The position numbers and the translations under genes are program-made. From positions 64,220,400-64,284,399 of the forward strand of contig OY992537.1 of NCBI GenBank assembly GCA_963921195.1: 64,000 bases of DNA, given 5' to 3'. The first letter of the stretch is position 1; every line of letters starts with the position of its first letter. Origin of the DNA: Pegoplata infirma. Its lineage: Eukaryota > Arthropoda > Insecta > Diptera > Anthomyiidae. Positions 1 through 64,000 of the stretch are shown here, one piece after another. The notes beneath the pieces were generated by a model, which worked only from the letters and a program-made list of their open reading frames with translations, was not told where the DNA came from and did not search any database.

Positions 1-2604
1 TCGATAACAAACTTTTCTATAGAAAATTTTGTTATCGATAACAAACTTTTCTATAGAAAATTTTTGTTATCGATAACAAACTTTTCTATAGAAAATTTTT
101 GTTATCGATAACAAACTTTTCTTTGGACAACTTTCGTTATTGATAGCAAACTTTTTGTTATCGATACTAAACTTTTCTATGTAAAATTTCTGTTATCGAT
201 AACAAACTTTTCAATATAAAATTTCTGTTATCGACAACAAACTTTTCTATAGAAAATTTTTGTTGTTTTTGTTTTCTTTAGACAACTTTTGTTACCGATA
301 GCAAACTTTTCTATTGAAAAGTTTGTTATCGATAACAAACATTTTCTATAGACAAGTTTGTTTCATTAATATTTTTATAGAGAAGTTTGTTATCGATAAC
401 TTTTCTATAGAAAAGTTGGCTAACGATAAAAAAATATAGAAAAGTTTATTATCGATAAAAAAAAACATCTTTTTTGTAAAAGGTTTTTGTCATCGATAAA
501 AAAAAAAAGTTTTCAATAACAAACGTTTTTGTAGACATTTTTTGTTATCGATAACATAATTTCCTGTAGAAAATTTTTGTTGTTGATAAATAATATTTCT
601 GCAGATTTTTTTTTTTTTATCGATAACAAAAAACTGCGTAAATTTTTTTTTTATTGATAACAAACATTTCTTTAGAGAGTTTTTGTTATCGATAACAAAC
701 TTTTCTATAAAAAAAAACTATTTGTTATCGAGAGCAAAACGTTTCTAAAAAAAAGTCTGTTTTCGAGCACAAAAATTTCCTCCATAAAAGATTGTTATCA
801 AACACAAAACTATTTTTGAGTACAGATTGTTATCGATAACAGAAATTTTCTACAAAAAAGTTTATTACCGACAACAAACCTTTTCTGTACAATAAGTTGT
901 TTTTGATCTCAATAATGTTCTATAGAAATTTTGTTATCGATAACAAAAATTTTGCACAGAAAAGTTACACCTAGAAAAGTTTATTATCGGTAACAAAAAT
1001 TTGCTTTACTAAAGGTGGTTCTCGAAAACAAAATTTTTTTTTGTTATCGATAACAAAAGTTTTTTACTAAAAAGTTTGTTATCGATAACAAAAATTTTGT
1101 ATGGAACAGCTTGTTCAATAACAAAAATGTTCTGTTCAAATGTTTTTTATCTATAACAACAGTTATCTATAGAAAACTAGTTATCGATAACACAAATTTT
1201 TTATAAAAAAAGTTTGTTATCGATAACAAAAATTTTTTATAAAAAACTTGTTATCGATAAGAAAACTAATTCACAAAAATTTGGTATTGATAACAAAAAT
1301 TTTCGATAAATAAAATTTGTTATCGATAACAAAAATTTTCTATGGAAAAGTTTGTTATCGATAACAAAAAATGTCTATAGAAAACTTTGCCTTTAATAAC
1401 AAAAATTTTCTTTTGAAAATCTTGTTATCGATTATTAAAATTTTCTATAGAAAAATTTGTTATCGAAAACAAAAATTTTCTTTAGTAATTATTATTATCG
1501 AAAACTAAAATGTTCTATAGAAAAGTTTGTTATCGATAACAAAAATTTCTATAGAAAAGTTGGTATCGATAACAAACGTATTTTATAGAAAAGTTTGTTA
1601 TCGATTACAAGAATGTTCTATAGAAAAATTGTTATCGATAGCAAAAATTTTCTATTGAAAAGTTAGTTATCGATATCAAAAATTTTATATAGAGAAGTTT
1701 GTTATTGATAACAAAAATTTTCGATACAAAAGTTTGTGATGGATTACAAAAATTTTATATAAAAAGGTTTAATTTCGATAACAAAAATTTTCTTTAGAAA
1801 AGGTCACGCAGAACAGTTTGTTATTTACAACAAAAATTTTCTACGGAAAAGTTTGTTATCGATAACAAAAATGTTCTATTGAATTTTGAATGGCAAACAT
1901 TTTCTATAGAAAAGTTTGTTATCGATAATAAAAAAATTGTATCGAAATATTTGTTAATGATAACAAAAATTTTGTACAAAAAGTCCTCCCAGAAAATTTT
2001 GTTATTGATACCAACAATTTTGTATAGAAAAGTTTGTTATCGATAACAACATTTATCTATAGAAAAGTTTGTTATCGATAACAACAATTATCTACAGAAA
2101 AGCTTGTTATCGATAACAAAAATGTTCTATAAAAAAGTTAGGTATCGATAAAGAAAATTTTTTATGGAAAAGTTTGTTATCGATAACAAAAGTTTTTTAT
2201 AGAAAAGTTTGTTATCGATAACAAACATTTTCTTTACAAAAGTTAGTTATCCATTACAAAAATGTTCTTAAGAAAAGTTTGTTATCGAGAACAAAAAATT
2301 TCTATGGAAATTTTTGATATCGATAACAAAAATTTTCTGTACAATAGTTTTTATCGATAACAAAAAATTTTCTACAAAAAATGGTGTTACCGATAACAAA
2401 AATTTTATATCGAAAAGTTTGTTATCGATAACAAAAATGTTCTATAGAAAAATTGTTATCGATAACAAAAATTTTATATCCAAAAGTTTGTTATCGATAA
2501 CAAAAAATTTTCTATAGAAAAGTTTGTCATCGATAACAAAAATTTTCTATCGAAAAGTTTGTTATCGATTACAAAAAAAATTCTACAGAACAGTTTGTCA
2601 TCGA
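1..2604. repeat. 35 bp palindromic minisatellite, TATCGATA type
   Basis: Tandem array with a unit of about 35 bp. Each unit holds two palindromes: GTTATCGATAAC and TTTTCTATAGAAAA, joined by short A/T linkers. Several dozen degenerate units are visible; many are perfect in the first palindrome and drift elsewhere. Because both halves are palindromic the array reads nearly the same on both strands. It continues at 3154-3990 and 4519-4577, interrupted by inserted elements, and it runs off the left edge of the window. Short reading frames inside it are by-products of the repeat. TATCGATA equals the DRE core bound by DREF in Drosophila, but binding here is only an inference. Confidence 0.93.
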
Positions 2605-3153
2605 TAGGGATGAGATTTTCATGCACTAAAAAATCGAATGCGCTAAAAAATTCAAAATATGCACTAAAAAAACTAAAAATATGCACTAAAAAATAAAATT
2701 TGTGCAATAAAAATCTTGTTTTCATAGGAAAAACTTCTTAAAAAGCAAGAAAGTAACGCCGGGTTTAAATAGTAACATTTAAAACTTTGTATAAGCAAGT
2801 TTTTTTAGATATTAAGACAATCTATAAAAAAAAAATAAAAGAAAAAAAAAATTCTTTTTCATATTTAAAAAAAAAAAATTTAAATTTAAATAGTTTTTGA
2901 AACAAATAAATTTCAATTTGTGTTTTTGCTAATTTATGCCAAAATATGCACTTAAAAGTTGGAAATATGCACAAAATATGCATTTAAAACCAAAATATGC
3001 AAAAATATGCATTCTCACCAAAATATGCAAAAATATGCAAAAACAAATCGATGCCATTTTAACGCAAATTTCTTGATTCGGAAAGATAATTGGTCGATAT
3101 CGTTTTTAGACTGTCGACAAAAAACATGCATTTGCATGGAAATCTCATCCCTA
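2605..3153. mobile_element. hAT-like MITE with 8 bp target duplication
   Basis: A 549 bp element inserted in the minisatellite. It begins TAGGGATGAGATTTTCATGC and ends with the inverted match GCATGGAAATCTCATCCCTA. The 8 bp GTCATCGA lies immediately on both sides (2597-2604 and 3154-3161), as expected for hAT superfamily insertion. The inside is non-coding, rich in ATATGCA and TATGCACTAAAAAA motifs. A second copy lies at 26964-28114 with its own 8 bp duplication, and a truncated copy at about 8118-8405. No transposase is encoded, so it would have to be mobilised by a hAT enzyme elsewhere. Confidence 0.88.
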
Positions 3154-3990
3154 GTCATCGATAACAAATATTTTCTATAAATAAGTTTGCTATCGATAAC
3201 AAAAATGTTCTATAGAAAAGTTTGTTATCGAAAAAAAAATTTTTCTATAGAAAAGTTTGTCGTCGATAACAAAAATTTACTATTGAAATCTTTGTTTTCG
3301 ATAACAGAAATTTTCTTTTGAAATGTTTGTTATCGGTTACAAATTTTCTATCGAACAGTTTGTTATCGATAGAAAAAAAATCTATAGAATTGTTTGTAAA
3401 CGAGTACAAAATTTTTGTATAGTAATGTTTCTTATCGAAATTTTCTATAGCAAAGTTTGTTATCGATGACAAAAATTTTACATAGAGTAGTTTGTAATCG
3501 ACAACAAACATTTTCTATAGAAAAGGTTGTTATAGATAGCAAAAATGTTCTATAGAAAATGTCGATAACAAAAATTTTGTATAGAAAAGTTTGTCACCGA
3601 TGAAAAGTATTCCATAGAAAAGTTTGTTATCGATAACAAAAAATTGTATAGAAGAGTTTGCTATCGATAACAAAAGATTTTTTTATAGAAAAATTTGTTA
3701 TCGATAACAAAAATTTTGTGTAGAAAAGTTTGTTATCGAAATTTTCTATAGAGAAGTTTATTATCGATAACAAAAATTTTCTATTAAATAGATTGTTATC
3801 GATAATAAATGTTTTCTATAGAACAATAAAAAAATTTTGTTATCGATAACAAACTTTTTAATAGAAAATGTTCGTTTTTTAAATGTTTCGATACAAGAAT
3901 TATATATTTATAGATAACAAAAAAAAAAATCCCATAAAACGTTTTGTTTATCGATTACAAATTTTTTTTCTTTAGAAATTCTTTGTTATA
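3154..3990. repeat. 35 bp TATCGATA minisatellite, continued
   Basis: Same unit as 1-2604, resuming exactly after the MITE target duplication. Units become more degenerate towards 3900. The array then meets a TA-flanked MITE, and a last remnant follows it at about 4545-4577. Confidence 0.9.
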
Positions 3991-4518
3991 TACACTTAGA
4001 AAATTATTGCAGTTACTACATGCCGGTCATTTGTGTAGTAAGTAGTAGTTGTTGTTTTCAACTACAACTTCAGTTGTTTTTGTATGAAAAATCTCAAACA
4101 ACTATTTTTTGTTGTCGTTTTAAAAATAAATACAAAAAATTACTACATTGTAGTAACAGTTGTTTTATGTAGTTGTTTTATGTTTTTAGTATAAAAAAAC
4201 TTATAATTTTCTAGAAATTTTTAGAAAAAGGGATGTGTTGAACGAGTTGGAAGTGTCAGATGCAGCAGGAATTATTTCCAAATAATTTTAACCGTTTTTA
4301 ATGTTTAGAAGAAAATTCAGACAATTTGAGTTACAGTAAAAACAACTGAAATTTGAAGTAGATTTTACCTTTTTTGTAGTTGTTAATCAATAGTTAAAAA
4401 CAACAACAATTTTTGGTTGATTTTACCGTAAAATGTAGTGAACGCCTAAACAACAGCAAATGTAGTAGTTTTAACTGTCTTTTGTAGTGGAATCTACCGT
4501 CATAATTTTTTGAGTGTA
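3991..4518. mobile_element. TA-flanked MITE, ACTACA/GTTGTT family
   Basis: The ends are inverted: TACACTTAGAAAATTAT on the left and ATAATTTTTTGAGTGTA on the right. This fits a Tc1/mariner-type MITE with termini CACTYARAAAA and a TA target. The inside is non-coding and built of repeated AACAACTA/TAGTTGTT words on both strands. A related TTGTAGTTG stretch lies at 23890-24010. The element sits in the minisatellite array, whose remnant continues after it. Confidence 0.7.
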
Positions 4519-4577
4519 AAAATATTTTGTTATTTTACAATTTTTTTTTTTTTTCTATCGATAAAAAATTTTCTATA

Positions 4578-4748
4578 AGCGTCCAACCTGAATCAAATTA
4601 CGTCGCGTAAGGCGTAACGCCCAATAATTTTTCGTTTCTAATATTTTAATGTGAGTAACCTAAATCAAACGGACGTAAAAATTTAAAATTTTATGTGTTT
4701 GTTTTTTTTTACGTCTTGCGCTACGCATTTGATTCTGGTTCGACCCTA
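4578..4748. mobile_element. Short inverted-repeat MITE, about 170 bp
   Basis: Left arm AGCGTCCAACCTGAATCAAA and right arm TTTGATTCTGGTTCGACCCT are inverted copies with a few mismatches. The inversion extends inward through GTCGCGTAAGGCGTAA and TTACGTCTTGCGCTACGC. It is non-coding and lies directly upstream of the CAP exon, so it sits in that gene's intron if the acceptor at 4782 is real. Confidence 0.6.
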
Positions 4749-4782
4749 AAAAACATTTGTTTTCTTTTTTTTTTCATGATAG

Positions 4783-5430
4783 CGCTTGGCAAAACTAAAT
4801 CGTTTACAACATCGCGATGAAAACGATTATGGTGAAAATCTTTATTATTGTATGAATTATGATCCCTCCGGAGAGGACTGTGTCAAAAGCTGGTATGATG
4901 AAATTAAATATTACAATTATTCAAAGCCTGGATTTAGCAGTAAAACTGGACATTTTACTGCTGTTATTTGGAAGGAATCCAAAGAACTAGGTGTTGGTAT
5001 AACTAAAATGTAAGAAAAATTTTGAACAAAATCTCAAAACTATTCAAATCTAAATATTATTTTTCTTTATTCCAGTGCTAACAAAACTTATGTTGTTTGC
5101 AATTATTCACCGCCCGGTAATGTTCTTAATAATTTCAAGGATATGGTGCCACCTTTAGGATCTAAACCGTCGTCGAGTGGAAATGTTAGCACACCTACAG
5201 AAAATTTAAAAACCTCTTTCCAACCAAAACCAATTTCAAGTAGACTTTTTAGAAAACCTAAAGCCAAACAGAGTACAACAACAACATTTGAGGAAGTTTA
5301 CCCAGATACCAAAAGTATAAATAGTTTTCCTCCCATGACAATAAATAATAATCAGTCAAATGTAGTTACTTCTGAATGGACTCAAGTACTTAGAACAAGG
5401 GAAGTAACGTATACAGTAAGGCATAATTAA
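4783..5430 (+). CDS. CAP-superfamily protein (GAPR-1/GLIPR2-like), last two exons
   Basis: Two exons are visible: 4783-5009 and 5076-5430, split by a 66 bp intron with GTAAG donor and TTCCAG acceptor. Splicing keeps the frame. The first visible exon follows a pyrimidine tract ending in AG at 4781-4782, and an in-frame TAG just upstream shows that the real start lies in an unseen upstream exon. Exon one carries LQHR, YGENLY and GHFTAVIWKES, the last matching the CAP1 signature. Exon two starts with YVVCNYSPPGN, matching CAP2. The putative CAP cavity residues (His and Glu) are therefore present. After the domain comes a Ser/Thr/Asn-rich tail of about 95 residues, longer than the short end typical of GAPR-1. 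AATAAA overlaps the stop at 5429-5434. CAP proteins include membrane-associated and secreted forms; no signal peptide can be judged because the N-terminus is missing. No stop or frameshift is seen. Its role in this organism is unknown. Confidence 0.82.
5010..5075 (+). other. Short GT-AG intron of the CAP gene
   Basis: 66 bp, starting GTAAGAAAAA and ending in a T-rich tract and CCAG. Removing it joins the two halves of the CAP domain in one frame, which is the main proof that the gene is eukaryotic. Its length is typical of small insect introns. Confidence 0.85.
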
Positions 5431-5460
5431 TAAACTTTCATAATTAGTAAATAAATTTTT

Positions 5461-5840
5461 ATATTGCAAGGTCCAGCACTTGGACCCAGGAGAGAAAAAG
5501 TTGTTTCTTTTTGGTCTGCCCACTTTTGTGGGCGTAGATAATTAAAACTTATTTAATTACTGACATAATTGTATTACTCAAGTGCAATGTTAATTATTCA
5601 TTTCATATTCATTCATTTCATATTCATAACCAAGATAGAGCAAAACGAAGCCAATTTTTTGCCCATGTATCGCCAACACTTTTCACCCTTTTGTCGTGTA
5701 GGCAGTTGATATGTGCATTTTTTAAATTTTGGGGAACACCAATTTTTTTGGATTCAAAATTAGGGCCCATTAGGGCCATCGTATGTAAAGAGAGTCGGCG
5801 ATACTATGGACCAAAATTTGGCTCCGTTTGGGTCTATCTA
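5461..5840. other. Gene-free stretch with small hairpins
   Basis: No coding sequence recognised. Visible are the inverted GGTCC..GGACC at 5470-5488, a GCCCACTTTTGTGGGC hairpin near 5518-5533, and a TTAGGGCCCATTAGGGCC motif near 5760. A similar hairpin with an AAAA loop recurs near 19390 and 33136, so this is likely old repeat debris. Confidence 0.4.
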
Positions 5841-5844
5841 TTTG

Positions 5845-6010
5845 AAAAATCGATTGCATTCGCAGTGGAATGATAAAGAACTGAATGCATTCGATTTTTT
5901 TAAAATCGAATGAACAAGAAATCGAATGCATTAATGTTTTTCCATTCAATCGAATGAATTCCAAGGACTGTATTCATTTTTGATTTATGAAATCGAATGC
6001 ATTCACTGAC
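5845..6010. repeat. Degenerate ATCGAATGCATTCGAT repeats
   Basis: Four or more diverged copies of a roughly 30-40 bp unit built around ATCGAATGCATTC palindromes. Spacing is irregular. No coding potential. Confidence 0.55.
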
Positions 6011-6122
6011 TATGAAAATTGAATTGATTTTTTTTTTTTTCATTCTTCGAACCTCTGGAATCGGTATAGCCGAAATTAACACTCTTAGACGCTTTTTATT
6101 AATAATATTTTTTTCGATATTT

Positions 6123-6320
6123 TTATACCCTTCACCACTCGGTGGTACAGGGTATAATGACTTGATGTTTGTAACTTGAAGTTTGTGTTGTCCCACCTTA
6201 AAGTATTCCGATCGACTCAGAATCACTTATTGAGTCGATTAAGCGATGACAGTCCGTTTGTCTTTCCAAATAAAAGTTGTAATCACAATACAGGTCGCAA
6301 TTTTCAAATTGACTTTTCTG
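6123..6320 (-). mobile_element. DINE-like element fragment, terminal part
   Basis: Contains GGTGGTACAGGGTATAATG, then GATCGACTCAG, then GTCCGTTTGTC. The same order is seen in the more complete copy at 57349-58184. Only the end with the GGTACAGGGTAT module remains. The family resembles dipteran mini-me/DINE (Helentron-related) elements, by layout only. Confidence 0.6.
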
Positions 6321-6371
6321 ATGATAAATGATCTTTATAAAAAATATTTTGAGTGATACTTATTTTTGGGT

Positions 6372-7785
6372 CATTCTTTGTGAAATCAATCAAAAATAGC
6401 TAAAAATTTTCGTGACCCCCTCCGATTTGGATGAAATTTGGTTTAGTTGTAACACTAAGTGATAAATTAACGCACACTTATTTTCAGCTCTCTAAGAAAA
6501 CAGTAGGCGAAAATACGGTGGGTCAAAATTTCCCCCAAAATCTCCTAGTCGCGACACTTTGCACCGTAAAAACTTAATATCGTTGGTTATATTAAAGCTA
6601 GAAAGACCATTCTTGGTTTGTTTTGAACCTTATAATATGCTCTACAATACCTACCATAACCAAAAAATTTTCGAAAAAAAATAAGGGTTACCTCCCTTAT
6701 TTTAAGGTCGTGATATTGGGAAGAGAAAATGGAGAGGATGGTATCCCCCGATTTTTTTTTACTTGATAATCTTATTGAGGAAGTCCTAAAGAATATATTC
6801 TAAAATGTTTATGCCACGATCTTTTTATACAAGAGGTACCCCTCATTTTTTTATTTATTTTTTTTTGTGATAGTAATATTGTAGGGCATATTAAGAGCTT
6901 TAAAACAAGCCAAAAATGGACTCTGTAGCTACAATATAGTCCACGATATTAAATTTGTAATGTGCAAGAGTGTCGCGATTTTGAGATTTTGGGGGAATTG
7001 TGAAAAATTTTAATTTTGGTCGATCTAATTGTTGTCCCAACATAAAAATTTTAGGATATGTTCATTAGGACTTGCACTTTGAGAATACTAAGTAAAAAAA
7101 AATCCCCCCATTTCCTCCACCCTTTGCCACGACGTTTAAATAAGGGGGGCACCCTTCCTTTTTTGGAATTTTTTTTGGTTATGGTTGGTCTTGTAGAGCG
7201 TACTATAAGCTTTAAAACAAACAAAAATAGGCTCTGTAGCTACAAAACACTTACGATATTAAATTTTTAAGGTTCAAGAGTGTTGCGATTTGGAGATTTT
7301 GGGGGAAATTGTGAAAAATTTTGATTTTGAGCGATCCCATTGTTGTCCCAACTTAAAAATTTTAGAATATATTCTTTAAGACTTTCTCTATAAGATTATC
7401 AAGTAAAAAAAAATCGGGGGATACCATCCTCCCCATTTTCTCCTCCCTTTATCACGACCTTAAAATAAGGGAGGTAACCCTTATTTTTTTCGAAAATTTT
7501 TTGGTTATGGTAGGTCTTGTAGAGCATATTATGAGCTTCAAAACAAACCAAAAATGGGCTTTCTAGCTATAATAGAACAGACGATATTAAGTTTTTACGG
7601 TGTAATGTGTCGCGACTGGGAGGTTTTTGGGGAAATTTTGACCCTCCGTATAATTGGCCCCTGTTGACTTAGAGGGCTGAAAATTTGCATTTGTTAGTTT
7701 TTTACGTAGTGTAAGACCTAAACCAAATTTCATCAATATCGGAGGGGGTCAAAAATATTCATGATTGATTTGACTAATAATGACC
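6372..7785. repeat. Long inverted repeat with internal modules
   Basis: Left arm about 6372-6815 and right arm about 7345-7785 are inverted and imperfect copies. Markers are GACCCCCTCCGATTTGGATG (left) against a GGAGGGGGTC end (right), and GGTTACCTCCCTTATTTTAA (left) against its complement near 7462-7481. Between the arms lie partial copies of a module carrying GTCGCGATTTTGAGATTTTG and GTTGTCCCAAC, near 6970-7040 and 7270-7350. It is non-coding. It could be a foldback transposon relic or a hairpin RNA source. Confidence 0.8.
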
Positions 7786-8117
7786 CTTTTATTAAATTCA
7801 TTTTATTAATTTAACTAGTTGCTACTGTAGACTCTAAATGAAACAATATGGTGTAGTTTACATAAAAAAATACATGAATTTGTATACAACTGTGTAAACA
7901 ACAATAGCACTAAAGAGTAATCCTCAAAGAATGATAGAAATGGTTTATTCTGAAGATGTTTACATTTTTTTGTGGCATCCAGCTACAGTATTGGGGTATA
8001 CTCACTTTGCCATTCCGTGTGTCAAGCATCGAAATACTGGTCTAGGGCAGCACAAAGTAAATATATCTTTTTGATCAGATCGATTCTAAGACATTTTTGG
8101 ATTTTGTAAAAAAAAAA
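7786..8117. other. Gene-free; includes a DINE-like relic at 7985-8097
   Basis: No gene is seen at 7786-7984. Then come GGTATACTCACTTTGCCATTCCGT, GGTCTAGGGCAGCACAAAGTA and GATCGATTCTAAGACATT in an order matching the other DINE-like copies. It is a decayed fragment. Confidence 0.45.
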
Positions 8118-8405
8118 TTTGATCTCCAATTCTTTTCAGAAATTAAGACAACCTGTAAAAAAAAAAAATTTTTCCATTTTTTTAATTAAAAATATGTTAA
8201 GAAATATTCACTTAAAATATAAAAATATACACAATATATACATTTAAAACCAAAATATGCAAAAATATGCATTTTACTAAAATATCCTCAAACAAATCGA
8301 TGCCATTTTAACGTAAAATTCTTGATTCGGAAAGATAATTGGTCGATATCGTTTTTAGACTATCGACAAAAAAAAAATGCATTTGCATGGAAATCTCATT
8401 TCTAC
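8118..8405. mobile_element. Truncated hAT-like MITE copy
   Basis: Matches the right half of the 2605-3153 element: the ATATGCAAAAATATGCA stretch, the AAATCGATGCCATTTTAACG segment, and the end GCATTTGCATGGAAATCTCA. The left end is missing and the right terminus is mutated (TTTCTAC instead of TCCCTA). Confidence 0.7.
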
Positions 8406-8413
8406 TTTTTCTA

Positions 8414-9089
8414 CACTCAAAAAAATACTGGTAAAACGCCTGGTAAAATGCCTTGTAATCCCGTTCTACCAATATTTAACAATTTTCCTTGTTTTTTAAC
8501 AAAAAATTTGCTCAAACGAGAACTACAGTTTTATTAGTAATTTTACAAATTTATTTTCGTAATTGTATTCTACCATTTTGAAAGGTTATTTTACAACAAA
8601 AAACTGTAACTTTACAACAAAGTTTTTATTACGCGGATTCTAGTTGAATTACGAAAAAAAACTGTTACTTTACAAAAATTATGTTATACAAGGATTTATG
8701 TTGTTTAACAAAAAATCTTTTTTTTTTTTTTAATTTATATATTATTTAAAAAAAGTCCCATACATTTTTTTTTATTGAAAATTACGAGGAAATCCTCGGA
8801 ATTTTGCGAGAATTTTACCTAACTCCTATTTTACGAGAATAGACTCGTAAAATCACGAGATTTTTTTGGTAACTTTACAAGAGTGAAGAAATTCTCGTGA
8901 CTTAACTAGATTTTTTTGTAAAATTACCTTGGAAATTTGTACATTTACGAAAAAAAATTGTAAAATTACAAAGAAAAATTTTAATTTTGATCGAAAATAT
9001 TTTTGTTAAAAACAAGGAAAACTATGAAATATTGGTAACATGGGATTACGGTACTTTTTCTAGTAATTAACAAGTTTTTTTTATGAGTG
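8414..9089. mobile_element. TA-flanked MITE (CACTCAAAAAAA family)
   Basis: Begins CACTCAAAAAAATACTGG and ends TTTTTTTATGAGTG, with TA on both sides (8412-8413 and 9090-9091), as expected for Tc1/mariner-type elements. The inside is non-coding and full of GTAAAA/TTTTAC words. Related elements are at 28493-30830 (interrupted) and 51438-53433. Confidence 0.78.
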
Positions 9090-9267
9090 TAATTAAAAAT
9101 TGTTTTGTTCGCTTGAGTTGTTGGAAAAATTTGTTGCTTACTGAAAAAATCTATTGGACTATTATCAAAAATTCTAATGTTTGAACTTGGAAAACATTAA
9201 CATTCTCATTTAATATTAATTCAATCTGGACACTATCAAGCTTTAATTGAAGCTTGGAAATTTCCTA

Positions 9268-10270
9268 CACTCAAAATAATCACTCTGTTAAATTACAGAG
9301 ATACTCTGCTGAGCCAGCAGAAAATACCATAGATTTCCAACCAGCAAGATTTTCTGTTATTTTACGAAGAAAACTCAGTAAAATGATTTCGATAAAAAAA
9401 ACCTGTAAATTTACAGAATTATCTGTAGAATATTGATAAAAGCGACCAGAATTTTACTATTTTATTTACACTCAAAATAATAACTCTGTTAAATTACAGA
9501 AAAACTCTGCTAATTTAACAGAGTACACCATACTTTTCCAGATAACAACATTTCTTGGTAATTTTACTAAAAAACTCTGTAAAATGATTTTGACAGAAAA
9601 AAACTGTTAATTTACAGAGTTTATAGTAAAATATTGTTTAAATATAAAAGCTTTTTTACAGAGAAAACTCTGTAATTTTACTATAATACTCTGTAAAATG
9701 ATTTGGACAAAAAAAAACTGTTAATTTACAGAGTTTTTAGTAAAATATTGGTTAAATAAACCACCATTTAGCAAAGAAAACTATGTAAATTTACATATAT
9801 TTGTAAAATACACTTGATGCAAAAAAAAATTTACAGAAAAAACTCTGTAAATTTACAGAGTTTAGTTAAATGCATGTTATTTTGTAAAATTTTTATAAGA
9901 TTTCTGAAAAAAAAAATTTTGATAACTTTTTCAACTTTTTCTCAAAAAAAAAAAAATATACAGATAAAATTTTGATGTTTGGTAATAATAACAAAAACTA
10001 CTCAAAACAGAAAACTTTTTTGGTTATAAAAAAATACGAAGTATTTTTTTATTAGATCTGTATTTTAGCAGAAAACTCTGTTAATTATCTGTAAAATTAA
10101 GATTACAAAGTAAAAAGTAATATAACAGAGGAAACTTTGTTTTTTTGTCACAACAAAATACAAAGTATTTTCTTTAAATCTGTATTTTGACAGAAAACTC
10201 TGTCAAATATCTGTTGAATTGAGATTACAGTCATTTTACAGAGTATTTTACAGAGTTATTATTTTGAGTG
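9268..10270. mobile_element. TA-flanked MITEs, ACTCTGT family, one nested in a truncated copy
   Basis: The full copy runs 9469-10270: CACTCAAAATAATAACTCTG on the left and the inverted CAGAGTTATTATTTTGAGTG on the right, each next to TA. A second left end with the same terminus starts at 9268 and is cut at 9466, so the complete copy probably inserted next to or into an older one. The inside consists of CTCTGTAAATTTACAGAG palindromes. No coding sequence. Confidence 0.78.
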
Positions 10271-10272
10271 TA

Positions 10273-11194
10273 TGTAGCATTTTTTTTTTAAACAGTCTAT
10301 TGATGATAATAACGTTTAGTATTGCTAACTTTGTCTTTAACAAATTGCATATACTATAGAAAAGTTTCCAATGTATTGTCGACCACTGTATGTATTTACA
10401 AGGTTTATAATCAACTTTTCAAAATTTTCTTTTTGTGTCTTACGGCATAAATATTTTTGCTAAAGTTTTAAGAAACATTTTTTTTCCTATTTTTTCTAAA
10501 AACAAGGTTTTTTTAATTATTTATTTTTTAAAAAAAAATATTATTTTTAATTATTTTATTTTTTAATTTATGCAATTAAAATTTTAATTGGTTTCCAATT
10601 TGCCAATTTACGTAATTAAAAATTTTAATTTTTTTTTGTGCCGGATTTAATTAATTTTTTAATTAATTTTTTAATTAAATCTACGAATTTTTTAATTACT
10701 TTTTTTTTCTGTGCACAAGTGTGTAAAAGTCTATTTATCAAAATTGTTGTAGTACAAATTCATCCGCCAATGAAATACAATTTTTTCCTCCGATAATACT
10801 ATTTTTTTGCTCTCATCTGTTTTAATTGTGTACTATAATTCTAACATCACTCAAAGCTAGATGTCGTTGTTTTTTGCAAATTGTAGTTCATGTAATTCAC
10901 ACTACTGTTTCTGACATATTTTTTCATTGTTATTGAAAATTTGACACATTTTAAATTTATGGTGCTTTTTTTACAACGAGCGATAAGAGTTGACAACAAA
11001 ACCGTCCGTGTATTTTATGGTGACATGTAAATAAGTGAAACAAATGTTTTAGATAAGTACCATTCATGTATCTAAAAATAACAATAGAAATGAAAATTTG
11101 GAAAATTTTACAATTCATTTGAAGTTGTGGGAAGTTAAATAAATTTTATGTTAAAGCAATTGTAATTGTGTATGAAAATATCAAATTCTATTAA
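10273..11194. other. Gene-free AT-rich stretch
   Basis: No gene recognised. 10495-10700 is extremely AT-rich and made of TTTTAATTAAAA-like palindromic words. The rest (10700-11194) looks like non-repetitive intergenic or intronic DNA. Confidence 0.4.
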
Positions 11195-12225
11195 GGGCTG
11201 GCACAATATTGAGGAACGGTTGAGAAAAGCAACGATAGCTTTATATTCATATAAAACAAATTTGGTAATTTCCAAATGAAATTCAGTTGATACAACAAAA
11301 ATTCGGTTGATACATTTTCATTTAGGTTGTCACAATTTAATATTCGTTTGATATGACTAAATTTTTATTGAAACCACCACAAAGTTCGCTTATCACTGAC
11401 AAATATAGCAGCAGCAACTGAATTTTTAGTTAGTACAACTGAAAATTACAGTTGAAGAATTATTTTTTGTGTGTGGGGCTTTAGCCTGGATTTGTGCAAC
11501 TGAATTTTTCAGTTACTGCTACTATATTCGGCTGTTACAACCGAATTTTATAGTTCTTTCAATTAAGAGCCAATTATAACAATGTAAGTGTTTCAACCGA
11601 TTTTTTATTGCATCAACTGACTTTCAGTTGGAAACTGGCAAATTTGTTTCTGTGCGTCTAATTCTGCAGTATGAAATCATTGTCCGGTTGCCTGCTTTAG
11701 AGGCAAAAGGGAACTGTGTCTTTATCACGAAGGTACAGAGAATGGCGTTCACTGGAGTTCTTCGTACTGTACGGCTGCATTTAAAATCCTCCTTTACCTT
11801 AACATATTGTGTAGGCAGTATGCGGCAAGGTTGGCAGTGCGACTTAATAGTACACTGCAATGGAACAGCAGCGATTGTGGCCATTCGCGATCTTAAAAAA
11901 GAGAATACCACAAAATGTGGACTGTGCTCTATTTTGAGCGCTACTTAACCACTATGATACCATCCAGGTAGTCTTGTATGAGGGGCATTCCGGGTAGTAG
12001 AGCCTCCATAAATTTTTACACAGATGGGTAGAAGCTACACGAAAAACTGGGCTTCTGAGTTTATTCGGAAGAACTGCACATACTGCACGATATTTCTGAA
12101 TTGTCAGGTGTCAAAGTTAAATATCTAAGGAGTTTCATAATGAGCTTAAATTAGTTCAACGACAGGGGCTGGGAGGGGACCCCATTACCGTCCCGTTTCA
12201 CAACAGACCTCAGAGTCGATGGGTG
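11195..12225 (+). pseudogene. Dead LINE fragment, RT/RNase H junction region
   Basis: Closely resembles 42110-42660 and then 43400-43540 of the LINE at 40881-43484. The markers are the segment with GAGGAACGG.TGAGAAAAGCAACGAT, CATTGTC.GG..GCCTGC, ACCACAAAATGTGGACTGTGCTC and ATAAATTTTTACACAGATGG (the RNase H start). Most of the RNase H domain is deleted, and the copy then resumes near the LINE 3' end. It carries stops and frameshifts throughout. An inverted-repeat MITE (11256-11647) is inserted near its left end. It is 5' truncated and cannot be functional. Confidence 0.8.
11256..11647. mobile_element. Inverted-repeat MITE inside the dead LINE
   Basis: The ends are inverted: ACAAATTTGGTAATTTCCAA on the left and TTGGAAACTGGCAAATTTGT on the right. 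The inside holds repeated CAGTTGATACAAC/GTTGTACC..CTGAA words in both directions. The LINE sequence resumes right after it, which marks it as an insertion of about 392 bp. No clear target duplication was found. Confidence 0.65.
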
Positions 12226-12511
12226 CTCTTTTGTTTTAAGTTTACACCATAGTTTAGTCTCAAGCCTTTGTTAAGAATTATTAAAAACTTAAAAAAGATT
12301 TAAAACAAAAATTTCTTTAAATTATAAATTTCAAAAGGAAATTATTTTCTATGTCTTATGTCTCTTGTGAATATTTAAGTGCATAAGTTGTTTCGGCTGC
12401 TGGCCTTTGTAAAGTCATGATGTCACGTAAACATACAACATAAATGTACCAAACACATACATTCATATCTTTATCATATTTTTCAACACACTGTTGCACT
12501 TTGTACATATA
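12226..12511. other. Gene-free stretch
   Basis: Follows the LINE remnant. Nothing recognisable apart from AT-rich sequence and a CATACAACATAAATG stretch. Confidence 0.35.
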
Positions 12512-13824
12512 CTACACCATTTACGGATGTAATTCGAAAAATCAAACAATTGTAATTCAAATTGTTATTCGGAAATTTCAATTGTAATTCAAAAAAAATC
12601 AATTGTAATTCGAAATATATCAATTGTAATTCGAAAAAGATCAATTGCAATTCGAAATTTTCATTTGTAATCCCAAAAAGATCAATTCTAATTCCAAAAT
12701 TCCATTTGTTACTCGTAAATTCCATTTGTAATTCGAAAATTCCAATTGTAATTTGAAAAATATTCATTGTAATTCAAAATAGATCAATAATAATTCGAAA
12801 AAGATCAACTGTTATTCGAAAAAAATAAATTTTTATTCGAAAAAGATCAATAATAATTTGAAAAAGATCAATTGTAATTCGATAAAGATCAATTGTAATT
12901 CGAAATAGATCAATTGATATTTGTCGAATTACAATTCAATGTTTACGAACAATTGAAATTACAATTGATTTTCTTCGAATAACAATTGATTTTTTTGAAT
13001 TACAATTGATATATTTCGGATCAAAATATATCTTTTTCGAATTACAATTGATCTTTATCGAATTACAATTGATTTTTTTTTTCATATTACCATTGGAATC
13101 TTCGAATTACCGTTGATCTTCATCAAATTACAATTGATATTTTTCAAAATACAAATGATTTTTTTTCGAACAACAATTGATCTTTTTCGAATTACGGTTG
13201 ATCACTTTTGAATTGCAATTGTAATTTTCGAACTACAAATGGAATTTTCGAATTTCAAATGCAATTTACGATGGAATATTAATCTTACAATTATTCTTAA
13301 TCGAAACAAATTGATATTTTTCGAATTTCGGACTAGAATTTTCGAAAAAAAAATTGATCATTTTCGAATTTCGGATTAGAATCTTCGAATTACTAATGAA
13401 ATCTTTCCATTACAAATGGAATCTTCCCATCACAAGTAGAACCCTTGAATTACAATCGAACAACAATTGATCTTTTTCGAATTACGGTTTATCTCTTTTG
13501 AATTGCAATTGTAAATTTTGAACTACAAATAGAATTTTGGAATCTCAAATGCAATTTACGATGGAATATTAATCTTACAGTTGTTCTTAATCGAAAAAAA
13601 AGAATGATCTTTTTCGAATTTCGGATTAGAATTTTCGAAAAAAATTGATCATTTTCAAATTTCGGACTAGAATTTTCGACAAAAAATTGATCTTTTTCGA
13701 ATTTCGGATTAGAATCTTCGAATTACAAATGGAATCTTCCCATTACAAATGCAATCTTCAAATTACACGTAGAACCCTTGAATTACAATTGACCTGTTTC
13801 GACATACATCTGTAAATGGTGTAG
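12512..13824. mobile_element. Foldback element with tandem-repeat arms
   Basis: The ends are inverted: CTACACCATTTACGGATG on the left and CATCTGTAAATGGTGTAG on the right. The left arm is a tandem array of a roughly 21 bp unit, CAATTGTAATTCGAAAAAGAT, from about 12530 to 12920. After about 12925 the same unit appears in the opposite orientation (ATCTTTTTCGAATTACAATTG) to about 13800. Part of the right arm (13200-13450 and 13455-13760) is itself duplicated. Long inverted arms made of short tandem repeats are the hallmark of Drosophila FB foldback elements; the assignment here is by architecture only. Non-coding. Confidence 0.82.
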
Positions 13825-14046
13825 ACTATAGTGGACTGCCCTTACCACCTTCCCAACAACATAAAAGAAAAATAAAACCTCATGTAATAAAAAAATGCAA
13901 TGTAACTTTGTAAGAAATAGAAAACAGTTGCAATATGCAACACGTCCAAAAACCGCTGAAACCGCAGTAAGTAATTTTTGAATGTGTTCATGTATAACTG
14001 GCTAGAGAGTATTCTTTACATATGCATGTTTGCTTCTCTATATACA
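13825..14046. other. Gene-free stretch
   Basis: Nothing recognised between the two foldback elements. Confidence 0.35.
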
Positions 14047-16758
14047 TTAGGGTGGCGCAAATAAAGACTTTTTTCGAATTTCGTCAATTGCCGTACAAAT
14101 TTCTATTTTTTTTTATTCCCTCCAACCACACTCAATTTGTGATTCAATGTATAACGCATCAAAATATCAATCAGGGACCCCATAAAGTATATATATTATT
14201 GATCAGTGATCGATTCTGCACTCAAAAAATGCCTACGAATTTTGTACTCCTGCGCAAAACATTAAATCATGATAATGTGTTGCTGAAGATTTGGGTGTAC
14301 TTGCCAAAGCAAAGTTTTTTTTTTAGAAAAAATAATGTTATATTCATTTGACATTGCATGCAAAACAAATTGAAATATCGATTGAGGACCCCATTAAGTT
14401 TATATATTATTGGTCCATTTCTAAGACACTCTAGCTATATATATCCGTCTATCTGTGTGTGGAATGCAAGATGCAGTTCTAAAATTTTGTTAATGAGTGT
14501 ATTCCTTAATTGCAAAAAAGTGTTTTTACATTTTAGAGAGTATAAAAGATTCATCACGGATTAATTTACCACTCTCACTTGTTTTTTGTACATTTGTTAA
14601 ACAAATGGAACATTTTTATGTCAAAAGTTTAGACTTGGTATAAAAGTAGTTTTGGTAAAAAAAAGGAAAAAAATATTTTTTCACGAAAAACACAATTATG
14701 TTAAAACAAAATTTGATGAAAACAAAATTTTTGGTGAAAAAAAATTGATAAAAAATTTTTTTTGATGAAAAAATAATTGTTGATGAAAAAAATTACAAAA
14801 TAATTTTTTTTTTTAAATCAAGAAAAAAAATTTGATGAAAAAAAAATTTGATGCAATAACAACAAGTTTGATGAAAAAAAAATTGATGTAAAAATAAAAA
14901 TGGTCAAAAAACTTGACGAAAAAAAAATTAATGAAAAAAAAATTTATGAAAAAAAATTAATGAAAAAAAAAATGTAATAAAAAATTTGATAAAAGAAAAA
15001 AACTAATGAAATTTTTTTTTTTTTTTGAAAAAATAATTATGTATGTTAACTTTTATTCACCAGCTGGTGAAAAATGGGTTAATGCCACTAGAGATAGCAA
15101 ATGAAAGAGGAGAATCTCCCCAAATGTTCCTATTTTTTACTTTTACATAGCAGGAAAAAGGAGGTAAGTTACGTTCTTTCAAAAATGTTCCCTTCAATAT
15201 GACTCAAAATTTTCAACAAAATATTTTGATAAAGTTTTCAAATGACTTTATTCACATTATTTTATCATGATATGAGTTAAAACACCTCAATTCAACCGAA
15301 AAAAGTAGAGTTTTTGACCTTACCCCTTTCGAATTTGATGAAACTTGGAATGTTGTTGGGCCCTTACAAAAAAATCATAGTGCCAAAATTTTGGACTTCT
15401 GGTACATTTTCTTCCCGAGATATGGGGTCTTGAAAATTGGCAAAATTGTATATATTTGAGAAAAGTGTTCTGAGATAAATAAAGATAACTCGAAAAGTAA
15501 TTACAATACACGTCTCAGTCAGGTCGCAAATAATAGGTAATAAGACAGCCTTTAAAATGGCATTCCCCAAGATTTTTTTTTGAAAAAGGTCAAAGGTCAT
15601 TGGTTTTAACCTTAATTTTTGGAGAGCTATATCTCAAAAAACGATATTTTTAAAATTTTGGAAAAAATATATGTGATTAAGAATCATCTATACTACTTAA
15701 GTTTAAATTTTCAGGATGGAGACTTCATTGGAACTTTTTATATTAATAGAAACGTTGTGACAGGAAAGAAAAAGCGGTGTAATTTCCCTTAGAAAAAAAA
15801 TTTTTTTTTTTTTGACTTTGAAATTCTGGTACCAAAATTTATTTTTCTGAATGTTTTTGACGTGCTGAGTCCAAATATGACCTTTGAACTGGCCTATCGC
15901 TATTAGTTTTCGAGACATCTGCACATAAATATGTGAAAATTGCTAAAATGCTATTGCTGTGATATTTTTGAAAATTTAGGTGCATATATCTTGAAAAGTA
16001 ATAGCAATAGGCCAGTTCAAAGGTCATATTTGGACTCAGCATGTCAAAAACATTCAGAAAAATGAACTTTGGTACCAGCATTTCAAAGACAAAAAAAAAT
16101 ATTTTTTTTCTAAGGGAAATTACACCGCTTTTTCTTTCCTGTCACAACGTTTCTATTAGTATAAAAAGTTCCAATGAAGTCTCCATCCTGAAAATTTAAA
16201 CTGAAGTAGTATAGATGATTCTTAATCACATATATTTTTTCCAAAATTTTAAAAATATCGTTTTTTGAGATATAGCTCTCCAAAAATTAAGGTTAAAACC
16301 AATGACCTTTGACCTTTTTCAAAAAAAATCTTGGGGAACGCCATTTTAAAGGCTGTCTTATTATCTATTATTTGCGACCTGACTGAGACATGTATTGTAA
16401 TTACTTTTCGAGTTATCTTTATTTATCTCAGAACACTTTTCTCAAATATATACAATTTTGCCAATTTTCAAGACCCCATATCTCGAATACTGTAAATACT
16501 GTAAAGTAAACATCAGTACTTAATTTCATTAAATTTTGAGGGGGTGCGGTCAGCTCCTCGGTTGAAGTGAGGTGTTTTAGCTCATATGGCAAAATAAAAA
16601 AATTAAAAAATTAGGAGACATCGTCCTCTTTCATTTGCCATCACTAGTGGCATTCTAGGAGTCTTAAAAAAAAAAAAAAAAAAAAATTGGCTGTAGGACG
16701 GTGTAATTTGCTAAGCAATCGTCGAAATGCGAAAAAGTCAATAATCGTGCCACCCTAA
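14047..16758. mobile_element. Foldback element with TTAGGGTGGC ends and long inverted arms
   Basis: The outer ends are inverted: TTAGGGTGGCGC near 14047 and GTGCCACCCTAA ending 16758, and the similarity continues inward through ACTTTTTTCG and CAATTGCCG. The main arms are 15081-15930 and about 15985-16655, highly similar, including ATGCCACTAGAGATAGCAAA (left), against TTTGCCATCACTAGTGGCAT (right), and TCACAACGTTTCTATTA against its complement. The loop of about 60-80 bp is near 15930-15990. The outer left arm is interrupted by a REP-A copy at 14216-15080. Non-coding. A partial direct copy of its interior lies at 17731-18105. Confidence 0.8.
14216..15080 (+). mobile_element. REP-A modular repeat, truncated copy
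   Basis: Opens with ATGCCTACGAATTTTGTACT, AACATTAAATCATGATAATG and GTGTACTTGCCAAAGCAAAG. A stretch related to DINE (GACCCCATTAAGTTTATATA), the TATAAAAGATTC module and the TTCACGAAAAACACAATTATG module follow. Then comes a long GATGAAAAAAAATTT simple repeat (14715-15040) and the palindrome TTCACCAGCTGGTGAA near 15057-15072. The far-end module seen in other copies (ACTGAGGTGGCGTCCTGCA) is absent. Non-coding. Confidence 0.7.
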
Positions 16759-16980
16759 TATACATATAAAGTATGTAATTTATGTACATATATGAATATG
16801 TGTAAAAGGATAACATTACTACTAGGAAATACAAGAAGAAAAAAAGAAAGACAAAAACAATATTGTACACAGTGAGCACAAACAGTTTTACAACAAATAT
16901 ATAAGCTCATGTATTTTAACTTCCGTCATTGCAAACCATTTTTATATACTCGTACTCCACTAACAAGAAAGCTCTTTCAA
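16759..16980. other. Gene-free stretch
   Basis: AT-rich sequence with TACATATA words. Nothing coding recognised. Confidence 0.35.
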
Positions 16981-17730
16981 TGGGCATCCAGGGATTCTCC
17001 TCAAAATTACACTTTGAAAGTTTTTTTTTTAGATTTTCCCAATTTTTTTACAGCGTATATATTATCATTCAAAAACTCTTTCCTGGAAAATTTTCAGATA
17101 TCGAATTTACAAGAATTCCGAGCTTGTTTCTTTACTGACACGGGAAGTATCTCAACCCATATGAACCGATTTGCGTGAAACTTAAAATATATATTAAAGA
17201 GACGATTTTAAGGTTGGGGTGTCTCGGTGTATCGGCCATATCAGTGTTTAAAAATTTCGTTGTCCCCTTATGAAACCATGTGGACCTTCGGGAAAATTTC
17301 GATAACTTCCGAACTAATAAGAATATCGTCTAGGGCAAAAATACGTGTCGACTTAAATATAATAAAGATTTTTTCTTATTCATATAGATATCGTAGCTCA
17401 ATGTCTTCACTAAATACCCCCCAAAATTTACACATTACCTAAAAAAATATTTAAAGAAGCCGAATTTTTACAAGGTTATGCCACCGTCGGATAGGCATTA
17501 AAAAACCTTTCTTCTCATATGTAAACATCATATAGTTTCTTAAAAAGAAATGGCTGAAAAATCCAAAAAACAATTTTTTCGACATTTTTTTACCCATGTT
17601 TTGAGCCCCTAAATCTCCGATATGGCCGATAAGCTGAGACACCCCAACCTTAGAATTGTCTCTTTTATATATATTTTAAGTTTCAGGCAAATCGGTTCAT
17701 AAGGGTTGAGATACTTCCCTTGTGAGTTAA
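16981..17730. repeat. Inverted repeat with about 115 bp arms
   Basis: Arms at about 17140-17255 and 17605-17725: GGGAAGTATCTCAACCC and AAGGTTGGGGTGTCTC on the left, and their inverted matches GAGACACCCCAACCTT and GGGTTGAGATACTTCCC on the right. The left flank 16985-17110 (TTTAGATTTTCCCAATTT, then AACTC.TTCCTGG.AAATTTTC) resembles 58540-58600, so both belong to one repeat family. Non-coding. Confidence 0.7.
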
Positions 17731-18105
17731 AACATCTCAATTCAATCGAAGGGTTGACCTCACGCTCTTTTTTTTTTTTTTTAAGTCAAAGGTCATTGTT
17801 TTGACCCTAAATTTTGGAAAGCAATTTTTAAATTTTGGCAAAAATATGTGTTGTTAAGGATCCCCTATACTACTTTAGTTGAAATTTTCAGAAAGGAGAA
17901 TTAAATATTAAAACAAACACAGTGACTGAAAAAAAAAAACCTGGTGCTAAAATGCACTTTACTTAAAGTTTTTTACGTGCCGAGTCCAAATGTGATCTTT
18001 GAACTGGTCTATCTCTGTTAGTTTTTGAGATATAAGAACATAAATGTATAAAAATTGCTAAAATTGAATTGCTGTGTTTTTCGAACATTTAGGTGCAGAT
18101 TTCTC
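17731..18105 (+). repeat. Partial direct copy of the 15.6-16.0 kb inverted-repeat arm
   Basis: Follows the order of 15580-15990: TCAAAGGTCATTG.TTT, then TATACTACTT.AGTT, then GTGCCGAGTCCAAATGTGA, TTTGAACTGG.CTATC and ATTGCTAAAATTG. It is more diverged than the two arms are from each other, so it is an older copy. Confidence 0.7.
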
Positions 18106-18260
18106 AAAAACCAGGCGTGGATCCAGGGCGGTGGCAAATCGGATTTCTTCCCCCCCCCCCCACCACCCCTAATCGATTTCAAAAAAAAGGACAAAAGAAA
18201 AAATGGACATGATGTAAAAACTCCTTTGGAGAGATATATGTGTGCTTATGATTTATGAAC
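18106..18260. other. Short GC-rich transposon end-like segment
   Basis: Contains AGGCGTGGATCCAGGGCGGTGG and a poly-C tract, unlike its AT-rich surroundings. It looks like one end of an unrelated DNA element, but the matching end is not visible. Confidence 0.35.
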
Positions 18261-18560
18261 TAATAACTCATCTGCTGGTGAATAAATGCGTTTTTCACCA
18301 GATGGTGAATAAACGTAGGTAACATAATTAGTTTTGTACAAAAAAAATTGTTCTTCCTCAATATTTTTTTTTATCAATTTTTTTTTTAATTTTTTTCACC
18401 AAAATTTTTTTTTTATAAAAAAATTAATTGAAAAATTGATGAAAAAAAATTGTTTGATAAAAAAAATTTGATGAAAAATAAATTATGAAAAGAAAAAAAG
18501 TTTTATGAAAATAAAAATTTAATAAATTTAAAAAAAATTATAATTAGAGCTTGAGCTCAA
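18261..18560 (-). mobile_element. REP-A fragment, inverted
   Basis: Carries GGTGAATAAATGCGTTTTTCACCAGATGGTGAATAAA split by small changes, followed by TAACATAATTAGTTTTGTAC and the poly (TTTTTTTCATCAA) type tract in reverse orientation. The terminal module is lost. Confidence 0.6.
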
Positions 18561-18889
18561 CTGTCTTTACAGAAAAACAAAAATTTAAAAAAAAAATTTT
18601 GAAAAAAAATATTGAAAAAATGCCTGCGAATTTTGTACTCTTGCCCAAAACATTAAATCATGATAATGTTTTGCGGAAAACTTGGGTGTACTTGCCAAAG
18701 CAAAGTTTTTTTAGAAAAATAATGTTATATTACTTTGCTATTCAATGCAAAACAAATTGAAATATCAGTCGAGGACCCCATTAAAAGACCAAAAGAGCTG
18801 TACATTTCGTAAGTGAGTGCAAAAATAAGTGCAAAAAAGTGTTTTTACATTTTGGTGAGTATAAAAGATTCGGCACCAAAGGATATAAC

Positions 18890-20026
18890 CAGTGTTGCCA
18901 CTTTCTGGATAATTATCCAAAAGTGGGACAATTTCAAAATCCTTGGATAATTTTTGGATAATGATATTTTTGTGTAATTTTTGTGTAATTTTACCTCAAT
19001 AAAGTTTCTACTTTTTCTATCATTTTATCGACATTTTTGGCTTAAAAAATCATTGAAATCATCGACTTTAAAAATTTGTATTACCAATTACAAGATAATA
19101 AATGAAGAACTTGCATATTTGGACCATTAAATCCCTAATTTTCTTTGTGGCTTAGATGTCGAAAAACAACGCTCTAAAAATTTTTTAATTAAAAATTGTT
19201 CTGGAGAATCCCTATTCCCAAATCTGAAAATTGTTATTCAATATCTTTTAATACCCTCATATTGGGGGACACTTTTCCCCACGCGATAAATGTTGGCAAG
19301 TTGATTTATAATGATTTTTGCACTTAATTATTACAATTATATCAATATTAAAACCATTTTATAATTATTAAAATTATTTTTTTTTATCCACGCCTACAAA
19401 AGGAGGCGGACTGAAAATTGTTTCATTTGTTGAACAAAAATCCAAAAAAATCATTAAAAAATGTCGTTTTTCAGAGGTTGGTTTAGTTTTTCAAGGGGAA
19501 ACATTTTTCCACCTGGACCGACTTTTCCCGTTTACGAACTTAGCCTGCAATGACCATAAGACAAATTCGTGACAATCTTCTGGAGTCTAGATTTTTTAAT
19601 TTTAGACTGCAGTATGTTTTATACAGACGGACGGACGAATATTCAGAGAATGTCTTAGAATTGATCAAGGATCATTACTGTAAATATACTTTAAGGGCTC
19701 TCTGACCGATATTTCGATATTTTAGTGTCCATAACTGATATAACGTCAAAACTTTTATAGCAATAATTGCTTGGCAATTTTTCTGAGCAACTATTGCTCG
19801 CAATTAAACATCAAAATCGTACACCATCTCTGTTTGGAATTCATCAAAATAGACGCAAAGCGGTTTTTTTTTGTTCATTTTGCATACGTTATTGCTTATT
19901 GCCACCAATAAAAATCAGGTGTACCCAAGGGTTACAAACGGAATGACAAAATAAAAATTTTTGTGTAATTTGTGAGATTTTGGATAATTTTTTGTGTAAT
20001 TTCCAATACCATTGGTGGCAACACTG
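18890..20026. mobile_element. hAT-like non-autonomous element, 1137 bp
   Basis: Termini CAGTGTTGCCAC and GTGGCAACACTG are exact inverted repeats. Flanks are GATATAAC (18882-18889) and AATATAAC (20027-20034), an 8 bp duplication with one mismatch. The uninterrupted REP-A copy read in reverse at 30525-30545 has AATATAAC once, which confirms the insertion. The inside has TGGATAATTTTTGGATAATG near both ends and a decayed DINE-like piece with ACAGACGGACGGACG near 19622. No transposase is seen. Confidence 0.85.
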
Positions 20027-20157
20027 AATATAACACTCTCACATGTTTTATGTACATTTGATAAACAAATTTTTATGCGAAAAGCTTAGACTTGATGAAA
20101 AAGTAGTTTTGGTAAAAAAAAATGATTTTTTTTTCACGAAAAACAAAATTATGTTAA

Positions 20158-20837
20158 AACAAGTAAAAAAGTTAAATTCGGCCTTGCCGAATGTAGTGAT
20201 ACCCCCCACAATTTCAAAAAGATTATTGCAAAAAACTTTATTTAAAAAGAAATTACTTTTGAAAAAAAAAAAATTTTTTGAAAAAAAATTTCCGCGAAAA
20301 AAAATTTTGTTAAAAAAAATCCGCGATTTTTTTCTTTTTTTGTCAAAAAATATATTCGTACCTGTTTAAATACCATTTGGTGTTCAATTATGTTCACATA
20401 TGTCAACCAGAAGCCGAATTAAAGCATTTTGTATTTTTAGGTTATGTTGAATGTACTGAAATTTTTGAGGTGTGCTTACATTTTCGTTCATAACTTTTGA
20501 ACCGCTGAATCGATATCGCTCAAATGCAATACCAAACTTCTCGGGAGAACTTCCAATAAACATGTTAAGTTTCAGTCATCTCTGTGCAATATTTTGTCCG
20601 CGACAGCATTTTCCACAGACAGACAGACAGACAGACAGACGGACAGACGGACAGACGGACAGACGGACAGACGGACAGACGGACAGACGGACAGACGGAC
20701 ATCGCTAGAATGTCTTAAAATCGATCGGGCATCATGAATATATATACTTTATGGGGTCCCAGATCGATATTTCGATGAGTTACAAACGGAATGACAAACT
20801 TATATATACCCTCTATCACTAAGTGGAGGGTATAAAA
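20158..20837 (+). mobile_element. DINE-like element, copy A
   Basis: Starts ACAAGTAAAAAAGTTAAATT, then CGGCCTTGCCGAATG and a GATACCCCCCAC module. In the middle comes CGTTCATAACTTTTGAACCG, then a GACA/GACG microsatellite, then the CATCGCTAGAATGTCTTAAA segment. It ends with CACTAAGTGGAGGGTATAAA. The two termini share an inverted GGAGGGTAT/ATACCC module. The same sequence is at 27201-27800 and 45488-46126. The layout fits dipteran mini-me/DINE (Helentron-related) elements. It inserted within the REP-A copy. Non-coding. Confidence 0.78.
20616..20702. repeat. GACA/GACG tetranucleotide microsatellite
   Basis: About 85 bp of GACA and GACGGACA units. It makes a spurious reading frame of Gln-Thr-Asp-Arg repeats. 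Shorter versions are in the sister copies at 27637-27662 and 45944-45985, so length varies between copies. Confidence 0.92.
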
Positions 20838-21715
20838 AATTTAATGAACCCCAAATTTTTGGTAAAAAAAATGTTTTTGATGAATTTTTTTTGATGAAAA
20901 GAAAAATTTTTTGATGTAAACACAAATTGATGAAAAAAAAAATTTTTGGTGAGAAAAAAATTGATAATAAAAATTTGATAAAAAAATTTGATGAAAAAAA
21001 TATGATTCAAAAAAATGTATGAAAAAAAAATTTGCTGAAAAAAAAATTTTGATGAAAAAAAAAAATTAATGAAAAAATAAATTATGAAAAAAAAATTTGC
21101 GGAAAAAAAATTTTGATGAAAAAAAATTGATGAAAAAGAAAAATTTAAAAAAAAAAATGATAAAATAAAGTTTGATGAAAAAAAAAGAATTATGAAAAAA
21201 AAAATTTATGAAAAAAAAGTTTGATGAAAAAAAAAAATTGCTGAAAAAAATGCAAAAAAAACAAATTAATGGAAAAAAAATTTAAAAAAAAAAAAAAATT
21301 AATGAAAAAAAAAAATGATGAAAAAAATTAATAAAAAAAAATTTGATGAAAAAAAATTGATGAAAACAAAAAATTTGATAAAAAAAAAAAAATGATAAAA
21401 AAAAAAAATATGAAAAAAAAAAATTATGAAAAAATTATGGAAAAAAAATTTGATGAAAAAAAAATTGATGAAAAAAAAATTGATGAAAAAAAAAAAATTA
21501 TAAAAAAAAAAATTGATAAAAAAAAATTTTTTTTGTTGAAAAATAATAATGTTACATTTTATTCACTAGCTGGTGAAAAACAAAAGTTTGACGAAAAAAA
21601 AAATTTATGGAAAAATGATGGAAAAAAAATTTGATGGAAAAAAATTGATGAAAAAAAAAAAATTTGATAAAAAAAAATTGATGAAAAAAATTTTTTTTTG
21701 TTGAAAAATAATTTA
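20838..21715 (+). repeat. GATGAAAAAAAATTT simple repeat tract
   Basis: Irregular tandem repeat of 12-17 bp units: GATGAAAA plus variable A and T runs. It is part of the REP-A copy. The same tract occurs at 14715-15040, 28790-29036 with 30030-30380 (reverse), and 46127-46700. Confidence 0.85.
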
Positions 21716-21935
21716 CATTTTATTCACCAGCTGGTGAAAACCGGTTTTATTCACCACGAGGTGAATTATTATCCAAGTTACAAACCCAAGTTATTAAAAT
21801 TTTTGGTTTTAAGAATATGAAAATAGTAATTCTTGTTTTCTTTTTTGTTAATTGTTAGCTTATATAGTCAAACTGAGGTGGCGTCCTGCAACTTTTTTAA
21901 ATTAGACACCAGCCTAAAAATATTATCACGTTAAA

Positions 21936-22185
21936 AAAAGAAAATTTGATGAAAAAAAAATTTTTGTTTCAAAATAATTATGTTACGTTTTATTCACAAT
22001 CTGGTGAAAAACGCTTTTATTCACCAGCAGGTGAGTTATTATCCAAGTTACAAATCGAAGTTGCAAACCCTTTTGGTTTTAAGAAAATGAAAACAGTAAT
22101 TCTTATTTTCTTTGTGTTCGTCGTTAGCTTATATAGTCAAACTGAGGTGGCGTCCTGCATCATTTTTAAAACTAGACACCACCAG
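21936..22185 (+). mobile_element. REP-A, second terminal unit in tandem
   Basis: Repeats the last 250 bp of the preceding copy: the GATGAAAA stretch, TTCACAATCTGGTGAA, TTCACCAGCAGGTGA, CAAGTTACAAATCGAAGTTG, TATATAGTCAAACTGAGGTG and GCGTCCTGCA. Differences show that it is not a recent duplicate. Confidence 0.68.
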
Positions 22186-23112
22186 TAAAAAAAAAAATCC
22201 CTCCCAAACCCAATACAACCGCGTCTGACTTACTCACATACCCAACTTACTCAATGCAACATAATTTTGGACACCTAATTCCGCTCTCCTCATTTGGTAA
22301 AAATTTTGCCCTTTGCCTATTATGCAGTTCTAGCAAAAGCTATTTGAATTTGGCTGTAATTATTAAGATCTGCAACGGATTGTATAAAAGTGATCTCATG
22401 GAAAGTGAATAAGAATGTTGGCAATCATTTATGCAGGCGTGCCTTACATTGGCCTCTTTAAAATATCTTATATACTTATGCAACTACATGGCCGTAACTA
22501 TATGTACTACATGTTATTGTTGATGATAATGGCATCACATTTGCAACAAACATGGTTGTTGGCAAACATCACAAGCTCACTCACCATACATACACATACA
22601 AACTAATAAAATTGTGATGATGATGATGGTTGCAGGGTGAAAAAAAAAAACATCCCTTTAGTTATAACACGCTTCAGTGCCTGTAAAGGGATAGTTAGCA
22701 TTTCAATTTACGCGATATGATGGAATTTAATTAATTGTGGAGGAAATAACAAAATTGAAACGGAAAAAAAGCCACGTTATTATATTAAACGTGATGATGA
22801 GGATTTCGTGATTTTGGGTAAACAGTTTTCATTAAAACATACCAAAAAGCTAAGGGAAAAAAAACATCAACTCACTACCAAAAACAACCAACAAACAAGG
22901 TAGTACTCTTAAGGACAAAATAAAAAATAATTTTTATAAAACAAAAAACTCATAATAAAATTTAACGTGCAAAAGACACAGTCTCCAGCTTATAAGTGTC
23001 ATAAGATTAGAAATAAAACAGTGCAACAATCAAAACCGGAATGGGATGAAATCAAAAAGCAAATGAAAGTTGACATATTCCATAACAGAACCGTTAAGAC
23101 TTATTTTTGACC
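22186..23112. other. Low-repeat stretch without recognisable gene
   Basis: Base composition is more balanced here than around it, and no transposon module is seen except a short GATGATGATGATGG run at 22617. The frame at 22415-22606 has no recognised domain. It may be genuine intergenic or intron DNA. Confidence 0.4.
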
Positions 23113-23484
23113 AACTTATTTTTGGGTCATAGAATCCAGTGGTATACTCCGTTTTAAAAAGTTAGTTCAAAATAACGAAATATTTCGATTTTAAATTTGC
23201 AAATGTAGAGTAAAAATTGAATAAATCCAAAAAAAAATTATAAAATTCATCGAAATGAGAGCAAGTATTGTTCCATGTCCGCTTGAAAATGGACGTCCAT
23301 TATTTCTAGATATAAATTTTGACAAATAACAAGTTTTTAACAAGTTTTTTAAGTTTTTTCATTAAAATAAAATGAAAAATCGCCTTAAATCTACTACAAA
23401 TTTAAAATCGAAATATTTCGGGATTTTGAGATAACTTTTCAAAACGAGATACACCACTGGATTCTACGACCCAAAATTAGGTTG
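23113..23484. repeat. Small inverted repeat, about 95 bp arms
   Basis: Left arm 23113-23205 contains GGGTCATAGAATCCAGTGGT and CGAAATATTTCGATTTTAAA. The right arm 23390-23484 is its inverse with CACCACTGGATTCTACGACCC. Loop of about 185 bp. Non-coding. Confidence 0.75.
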
Positions 23485-23630
23485 ACGTGTCTCGGCGTTT
23501 TGGTGTGTAATTTTCACCTATTTACAGTGTAATTGCTTGAAAACTGTATGAGTGTCGTATACTTAATTTTGTAATTGCCTTTAAATAACAATCATACGCA
23601 ACGGTGCACGGTGAAATGATTGCAGTAAAT

Positions 23631-23885
23631 TCATAAAAAAAAATTTAAAAAAAATTTTGATATAAAAAATTTGTTTAAAAAAATTTATGTTACGTTTTAT
23701 TTACCAGCTGGTGAAAATGGTTTTATTTACCAGCAGGTAAATTATTATTCAAGTTACAAATCAAAGTTACAAACCTTTTTCGTTTTAAGAAAATAAAAAC
23801 AGTAATTCTTATTTTCTTTTTTGTTAGTCGGTAGCTTATATAGTCAAACTGAGGTGGCGTCCTGTATCATTTTTAAAATTACACC
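23631..23885 (+). mobile_element. REP-A terminal fragment
   Basis: GATATAAAAAATTTG tract, TTTACCAGCTGGTGAAAA, CAAGTTACAAATCAAAGTTA, TATATAGTCAAACTGAGGTG and GCGTCCTG. Only the terminal part is present. Confidence 0.65.
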
Positions 23886-24440
23886 CAAAACATTTTGTAG
23901 TTGTGTAAGTAGTTAAAAATTTTTATAGTTGATTTAAAAATTATTTCAAATAACTGTTGTAATCGCAACCAACTATTAACTAAGTTAAAAATAATTATTT
24001 TTAGTTACCCTGTTTTTTTTTAAAGTTCTTTTCATTTGAAGTTGACAATCATAAATTTTGTAACAAGGAAAACATCCAAAACGAAAATTTTTCAATTGTT
24101 ATATTATTTTTAAAAATTAATAAATAAATTTGGAGAAAATTTAATATTTTGCTGTTTTAAAATATGTTTGGTAAGTTGTAAATACCTTATTTGGTTAATA
24201 TTTTATTAAAAAATCTTTGTTTACAGGGATAAGACAAAAAAAATTAAAGTCAGAAGACTAAACACAGCATCAACTTTTACAAAGAAAATCTTAAGGTGGG
24301 ATGAAGAAAACACAGTGGAAGTATAGAGTACAATTTGATTTTGATAATTCTCCTGTTTGTAAATTGTTGCTTAACCCTTCAGCTCCACCTTCCATAATTA
24401 TGTAAACATAAAACAACAAATACACACAAAACAATATCAA
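23886..24440. other. Gene-free stretch
   Basis: TTGTAGTTGTGTAAGTAG words at 23890-24010 recall the MITE at 3991-4518. Otherwise AT-rich, with no coding sequence seen. Confidence 0.35.
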
Positions 24441-26575
24441 TTTTTTTTGTGTTTCTATAGAAAAATTCTCAGATTCTGAAAAATTCTTTATATAGAGAAA
24501 TTCTGAGACATTTATTGTATATAAAAGTTCTCAGATTCTGAGACATTTTTTGTATAGAAAAATTTTCAGATTTTAAGAAATTTTTTAATAGAAAATTTCT
24601 CAGATTCTGAGACATTTAATCTGTAGAAAAATTCTCAGAATCTGAGACATTTTTTCTATAGAAAAATTCTCTGATTCTGATACATTTTTTCTATAAAAAA
24701 ATTCTCAGATTCTGAGACATTTTTTCTATAGAAATATTCTCAGATTCTGAGACATTTTTTCTATAGAAATATTCTCAGATTCTGAGACATTTTTTCTATA
24801 GAAAAATTCTCAGATTCTGAGACATTTTTTCTATAGAAAAATTCTCAGATTCTGAGACATTTATTCTATAGAAAAATTCTCAGATTCTGAGACATTTATT
24901 CTATAGAAAAATTCTCAGATTCTGAGACATTTATTCTATAGAAAAGTTCTCAGATTCTGAGACATTTTTTCTATAGAAAAATTCTCAGATTCTGAGACAT
25001 TTTTTCTATAGAAAAATTCTCAGATTCTGAGACATTTTTTCTATAGAAAAATTCTCAGATTCTGAGACATTTTTTCTATAGAAAAATTCTCAGATTCTGA
25101 GACATTTATTCTATAGAAAAATTCTCAGATTCTGAGACATTTATTCTATAGAAAAATTCTCATACTCTGAGACATTTATTCTATAGAAAAATTCTCAGAT
25201 TCTGAGACATTTATTCTATAAAAAAATTTTTCAGATTCTGAGACATTTTGTCTATAGAAATATTCTCAGATTCTAAGACTTTTTTTATAGAAATATTCTC
25301 GGATTCTGAGACATTTTTCAATAGAAAAATTTTCAGATTTTGAGACATTTTTTCTATAGAAAAATTTTCAGATTCTGAGACAATTTTTCTATAGAAAAAT
25401 TCTCAGATTCTGAGACATTTTTTCTATAGAAATATTCTCAGATTCTGAGACATTTTTTCTATAGAAAAAATTTCAGATTCTGAGACATTTATTCTATAGA
25501 AAATTTCTCAAATTCTGAGACATTTTTTCTATAGAAAAATGTCACAGAATCTGAGAATTTTTCTATAGAAAAAATATCTCAGAATCTGAGCCTTTTTTTA
25601 AGAAAAATTCTCAGATTCTGAAACATTTTTTCTATAGAAAAATTCTCAGATTCTGAGACATTTTTTCTATAGAAAAATTCTCAAATTCTGAGACATTTTT
25701 TCTATAGAAAAACTCTCAGATTCTGAGACATTTTTCTATAGAAAAATTCTCAGATTCTGAGACATTTTTTCTATAGAAAAATTTTCAGATTCTGAGACAT
25801 TTTTTCTATAGAAAAATTTTCAGATTCTGAGACATTTTTTCTATAGAAAAATTTTTAGATTCTGAGACATTTTTTCTATAGAAAAATTCTCAGATTCTGA
25901 GACATTTTTTCTATAGAAAAATTCTTAGATTCTGAGACATTTTTTCTATAGAAAAATTTCAGATTCTGAGACAATTTTTCTATAGAAAAATTATTAGATT
26001 CAAAGACATTTTTCCTATAGAAAAATTTTCAGATTCTGAGACAATTTTTCTATAGAAAAATTCTCAGATTCTGAGACATTTTTTCTATAGAAATATTCTC
26101 AGATTCTGAGACATTTTTTCTATAGAAAAAATTTTAGATTCTGAGACATTTATTCTATAGAAAAATTCTCAGATTCTGTGACATTTTTTCTATAGAAAAA
26201 TTCTCAGATTCTGAGACATTTTTTCTATAGAAAAATTTCAGAGTCTGAGACAATTTTTCTATAGAAAAATTATTAGATTCAAAGACATTTTTCCTATAGA
26301 AAAATTTTCAGATTCTGAGACAATTTTTCTATAGAAAAATTCTCAGATTCTGAGACATTTTTTCTATAGAAATATTCTCAGATTCTGAGACATGTTTTCT
26401 ATAGAAAAAATTTTAGATTCTGAGACATTTATTCTATAGAAAATTTCTCAAATTCTGAGACATTTTTTCTATAGAAAAAATGTCACAGAATCTGAGAATT
26501 TTTCTATAGAAAAAATGTCTCAGAATCTGAGCCTTTTTTTAAGAAAAATTCTCAGATTCTGAAACATTTTTAAAT
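24441..26575. repeat. 35 bp palindromic minisatellite, CTCAGATTCTGAGA type
   Basis: About 60 units of about 35 bp. Each has TCTCAGATTCTGAGAC and TTTTTCTATAGAAAAA. Units near the centre (24700-25200) are almost identical, while the ends are diverged. Higher-order structure is visible: a variant pair (AATTATTAGATTCAAAGAC) occurs at 25990 and again near 26270. A block with inverted units (GTCACAGAATCTGAGAA) occurs at 25545 and again at 26480. The CTATAG half is shared with the array at 1-4577. Non-coding. Confidence 0.95.
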
Positions 26576-26963
26576 CAGAGCCAAAAAATAAAAGGTGCAA
26601 TTTTAAAATTAAAAAAAAATAGAAAGAATTGTGATCACATCTCGAATTATGGCTTAAAAGTTGCGTTATTTAGAGTAGAACTTTTATAGTTTTTTACAAA
26701 AAAAATCGAAGGTTTCGGACTTTTTCAAAAAGTCGATTTTAATTTTTAAACGTCAAAAAATAAGTGATAATTACTTCGAATAATTTTTTCATATTTTTTT
26801 TCTAAAACTACATTTTAATACCAACAAAACGTTGTCCAACTTTTTTTAAAATATCTATATTTTTTAATGGTCAAAATTAATTAAAAATTTTAATTTTTTA
26901 ATTTTTTTGAGAAAATAGCCATTTTGAAGTGGCTTGGAATGCCCCATATATATTATTGATCAG
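26576..26963. other. Gene-free stretch
   Basis: AT-rich with no coding sequence. The last part (CCCCATATATATTATTGATC) is a DINE-like fragment that serves as insertion target of the next element. Confidence 0.4.
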
Positions 26964-28114
26964 TAGGTATGAGATTTTCATGCACTAAAAAATCGAAAAT
27001 ATGCGCTTAAAATATGCGCTAAAAAACTCAAAATATGCACTAAAAAACCTAAAAATATGCACTAAAAAATAAAATGTGTGCCACAAAAATTTTGTTGTCA
27101 TAGAAAAAACAACTTAAAAAGTAACTCCGATTTTAAATAGTACCGTTTAAAACTTTATATAAACAAGGTTTATTTAGATATTAAGACAATCTGTAAAAAA
27201 ACAAGTAAAAAAGTTAAATTCGGCCTTGCCGAATGTAGTGATACCCTCCACAATTTCAAAAAGATTATTGCAAAAAACTTTATTTAAAAGGAAAAAAAAA
27301 AAATTTTTTTTGAAAAAAAAATTTTCGCGAAAAAAAATTTTGGTAAAAAAAATCCGCGATTTTTTTTTTGTGTTCGTACTTGTTTAAATACCATTTGGTG
27401 TTCAATTATGTTCACATATGCCAACCAGAAGCCGAATTAAAGCATTTTGTATTTTTAGGTTATGTTGAATGTACTGAAATTTTTGAGGTGTGCTTACATT
27501 TTCGTTCATAACTTTTGAACCGCTGAACCGATATCGCTCAAATGCAATACCAAACTTCTCGGGAAAACTTCCAATAAATATGTTAAGTTTCAGTCATCTC
27601 TGTCCAATATTTTGTCCGCGACAGCATTTTCCACAGACAGACGGACAGACGGACAGACGGACATCGCTAGAATGTCTTATAATCGATCGGGCATCATGAA
27701 TATATATACTTTATGGGGTCCCAGATCGATATTTCGATGAGTTACAAACAGAATGACAAACTTATATATACCCTCTATCACTAGAGTGGAGGGTATAAAA
27801 ATTGAAAGAAAAAAAATAGTTTTTCTTATTTTCAAAATAAATTTTAAAAATTTAAAATAGTTTTTGAAGCAAATAAATTTCAATTTGTGTTTTTGCTAAT
27901 TTATGCCAAAATATGCAAAAATATGCACTTAAAAGTTGGAAAATTGCACAAAATATGCATTTAAAATATGCAAAAATATGCATTTTCACCAAAATATGCA
28001 AAAACAAATCGATGCCATTTTAACGCAAATTTCCTAATTCGGAAAGATAATTAGTCAATATAGTTTTTAGACTATCGACAAAAAACATGCATTTGCATGG
28101 AAATCTCATCCCTA
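26964..28114. mobile_element. hAT-like MITE copy carrying a nested DINE-like element
   Basis: Begins TAGGTATGAGATTTTCATGC and ends GCATGGAAATCTCATCCCTA. The 8 bp TTGATCAG lies directly on both sides (26956-26963 and 28115-28122), a perfect target duplication. Its body matches 2605-3153. A DINE-like element occupies 27201-27800, so the MITE arrived first. Without the insert the length is about 550 bp, like the first copy. Confidence 0.9.
27201..27800 (+). mobile_element. DINE-like element, copy B
   Basis: Same start, middle and end as copy A (20158-20837), with a short GACG/GACA run at 27637-27662. Ends CTAGAGTGGAGGGTATAAAA. It sits inside the hAT-like MITE at 26964-28114. Confidence 0.78.
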
Positions 28115-28325
28115 TTGATCAGTGATCGATTCTAGGACATTCTAGCGATATCCGTCTGTCTGTCCGTCTGTCTGTTTGTGGAAAATGCGATCACAGCCAA
28201 AAGATTAAACATATATGAATAAAGCTTAACATTTTCACTTGTAGTTTTCCCGAGAAGTTTGGCATTGCATTTGAGCGATGTCGGTTAGGCGGTTGAAAAG
28301 TTATACCCGAACAAACTTTTCTGTA
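28115..28325 (-). mobile_element. DINE-like fragment, inverted
   Basis: GATCGATTCTAGGACATTC, the GTCTGTCTGTCCGTCTGTCTG run near 28155-28175, then GTTTTCCCGAGAAGTTTGGC and TTGAGCGATGTCGGTTAGG. Continues the DINE segment interrupted by the MITE before it. Confidence 0.65.
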
Positions 28326-28544
28326 TATTTATAATTTAATTAAAACATCCTAAAAATTTAATATTAAAAAATTGGCAATATTCGATAAGCCGTTTGATTT
28401 TTCCGTATTTTAAGAAAATCCAAATTTTGTAAATATTTTTTTTTTGCGAAAATTTAAGTACATTCTAATCAAAATTTGTTGAAATTTATCCACACTCCAA
28501 AAAAACCTTGTAAAATTACCAGAAAAACTTATAATTTTTATTTT

Positions 28545-30613
28545 AACATGATAATGTTTTTAGGCTGGTGTCTAATTTTAAAAAAAGTTGCAGGACGCCA
28601 CCTCAGTTTGACTATATAAGCTAACAATTAACGAAAAAGAAAACAAGAATTACTATTTTCATTTTTTTTAAACCAAAAATTTTAATAACTTGGGTTTGTA
28701 ACTTGGATAATAATTCACCTCGTGGTGAATAAAACCGTTTTTCACCAGCTGGTGAATAAAAAGTAACATAATTAATTTTCAACAAAAAAAATTTTTTTTT
28801 TCCATCAATTTTTTTTTTATCAAATTTTTTTTCATCAATTTATTTTTTTTTCATAAAATTTTTTTCATCATATTTTTTTTCATCATTTTTTTTTATAATT
28901 TTTTTTTTTTATCAATTTTTTTTTTTTTCATCAAGTTTTTTTTTCATCAAATTTTTTTTTCATTAAATTTATTTTTCATCAAATTTTTTTTTTCATCAAT
29001 TTTTTTTTTTTTTACATTAATTTTTCATCAAATTTTTTTATACCCACGACTCTAGTGATAGAGGGTATATATAAGTTTGTCATTCCGTTTGTAACATTGG
29101 TCTAGGACCCCATAAAGTATATATATTCATGATCCTCGATCGATTTTAAGTCGATCTAGCGATGTCCGTCCGTCTGTCCGATGTCCGTCCGTCTGTCCGT
29201 CCGTCTGTCCGTCCGTAGAAAACACGCTAACTTTTGCAAGACTTTACAGAGGCTACTGGAGGTTGGCATATATATTGGTCATTTACCTGGTCAGGTTGGT
29301 ATTGCAATCCAGCCAAATCGGTCCAGTAGTTCAAAAGTTATGAGCAAAAGAGTAAATTTCGGCAAGGGTTGTCGCGAATTTACGAGATAAAATACACGAT
29401 AACTTTCGAAAGACAATAATGAGACTGCTAAGACGTGGCATGTGTATTTGCCGTTCCCCAGGTCTGTTTTTTTATTGAATTTCAGCTTAATCCGTTCAGT
29501 GGATCAAAAGTTATAAGCAAAACCCCAAATTTCAGATTGGGTTCATCTTAAATGCCACGTTGTAATCAAGTTTTAAAAGCATTGGTGGTAACTTAACAAT
29601 GCTTTTCAAACTTGTTTAGTTTTAAAGCAATGCTTTTTAAAATTGTTTAGTTTTAAAAGCATTGGTAACCTAAAAATTACACTCGAAAAAAATTTTACAC
29701 TTAAAAAAAATTTTACACTCAAAAAAAAAATTAGTTTTATTTACAAAAATATCATTATTTTGTGTACATACGTACGTGCATTCACTCAAAAATATTTTAA
29801 CAGTAAAAAAAACATTACACTCGAAAAAAGTTTTACACTCAAAAAAAATAGTAATTTTTCTTTTTTTTTTTTAAATGACAAAAAAAGAGTTTTTTACTCA
29901 AAATAAAATATTTCTAATCAAAATTGTTAATTTTTTTCACGTTAAAAATGTACTATCCTTTAAAAAAAAGGCATGTGGGGGGTATTCATAGATTCGGCAA
30001 AGTCGAATTTAACTTTATTACATGTTTTTTTATTATTTTTTTCATCAAATTTTTTTTTCATCAATTTTTTTTTCCATCAATTTTTTTTTCCATAAATTTT
30101 TTTTTTCATCATTGTTTTTTTTTTCATCAAACTTTTTTTTCACTTATTTTTTTTTTCATAATTTTTTTTTTTTATCAATTTTTTTTCATAAATTTTTTTT
30201 TATCATATTTTTTTCATCAATTTTTTTTTCATAAAATTTTTTATCATCAATTTTTTTCTCACCAAAAAATTTTTTTCTTCATATTTTTTTTCATCAATTT
30301 TTTTTACATCAAAAAATTTTTCTTTTCATCAAAAACTTTTTTTCATCAAAATTTTTTTTCACCAAAAATTTTGGGTTCATTAAATTTTTTTTAACATAAT
30401 TTTGTTTTTGTGAAAAAAAAAAATCATTTTTTTTACCAAATCTACTTTTTCACCAAGTCTAAGCTTTTCGCATAAAAATTTTCCATTTGTTTATCAAATG
30501 TACATAAAACAAGTGAGAGTGTTATATTCTTTGGTGCCGAATCTTTTATACTCTCCAAAATGTAAAAACACTTTTTTGCACTTAGTTTTGCACTCACTTA
30601 CGAAATGTACAGC
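28545..30613 (-). mobile_element. REP-A modular repeat, inverted copy with DINE insertion
   Basis: Reads, on the minus strand, from the AGTGAGTGCAAAACTAAGTG and TATAAAAGATTCGGCACC modules through AATATAACACTCTCACTTG, TTTTCACCAAGTCTAAGC (complement of the genuine order), the GATGAAAA tract, TTCACCAGCTGGTGAA, TTCACCACGAGGTGAA and GCGTCCTGCAAC, to AACATTATCATGTT. It keeps the uninterrupted AATATAAC site where copy 18618-21935 has the hAT insertion. A DINE-like element splits its simple repeat. Confidence 0.7.
29039..30026 (-). mobile_element. DINE-like element, inverted copy
   Basis: Begins TATACCCACGACTCTAGTGA (plus strand), then GTTTGTCATTCCGTTTGTAAC, GACCCCATAAAGTATATATA, the GATGTCCGTCCGTCTGTCCG run at 29162-29215, and a TTACACTCGAAAAAA region. 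Ends with GATTCGGCAAAGTCGAATTT. Longer than copies A and B because of extra material at 29540-29940. Confidence 0.7.
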
Positions 30614-30830
30614 TTTTTTTAATTTTTTTCTAATTTTACAAGCTTTTTACCAATAAAATTGTAATTTACAACTTTTTTTGGCAAAATAAAACTTACAAGG
30701 AATTCTTATGAATTTACTAGATTTTTGTAAAATTACAAAAAAAATTGTAAAATTACAAAAAAAGTGTTAATTTTAATCAAAAAGTAAAAATAATAATAAT
30801 TATCGCCATTTTCTTCAAAAATTTAAAATT

Positions 30831-31821
30831 AGTCCTCAAAGTAGGTTAAAGTTCTTCGATTTACTTAAAATTTTTACCCAATAATTTTTAGACCGGACAC
30901 ATTCCGAACCGGACACATTAAAAATCGAAAATGTAATTTTAAGTGCCACTCTTATGAATATATAAAAATTATTCAACTCAACACTTAACATTAGTTGAAT
31001 TTTTATTTGCCAACTCAAAGGAAAATAAAGAAGACTAGAAGTACCAGTACTATGCAACAAAAAAAAACTTGTTGACTTTTCTTAATGACTTCTTAACCAG
31101 AAAAACAAAATATAAAAAACAGAAAGAAAAAATATGGAAAAACAACTGAAAAATACGAAATGTTGACCACAAACAAGTATACCCTTGTTTGGTTTTTGTT
31201 TTCACAGGAACGAAAAAAATGTTGTAAATAATTTACATAAAGCTTTTAATACTTGAAAATATAAAAATAAAAGTTTTACCTAAAAATTTTGTGTTTTATA
31301 CTATTTTTTTCTCTTTTTGAAGCCACAAAGACATTTTTGTATTTATGCACACAAGAAAATTAAATATAATTTACGTTTAATGAGCTCGTTAGAATGCGAA
31401 ATTGGTTTAGTTTTTCCGATTTTGACTTTATTTTTATGTTTTTTTTCTTTGATTTACAGGGTTTTTTGATTTATTCCGATATTTCATGATTTTTTTTTTC
31501 AGACTTTTATGAATAGTTAAACATTGCTGAATTTTTCAGAATTATTCGATTTTATCTTTATTTTTCTGAAATTTTTCAAAATTATATAAAAATAAATTTA
31601 ATATTATAAGGAAGAGGACTGATGACTTTCTAACAAAATTTTTTTGTAATGATCGGACATCAAATGATAAGCTATTAAACAATAACGATTTTGGCGGTAC
31701 CAAATCGCGACCTAAAAATCTAATATTTATAAATTTTATATACATAATTGCTGTGTTTTTTAATAAGTGGATTTGTTTTCGGATTAATCTTATTTAGTTT
31801 AAAATAAATATTTAAACATGT
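30831..31821. other. Gene-free stretch
   Basis: No coding or transposon end recognised. A short direct repeat CCGGACACATT..CCGGACACATT lies at 30892-30920. Confidence 0.35.
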
Positions 31822-32090
31822 CAAAACAAATTTGTAATATTTTTTTCCGTAATCTACGATGAATTAGCATATATAATCCGAAAAAATAATAAAAAAATCT
31901 GGAAAATGAAAAAAGTTATAAATCAATCAAAATTAATCCAACTAATTTTTAGGATTTAATAAGTCCATTTTGGATTAATTTTGATTTATTTATAACTTTT
32001 TTAATTTTCCAAATATTTTTATTATTTTTTCGGATTATGATTGCAAATTTATCGTAGATTACGGAAAAAAATATTCCAAACTTGTTTTTG
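31822..32090. repeat. Small inverted repeat, about 115 bp arms
   Basis: Left arm 31822-31935 (TTTTTTCCGTAATCTACGAT, CGAAAAAATAATAAAAA) and right arm 31972-32090 are inverted copies with scattered changes. Short loop. Non-coding. Confidence 0.75.
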
Positions 32091-33825
32091 TGATTTAATT
32101 CAACTACATTCTGGACAGACACTCTACCCATCGTGACAAAGTCACTTGATACAGTAAAAAAAAACTGTAATGTTAGCAAAAAGAGCTTGTAAACCTACAA
32201 GAAAATTTGCTGATTTTGAACCCACAATTTTTTTGGTAATGATAGCAAAAATGTTTTGTCAAAAATTAGTTAACTGAAATTTTTTTTATTTCAACTTAGT
32301 TCATACACATTTGCGGACCCCATTGGGTTCGGACTCGATAGGTCCAAACCCCGATGGGCCTATAACTAGTAGGGTTCCTTAAAAATCGTTATAGTTTTTG
32401 ATCCAAAATTTGTGTCCGTTTCGCTCTACCTTGCTTAGTGTTTGAGATACGTGATTTTAGGGGACCACTGGGGTTTTGAGAATTACAAAATTCGATAATT
32501 TCCAAAATATTACTCTGAGAACAGACTGGACTTTTTGTTGTGTCGGCAATATTTATCGAGATATGAGCATTTTAAAATTTTCGGGAATGCTAACTTTTTT
32601 GGATCCAAAGTTGGGACCCATTAGGGTTAAAAATTAAGTAAGAATCACTTATTTTTACTTACAGAACAAAAATAAATGACTTTAAAAATTGAGTGCTAAA
32701 GAAAGTCTTTATTTTGTACGTTGTTATTTTTGAAACAAAGAACAGAAATAGTCATTTAAAAAAATTAAACATTAAACAAATGTTTTTTTTTTCAAAAACG
32801 ACAAAACGTAAAACTTTTTAAATAAACTGCAAACAGTTAATGACATATTTTTTAGTGTGTATTTTTGTTGTTTGTTAAATACAGAAAAATAAATTTACAT
32901 TTTAGACTTACAAAATTACCTCAAAAGAAGGGATGTAACACACTTCCCAGCACAAAATTTTGCAAAAATAAAAAGTGAGAGCGCTTAATTCGGCTGTTCG
33001 GAATTTTCAAACTTAGAAAAAAAAAATTAAAAAAAAAATAATAATCTAAAAAAATATTTTAAAAATTTATTTATTTTAATAGTTATGATTAATAAATGTA
33101 ATTTTATCATTAAGTGTATTATTCTTTATAAACACGCCCCGAAAAGGGGGCGCACTATGCTTCGACCCATGCACAAAAGTCAAAAAAAAAATTTTGTCTC
33201 AAATTGTGTATAAATACAGAGTTTTTGAAAGATAATAAGGTATCTCAAATAAATATTAACAGAAATATTTTTTCTGATTGCTTTTGTCACCACGAGAGGG
33301 CGCTAAGCTCAGAGAATTTTATGCAAAAACTACTTAACAGGAAGATGTTTTTTAGCTGTTTCACAAAAATAATTCTCAAAAATCCATTTTTTAATAAATT
33401 GGTTCGAAATTTTGTTTTAAAGTACTTTGATATATTTGTAGTGAAGTTAAAATATAGAATTTTGTATATATTTCAAAAAAAATATTTTTTATTGCGCAGA
33501 AAAACAAGTTTTTTTTGTTGAAAATCCAAAAATAACTAAAGTTCGATGGAGTGTAAAAAAAAAATATAAAAAAATAGATATTTTTTTTTTCTTTTTTTTG
33601 TAAGTTTAAACTCTTATCTAACAGCGTATTCAAAAATTAGCGCCTATTTTTTACCACAAATTAGAAAAAAATTCGTTTTTTTTAAATGCCTAAATTCATG
33701 ATTTTTACTCAAATATCATGCATTTAGGAGTGTTTAATATCATTGTGCAACACGATTTTATGTTTTGAAAGGGTAAAAAAGTAAAATAAATGTATATTAA
33801 TAGTAGATCGAAATCCCCGCAGAAT
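32091..33825. other. Gene-free stretch with repeat debris
   Basis: 32318-32640 holds GACCCCATTGGGTTCGG, GGTTCCTTAAAAATCG and GGATCCAAAGTTGGGACCCATTAGGG-like words, shared in part with 5750-5780 and 38490-38530. A CGCCCCGAAAAGGGGGCG hairpin lies near 33136-33153. The frames at 33204-33521 and 33391-33633 are low-complexity and match no domain I know. Confidence 0.4.
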
Positions 33826-35170
33826 TTTTAAAATTTAGCTCGAGTTTTTTTTTATGGCCCACTGAAGTTTTTAATTATTTTTCAAAGGAGTTTAGAATAA
33901 GTAAAAAAAAAATTATTAAATTTAATTTTGAGCTAAATGAGGTTAAGAGATGTGCAACGAAATTTGATGACGGTTTTTTTCTTAGAACATATTAACCCTC
34001 TATCTCCCATTTTTAGGGGTCACTTTAGTCCCTTTTCCAAATATCGTCGTAGAACACCACTTACACTTGCTTTTAAATGGTTAACATGTTCTAAAAAATT
34101 TTTCTGCATAGAATTTCATTGTTAGTTGTAAAAGACCAAAAATTCGTGAGATATAAGCAAAATGCTTAAAAAAGTAAAATTTTTAATTATCATATATTGT
34201 TAAATTGTGATTCACCACAATTGAAATAATTCGACAAAATATAACAAATGTACTTCTGAGCCTAATACTGTTAATAGCTATCTTCGGTAAAATTTTATGT
34301 TTCTTTTTTCTTAAAATATATTAACCCTCTATCTCCTTTTCTCAGGGGTCATTTCAGTCCCTTTTTTAAATATTCTTATAAAAAAACACTTAAACGTGCG
34401 TTTAAAGTGTTAAAACGTTCTACAAACATTTAATAGATATCTTTAATCATTCCAAACCCATTAAAAAAAAAGTAAAGACTTCAATGGGCCATAAAAAGAA
34501 CTCGAGCTAAATTTTCAAAACAATTCGTTTTTGGTTTACAAATGGTATACCTTCATTTTTTGTTTTGTTCAATTTAAGATACACTATGTGACCTCAAATT
34601 TGTTGCACAGTGTATTCTATTGAAGCTTTAAGTTATGTGAAATAACTCTTAAATTATAAATTATATTCAAGGAACTTTAAAAAAGTAATTTAGTATTACG
34701 CTTTAACCTTTAAACGCTCGTTTTATTAAATTTTATAAAAATATTTTAAATAAGGACTAAAATGACCCCTTAAAATGGGAGATGGAGGGTTAATATGTTC
34801 TAACAAAAGAACCGCCATTAAATTTCACTGAAGACACCTTAAGACATTTTTTATCTCAGTAGTATTTTTAGTACATTTTTTCGACCTATTTCAGTCTACT
34901 TTGGTAAAAGCTATTTAACAATATATGATACTTTACAATTTCGCTTTTTAAAGCATTTTGATTATATCGCACGATGTTTTGGTATTTGACAACCCCTAGT
35001 GAAATTTGATGCTTAACATTTTTGTAGAACATTTTAACTATTAAAACGCACATTTTAGTGTTGTTCTATGAGGATATGTTAAAAAAGAACAAAAATGACC
35101 CCTAAAAATGGGAGATAGGGGGTTAATGTATTCTAAAAAACGAACCGCCATCAAATTTTACTATAGATAT
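33826..35170. repeat. Repeat cluster with ACCCTCTATCTCC modules in both directions
   Basis: The module CCCTCTATCTCC..TTTTAGGGGTCA occurs directly at about 33992 and 34323, and inverted at about 34770-34795 and 35098-35125. The first part is bracketed by inverted ends AATTTAGCTCGAG (33831) and CTCGAGCTAAATTTT (34501), with ATGGCCCACTGAAG against CTTCAATGGGCCAT. Together it looks like overlapping foldback elements. Non-coding. Confidence 0.65.
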
Positions 35171-35271
35171 GGAAGGATTCCAAAATTTTTGAAAACAAAA
35201 AAAACACTTTTTCGACCTTACCTATTTTAGTTTGCATAAAAATTGGCATATCAATTCTCGAGATCTGTGTC

Positions 35272-37400
35272 GAATTTCGGTTTTTGTTATTTAGTCAAAA
35301 TTGTGAATGGTTCGCGTTTTATCGCTGTTCAAAGTTGGTATTTTGCAACAATTTAATGAAAAATACATGATGTTTAAATGATCGTATCTTTGGAACGCAT
35401 CATCCGATTGTCAGGAAATAAAGCGCAAAATAATGGTTATGTCCTGGTCTTAAAATAGAATTTTGAAAAAGGATAGGATGCTTTGCAAAAAGGATATTGA
35501 AATTAAAAAAATGTCCTTAATTTGCAAATATCTCAAAATGCGTATCTTTAATTTTCCTATATTTTTTTGCACATATAGCCCTAAATATACTTAACAACAT
35601 ATGCAAATCCCAAATTGGGATGGTAAGCGGTTTAATTATAAACGTGGTTTCCTTAAACGACTTATTGATTTTTGTTAAATAACTCTTGTTTACAAATGAA
35701 AAACAATTTCAGAGCAGTAACCGCGACTTTTTTTATATGCATTTTGGACCGCTAAACTCAAAAATTTCATCAAAAGAACATTTCGCGAATAACTTTTTGT
35801 TTAATGAATTTTTTAGCGTTTTTTGGAGGTATTTTGACTATTTTTCTTATATCTTAAGTTCTGTTTATCTGATTCTCTCGCAATAAAAACCAAATTAAAG
35901 ACAATCAAATTTCCAACAAATCCTACATTCATCGTTTTTCCATCAGTTCATAGGTTTACACGCAAATAAATTTTTTAGCGTTATTTGGAGGTATTTTGAC
36001 TGTTTTTCTTATATCTTGAGTTCCGTTCACCTGATTTTTTCGCAATAACAACCAAATTAAAGACAATCAAATTTGCAACAACATATGTTAATCCTAAATT
36101 GGAGTGATGAGAAGTTTAAGAAAAATCGTGTTTTTTTTAGGTGCATAATTCATTTTATTAATTTTTTAAATTTAATTTTTTTTTTAATTTATCAAAAAAA
36201 AAATATTTTTTTAAACTAAGATAAAATGTATTGCTTAACAACAGTCATCTGATTTAATCCGTGTGTTTTATATTTTAAATAATAATTGTAAAAAAAATAA
36301 TGAATTTTGTGTGGAAGCAGATTTTTCTGAAAGTTATACTTTTACCAGTGTTCAAGAAAATAAATCTTACAACTAGACAAACAACCAAGCGCCAATACAT
36401 GCATTTAAAGTGTATTTTAATTGGAAGAATGCAAAACAAAACCTACAACTTTAATAACACTGTGCAACAAATTTTGATAAATTAAAAAAAAAAATTAAAT
36501 TTAAAAAATTAATAAAATGAATTATGCACCTAAAAAAAACACGATTTTTCTTAAACTTCTCATCACTCCAATTTAGGATTAACATATGTTGTTGCAAATT
36601 TGATTGTCTTTAATTTGGTTGTTATTGCGAAAAAATCAGGTGAACGGAACTCAAGATATAAGAAAAACAGTCAAAATACCTCCAAATAACGCTAAAAAAT
36701 TTATTTGCGTGTAAACCTATGAACTGATGGAAAAACGATGAATGTAGGATTTGTTGGAAATTTGATTGTCTTTAATTTGGTTTTTATTGCGAGAGAATCA
36801 GATAAACAGAACTTAAGATATAAGAAAAATAGTCAAAATACCTCCAAAAAACGCTAAAAAATTCATTAAACAAAAAGTTATTCGCGAAATGTTCTTTTGA
36901 TGAAATTTTTGAGTTTAGCGGTCCAAAATGCATATAAAAAAAAAGTCGCGGTTACTGCTCTGAAATTGTTTTTCATTTGTAAACAAGAGTTATTTAACAA
37001 AAATCAATAAGTCGTTTAAGGAAACCACGTTTATAATTAAACCGCTTACCATCCCAATTTGGGATTTGCATATGTTGTTAAGTATATTTAGGGCTATATG
37101 TGCAAAAAAATATAGGAAAATTAAAGATACGCATTTTGAGATATTTGCAAATTAAGGACATTTTTTTAATTTCAATATCCTTTTTGCAAAGCATCCTATC
37201 CTTTTTCAAAATTCTATTTTAAGACCAGGACATAACCATTATTTTGCGCTTTATTTCGTGACAATCGGATGATGCGTTCCAAAGATACGATCATTTAAAC
37301 ATTATGTATTTTTCATAAAATTGTTGCAAAATACCAACTTTGAACAGCGATAAAACGCGAACCATTCACAATTTCGACTAAATAACAAAAACCGAAATTC
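35272..37400. repeat. Long inverted repeat, about 926 bp near-identical arms
   Basis: Left arm 35272-36197 and right arm 36472-37400 are inverted copies, separated by a 274 bp loop. By eye only a few substitutions separate them: A/G near 35305, A/T near 35360, G/A near 35372, G/C near 35418. Both arms also hold a shorter direct repeat, CTTAAGTTCTGTTTATCTGA / CTTGAGTTCCGTTCACCTGA, within each arm. There is no long reading frame. The loop has no recognised gene. A transcript through it would fold into a hairpin of over 900 bp, so it is either a young foldback or a hairpin RNA locus. Confidence 0.92.
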
Positions 37401-38666
37401 AATAAAAATCAGAAGAATGGATATATTAATTTTTGGATAAATTGAACCACCATCGGCTGATTGCCTATGCTATTTAAAATGGAACCAGTCTATGTATAAA
37501 CATTATGTAGCTCAGAAGTTGATTTAATACATTTCTTTGACCTTTTTTAGACGACTTTAAAAATAAAAATAAATTATTTTCCAAAAAAGGATGTTTTTAT
37601 ATTTTCCACACTGCTAATCCGATTTTGCCCAAATTTGGCATTAATATATATCTAAGGAATATTAAATTGCTTACAAAGTTTTTTTACGATCGGACAATTT
37701 TTGTAGGTGTTAAAGCGTTTCAAAGAAAAAGGATATATGGCAGGACCTTGAGTCCTTGCTCCGATTTAAGTGAAAATTTACACACACGTTGTTAGTGGAA
37801 TGTGCATCAGCATGACCACTTTTTGTAATTTTTTGTGCATTATTGAAGCTAAAATTACATTTTTCAATTTCAGAACACATGGGAGGTAGGCGTGTCCTTG
37901 CACCGATTTTTCCAAAAAATCATATTTTTCTTAACTAATATATTTTATGTTAGTGTACCAAATCTCAAAAATATCTGACAACTCCTTCTAATTTTGTCCC
38001 TTCGTTACATGGGAACGAAGCACTGTGGGGCGGGCCTAAAAAAAATTGACAAAAACCCTGTCCGACTTTTTAATTTTACGAACATAACATGCCTGTGCTA
38101 ATAAAAAATCTTCGTGCCATTCAAAAAAATTCTTTATCAAAAAGCGGTTAAGATCTTTAAAAGAAAAGCTTGTGTGAAATTTTTATAATTTTTTTTTATA
38201 AAAAAAAATCGTACTGAGCATAAACTGTGAAAACACATCATCACAAATTTAATACTTTATCTTTAAAAAAACATCATAATAAATACAAAAAGTTGCCATT
38301 CAATTTATGAAAGTGTAAATTTTATTGGAAATAAACTTTTCACATTATAACATTAATATGAGACAATTCATAACTTGATGAAATTTACAGGACTGCTGCA
38401 GGGAACATTGACAGTAATTGTTAAAATATTAAAATTTAAAAAGTATGAAAGTTATAGTCAAGACAGGGAATTCTGAAATTTTGATTCACAATTAGGGTCC
38501 CATGGGGTCTCCAGATGGGGTCACCAAAATATCTAAAGAAATTTTTCCTTAAGTTTGGAAAACTCTCTTGATTATGATATGGATTCAAATAAAGTCAATA
38601 AAATAAAAAAAAAATTAAAAATTTGTTTCTTTAGAAAATTTTTAGAACTTACGAACATTTTTGACT
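37401..38666. other. Gene-free stretch
   Basis: AT-rich, with short GC-richer phrases such as GGCAGGACCTTGAGTCCTTG. No coding sequence, terminal repeat or tandem array recognised. 38490-38530 (AGGGTCCCATGGGGTCTCCA) recalls the repeat debris at 32.3 kb. Confidence 0.35.
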
Positions 38667-38745
38667 ATGAGATTCTGAGAGTCTGAGTCTCAGATTCTTA
38701 TACATTTTTTTCCTATAAAAAAAAAAAATTAGATTTAGGGACAAT
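38667..38745. repeat. Isolated relic of the CTCAGATTCTGAGA repeat
   Basis: GAGATTCTGAGAGTCTGAG, TCTCAGATTCTTATACAT and TTTTTTTCCTATAAAAAAA in the order of the 24441-26575 unit. Only one or two units remain, 12 kb from the array. Confidence 0.5.
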
Positions 38746-39870
38746 TTTCAAACAGAAAAAAATATTTTTTGTTAAAAATATTTAAAAGGAATGCAAGTGT
38801 GATATTTTAGCATAAAAATAGTTTTATATTATAAGTTTTATATAAAAAAAACTTAACAAAAAACTAAACATTTTTCCCCTTACTTTTACTGCATCCTCAA
38901 GAGCGCTCTTTGGGTGCCCTTCGGTATGCTATAAAAAAATGCTGTGTCGCCAAAATCTCGATTTATTTTTGCTGGGATATGTAGGTCCTATATTACAAGT
39001 TACAAACATCAACACACAATCCACTTAACCACTTTCAAAGTGTTGCTTAAATTTTAGAATTTTGTATGAAATTCCCCATATATGTATATCATTATTAAAT
39101 ACTCCCATAATAATATTGAATACTTTAGCAGCCAATTAAAAATTTGTATACTTAACTTTTTCAATTGACCTCTGGGCCATAAAAGTTTTGATGGCGGTAG
39201 TAAAAAGCAACAGTAGGAGAAATTGAAAACTAAAGTTTTAATACAAACAGTATAAGTACAGTTGTGTGCAAAGAAATAGTTTTACAATGATGTTAAACAG
39301 ATGTTTGAAAATATTTTTTCAAAATTTAAAATTGGGTATTTTTCCAGAACATTTCAATAACAGTTTTTTTTTCAAAGGCGGGTTGTAAAAAAATGTAAAC
39401 ATGATATGCGAAAAATTTTATTTTATTTAACAGTTTTGTGTAATTTCATTGCATTACTAGGTCCCAAGGAGGAAATGCTTTCTAAGACCAATTATTTGGA
39501 ATGGAAAATTTTTCTGGATAGCTAAATAATAATTATAACCGAACTGAACACATTTGCTTTAAAAACTTTAACTTATAAACGAATAAAAATTCATTTAAAA
39601 TTTAATTTCTGTGAATTTAGCATTAAAAGCTACATTTTCCAAAAAATACGTAAAAGCTGTTTTTAAATAATTTTTTTCACATTGAGCTTACGATATTTTC
39701 TTGCACATATCTGTTAAAAAGTACACCAGCTATATTCAATAATACCTTCAGATGCAAAAACACGAGTGCAAACAAACACAACTTATGGTATAAAAATGGC
39801 ATTAAAGATTATGTAGTTTATAAACGTGGGAGTACTTTAGAGAACAATTTTTGTTATATAATAATAATGG
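38746..39870. other. Gene-free stretch
   Basis: No gene or transposon end recognised. Ordinary AT-rich sequence. Confidence 0.35.
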
Positions 39871-39944
39871 GGCCCCTATAGGTTATTTGGTAGCGTGTTA
39901 ACATTTGAACGTAGGGGTCGTGTGCTCAATTCCCACCAGAGGCC
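39871..39944 (+). tRNA. tRNA-like 74-mer, probably a tRNA pseudogene or SINE head
   Basis: The span is 74 nt with a 7 bp acceptor stem, GGCCCCT against AGAGGCC (one mismatch). It has a D-arm-like GGTTATTTGGTAGCGTG and a T-arm-like GTGTGCTCAATTCCCAC with an internal promoter B-box resemblance. The D stem and anticodon arm do not pair well and no anticodon can be named. No T-rich terminator follows at once (the first T7 run is at 39953). A decayed tRNA or the 5' part of a SINE are equally possible. Confidence 0.4.
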
Positions 39945-40350
39945 TTGGTTTGTTTTTTTGCTACATCGGGACGACGGTCATTGTAACCGAAAGGTTTTCA
40001 AGACATTGTCGGGCTTGGCAGTTCATCTCAAGCTCTATGTAAGAGTCAAGGAAAAGAAATTTTGAGATTTTTTTTAAATTTTTTGAACGTAGGAAAAAAC
40101 TGCATTTTTTTTGCGCAGATTTCAATAGTGATATCTCGAAAACCATTCGACCGATTTCCAAATTTGATTTTTGTGTTCAGAACATCAAAATGTATCGCAA
40201 GGGGGCCGTTCATAATCCCTAGGGGCATTATCTCCATAACGGAAATGGAGATTATGAACGAATACTTTAAGGCCATAATGACCATATTATTATTATTGTG
40301 GGGACTACGACCGTTTCCAAAACGGGCATTTATTTAATAATACTTACAAG
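39945..40350. other. Gene-free; palindrome at 40207-40261
   Basis: GTTCATAATCCCTAGGGGCA.. opens and ..GGAGATTATGAAC closes a local inverted repeat of about 55 bp. The rest is unassigned. Confidence 0.4.
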
Positions 40351-40880
40351 GGAAGTCTCCCTGGTGTCACCTTCCGATCTTCAAGAAATTCGGATATGTT
40401 GTTAAGAACGAAAATTAATTCGACACGTATTTTTTTTTAGCGGCCCAAACTCATTTTTAGGGGGGGTCTATTTGTATGGGGGGAAATGGATTTTTTTCAT
40501 GTGTGCATGAAATGTGTGGTATCAGATTAAAGGTATTAAAAATACCTATCTCGTGGTGCTAACCACGGGCCAAAGAAGTTAATATTTTTCGATTTATTAA
40601 CAAAAATGTCCTAAAATTTTGGTATTTTACTCAATATGACGAAAAGTTGTGCATGTCTGGACACGTTCTTATAGGTTTTCAAAAGACCTTTCATTTGGTA
40701 TGTAACATGACTATAAACGAAAAAAAACTGAAAAATGTCCTTGTCTTCTCCCCTCCTTTTTACCCCCTAAATATGAATTTGGGCCGCTAAAATAAATACG
40801 TGTACCTTTATTTTTTCTGCTCTACAAAATAAAACCAATTCCATAAAGATCCGCGGGTGACACTAGGGAGACTTCCCTTG
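40351..40880. mobile_element. Foldback MITE, TTA-flanked
   Basis: Ends CAAGGGAAGTCTCCCTGGTG on the left and its inverse CACTAGGGAGACTTCCCTTG on the right. The flanks are TTA on both sides, which would suit PIF/Harbinger-type insertion, though this is weak. The arms extend inward through CGTATTTTTTTTTAGCGGCC (left) and GGCCGCTAAAATAAATACG (right). Non-coding. It sits directly against the left edge of the LINE that follows. Confidence 0.72.
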
Positions 40881-43484
40881 TTAGTTAACAACAGACGCTT
40901 TGTTCTCCGGCTCCTCATTTCAGGAGATAGAAAAAGTACCAAAGTACAATTTTTTACCCCTCTAAAATCAGTATTCCTAAAAAGTCCTATATTTCATTCT
41001 GTTCTGGCTTCTTCACCTTGCACTCTGGGATACCTGAAAGATCCTAATGGGGTGTGGTCTTCCTCCAGTGGAGAGTCGCTGGATCTCCTTTTAAACACGC
41101 ATTTTCCTGGCAATTCCATGACGCCGTTTCAAGCTTTGGAACGTTCTGACGCCCAAGCATCTGAAATTGCTTCGGAAATAATATTTATTAATAATATAAA
41201 CATTAATCTGGGCGATAAAAAGCTAAAAAGCTTCAGGCCCTATAAGTCTCCGGGACCTGATGGTATAATCTCGGCTGAGTTGCAGCAAGTGTCGGACTAT
41301 ATAGCCCCGCTGTTGTATAATCTATACACAGCATGCATCAACTGGTCGTATATTCCTTTAAAATGGAGGGATACCAGAGTCGTCTTTATTCCGAAGGCTG
41401 GGAAAAGTTCCCACACAGCTCCGAAGGATTTCAGACCAATTAGTCTGTCTTCTTTTTTGTTAAAGACAATGGAACGAATGAAAGACTCATATTTGCGTAG
41501 AGTGATTGACCCGGGGTTGCTTTCCACAAAGCAACATGCATACAGCAAGGGTAGATCAACGGAAACAGCTCTGCATGAGCTCGTTGGTACCATCGAGAGA
41601 TCGCTTTCGGTAAAGGAGTACACTACGGTGGCCTTTCTTGATATAGAGGGGGCTTTTAATAATGTCATCCCAGACTCGATAATTTCGGCATTGTATGGTC
41701 TGAAAGAAAAGCGTGGGATCGTTTTAATGGTGGAAAACTTACTTGCCAATAGACGTATAACGTCTGAATTGGGAGCGTCCGTCATATCTCGATTTGTCAA
41801 TAGGGGCACACCACAAGGAGGAGTTCTATCGCCGCTTCTTTGGAACCTGGCACTGAATTCAATGCTGCTTTCCCTAGAAGCACGTGGTTGTCATGTTGTC
41901 GCATATGCTGACGATGTCGCGATAGCGGTAAAGGGGAAGCATCTGCCAACATTGAGGGACATTCTTCAGGGTTCTCTGAAAGAGTTAATCCAAGTAAAAC
42001 GGAGATTGTTTTGTTTACAAGGAAAAATAAGATTCCTGCTTTTGATCCTATTTCTCTGCACGGCACTGAAGAGCCAAGATGCTTGGCTCCATCTGAGAAG
42101 GTGATCAGGTGTCATATTGAGGAACGGGTGAGAAAAGCAACGATTGCTTTATATTCCTGTAAAAGGGCCATTGGAAAACGATGGGGTTTTAGCCCTCAAG
42201 TCGTTCATTGGATCTATACAGCAGTGGTGCGTCCAATTTTGCTGTATGGAGTCATTGTCTGGTGGCCTGCTTTAGAAACAAAAGCGAACTGTGTCTTTAT
42301 CACAAAGGTACAGAGAATGGCGTCGATGTGCATCACTGGTGCTCTTCGTACAACACCTACGGCTGCATTAGAAATCCTCCTTCACCTGATACCATTGGAC
42401 ATATTGGGTAGGCAGTATGCGGCTGCGTCGGCAATTCGACTTAATAGCACGCTGCAATGGAGGAGCAGCGATTGTGGCCATAGCGCGATCTTGAAGAAGA
42501 TAACAATACCACAAAATGTGGACTGTGCTCCCTCTTTGAGCCTCTTTGAGCGCCACTTTACCACTATGATACCATCCAGGGAGTCTTGGATGGGGGACAT
42601 TCCGGGTAGTGGAGCCACCATAAATTTTTACACAGATGGATCGAGGCTGCACGAACAAGTGGGATTTGGAGTCTATTCAGAAGATTGAGCCTGGCTCGAA
42701 GATTGCCAGATCATTGCAGTGTTTACCAATAAAGATGCTGGCAATAAAGGAAGTGGCTGACTGGTTGAGCTGCAATGTCTTGTCTACAACCGCAGTCAAC
42801 ATCTATACTGACAGTCAAGCCGCGGTAAATTCCCTGGATTCAATGTTTCTGAAAACAAGATCTGCCCTTAACTGCCGCACGTCTTTAAATGAGATGGCCA
42901 AGCAGTTTAACATACGACTCATATGGGTCCCAGGGCATAGAGACATTCCAGGGAATTGCAAAGCCGATGAGCTTGCAATAATAGGAACTACCTTACAAGT
43001 TCCAACAGAATTGGAATGTGTTGGTATGCCTCTAGAAACTTGCAAGCAAAACCTACGGCTTTGTTCTGCGACGGAGACTAATCAAAGATGGGCAAATGGA
43101 TGGACGTGTGAGACAACACGACTGATTTGGCCTTCTCTTAATCAGGGGCGCACAAGTGAGCTGATATCGCTTCCAAGAGGAGAGATTTCGACGGTGGTTT
43201 CTATAATTACCGGACACTGTCTTATAGGGAAGCACGCAGAGCGGTTAAATGTGCCGGTTAAATGTGCGGTTAAATGTGCGAATGACTTTAGCCGAAGTTG
43301 CATGGATTAAGAGGAGTTGGAAACTATCGAACACTTTATTTGCCATTGCCCGGCACTTTCTGGTCAGAGACTTGCTTCACTTCGATCTAGGGAGCTGTAC
43401 GACATTTCTGATTTGTCGGATGTCAAAATTCAACATCTAAGGAGTTTCATAAGAAGCTCAAACTGGTTTAACGACAGGAACTAG
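40881..43484 (+). pseudogene. Non-LTR retrotransposon (LINE) with RT and RNase H, decayed
   Basis: 5' truncated; no endonuclease is seen. The RT core runs from about 41015 to 42000: LGYLKDPNGVWSS, SPGPDGI, DFRPISLSSF, FLDIEGAFNNV (motif A), RGTPQGGVLSPLLWN (motif B) and YADDVAI (motif C with the catalytic Asp pair). A frameshift and small deletion lie near 41970, before VNPSKTEIVLFT. The connecting region continues to 42600. RNase H starts with TDGS near 42632; after another shift near 42690 come TDSQAA and WVPGHRDIPGN with the ADELA end. The expected Glu segment is damaged. A final Cys/His knuckle (about 43290-43370) is split by a stop at 43308, and coding ends at 43484. The motifs fit the I/R1/LOA group of insect LINEs carrying RNase H. 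It would copy RNA into target-primed DNA if intact; this copy is dead. Confidence 0.88.
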
Positions 43485-44751
43485 TAGGGAAACCTATTAC
43501 GGTCCCGTGGTATCACAATGGACCTCTGTGTTGATGTAAAACGTCAGCAGCCACTTACTACCTAACGTACAACCTATTGTTTTAGGACCAATATCTCAGG
43601 AGAAAGTACAGAAATACACTTTTATACCTTTTTGCCCCTAAATCAGAATTTCCAAAAAGTACTTTTTATATACTGGTTGTTTCTCTAAGGGATCCTACAT
43701 TCCAAATTTTTAGTTTCATTATTTTAAGATAAGTGACTCTATTTTCCGGGAGATGAACTTTGACTGCAAACTTAAAGTACCATTTTGTATAAAAAAAAGT
43801 ACCACAAATGCCCCTTAAAAATTTCGATTCTACCCTGTTTTTTTTATTAAATTAAAAAACAATGATTTTCCCTTATTTATTTTTCTTTAAACTTTAATAA
43901 AATTGTGCGTACAGCCATTTTATACATTCATTAAGTTCTCTGTGAAGCATTAAAAAACGCAATGAAAAAAACTCACACAAAAGAGATTTTTACTGCAGTG
44001 TGTTTGTGTGAAACATTGTAAAGTGTGACGGGATGATGTATATAAAAAAAGTCTGTAACGAGCTGCTGCAAATGCTTGACCAACTTCCATCAGTGTGGTT
44101 AACAACTTTAATTAATAACGGTTATGAATGATGATGATGATTTTTTTCTTCATCTTTACACACACACACACACACTCTCTTCATTTCGCAACTCGTGCAA
44201 CATAGTCTTGCATCCTTCTCTTGTCCGTGTTCTTTTTTAACTCATTTAACTTTGTGTTTTATTTTAAAATAATTTGCACGTACAACTTCTTTTATGTTTT
44301 CAAAAATTACATCATAAACTACACAAAAAAAAGGAAAGAACTTGTACTTGGGTACTTGTTTCGCTTTTATTATAATAATAATGCCAGCAAGATGCGCGAG
44401 ATTGTAAAAGGCAAAGAGGTTTCTTTTAAAAGGATACCCTACAACAGGATGGATAGTGTTTTATAAGTTTTGGAAAAAATGGAGCTCATTCTTTCGCGGT
44501 AATATTTATTAAAGGATAATAAAAGGATCTGGATTTGAATTCCCAATTCTGAATAATAGCCTACGAAATATTTATTTTATTTTAATGTGGTCTTTTAAGT
44601 CCTTCCCAAAAGAAACTGTTTTGAAAAATTTAATGTTTCCCGTTAAACTTTTTTTGGAAAATATTCCTATTCGCGATTCCGATTCCTCAAAACCTACCAT
44701 CCATGGTTAAAGATTAGATAAGATTAAAAGTCTGACCAAGAAGGTTATTAA
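43485..44751. other. Gene-free stretch after the LINE
   Basis: 43560-43700 (ATCTCAGGAGAAAGTAC, TTTTGCCCCTAAATCAGAAT, GGATCCTACATTCC) recurs at 40910-41000, 50140-50260 and 54410-54500, so it is a repeat linked to these LINEs. A CACACACACACACAC run lies at 44160-44175. No gene recognised. Confidence 0.45.
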
Positions 44752-45219
44752 AAAATGCCTGCGAATTTTGAACTCTTGCCCAAAACATTAAATCATGATA
44801 ATGTTTTGCGGAAGATTTGGGTGTACTTGCCAAAGCAAAGTTTTTTTTAGAAAAAATAATGTTATATTACTTTGCTATTCCATGTAAAACGAGGTCGAGG
44901 ACCCCATTAAAAAAACAAAAGATCTGTACATTTCGTAAGTGAGTGCAAATATAAGTGCAAAAAAGTTTTTTTACATTTTGGAGAGTATAAAAGATTCGGC
45001 ACCAAAGAATATATCACTTGTTTTATGTACATTTGATAAAGAAATGGAAAATTTTTATGCGAAAAGCTTAGACTTGGTGAAAAAGAAGTTTTGGTAAAAA
45101 AAAATATTTTTTTATTCACGAAAAACAAAATTATGTTAAAAAAATTGAATGAACCCAAAATTTTTGGTGAAAAAAAATTTTGATGAAAAAAAATTGTTAT
45201 TGTTAATGGTATGAAAATA

Positions 45220-45230
45220 TTCGTGGTTCG
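45220..45230 (+). promoter_or_regulatory. Pol III B-box-like motif
   Basis: GGTTCGATTCC is a perfect B-box. It stands in a 300 bp segment of different sequence inserted in the REP-A copy, about 90 bp upstream of the hammerhead-like motif. No convincing A-box is visible at the right distance. Confidence 0.35.
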
Positions 45231-45318
45231 ATTCCGGACTGGGTATTGATATTAATAAAAAATTCACATATTAGAAAAACAATTACCATTAATAAAACAA
45301 ACTGGCATTTAAATTCTA

Positions 45319-45376
45319 CTGATGAAGACAGTTAACTGGAACTGTCCGAAACCGGTATAGGAATACCAGAAATGTC
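45319..45376 (+). ncRNA. Hammerhead-ribozyme-like motif, possibly decayed
   Basis: CTGATGA (45319-45325) is followed by GACAGT, an 8-base loop and the exact complement ACTGTC (45327-45346), then CGAAAC with GAAA at 45348-45351. After that comes a GGTAT..ATACC hairpin (45354-45367) and a GTC at 45374-45376 as candidate cleavage site. This is the order of conserved boxes of a hammerhead. Weak points are an A/C mismatch at the base of stem II, an internal loop below stem III, and a poorly paired stem I. Hammerheads are known in retroelements of animals. Activity is unproven. Confidence 0.35.
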
Positions 45377-45487
45377 TATAGCTTTTAGAAATTACAATTT
45401 TTCTTCTACATTTTTCAACTCAAACCCTTATAACAAATTGAATTAGAGCCCGTGCTCGATCTGTACTAACAGAAAAATCAACAAAAA

Positions 45488-45939
45488 ACAAGTAAAAAAG
45501 TTAAATTCGGCCTTGCCGAATGTAGTGATACCCTCCACAATTTAAAAAAGATTATCGCAAAAAACTTTATTTAAAAGGAAATTACTTTTGAAAAAAAAAA
45601 AAATTTTGAAAAAAAATTTCCGCGAAAAAAAATTTTGGTAAGAAAAATCAGCGATTTTTTTTTTTTTTGTCAAAAATATGTTCGTACTTGTTTAAATACC
45701 ATTTGGTGTTCAATTATGTTCACATATGTCAACCAGAAGCCGAATTAAAGCATTTTGTATTTTTAGGTTATGTTGAATGTACTGAAATTTTTGAGGTGTG
45801 CTTGCATTTTCGTTCATAACTTTTGAACCGCTGAACCGATACGCTCAAATGCAATACCAAACTTCTCGGGAGAACTTCCAATAAATATTTTAAGTTTCAG
45901 TCATCTCTGTGCAATATTTTGTCCGCGACAGCATTTTCC

Positions 45940-45977
<38 letters not shown>

Positions 45978-46126
45978 GGACAGACGTACATCGCTAGAAT
46001 GTCTTAAAATCGATCGGGCATCATGAATATATATACTTTATGGGATCCCAGATCGATATTTCGATGAGTTACAAACGGAATGACAAACTTATGTATACCC
46101 TCTATCACTAAGTGGAGGGTATAAAA
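45488..46126 (+). mobile_element. DINE-like element, copy C
   Basis: Same modules as copy A, from ACAAGTAAAAAAGTTAAATT to CACTAAGTGGAGGGTATAAA, with a GACA run of about 40 bp at 45944-45985. Confidence 0.78.
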
Positions 46127-46700
46127 AAATTGTTGATGAATTGATGAAAAATAATATGAAAAAAAAAAAAAAATTTTAGTGAGAAAAAAATTGATAATAA
46201 AAAATTTGATAAAAAAATTTGATGAAAGAAAAATGATGAAAAGAAAATATGATAAAAAAAAAATTTATGAAAAAAAAATTTTGATGAAAAAAAAAATTGA
46301 TGAAAAAAAAATTTATGAAAAAAATTATATGAAAAAACAAAAACATTATGAAAAAAAAAAATTTGATGAAAATAAAAATTTGATAAAAAAAAAACATTAA
46401 TGAAAAAAAAAAAAAATATGAAAAAAAATTTGATAAAAAAAAAAATATAAAAAAAATTTGCTAAAAAAAAAAAATTATAAAAAAAAAAAATTGATAAAAA
46501 AAAATGATGAAAAAAAAGTTTTATGAAAAAAAATTTTATGAAAAAAAATTTTATGAAAAAAAAATTTTATGAAAAAAAAATTTATGAAAAAAAAATTGCT
46601 GAAAAAAAAATTGTTGGAAAAAAAAAAATTTAATGGAAAAAAAAATTATGAAAAAAAAAATTTTTGATGAAAAAATAAAAATTTGATGAAAACAATTTTT
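46127..46700 (+). repeat. GATGAAAAAAAATTT simple repeat tract
   Basis: Irregular tandem GATGAAAA/ATTTATGAAAA units belonging to the REP-A copy. Lys- and Phe-rich frames on either strand are artefacts. Confidence 0.82.
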
Positions 46701-46945
46701 TTTTTGTTGAAAAATAATTATGTTACTTTTTATTCACCAGCTGGTAAAAAACGGTTTTATTCACCACGAAGTGAATTAATATCCAAGTTACAAACCCAAG
46801 TTATTAAAATTTTTGGTTTTAAGAAAATGGAAATAGTAATTCTTGTTTTATTTTTCGTTAATTGTTAGCTTATATAGTCAAACTGAGGTGGCGTCCTGCA
46901 ACTTTTTTAAAATTAGACACCAGCCTAAAAACATTATCATGTTAA

Positions 46946-47290
46946 AAATGAGGAATAGAGTTGGAGAAAGAATGAAATATAAATGAAGCTCTTTTGATGA
47001 GACCCCATCTAAAACAACACGTATAGTGCGGTTTTTTGTAAAATCGTGAGAAGTCGTTACCGACATCGATCGTAATTTTTACTCTCACCCAAAATGATGG
47101 AGCGACCAACTTGAACATTCCGAAAGAAACGACAAGGAAGCCAAATAGTCGGCAAAACTGCCGCCCGGTATGAGGATTTGAAAAGATTTGCCAATGGTCG
47201 TCTTAACGCCGAAGAGCACCGGGTTAGCATCAGCGCTGTTATTCCATCCAGCCCCTGTGGCTTGTTCACGTTGAGATCTGCAAGAAATCC
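46946..47290 (-). pseudogene. Reverse transcriptase fragment, opposite strand
   Basis: On the minus strand, 47290 down to about 47130 encodes NVNKPQGLDGITALML, then RRPLANLFKSSY and PTIW. This is the segment of non-LTR reverse transcriptase that normally precedes the NYRPI motif. The frame decays after PTIW and ends at about 47057. It lies head to head with the RT at 47291-49171, whose preserved part begins at NNYRPI. This is what a 5' inversion by twin priming would leave, but its worse state of preservation could also mean an unrelated older element. 46946-47050 is unassigned. Confidence 0.6.
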
Positions 47291-49171
47291 GATTGCAACA
47301 ACTATAAATCCGATTGCAACAACTATAGACCAATCGCAATACTACCAGTGATTGAGAAAATACTAGAAGAAATTGTAGTTCGAAGAATCACTGAATACTT
47401 AGGCAAATATAACATCATAAATGGAAACCAATATGGATTTCAAAAAGGGAAGAGTATAAATAAGCTACTAGGCAACTTTACGAACCATATCAGCAACTGT
47501 CTTAGTAAAAGTCTCAACTGTCTAGTATTATTTATAGACTTCAGCAAAGCATTTGATACTCTATCTCATACACAACTTATTGAAGTGCTAGAACGAAATG
47601 GTATCAGAGGAAATACTTTGCAATGGTTTAAAAACTATCTAGAGTGCAGATCATACCGCGTTAAGATAAATAATAACCTCAGCAACGAAACTCCCTCTGA
47701 ATGGGGTGTACCTCAGGGATCTAAACTTGGCCCAATAATGTATATCATTTATGCAAACGAAATGATCACCTCATTACAGAATACTAATACATTTGCCTAC
47801 GCGGACGACACTGCCATTGTCATATCTCACAAAAACATAGATGTTGCCACAGTACAAATGCAAAATCAATTGGACATTGCAGCAAAATGGTGCCATGATA
47901 ATGGGCTAATCATCAACGCATCAAAAACAAAAATTATGCATATAAGGCCGAACCATATAAGATACACAGACATAAATTTAACATATCATGACACTGATTG
48001 TCTTCACAATACAGCCAACAACATATATAATTACAATGATACTTGTTCTACAAAAATTGAACTAGTAAACTCCTATAAATATCTGGGAGTACACGTCGAT
48101 AATCATTTTAACTGGAATATACATGTAAAAAACTTGCAAACAAAACTAAGGAAATCAGCATTTATGTTATACCACCTAAGCAACTGTGCAACATATAGCG
48201 TACTAAGGCAAGCGTATTTCTCCTTAGCTGAATCGTATATTAGGCATGGGATAACGGCATGGGGAAGCGCAACTTACTGCGGAGCGCTCCAGAAGACTCA
48301 AAACCGGATATTAAAAATTCTTTGGAACAATCATCGATTCTCGTTAAACAGCAAGAACGTCCTACAAAACAATATAAGCAACAACTCCACTAATAACACA
48401 AACCGCAACATTAACATTAACAACAACCTAAATAGCAACACTCAAAACAACATTGTCAACGAAATAAACAGCAACTTAAACACTATACAGCACAGTGGCA
48501 ACAACACCACATACAACAACACCACCGTTAATAACAACATAATTGTCAACAACACCAGCAACAACAATACAAACCTGATCAACATCGGGACAAATAATAA
48601 TAATAATAATAACAATGTTAACATCACACAACACATTGAAAACAACAACATCGCTATCAACCACAACACCGACACCAACCACACCAGCAACATCAACACA
48701 ACAACCCACACGATGAACATAATCGTCAACAACAACATCAGCAACAACAACACAACAAACCACAACATCAGCAACAACCAAACAACAAGCCACACTGCTG
48801 ACAACAATACTTCTAACACCAATAGAAACATCAATAACACTCCCAAAACCAAAACAAACTCAAACATCGACTCAAAAGATATTGCCAAAGAATTACACAT
48901 TCTCAACATAAAAAGTATTTATCACACAACACTCGCAAACGAGTTTAACAACGATCCACGATTCTTCCAAGTCATCAACCATGCATACAATACAAGACGG
49001 CGAGCTGAGGGAAGATTCAAGGTAGAGAGTTTCAAAAATAATTATGGAAAAAATACACTAAATGTTATAATGCCAACAATCTTTAATAAATTGCCAGTAG
49101 AATTAATCAATATTAGAAATAAGCACAAAATGAAAAAAGGTCTCAAAGACCACTACATAAATTCGCAATGA
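47291..49171 (+). CDS. Non-LTR reverse transcriptase, long open frame with Asn-rich insert
   Basis: The frame is open for about 620 codons. Motifs in order: NNYRPIAILP (about 47318), GFQKGKSINKLL, FIDFSKAFDTL (motif A), GVPQGSKLGP (motif B), FAYADDTAIV (motif C, catalytic Asp pair), NASKTKIM and YKYLGVHVD. The wording suits the CR1/L2/Rex-type branch rather than the RNase H LINEs nearby; I cannot place it more closely. From about 48358 to 48850 the protein becomes a low-complexity tract dominated by Asn with Thr, Ile, Ser and His. Normal LINE C-terminal sequence resumes after it, to a stop at 49169-49171. The 5' part is missing or inverted, and a 21 bp direct duplication (47285-47305 and 47306-47326) marks the junction. 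The 3' UTR ends in AATAAAG and a 30 bp poly(A). Confidence 0.85.
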   Translation, partial: DCNNYKSDCNNYRPIAILPVIEKILEEIVVRRITEYLGKYNIINGNQYGFQKGKSINKLLGNFTNHISNCLSKSLNCLVLFIDFSKAFDTLSHTQLIEVLERNGIRGNTLQWFKNYLECRSYRVKINNNLSNETPSEWGVPQGSKLGPIMYIIYANEMITSLQNTNTFAYADDTAIVISHKNIDVATVQMQNQLDIAAKWCHDNGLIINASKTKIMHIRPNHIRYTDINLTYHDTDCLHNTANNIYNYNDTCSTKIELVNSYKYLGVHVDNHFNWNIHVKNLQTKLRKSAFMLYHLSNCATYSVLRQAYFSLAESYIRHGITAWGSATYCGALQKTQNRILKILWNNHRFSLNSKNVLQNNISNNSTNNTNRNININNNLNSNTQNNIVNEINSNLNTIQHSGNNTTYNNTTVNNNIIVNNTSNNNTNLINIGTNNNNNNNNVNITQHIENNNIAINHNTDTNHTSNINTTTHTMNIIVNNNISNNNTTNHNISNNQTTSHTADNNTSNTNRNINNTPKTKTNSNIDSKDIAKELHILNIKSIYHTTLANEFNNDPRFFQVINHAYNTRRRAEGRFKVESFKNNYGKNTLNVIMPTIFNKLPVELINIRNKHKMKKGLKDHYINSQ

Positions 49172-49282
49172 ATACATTAAAAACAATTTATTTATATTTA
49201 TTCACTTCCTGCAGACAAGCTGAATGGCTTCGCGGGGTTAGAATTAAGAAACCAAATTGTATTTTCTAAATAAAGAATTCTG

Positions 49283-49316
<34 letters not shown>
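49172..49316 (+). terminator. LINE 3' UTR, AATAAA and poly(A) tail
   Basis: A short 3' UTR with ATTTTCTAAATAAAGAATTC, then 30 consecutive A (49287-49316). CTTTTGAT occurs at 46991-46998 and again at 49321-49328 and is a possible 8 bp target duplication for the whole insertion, although four bases separate it from the poly(A). Confidence 0.75.
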
Positions 49317-49320
<4 letters not shown>

Positions 49321-49639
49321 CTTTTGATTGCTCGGGCACGAGACAAGAGCTAAATTTTCAAACTGGGTTTAAGTTGTTGGTTGCCAAGGGTGGGACTCAC
49401 CAAAAGCCACCATCTTGGCGAGAAAAAGCTTAAATATATTATTTTTTATCAAGTTTTTAGCGATATTTATCAAGTTTTTAGCGGCTAAATTGAAGCTTAG
49501 TGGAAAGTATATTTGGCTCGACACTGCATATTTTCCTAAATCGGGGCCAATGCCACCGGAGAGGTGAGCGGTCTGATTCGGGAGTCTGAATCTAGGGACA
49601 CCAGTTAGTAGAGTGCTAATCAGGAATGGGCACATGGGT
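49317..49639. other. Gene-free stretch
   Basis: Less AT-rich than its surroundings. The minus-strand frame at 49369-49635 is open for 88 codons but matches no domain I recognise. It may be another retroelement remnant. Confidence 0.35.
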
Positions 49640-50010
49640 AGGCGTGTGAGACTACACGATAGAATTGGCCTTCCAATGATTTGAAACGCACAAGTGAGTT
49701 CATACCGCTTTCAAGACGAGAGATTTCGAGATCTTGGTTGCTGCAATTACCGGACACTGCCTTATAGGAAATCACGCTGAGAGGTTAAATGCATCGTCAA
49801 ATGATTTTTGTCGATGTTGCATGTATGTGAAGGTGTTGGAAACTATACAACACTTTATCTTGAATTGCCTAGCACTTTCTGATCAGAGACTTGCTGCACT
49901 GGGATCTAGGGAGCTGCTTGATCTTTTTGATTGGACTTGCCTCACTGGGATTTAGGGAGCTACACGATCCTTCTTATTTGTCGGACGCCATTACAGTCCC
50001 GTGGTAGCAA
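49640..50010 (+). pseudogene. LINE 3' end fragment (RNase H LINE family)
   Basis: Matches 43090-43500: GTGTGAGACTACACGA, AATTACCGGACACTG.CTTATAGG, GTTGGAAACTATACAACACT and CACTTTCTGATCAGAGACTT. It encodes the end of RNase H and the Cys/His knuckle. It has several stops, and the last section (GGGATCTAGGGAGCTG / GGGATTTAGGGAGCT) is duplicated. Confidence 0.75.
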
Positions 50011-50344
50011 ATAACCTCATAGTCTTACAACCAAACCGATATTTCCAAAAAAAAATTTGTTTAAATATTTTTTTTTTGCTGAAGGAGAGATTCAAATTTT
50101 TAAGTTTATAAGACTATTATTTAGGAACTCACAAAAGTATTAAAACACAATTTCTAACCCCCTTTTACCCTCTTAGAATCAGAACTTCCTAAAAGTTTGT
50201 TTTCAGAATGTTTTGTTCCTTGTGGCCATTATTTCAGGAGATTGAAAAAGTACCAATGTACACTTTTAACATGATAATGTTTTTAGGCCGGTGCCTAATT
50301 TTAAAAAAGTTGCAGGATGCATCCTCAGTTTGACTATATAAGCT
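50011..50344. repeat. LINE-linked repeat and REP-A terminal fragment
   Basis: 50140-50260 repeats the sequence found beside the other LINEs (CTTAGAATCAGAACTTCC, ATTTCAGGAGATTGAAAAAG). 50263-50344 is the inverted REP-A end, from AACATGATAATGTTTTTAGG to CAGTTTGACTATATAAGC. Only the last 80 bp of REP-A is present. Confidence 0.6.
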
Positions 50345-53300
50345 AGGATAGGTTAGGTTGGATGGGCGCTCGCCATTTGGCGAATTCACTCGGAGGCCAT
50401 AAGTCTCATTGTGATTCCCTTAATCATATTTCCCTACTCCCCCTCTGAAACAAAGTTCTACTTTTTAAACCACCCCGTTTCCCTGAGGTATTCCGCTAGA
50501 GACGTCAATGAGACACCGCTAAGGCAATCCAGGTCAGGCGGCTCCTCATTAGGCCCGGACATTCGCATAGCAAGTGCTTCACTGACTCCTCTTCCTCCAC
50601 TTCCCCACAGCTTCTACAATAGTCCCTACCAGAAATTCCCATACGCACGGCCATTTGGCCAATTATACAGTGTCCTGTAAGTACTCCAATTAATAGGCTA
50701 ACCGTCTGTTTGCCAAAAGTAAGAAGACTTTTTGTCCTCTTAGGATTCGGCAGTGGCCACAGCGTTCTAGATATCCTGCGCGTAGTCAGTGATATCCACC
50801 TATCCTTCATCCTATTTTCAGATATTCTATCAATTTCTTTCATCAATTCCACTATAGGAACCGAGACGACAGGTTCTACACGTTCCCCAACCGATTGAGA
50901 GCCATTCCTCGCACATTCATCAGCCAATTCGTTCCCAGCGACCCCACTATGGCCTGGGACCCAGATTAGCTTGATTGTGTGCTGACTGATTCGACGAAGA
51001 GATTGTATACAATTCATAACTATTCCCGATTTTACAGTATTTGACTCTAAGGCCTTCAGAGCTGCGAGACTATCCACGAAAATGTTAATGACGCAAGGAC
51101 GAAGGTCCTTTGTCAATTGCAAGCACCTCAGCCTGGAAAACACTACACTTATCCGGAAGCCTCAATGAGACCCCGATTTCGAGGCATTCAGAGTGAACTC
51201 CCGAACCCGTACCCATCTCCATCTTTGATCCGTCTGTAAAGATTGAGAACGCATTCTCTGTAATAACAGAGTTTCCCGCCTAGTCTTCCCTAGTCGGTAT
51301 TTGGACTTTGAAGGTTCTGTCAAAGTTCGTCTGTGGTGAGATATAGTCGGTTCTCTTTTCCAGTTCCGTCCAGTTCTTCTGCAGGTGTAAAAAGCACATA
51401 ACGACTTTTTCATCCTTTCCTCTGTGTTTCTTTTCTACACTCAAAAAAAAAGTTTGTAAAATGACATAAAATCCCCGTGATTTTACGGGGCAGGTTTTGT
51501 AAAATATGTACTAGCAAGAATCCCCGTAATGTTACGGGGATAATTTGTAAATTGATTTAACAAAAGAAAATGTAAATTTACAATTTTTTTTGTAAAATAT
51601 TAACTTCGAGGTGAACATTTTTTTTGTAAATTTACAAAAAATTTGGTAAATTTACAAAACAAAATAGTAAACTTACAGAAAAAGGTTGTTATTTTACAAA
51701 GAAAAAATAGAAAATGAAAAAATAAATTGTAGATTAACAAATTATTTGGTTAAACTAATGTTTTTACCGCAAAAAAAATATTGAAAAACTCTTATATTTA
51801 CAATAATAATTGTAAATTTGCAAAAACAAAATTAATATTTAAAAAACAAATTGTAAACTTACAAAAAAAAGTTGTAAATTTACAAAATAAAGTAGAAAAT
51901 CAAAAACCAAAATTGTAAATTTACAAATTGTTTGGTTAAACTACTGTTTTTTATGGCAAAAACTTGTATATTTACACTAAAATGTGGTAAATTTAGAATT
52001 TTTATTGTATATATACCATTTTTTCTAATTTTTTTTGCCGTACAAAAAAAGTAGCTTAACCAAAAAATTTGTAAATTTACAATATTGTTTTTGATTTTCT
52101 ACTTCATTTTTGTAAAATTAGAACTTTTTTCGTAAGTATACAATTTTGTTTTTTAAATTTTCATATTTGTTTTGTAAATTTACAAAAAAATTGGTTTATT
52201 TACATATTTGTTTTGTAAATTTAAAGGTTTTTTCCATTGGTGCATCTTATTTTTCCTTCTTCGGCAGCTGGAGTAGCACTTCAACAACCTGAAATGATTT
52301 TTTTTTCACTTGAACACTTTTAACAAACTTTTTAATGTATAACACTGCACTTTCTTATTATTTTCGACATTTCGTTTTTCTTAAGTAGAACATATGAGAA
52401 TTGTAAAGGAGGCTACACAAAAAATTTCTTATATTTTCAGGAAAAATTAGTCAAAAAATAACAATTTTTTTTTGAATTTTTAATTATTTTCATAAGTATT
52501 TTTAAAAAATCGGAAAATTTTTTTTGGATATTGTAGATTGGATGTTTAAGTACCTGTTAAAATAATAAAAACTTAATTTTTAATAATTGGCAGCTTTTTA
52601 TTGACATTTTAGGTGCCAAATTTAAAAAAAAAATACCAAAAATATGGTAAAATTGCAAAAAAAAAAATGGTAAAAATACAAAAAAAAACAAGAACAATTA
52701 TATAGTAGAAAAACATAAAAATTGTGGTATTTTACTTAACGCAAATTACCAAAAATTGTGTAAAAATTCAATTTTTTTGCCAAAGCTTAAAATTAGTTGA
52801 ACAATTTTTGTGTCCGGAACTTAAAAAAATGCCAAACATTTTTTTTAATAAATTTTTTTATTTATAAAAAATGATTTTTAGCTAAATTTTTTCTCCAAAA
52901 CGCAAAAAAAAATCTGAACTTAGAAAATTTTTGCGTGAATAATCAATTTTTTTTTTGTAAAACAACATTAATTCTATTAATAAAATAAGTTTTGTAATAT
53001 TACAATGGAATTTTGTACTTTTCAATACATACATTTCAAACTGAAAACCTTGTAAACGATCTTAACAAAAAATGTTTCTAATAACTGAAAACCTTGTAAA
53101 CGATCTTAAAAAATGCTTGTAATAAAATATTTTTTTGGTAGAAAGACTAAATAACACCAAGTAAAATTTTGTTGTACAATTACAGTTTTCTTGTGTAAAA
53201 AAACTAAACACCTTGTGATATTTTTTTAATTTGTAAAATAATTCACTTTTTTGTAAACTTACCTAAAAAATTTGTAAAATAAATTTACCAACATATAATA

Positions 53301-54000
53301 GTAAAATTACAAAGCAAACTGTAGTTTTCGTTTTATTAAATATACAACAATTTTTGTAAAAAGACAAAAATATTAGTAAAATAGAATTACAAGACCTTTT
53401 ACTTGTAATTTTACAAACTTTTTTTTTTGAGTGTAATAAAGCTTTGAGTCCAGGATCACACCCAGGTATTTCGCCTCATTGGATAACTCCAGGGTGATTC
53501 CATCTAATTTGGGAAGGACAAACTTGTCTATCTTAGTCCTCTTTGTGAACAAGACGAGTTCGGTTTTGGCGGGATTGACTCCCAGACCGTTGTTCCTTGC
53601 CCACTTGGAGAATATCTTAAGCGCTGATTCCATGACTTCGCTAATCGTTGGTAAAAACTTACCTTTTATTAGGATCACAACGTCATCAGCGTAAGCAACC
53701 GCCTAGATACCCATTTCGTTGAGTGACTCGAGGATTTCATTTATTACAATATTCCACAGAAGAGGAGAGATGACTCCTCCTTGTGGAGTGCCCCTTGTAA
53801 CTATTTTCCACGCCTCACCATCACCTATCTTCGAGTTAATTGCCCTGCTTTTCAGCATATTGCCCGTTCATAAGGTAATCTGTGTGTTCGTGCCTGTATT
53901 CTGTAGGGAATTAAGAATAGATGATATTTTGACATTGTTGAAGTCACCTTCAACGTCCAAAAATGATGACAAAACATACTCTTACATATTTCTGGATATA
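50345..54000 (-). pseudogene. Second RNase H LINE, minus strand, split by a MITE
   Basis: Reading on the minus strand: from about 53965 FLDVEGDFNNV (motif A), RGTPQGGVISPLLWN (motif B), YADDVVILI (motif C), NPAKTELVLFTK and AKYLGVILDSKLY. The MITE 51438-53433 interrupts at this point. The frame resumes at 51430 with NTEERMKKSL, then RNase H: FTDGSK near 51240, FQAEVLAI near 51140, IFVDSLAALKAL near 51060, WVPGHSGVAGN near 50970 and ADECAR. All four carboxylates are visible. A Cys/His knuckle (CRSCGEVEEEESVKHLLCEC) follows near 50590. There are in-frame stops (for example before motif C) and a frameshift in RNase H near 51120. The 3' end is marked by CCAACCTAACCTATCCTAGC. 5' truncated near 54000. 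Same broad group as 40881-43484. Confidence 0.86.
51438..53433. mobile_element. TA-flanked MITE, about 2 kb, inside the LINE
   Basis: Ends CACTCAAAAAAAAAGTTTG and CAAACTTTTTTTTTTGAGTG with TA on both sides (51436-51437 and 53434-53435). The LINE frame is recovered on joining the flanks, apart from one stop. The inside is non-coding, filled with TTGTAAATTTACAA palindromes. At 52220-52640 there is a different stretch (GGCAGCTGGAGTAGCACTTC) that may be another insert. It is much longer than its relatives at 8414-9089. Confidence 0.8.
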
Positions 54001-55560
54001 CTCAATGGATTTTGGATTTTAACCCCAGGTTCTCTTTATTGGAGTGTGTACTTTACATATCTGCTTTGAAAAGGAACTTTCTTGCAAAATTCGGATACTT
54101 ATAAAGACGTAACCAAAAAAAGGACATCCATATAATGTCCTGATGGTATCATTGACCGTATCGAGTCCGGATTGCTTTCAAAAGTTAGGTTATTGTATTG
54201 GGAATTCGAATAAAAAAAATATAAATAACTTTAACATACACTTTTCCAATCCTAAAAAATTTGTCTGTTTTAAGGGCTTGGTCCACTCAAAAAGGCGATT
54301 TGATACAACTTTTCTGATGACAGATTCGTGTTTAGGAGGCAAAAATACTTTAGAAAATATTCTTTAGAAGTCTGTGCAAAAAAGTTGATTTTTGTAGAGT
54401 AGTGTTATTATTGCAGGTCCCTTTTTGTCCCATAGCATTGGAATATTCAAAAAAGTATGTTTTTCAGAATGTTTTTTTCGACGAAGGATCCTACATTCTT
54501 AATTTCAAGTCTTTTTTTTGGATTAGACTGTGCGATGATGAATGAGTATGTCAGTCAATGTCCTCGATTCTAAAATAGTTTTTTTTTTCCGCATTTAAGT
54601 TTATGGTGTTACGTAATCGATGTTGCCCAATTTTAAATTTTCTTACTTGCATATATTTTTTTTTTCCATTATTACTTATTTAACCAAAAGGCGTGAAAAA
54701 TAATAAAATCTAGTTAAATAATACAATAAGTAAAAGAAACAGAACGAATTAAATAGAAAAAAAACTAAGGACTGACCCTTAAATGCGGTTAAAAATAATT
54801 GCATTTTTATGTGAGTTAAATGCAGTTCGTGGCGGTGAAATGTAAAAAGAAAATAACATAACAAAGGATATTCCACAAACAAAACATGGCAAAAAAAAAA
54901 GGACAAATGCTCATTAACAAATACCATGTAACCAACACCAACTAACCAACCAACACATACAGGAACAAATACACCAGAATCTAATAGAGAAATGTATAAA
55001 AAAAACGACAAATTAGTGGTTTTAACACAGACATAAACGAATACTACAACTAAAAACGGTTAACAAAAATTTCAATTTTAAACAAAAGAGACGTTTTTTT
55101 TTTTTGTGTAAAAATATTTTTTTTATATTTTATAAAGAATTTTTCATTTTGCACATTGTGGTAAAAAATAATTTAATTTCTTTGTTTTTTTAAATCCTTA
55201 ACCACCATATAATTTTCACATAATTTTTTTTCTTGTTTTTTTGCTGTTAGTTTTTTTTTTGCCAAATGCCTGTAAAAACATGCTTGACATTCATGAAGAG
55301 AGAGAGATAACATATTCCAACTATACACTGACAAAAATTGTTTGTAATGTTGGTTCATATTCAATGAAAACGTTGTTGTATTAACAAACAATTACAACAA
55401 CAATTGCATCGTTAAATTGTTAATACAACATTTTTTAATTGAAAATGAATTAACAATGCACATTTTTTCAAAGATTATTTTCTATTTGTTATTCGTATTG
55501 AATTGAGGGAGACGTGACATGTCTCTTAATTTTTTTTGATTCTCTCTTCATAAATGAAAC
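54001..55560. other. Gene-free stretch
   Basis: 54410-54500 carries the LINE-linked repeat (AGGTCCCTTTTTGTCCCAT, GAAGGATCCTACATTC). 55330-55440 has AACAACGTTGTTGTATTAAC and TGTTAATACAACA palindromic words. No gene recognised; the minus frame at 54676-55011 is low-complexity and hydrophobic. Confidence 0.4.
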
Positions 55561-56948
55561 CAGTAAAAACTTGGTAATAAGTCCCCATTACCGTCTGCAT
55601 TCTATGTAATGAGGACTCGTTACCTGCTCGATTACTTCTTGTTAACAAATAATGAGTTACCGATAACCTCATATAGAACCGGTTACTTTTTATTAACAAA
55701 TAATGAGTTACCGATAACCTCATACAGGACCGGTTACTTCTTGTTAACAAATAATGAGTTACCGATAGCCTCATACAGAACCGGTTACTGGTAAATACAA
55801 TTTAAAATATTTGAGAAGTTGTCCAAATAATTTTTTTTTATTAAAATTAAAAATGCTAAAGAAAATTTAGAAAGAACTTGCACATTTAGCTTAAAAAATA
55901 CTAACATTTCTCTACATTTTCTAATAAATCTCCGTTAACAGAAATTTAAATTCAGGAATTCTGATTAAAATTGGGAACAGGCAAATTAAAGTTTAGAAAA
56001 CCAAATTGATATTTAAAAACCTGGATCTAGCTGACACTTGATAGTGATTAATTAGTCTTTACATAACTTCTATTGAAGTTTTCTGAATTTTAATTGGCTT
56101 TTTCTAAATTTTAATTGTTTTTCTAGAAATTTTGGGGCGTTTTTCAAATTTTAATTTAACTCATTTGTTTGCATTGTTGTTTAAAGTATGTTAAAACCGG
56201 TTAAAAGGTAAAAAACCATCATAGACAGTATTTCCCTTAAAAACTTACTCTTATATAGACTAAAACTTAAGATGGTGTTTAATGCGGTTTCCATGGGCTG
56301 AGCAGCAGTCGCTTCTTTAAATTTGTTATTGGTCCTGCCCTAATCAGCAAAATGTCCATTTCTACGATGTTCCAAGATATATTTTCGGTCCTTTTATTAT
56401 TTGAATTTTACAATCAAACATTTGGAGGGATGGATATCAACGTAAACATTGGTTCCGTTGGCATTTCTTACATTTAGATTGTAGAAATTTTCTCGCTTGG
56501 TTGCTCTTGAAATAACCGCGTTTAACATGAACTTTATCATCCTAACGAATAGGCAAATTTTGACGCAATTCCTTGCTGAGGGAAGACGGATAATTTTTAG
56601 GACTAATGCATGCTGCTATTTGGTAGCATTTTTGAAAGGAGTGGGCAAAGAGTTATTTTTGGGCTACTGGTAGCTACTTATTTTTAGGACTAATGTATGC
56701 TGTTATTTGGTAGAATTTTTGTAAGGACTGGGTAACGAGTTATTTTTGGGCTACTTGTAGCTCATTATTTGTGGTACTAATGTATGTAGTTTTTCAGTAG
56801 CATTCTCGTAAGCGAGTGGGTATGCGGTCATTACTCCAATGACATCGCCATGTTAAAATAATGAGTGTTTCACCAACCTAGTAACTAGATACCACCATCT
56901 ATTTTAAGGCGAAAACCCCATTACTTGGTAATAGAAGTTTTTACTGGG
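55561..56948. mobile_element. Inverted-terminal element with internal tandem repeats
   Basis: Left end CAGTAAAAACTTGGTAATAA and right end TTGGTAATAGAAGTTTTTACTGG are inverted. It contains three 51 bp units at about 55632-55792 and three roughly 95 bp units at about 56600-56830 (CTAATGTATGCTGTTATTTG, GAGTTATTTTTGGGCTACT). There is no coding capacity for a transposase. No convincing target duplication found. Confidence 0.6.
55632..55792. repeat. 51 bp tandem repeat, three copies
   Basis: Unit GTTACTTCTTGTTAACAAAT followed by AATGAGTTACCGATAACCTC and ATACAGAACCG. Copies differ by a few bases. 51 is a multiple of three, which keeps a spurious frame open on both strands. Confidence 0.88.
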
Positions 56949-57348
56949 AAGTGTATTTGAGGCACCGGGCAATCAAAGTTTTGGATTTTTTAACAGTTTT
57001 AAAAAAAATAAAAAAAAAAATATATGTCTTGCGACACCTCATATTTTAAAAGTTTGATGAGCTGAACACGAATATTAAAACCGGTCGAACCGTTTTCAAA
57101 ATATCGCTATTTTAAATTTGCGAAAAAAGGCGGTTGCTTCGTACGTTCAAGAAATTTTTTCCCCCCTTGACCCGTTCATAGAGCCTGAGACAGTCTTTCA
57201 TTTAAATTTATGCAAAATCCGATCATTTTAACCCGTGGCGCCCTTCGATTAAAGATTGAGTTTTTGGTGAAAATTTTCTAAGAAAGCAAAACTTTGATCG
57301 AATAGGGCCACGGATTAAAATTATCAGGTTTGGCTCAAATTAATTTAC
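56949..57348. other. Gene-free stretch
   Basis: No gene or terminal repeat recognised. Confidence 0.35.
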
Positions 57349-58184
57349 ACCACACCGTGGTACAGGGTATAAAGAGTTTGTGCTGATGTTTGTAACTACC
57401 CGAAATATTGGTCCTAGACCCACTTTTAAGTATACCGATCGACTCAGTATCACTTTTTGAGTCGATCTAGCGATGTCCGTCCGTCCGTCCGGACGCGTCC
57501 GTCTGTCTGTCTGTCCATGTAAACGGTGTAAACACGATACAGGTCGCAATTTTTAATCAATTAACTTGAAATTCGAAACTTAAAATTCTGTTGGCCCAAG
57601 GACGAAGCCTATTGAAATTGGAATATATCGGTCCATGTTTTGACCTAGCCCCCTTACAAAGGTCCTCTTTAATTTTGGCTCAAATGACTCTAACAACCGT
57701 GTTATAATAGATATCGTTTCGAAATTTGACAGGTAAACGTATTTTGTATTCACAAATCACCAATCCGAATTTCAAAGGAACCGGACCTGTACTTCTTGTA
57801 GCCCCCATACAAACCACCTTCCCGATATTCCCATAAATCTCTCAAATTTCATGAAAATAGAAAATATTTAATTAAATTTTTGTTTGTGTGTGTTTAACGC
57901 ATACTTTAATGACCTTATCAAATCCGATTATTATCGGACCATTTTTGGACTTAGGCCCCATATGAAAATTTCGTCCGATATTCAGTTAAATCGGTTTATT
58001 GGCAACAAATAGGAGCATTTTTGACTCAAATGCGGTTTGTGGGTGTTTTTTACACTTATTAAAGACTTGACAAAAGATAGATCCAGTCGGTCCATGTTTG
58101 AACTTGGGACCCATTTTCCGGGAAACTCTGGTGTAGGGTATTATATGGTCGGTCTTGACCGACTATAACTTTCTTACTTGTTTT
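57349..58184 (-). mobile_element. DINE-like element, near-complete, other subfamily
   Basis: Starts CACACCGTGGTACAGGGTAT, then GATCGACTCAGTATCAC, the GTCCGTCCGTCCGG..GTCTGTCTGTCTG run at 57476-57517, AACACGATACAGGTCGCAA, and the end GGTGTAGGGTATTATATGG, TCGGTCTTGACCGACTATAA, CTTTCTTACTTGTTTT. Its ends differ from copies A-C, but the overall layout is shared. The fragment at 6123-6320 belongs to the same subfamily. Confidence 0.75.
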
Positions 58185-58504
58185 AAATTAAAGTTTGTCC
58201 AAAGCTCTTTGAAAGGGTTAAGGCACTGCGGGCCAGCATCCCTGAATTTTTGCCATAAACAGACCTCTGAACCTACATATATGGTACAAAAGAATTACAT
58301 ACAGGTGTTAAAGGATCGCTGGTCACGATTCTGGAATAAAATCATAATAGCGGATCTAATATGGCGGCCATGATTTTTTAATTCTTATTTTACGTTTTTT
58401 ACAATTCTTATGTTACGTTTATCCAAGTTAAAAACCTTTTTAATTTTAAGAAAATGAAAACAGTAATTCTTATTTTCCTTTTTTAGTTGTTGGCTTACAT
58501 ATGG
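58185..58504. other. Unassigned sequence and a REP-A scrap
   Basis: 58185-58400 shows nothing recognisable. 58405-58498 matches the REP-A segment with ATCCAAGTTA..AACC, AAGAAAATGAAAACAGTAAT and TCTTATTTTC. Confidence 0.45.
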
Positions 58505-61500
58505 GGCATTCCATGTCAAATCGGAAACTTTGAATATTTTTTTTTTTAGATTTTCCCAATTTGTTGACCTTCGAAAACTCCTTCGTGGCAAATTTTCCGA
58601 TTTTTTTGATGACCCGTTCAAAAGATATCGAATTTTTAAAAATTGGTAGTTTGTTCCTTTACTCAAACTTCCTTTACTCATAACTTCTTCAATAATGGTC
58701 CAAATTGCAATTTTAATTTTTCAAAGTTTTTGTTTTTTTACGTACTTTTTAAAAAATAATACGAAAAAATTCTTAAAAGTGCGATTTTTAAGTTTTAAAA
58801 TTTAAATCTCATTTTTGAAAAAGTATGTACTCTTTGATTTTCTTGAAATTTTTTTGAGTCAAACTTCTATCGATTCTACAAATTGTTTGCCCAGTAGGAA
58901 GTTTTAGTATAATTTTTCAATCTTAAAATCATTTCTACTGCTCCAATGGTGCGTTATAGAGGGGTCATTTCCAAGACCGACCCCCATTAAAAACATTTCT
59001 TCGGAACAAACTAATACCATATCTCCAATTTTTAAGGGGGTCCCACACAAAATTAAATTTTTTTTAAGTTTTCTCCAACCGCTCTAACTGCCCTAAGAGT
59101 GCCCTTAGAGCAATAAAATGTATGACCGACCCACAATATGTTTTTAGTCCAAACATTTTCTCTGAACATACCTACCCTCTATCTTTAACTATTAAGGCGG
59201 TCACCACACAATTTATTTTTTATTTTTTGTAAATTTGTTTTATTTAATCAGCTTCTACCGATCCGATGGTGCTTCCGATAGTGGTCATTAGTAACACCGA
59301 CTCCCATTTATTTTTACCCTCCGACATTTTTGTAAAAGATATCTACGCCCTATCTCCACTCCTTAAGTGGGCTTCCATTCAAAATTACATTTTTATAAAA
59401 TTTGCTCCAACTGTAATTTGTATTGGAGCCTACTTAGGGAGTCGAGATAGGGCGTAGGATTGTTTTATTATTATTTTATTTATTTATTCAGTCTATAGAT
59501 TACAATCCTTACAGACTAATCGATTGCATAAATTTTATCTTAAAATACTATACAAAATTTGTTTGTGTTTTAAAAAAAATTTTGGAGAGTAAAAATAAAT
59601 GGGGGTCGGTCTCACTAATGACCCCTCTCGGATACAACATTGGACCGGTAGAAGCTGATTAAATAAAAAAACTTTACAAAAAATAAAAAAAAAATTATGG
59701 GGACCGCATTAATAGTTAAAGATATGGGGTAGGTGTGTTCAGAAAAAAGGTTTGGACTAAAAAAATATTGTGGGTTGGTCATACATTTGATTGCTCTTAG
59801 GGCAGTTAGAGCGGTTGGAGCAAATTTTAAAAAATGTCATTTTGTGTGGGAGCCCCCTTAGAATTTGGAGATATGGTATTAGTTTGTTCCGAAGAAATGT
59901 TAAGACGTAAAAATTAATGGGGGTCGGTCTTGGAAATGACCCCTCTATGACGCACCTTTGGAGCAGTAGAAATGATTTGAAGATTGGAAAATTACACTAA
60001 AATTGTTTCAAAAATTTTTTAAAAATGGTAATAATTGTTATCCCACGGTCCTACTGGGCAAAAATTTTGTATAATCGATTAGAGATGGGCGCGTGAGTGG
60101 ATTTTGACTCACACTCACTCACGCTCACGCAAAAAATAATCGAATCACTCACGCAATTTTTTTATTTACTCACGCTCACTCACTATTCAAAAAACATACT
60201 GACGCTCACGCGTGACTCACGCCATATTCAATCACGCTCACGCGTGAGTCACGCAAAATCTACTCACGCAATAAAATTTTCTTACCAAACAAAAAAAAAC
60301 TTAAAAAAAAAAATTTTTACAAAAAATTAAAAAAAAAATGGGTAAATCCAAAAATCTAATCACGCAAACTCACGCAAAAAATAAATGACTCACTCACTAA
60401 TCACTCACTCAGATTTTTTTTCCGCTCACGCTCACTCACAATCACGTGATTGAAATGAAAATCACTCACACTCACGCGTGATTCACGCGTGATTCACGTG
60501 AATCACACAAATCACGTGACCAGCGCCCATCTTTATAATCGATAGAAGTTTTACACAAAAAAATTAAAAAAAAAAATCAAATTGACGTTTTCATTGAATT
60601 TTTCATTTGTTTGAAATTTTTGCTTTTTGGCAAAAACTGTTTTTATTTGCATTCAAATGGCCATCTACTGATAGAAATGCATAAAGTACTTCTAATGCAA
60701 TCAGCTTACAAACACCTAAGGCCAAAAATCTAAATTTGCGGTAGTTTGCAACAATCAAACTTCAGAAATGTGGAAAAGTCGATTGAAATTTCTTAAAAAT
60801 TATGTACTCTTTGGCATATTGTACTTGCACCTATAACGTATTCTTCGAAGATTTAAAATATATGGTCCCTATACTTGTTCAAAAAAGATGTATTTATGAA
60901 TTTGATGTGAAAAGTTCGTTGGTGATAACGGTTTGAAGTTAAAATTTCTTCATTTTCAATTTTTCGTTGATTTTTGGTCAGAAAATTTGCGCCGCTTTTT
61001 ACTTTTTAAAAGCTAATACGAAGAATGATAGCTGTCGTAATTCCTTACAGTATAAAACAGATCTCATGAATGTGCCCTCAATAGGAGCGGAGTACTAGCT
61101 ACACAAAGGTTGAGAGACAAAACGTGAAAGTCATCAAAAATCCACTTTTTTGCGAGGCACATTCGCAATATTATTTAAAAGAAGCCAGCACATCGCGTGA
61201 TCCAAATATTTTTTGATTTTTTGTAATAAAATCGATATAGCGTGTTAAAATTTTCATTAGCAAAAGTTTTGCAAAAATCTGGCATTTCACGATTTTCAAC
61301 TTTTGCTTGTATTTTCACGCGAAACGAATTTAGATTTAAAATATACCCGTCAGACGATTGCTTGTAATGCTTATTATGGATCGCATGCAAAAATTGGGAC
61401 TTAGTGTAACTATACACTAAAAACGCGCCAATTTTGTCTCCAGATAAACCGCCAGGGCACACACTGCCACGGCACAAACCGCTAATAGAAATTAATTTCT

Positions 61501-61915
61501 ATAAAAGACAATTGCTGGTACTTACTTATAAAGCTTTATCCCAAAACTGAGCGGCATTAATAAATTTTGAAGATTGTGGATTTTATGCTACTTTCAAAAT
61601 TTCGTTAATCAGAAATTGCATCACTTTTAAAAATTCACAATTTTGCATAATTGCAAAATAAGTTTCTTAACTAATTTGAGGGTGCTAAATCGAATATGAC
61701 CTTTAATTTGGTCCATCGTCATTAGATTTCGAGTAAATTGCATATCATGCATTAAGAGAGCAACTTTTTAAAACAAACTTTTAACCGCATACTAGAGCAC
61801 TTTTAAGAATTTTTTTGGACTTTTAAAAGTACGTAAAAAAACAAAAATTAAAAAAAAAAAAAAAGTTGCAGTTTGTATCTTTTGAACGGGTCATCAAAAA
61901 AATCTGAAAATTAAA
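58505..61915. repeat. Nested long inverted repeat
   Basis: Outer arms: about 58590-58785 (TTTTTTTGATGACCCGTTCA, AATTCTTAAAAGTGC) and 61795-61915 (GCACTTTTAAGAATT, TGAACGGGTCATCAAAAAAA). Inner arms: about 58880-59330 and 59580-60070. Examples are TTTGCCCAGTAGGA against TCCTACTGGGCAAA, AGGGGTCATTTCCAAGACCG against its complement near 59933, and GACCGACTCCCATTTATTTTTAC-like against GTAAAAATAAATGGG. A hAT-like MITE lies in the right inner flank (60081-60535). The start GGGGCATTCCATGTCAAATC suggests the same repeat family as 16985-17110. The minus frame at 61175-61477 matches no known domain. Confidence 0.75.
60081..60535. mobile_element. hAT-like MITE rich in TCACGC/CACGTG
   Basis: Starts TAGAGATGGGCGC and ends GCGCCCATCTTTA, near-perfect inverted termini. 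The 8 bp TAATCGAT is exactly repeated on both sides (60073-60080 and 60536-60543). The inside is a dense series of CTCACGC, ACTCAC and GCGTGAGTCACGC words, including several CACGTG palindromes near 60445, 60497 and 60515. No coding. The inverted repeat into which it jumped continues on both sides. Confidence 0.88.
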
Positions 61916-62319
61916 CACTACCCGGCTAAAAATAAATGTGTATGTTCATATATGCTTATATAAAGATCTTTATATGATCATATATGACTTATATGGAAAC
62001 ATATATGATATCATATATGCAAGAAACGATCCCATATATGTGGTCGTGTTTAAAATATGTGCCATATATGATATCATATATGGAACCATATATGCTATCA
62101 TAAAATGTTAAATTTGAACCAGAATTACAAAATAAAAGTTTTTTAGGTTAAAATTATATTATTACTTTACCAACGATTGACATACCTTAATATATATCAA
62201 TAATTTTACAAATATTGCAAAATATTCTGCATAAAAAAATTTTAGAAAAGGTAAGTTTTCATTAATATGTATTTAGAATTTTAAAATCATATGTATTAAT
62301 TTTTTCCAGTTCATCTACT
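61916..62319. repeat. CATATATG palindrome cluster and flanking sequence
   Basis: 61945-62105 holds about ten CATATATG/ATATATGATATCATATAT words, largely palindromic. The following 62105-62319 shows no gene. It may be the inside of a small DNA element whose ends I cannot define. Confidence 0.45.
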
Positions 62320-63336
62320 ACACTATAAATTATTTTGAAGTCCCTTACTGTCGCAATAGAAAATTGGAAATGGAAAGAAGGTATAAGAAGTTTGGAGGCC
62401 GAGTTACTAGTTGAAGAAAATTTAACCATGCGGAGCTACGTTAAGCTCGCTCAACTTGGAGGGGAGCGCATATACACCACCCTAACGCTTTCACTACGGT
62501 TCCAACACTACAAACTATTTTGAAAACGCTTACTTTCGCCATAGCAAATCGAAATGAAAAGAAGGTTTGATCAGTTTTAATGTTGAGTAACGATTTGGGA
62601 AGGACAACGTTTTTACTTGCAATTACAAGAAATCTGTTAATAAGCGAAATCGACAACCTGGCACATTGTCGCCATGATGTAAATTTACATGAAAAAAATG
62701 TTGGAAAAGGTAAGCTTTCATTAATATGTATTTGAATTTTAAAATCATGTTATAATTTTTTCCAGTTCATCGTCATAACAAGTTTAAGCGTGGACATTTT
62801 ATTCCAAAACAAGATCATATTCAAAATGAGTAAATGTAAATACGTCGCAAATACAATATTATTTAGTAATTTGATGTTGAAGAAAATTAAACTACGCAGC
62901 TTCGTTAATCTCGTGCAACTTGGTGGAGAGGTCATATGCACCACCATAATGTTGTCACTACGATTGCAATACTGCAAACTATTTTAAAAACCATTAATGT
63001 CGCCATAGCAAATTGGAAATGGAAAGATCGTATAAGCAGTTTTAAGGCCGAGTTAAGTTAAGCTCACTCAACTTGGAGAAGAGGACATATGCACCACCAG
63101 AAATGTTATCAATACGATTCCAACACTATAAATTATTTTGAAATCCCATACTGTCGCAATAGCAAATTGGAAATGGAAAGAACGTATAAGTTTGGAGGCC
63201 GAGTTACTATTTAAATAAAATTCAACCATGAGGAGCTACGTTAAGCTCGCTCAAGATGGAGGAGAGGGCATATGCACCACCATAACGTTATCACTACGGT
63301 TCCAACACTACAAAATATTTTAAAATCGCTTACCCC
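62320..63336. repeat. Family of 150-200 bp imperfect repeats
   Basis: Repeating order: AACACTACAAACTATTTTG, CTTACT.TCGCCATAGCAAAT, TGGAAATGGAAAG, GGCCGAGTTA, CGCTCAACTTGGAGG and CACCACCATAACG. Partial or full units start near 62325, 62505, 62880, 62970, 63120 and 63290, and another follows the foldback at 63796. Another block, GACAACCTGGCACATTGTCG, appears at 62651 and 63886. Short frames are not conserved between units. No gene recognised. Confidence 0.65.
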
Positions 63337-63795
63337 CAGCAAAAAAAGTGCGTAGTACTTCTATTTGGAGTGCTTTAAAACTACAACAAATGTAATGAAA
63401 TACAACAAAAATAACAAAAAACACAAGAAAAAAACACACAAACAGTTTTTTCTACTCCATAAAAAGTTGTTATTCAGCACTTAACTCATTACCTTCCGCG
63501 ACACTCCCATACAAAAGTAAGTAGATATTCAGTAGATAAGAAGTACTCCGAGCTTTCAAACAACTTCCAACTACTTCCACGGAGTAGTTCTTATCTACTG
63601 AATATCTACTTACATTTGTATGGAGGTGTCGCGATAGGTAATGAGTTAAGTGCTGAATATCTATGTATTCTGGACTAAAAAAAAACTGTTTGTGTGTTTT
63701 TGTCTTGTGTTTTTTGTTATTTTTGTTGTATTTCAATACATTTGTTTTAGTTTTAAAGCACTCCACTGAGAAGTGGTAATGACTTTTTTGGCAGG
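63337..63795. mobile_element. Small foldback MITE, nearly palindromic
   Basis: Left half 63337-63565 and right half about 63590-63795 are inverted copies: CACTTAACTCATTACC against GGTAATGAGTTAAGTG, GTAGATATTCAGTAGATAAG against CTTATCTACTGAATATCTAC, and GGAGTGCTTTAAAACTA against TAGTTTTAAAGCACTCC (last one partly mutated). Termini resemble CCCNGCCAAAAAAGT. It interrupts the repeat family, which resumes after it. Confidence 0.8.
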
Positions 63796-64000
63796 GACGT
63801 ATCATCAGTTTTAAGGTTGAGTAACGATTTCGAAAAGACAACGTTTTTACTTACAATCACACGAAAGCTGTCAATTAGCGAAAGTGACAACCTGGCACAT
63901 TGTCGCCATGATGTAAGTAAAAATAGTTTCTTATCCCTATCCTTCAAACATCGTTACACACATAACCCAAAAAGATAAAATACGTACTACTAATATATTG
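63796..64000. repeat. Continuation of the 150-200 bp repeat family
   Basis: ATCATCAGTTTTAAGGTTGA, GTAACGATTTCGAAAAGACA, ACGTTTTTACTTACAATCAC and GACAACCTGGCACATTGTCG match 62571-62672. The sequence runs to the window edge. Confidence 0.6.

What the first reader, a model, noticed from the sequence alone, without database searches (positions are those of the whole stretch)
35272..37400. A young 2.1 kb hairpin with about 926 bp arms and no coding capacity
The two arms read as inverse copies with only a handful of substitutions by eye, far better preserved than any transposon around them. A transcript would form a very long double-stranded RNA. Long hairpins of this type feed Dicer-2 in flies (hpRNA/endo-siRNA). 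Either it is a recent inverted duplication or foldback insertion, or its pairing is maintained by selection or conversion. Its arms contain no recognisable transposon terminus. Of all features here this is the best candidate for something undescribed.
Basis: partly seen in the sequence, partly recalled or inferred. Interest (0 to 1): 0.8.

Follow-up and report, generated by a model that had tools for sequence, protein, structure and literature searches.

The report
Young-looking foldback repeat in fly DNA
A 2.2 kb stretch of fly DNA folds back on itself almost perfectly; it looks like one of many fold-back repeats in this neighbourhood, with arms probably kept alike by copying between them, and nothing found here shows that it makes a working RNA.

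Summary
The hairpin is real: arms 35238-36197 and 36472-37434, 274-bp spacer, 98.1% identical. The core (35272-36197 / 36472-37400) differs by 4 substitutions and 3 indel bases in two T runs. It has no evident coding capacity, and one RNA strand folds at -1534 kcal/mol.

It is not isolated. I analysed eleven foldback palindromes in the window, picked by eye; together they cover about 16% of it. One other is 95% identical, and an old one (74%) ends 79 bp before this hairpin.

Divergence is graded: 11 of 34 positions differ at the outer edge, 4 substitutions in the next 143 bp, none (but 3 indel bases) in the inner 783 bp. No target-site duplication was found. This favours an old foldback repeat whose inner arms were recently homogenised over a fresh insertion. 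The hpRNA reading has no positive evidence beyond the fold: no RNA data could be consulted and no target homology was found.

The host is probably a calyptrate fly. The genome search did not complete (12 tries), so copy number is unknown. Most likely an ordinary foldback-type repeat: new member of a known kind.

The parts
35238..35271 (+). Outer edge of left arm, diverged (23 of 34 positions match the right arm)
35272..36197 (+). Left arm core, 926 bp
   Evidence: all 4 substitutions lie at 35297-35414, none in the inner 783 bp, which holds the 3 indel bases
35803..35919 (+). Internal direct repeat, copy 1 (start-to-start spacing 162 bp)
   Evidence: 91% identical to copy 2
35965..36081 (+). 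Internal direct repeat, copy 2
36198..36471 (.). Spacer (loop), 274 bp, 25% GC, no protein-family match in the two frames scanned
36472..37400 (-). Right arm core, 929 bp, inverse copy of the left arm
36589..36705 (-). Mirror of internal direct repeat copy 2
36751..36867 (-). Mirror of internal direct repeat copy 1
37401..37434 (-). Outer edge of right arm, diverged
33960..35158 (.). Adjacent older foldback palindrome (arms about 74% identical) ending 79 bp before the hairpin; context, not part of it

Best explanation
A non-coding foldback-type repeat (long inverted arms, internal direct repeats, short unrelated middle), probably in a calyptrate fly. I think the inverted repeat is old, of an age with the degraded palindrome next to it, and that the inner 0.8-0.9 kb of its arms was recently made alike by arm-to-arm copying (gene conversion or template switching at the hairpin), while the outer edges, reached less often, kept diverging. 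The arm structure and the gradient are shown; the old age, the conversion and the transposon origin are inferred.
For: Divergence falls from 11 of 34 positions at the outer edge, to 4 substitutions in the next 143 bp, to none in the inner 783 bp; all four core substitutions falling in the outermost 143 bp has probability about 0.001 under uniformity, two-sided and post hoc. The outer 34 bp are more alike than 99.95% of random pairs, so the repeat once extended further, at a divergence (about 32%) like that of the adjacent palindrome (about 26%). Direct repeats inside one arm differ by 9% while their inverted partners match exactly. Eleven foldbacks were analysed in the window. No target-site duplication is visible, as expected for an old insertion.
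Against: Four substitutions are few, and the gradient test was chosen after seeing the data. The inner part is not perfectly alike: it holds the 3 indel bases. Of the other ten palindromes, comparing the outermost with the innermost fifth, 7 have the better-preserved outer end and only 3 the inner, so the gradient is not a general trend here. No second copy of the arm was found in the window and the genome could not be searched, so a transposon origin is unproven. The outer-edge similarity covers only 34 bp.
Confidence: 0.45

Rival explanations
1. A recent insertion of a non-autonomous foldback or long-TIR DNA transposon, its arms still near identical because it moved recently.
For: Architecture like described foldbacks: long inverted arms with internal repeats, a non-coding middle. 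Arm divergence of 0.43% gives about 0.2-2.0 million generations at a recalled fly mutation rate of 2.8e-9. The neighbourhood is rich in foldbacks.
Against: No target-site duplication: the longest exact word shared within 10 bp of the outer ends is 6 bp, at unequal offsets, and at the core ends 4 bp; 24% of 5,000 random junction pairs do as well as 6. Imperfect duplications were checked only at zero offset. The ends, which a transposase needs, are the most diverged part. No other copy of the arm in 64 kb.
Confidence: 0.25
2. A recent local inverted duplication of a unique non-coding segment by replication template switching or foldback repair.
For: No TSD and no second copy of the arm in the window; arms nearly identical.
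Against: The edge is graded with 34 bp of older similarity beyond it, whereas a fresh duplication should end sharply. Location among ten other foldbacks suggests a repeat-driven process.
Confidence: 0.15
3. An hpRNA locus: transcribed, diced by Dicer-2 into 21-nt siRNAs against a target gene or repeat, with pairing kept by selection.
For: One strand would fold into a duplex in which 949 of 960 left-arm bases pair symmetrically, with perfect runs of 313 and 448 bp. New hpRNAs do arise as inverted duplications in flies (PMC10317233, passages and section 12 read).
Against: No transcript or small-RNA data were available. Ten frames gave no credible Pfam family, two arm frames had no candidate homologue in a collection of about 5.8 billion proteins, and the arms matched nothing else in the window. 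The hpRNA arms described in the passages that I read carry target homology.
Confidence: 0.1
4. An assembly or library artefact joining an inverse copy of one segment.
For: The indels lie in T runs, where sequencing errors occur.
Against: A 274-bp unique spacer, four substitutions clustered at the outer ends, and extended older similarity are not what read-through or foldback chimeras usually give (recalled knowledge of such artefacts).
Confidence: 0.05

Closest known systems
Tetris foldback element of Drosophila virilis (PMC4079207: abstract, sections 10 and 17, and passages read)
   Same: Long non-coding inverted arms (up to 1,735 bp there), internal tandem repeats in the arms (about 220 bp there, 162-bp spacing here), non-coding middle
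   Different: Tetris has 8-10 bp target-site duplications and several copies; neither was found here, and copies could not be sought in the host genome. No sequence comparison was made.
Galileo / Newton / Kepler (P superfamily) of Drosophila (PMC2775673: passages read)
   Same: Long, internally repetitive inverted arms; copies without coding capacity
   Different: Galileo makes 7-bp duplications with consensus GTAGTAC; none seen here. Terminus sequence not compared.
'Unknown 6' repeat of Calliphora vicina (PMC3630058: passages read)
   Same: Palindromic repeat (92% over nucleotides 1-465) in a blow fly, 12 copies in the region of about 600 kb studied there, so such palindromes are not unusual in this kind of fly
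Drosophila hpRNA loci (PMC10317233: passages and section 12 read)
   Same: Inverted repeats that could form dsRNA, often evolutionarily young
   Different: Recognised by Dicer-2-dependent siRNAs and target homology; neither shown here

Membership tests
Foldback / long-TIR non-autonomous DNA transposon | Long inverted arms separated by a non-coding middle | tested here: met
Foldback / long-TIR non-autonomous DNA transposon | Internal direct or tandem repeats in the arms | tested here: met
   about 1.8 copies of a 162-bp period, 91% identical over 117 bp
Foldback / long-TIR non-autonomous DNA transposon | Target-site duplication | tested here: not met
   could have decayed if the insertion is old, so I file this as foldback-type by architecture, not as a proven transposon
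Foldback / long-TIR non-autonomous DNA transposon | Multiple dispersed copies in the genome | tested here: inconclusive
   none found in the 64-kb window; the genome search 'own' unanswered in 12 tries
hpRNA / endo-siRNA locus | Long inverted repeat able to form dsRNA | tested here: met
hpRNA / endo-siRNA locus | Transcription and Dicer-2-dependent 21-nt siRNAs | not testable with these tools
   no RNA libraries held
hpRNA / endo-siRNA locus | Arm homology to a target gene or repeat | tested here: inconclusive
   no match in the window, no credible Pfam family in ten frames, two arm frames without candidate homologue; host transcriptome not held
Galileo (P superfamily) | 7-bp target-site duplication, consensus GTAGTAC | tested here: not met
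   no exact shared word of 7 bp within 10 bp of either pair of ends

The most novel reading that the evidence does not exclude
A gene-conversion-maintained, transcribed long-hairpin locus of a calyptrate fly, in which arm-to-arm copying keeps a dsRNA precursor near perfect so that it keeps feeding the siRNA pathway.
Probability: 0.06. Interest if true: 0.65.

Novelty: new member of a known kind. Interest (0 to 1): 0.25.

Why it matters
If the graded identity does reflect arm-to-arm conversion, arm identity is a poor clock for foldback repeats, and 'young' hairpins in insect genomes may be old. If it were transcribed, it would be a long dsRNA source in a group of flies for which I read no hpRNA catalogue. 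As it stands it is mainly a caution: in this repeat-rich window a near-perfect hairpin is one foldback among several.

Tried and rejected
Coding or transposase remnant in the arms: no support. Copies of the arm or spacer elsewhere in the window: none found; shared complex 12-mers between the left arm and the rest of the window number 34, not above shuffles (mean 41.7; 165 of 200 shuffles reach 34). Relatives in other collections: no match in phages or plasmids and none for four arm patterns in viral contigs. One 21-base pattern hit 3 stretches of genome contigs; the best arm matches in them are that 21-22 base word itself, at the two places where the arm bears it, and the next best have E 0.016 or worse, which I take as chance. 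Low-stringency alignments of the flanks to each other and to the arms showed nothing secure: the left-flank repeat against the right flank scored 49, reached by 5 or more of at most 100 random pairs from the window, whose best was 101. The clearer match there is within the left flank, 34731-34943 with 35064-35279 (76.5). A relation of the right flank to the left-flank repeat (76% over 59 bp) is left open. Rfam: no match in the window at the gathering scores. Literature searches; only the four papers named in Closest known systems, plus PMC12076837 (passages), were opened.

Full report
Observation. Self-alignment of the region finds one dominant inverted pair: 35238-36197 against 37434-36472, 963 columns, 98.1% identical, with a 274-bp spacer. 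In the core there are 4 substitutions and 3 indel bases; the indels sit in a run of 7 against 9 Ts and in one of 10 against 11 Ts. One dinucleotide shuffle of the surrounding 6 kb gave an inverted match of at most 30 bp. The RNA of the + strand folds at -1534 kcal/mol with 949 of 960 left-arm bases paired to their symmetric partner; the longest perfect helices are 313 and 448 bp.

Content. The arms are 28% GC and the spacer 25%. The longest frame in the left arm, 67 codons, is ordinary for shuffled sequence of that composition. Ten frames from arms and spacer gave no credible Pfam family, and two arm frames had no candidate homologue in the protein collection. Each arm contains an internal direct repeat with a 162-bp spacing (117 bp at 91%) and a weaker 80-bp pair at 71%. 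The arms are therefore more alike than the repeats inside one arm.

Divergence is not even. The 34 bp just outside the core match at 23 of 34 positions, better than 99.95% of 200,000 random pairs drawn from the window. Inside, all 4 substitutions lie within the outermost 143 bp; the inner 783 bp have none, but do hold the 3 indel bases. Under even mutation the placing of the substitutions has probability about 0.001, a test chosen after seeing the data. Taken at face value, 0.43% divergence is about 0.8 million generations (0.2-2.0) at a recalled fly rate of 2.8e-9. If the arms have been converted, that is only the time since the last conversion.

Surroundings. The window is repeat-dense. I examined eleven foldback palindromes, this one included, chosen by eye from the list after setting aside tandem arrays; arm identities run from 69% to 98%, and with their spacers they take up 10,350 bp, 16% of the window. 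The second best is 15416-16485 at 95%. The palindrome 33960-35158, 74% identical, ends 79 bp before the hairpin. Some of these have further matches in the window (the 15416 arm near 17.8-18.1 kb); the hairpin has none at E 1e-4. Of the other ten, 7 have a better-preserved outermost than innermost fifth and 3 the reverse, so the gradient of this hairpin is not a general trend and has to be explained for itself.

Host. A reverse-transcriptase frame at 47228-49168 has, among the best 120 of 6,432 hits, its closest named relatives in Lucilia cuprina (68% identity), Stomoxys calcitrans (60%) and Calliphora vicina (70% over half the query); the top hits are unnamed. One of 62 frames scanned matches the CAP family and one RVT_1. 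The host is thus probably a calyptrate fly, with the caution that this rests on a mobile element; the species is not known.

Interpretation. The architecture (long arms, internal repeats, non-coding middle) is that of foldback elements such as Tetris and Galileo. Two features of a recent transposition are missing: a target-site duplication (longest exact shared word 6 bp near the outer ends, 4 bp near the core ends; 24% of 5,000 random junction pairs reach 6) and a second copy in the window. The outer ends are the worst-preserved part, the reverse of what recent transposition predicts. An old foldback whose inner arms were homogenised by arm-to-arm copying accounts for these together, and I place it first at 0.45. 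Recent insertion, local inverted duplication, a functional hpRNA and an artefact follow.

hpRNA. In the paper that I read in part (PMC10317233), hpRNAs are recognised by Dicer-2-dependent siRNAs, a primary transcript that rises in dcr-2 mutants, and arms that resemble a target. None could be shown here; the first two need RNA data. Pairing alone does not distinguish an hpRNA from any other foldback in the window.

Limits. Copy number, orthologous sites and transcription are therefore unknown, and these would decide between the readings. Palindromic repeats are already described in a blow fly: 'Unknown 6' of Calliphora vicina, 12 copies in the region studied, palindromic over nucleotides 1-465 at 92% (PMC3630058, passages).

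Noticed in passing
15416-16485: A 1,070-bp near-perfect palindrome (arms 95%, 23-bp centre) with diverged matches at about 17773-18111; its outer ends are better preserved than its centre.
   Followed up: partly
24452-26571: Tandem array of about 61 copies of a 35-bp unit; the array also matches its own reverse complement.
   Followed up: no
1-2606 and 3154-3868: Tandem arrays of a different 35-bp unit containing the self-complementary words TTATCGATAA and TTCTATAGAA; same period length as the array at 24452-26571.
   Followed up: no
20618-20701, 27636-27663, 28151-28175, 29164-29216, 45940-45985: Short GACAGACG / GTCC / ACAG arrays, resembling the GTCY-rich protosatellites described for a DINE-1-like Helitron of Calliphora vicina.
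   Followed up: no
40833-43310 and 47228-49168: Non-LTR-type retrotransposon frames: the first region has reverse transcriptase and RNase H matches in separate frames, the second a reverse transcriptase frame with a long asparagine-rich stretch.
   Followed up: partly
6368-7786, 58902-60002, 63320-63814: Further foldback palindromes with arms of about 230-450 bp and 85-86% identity; no exact shared word longer than 6 bp within 10 bp of their ends.
   Followed up: partly
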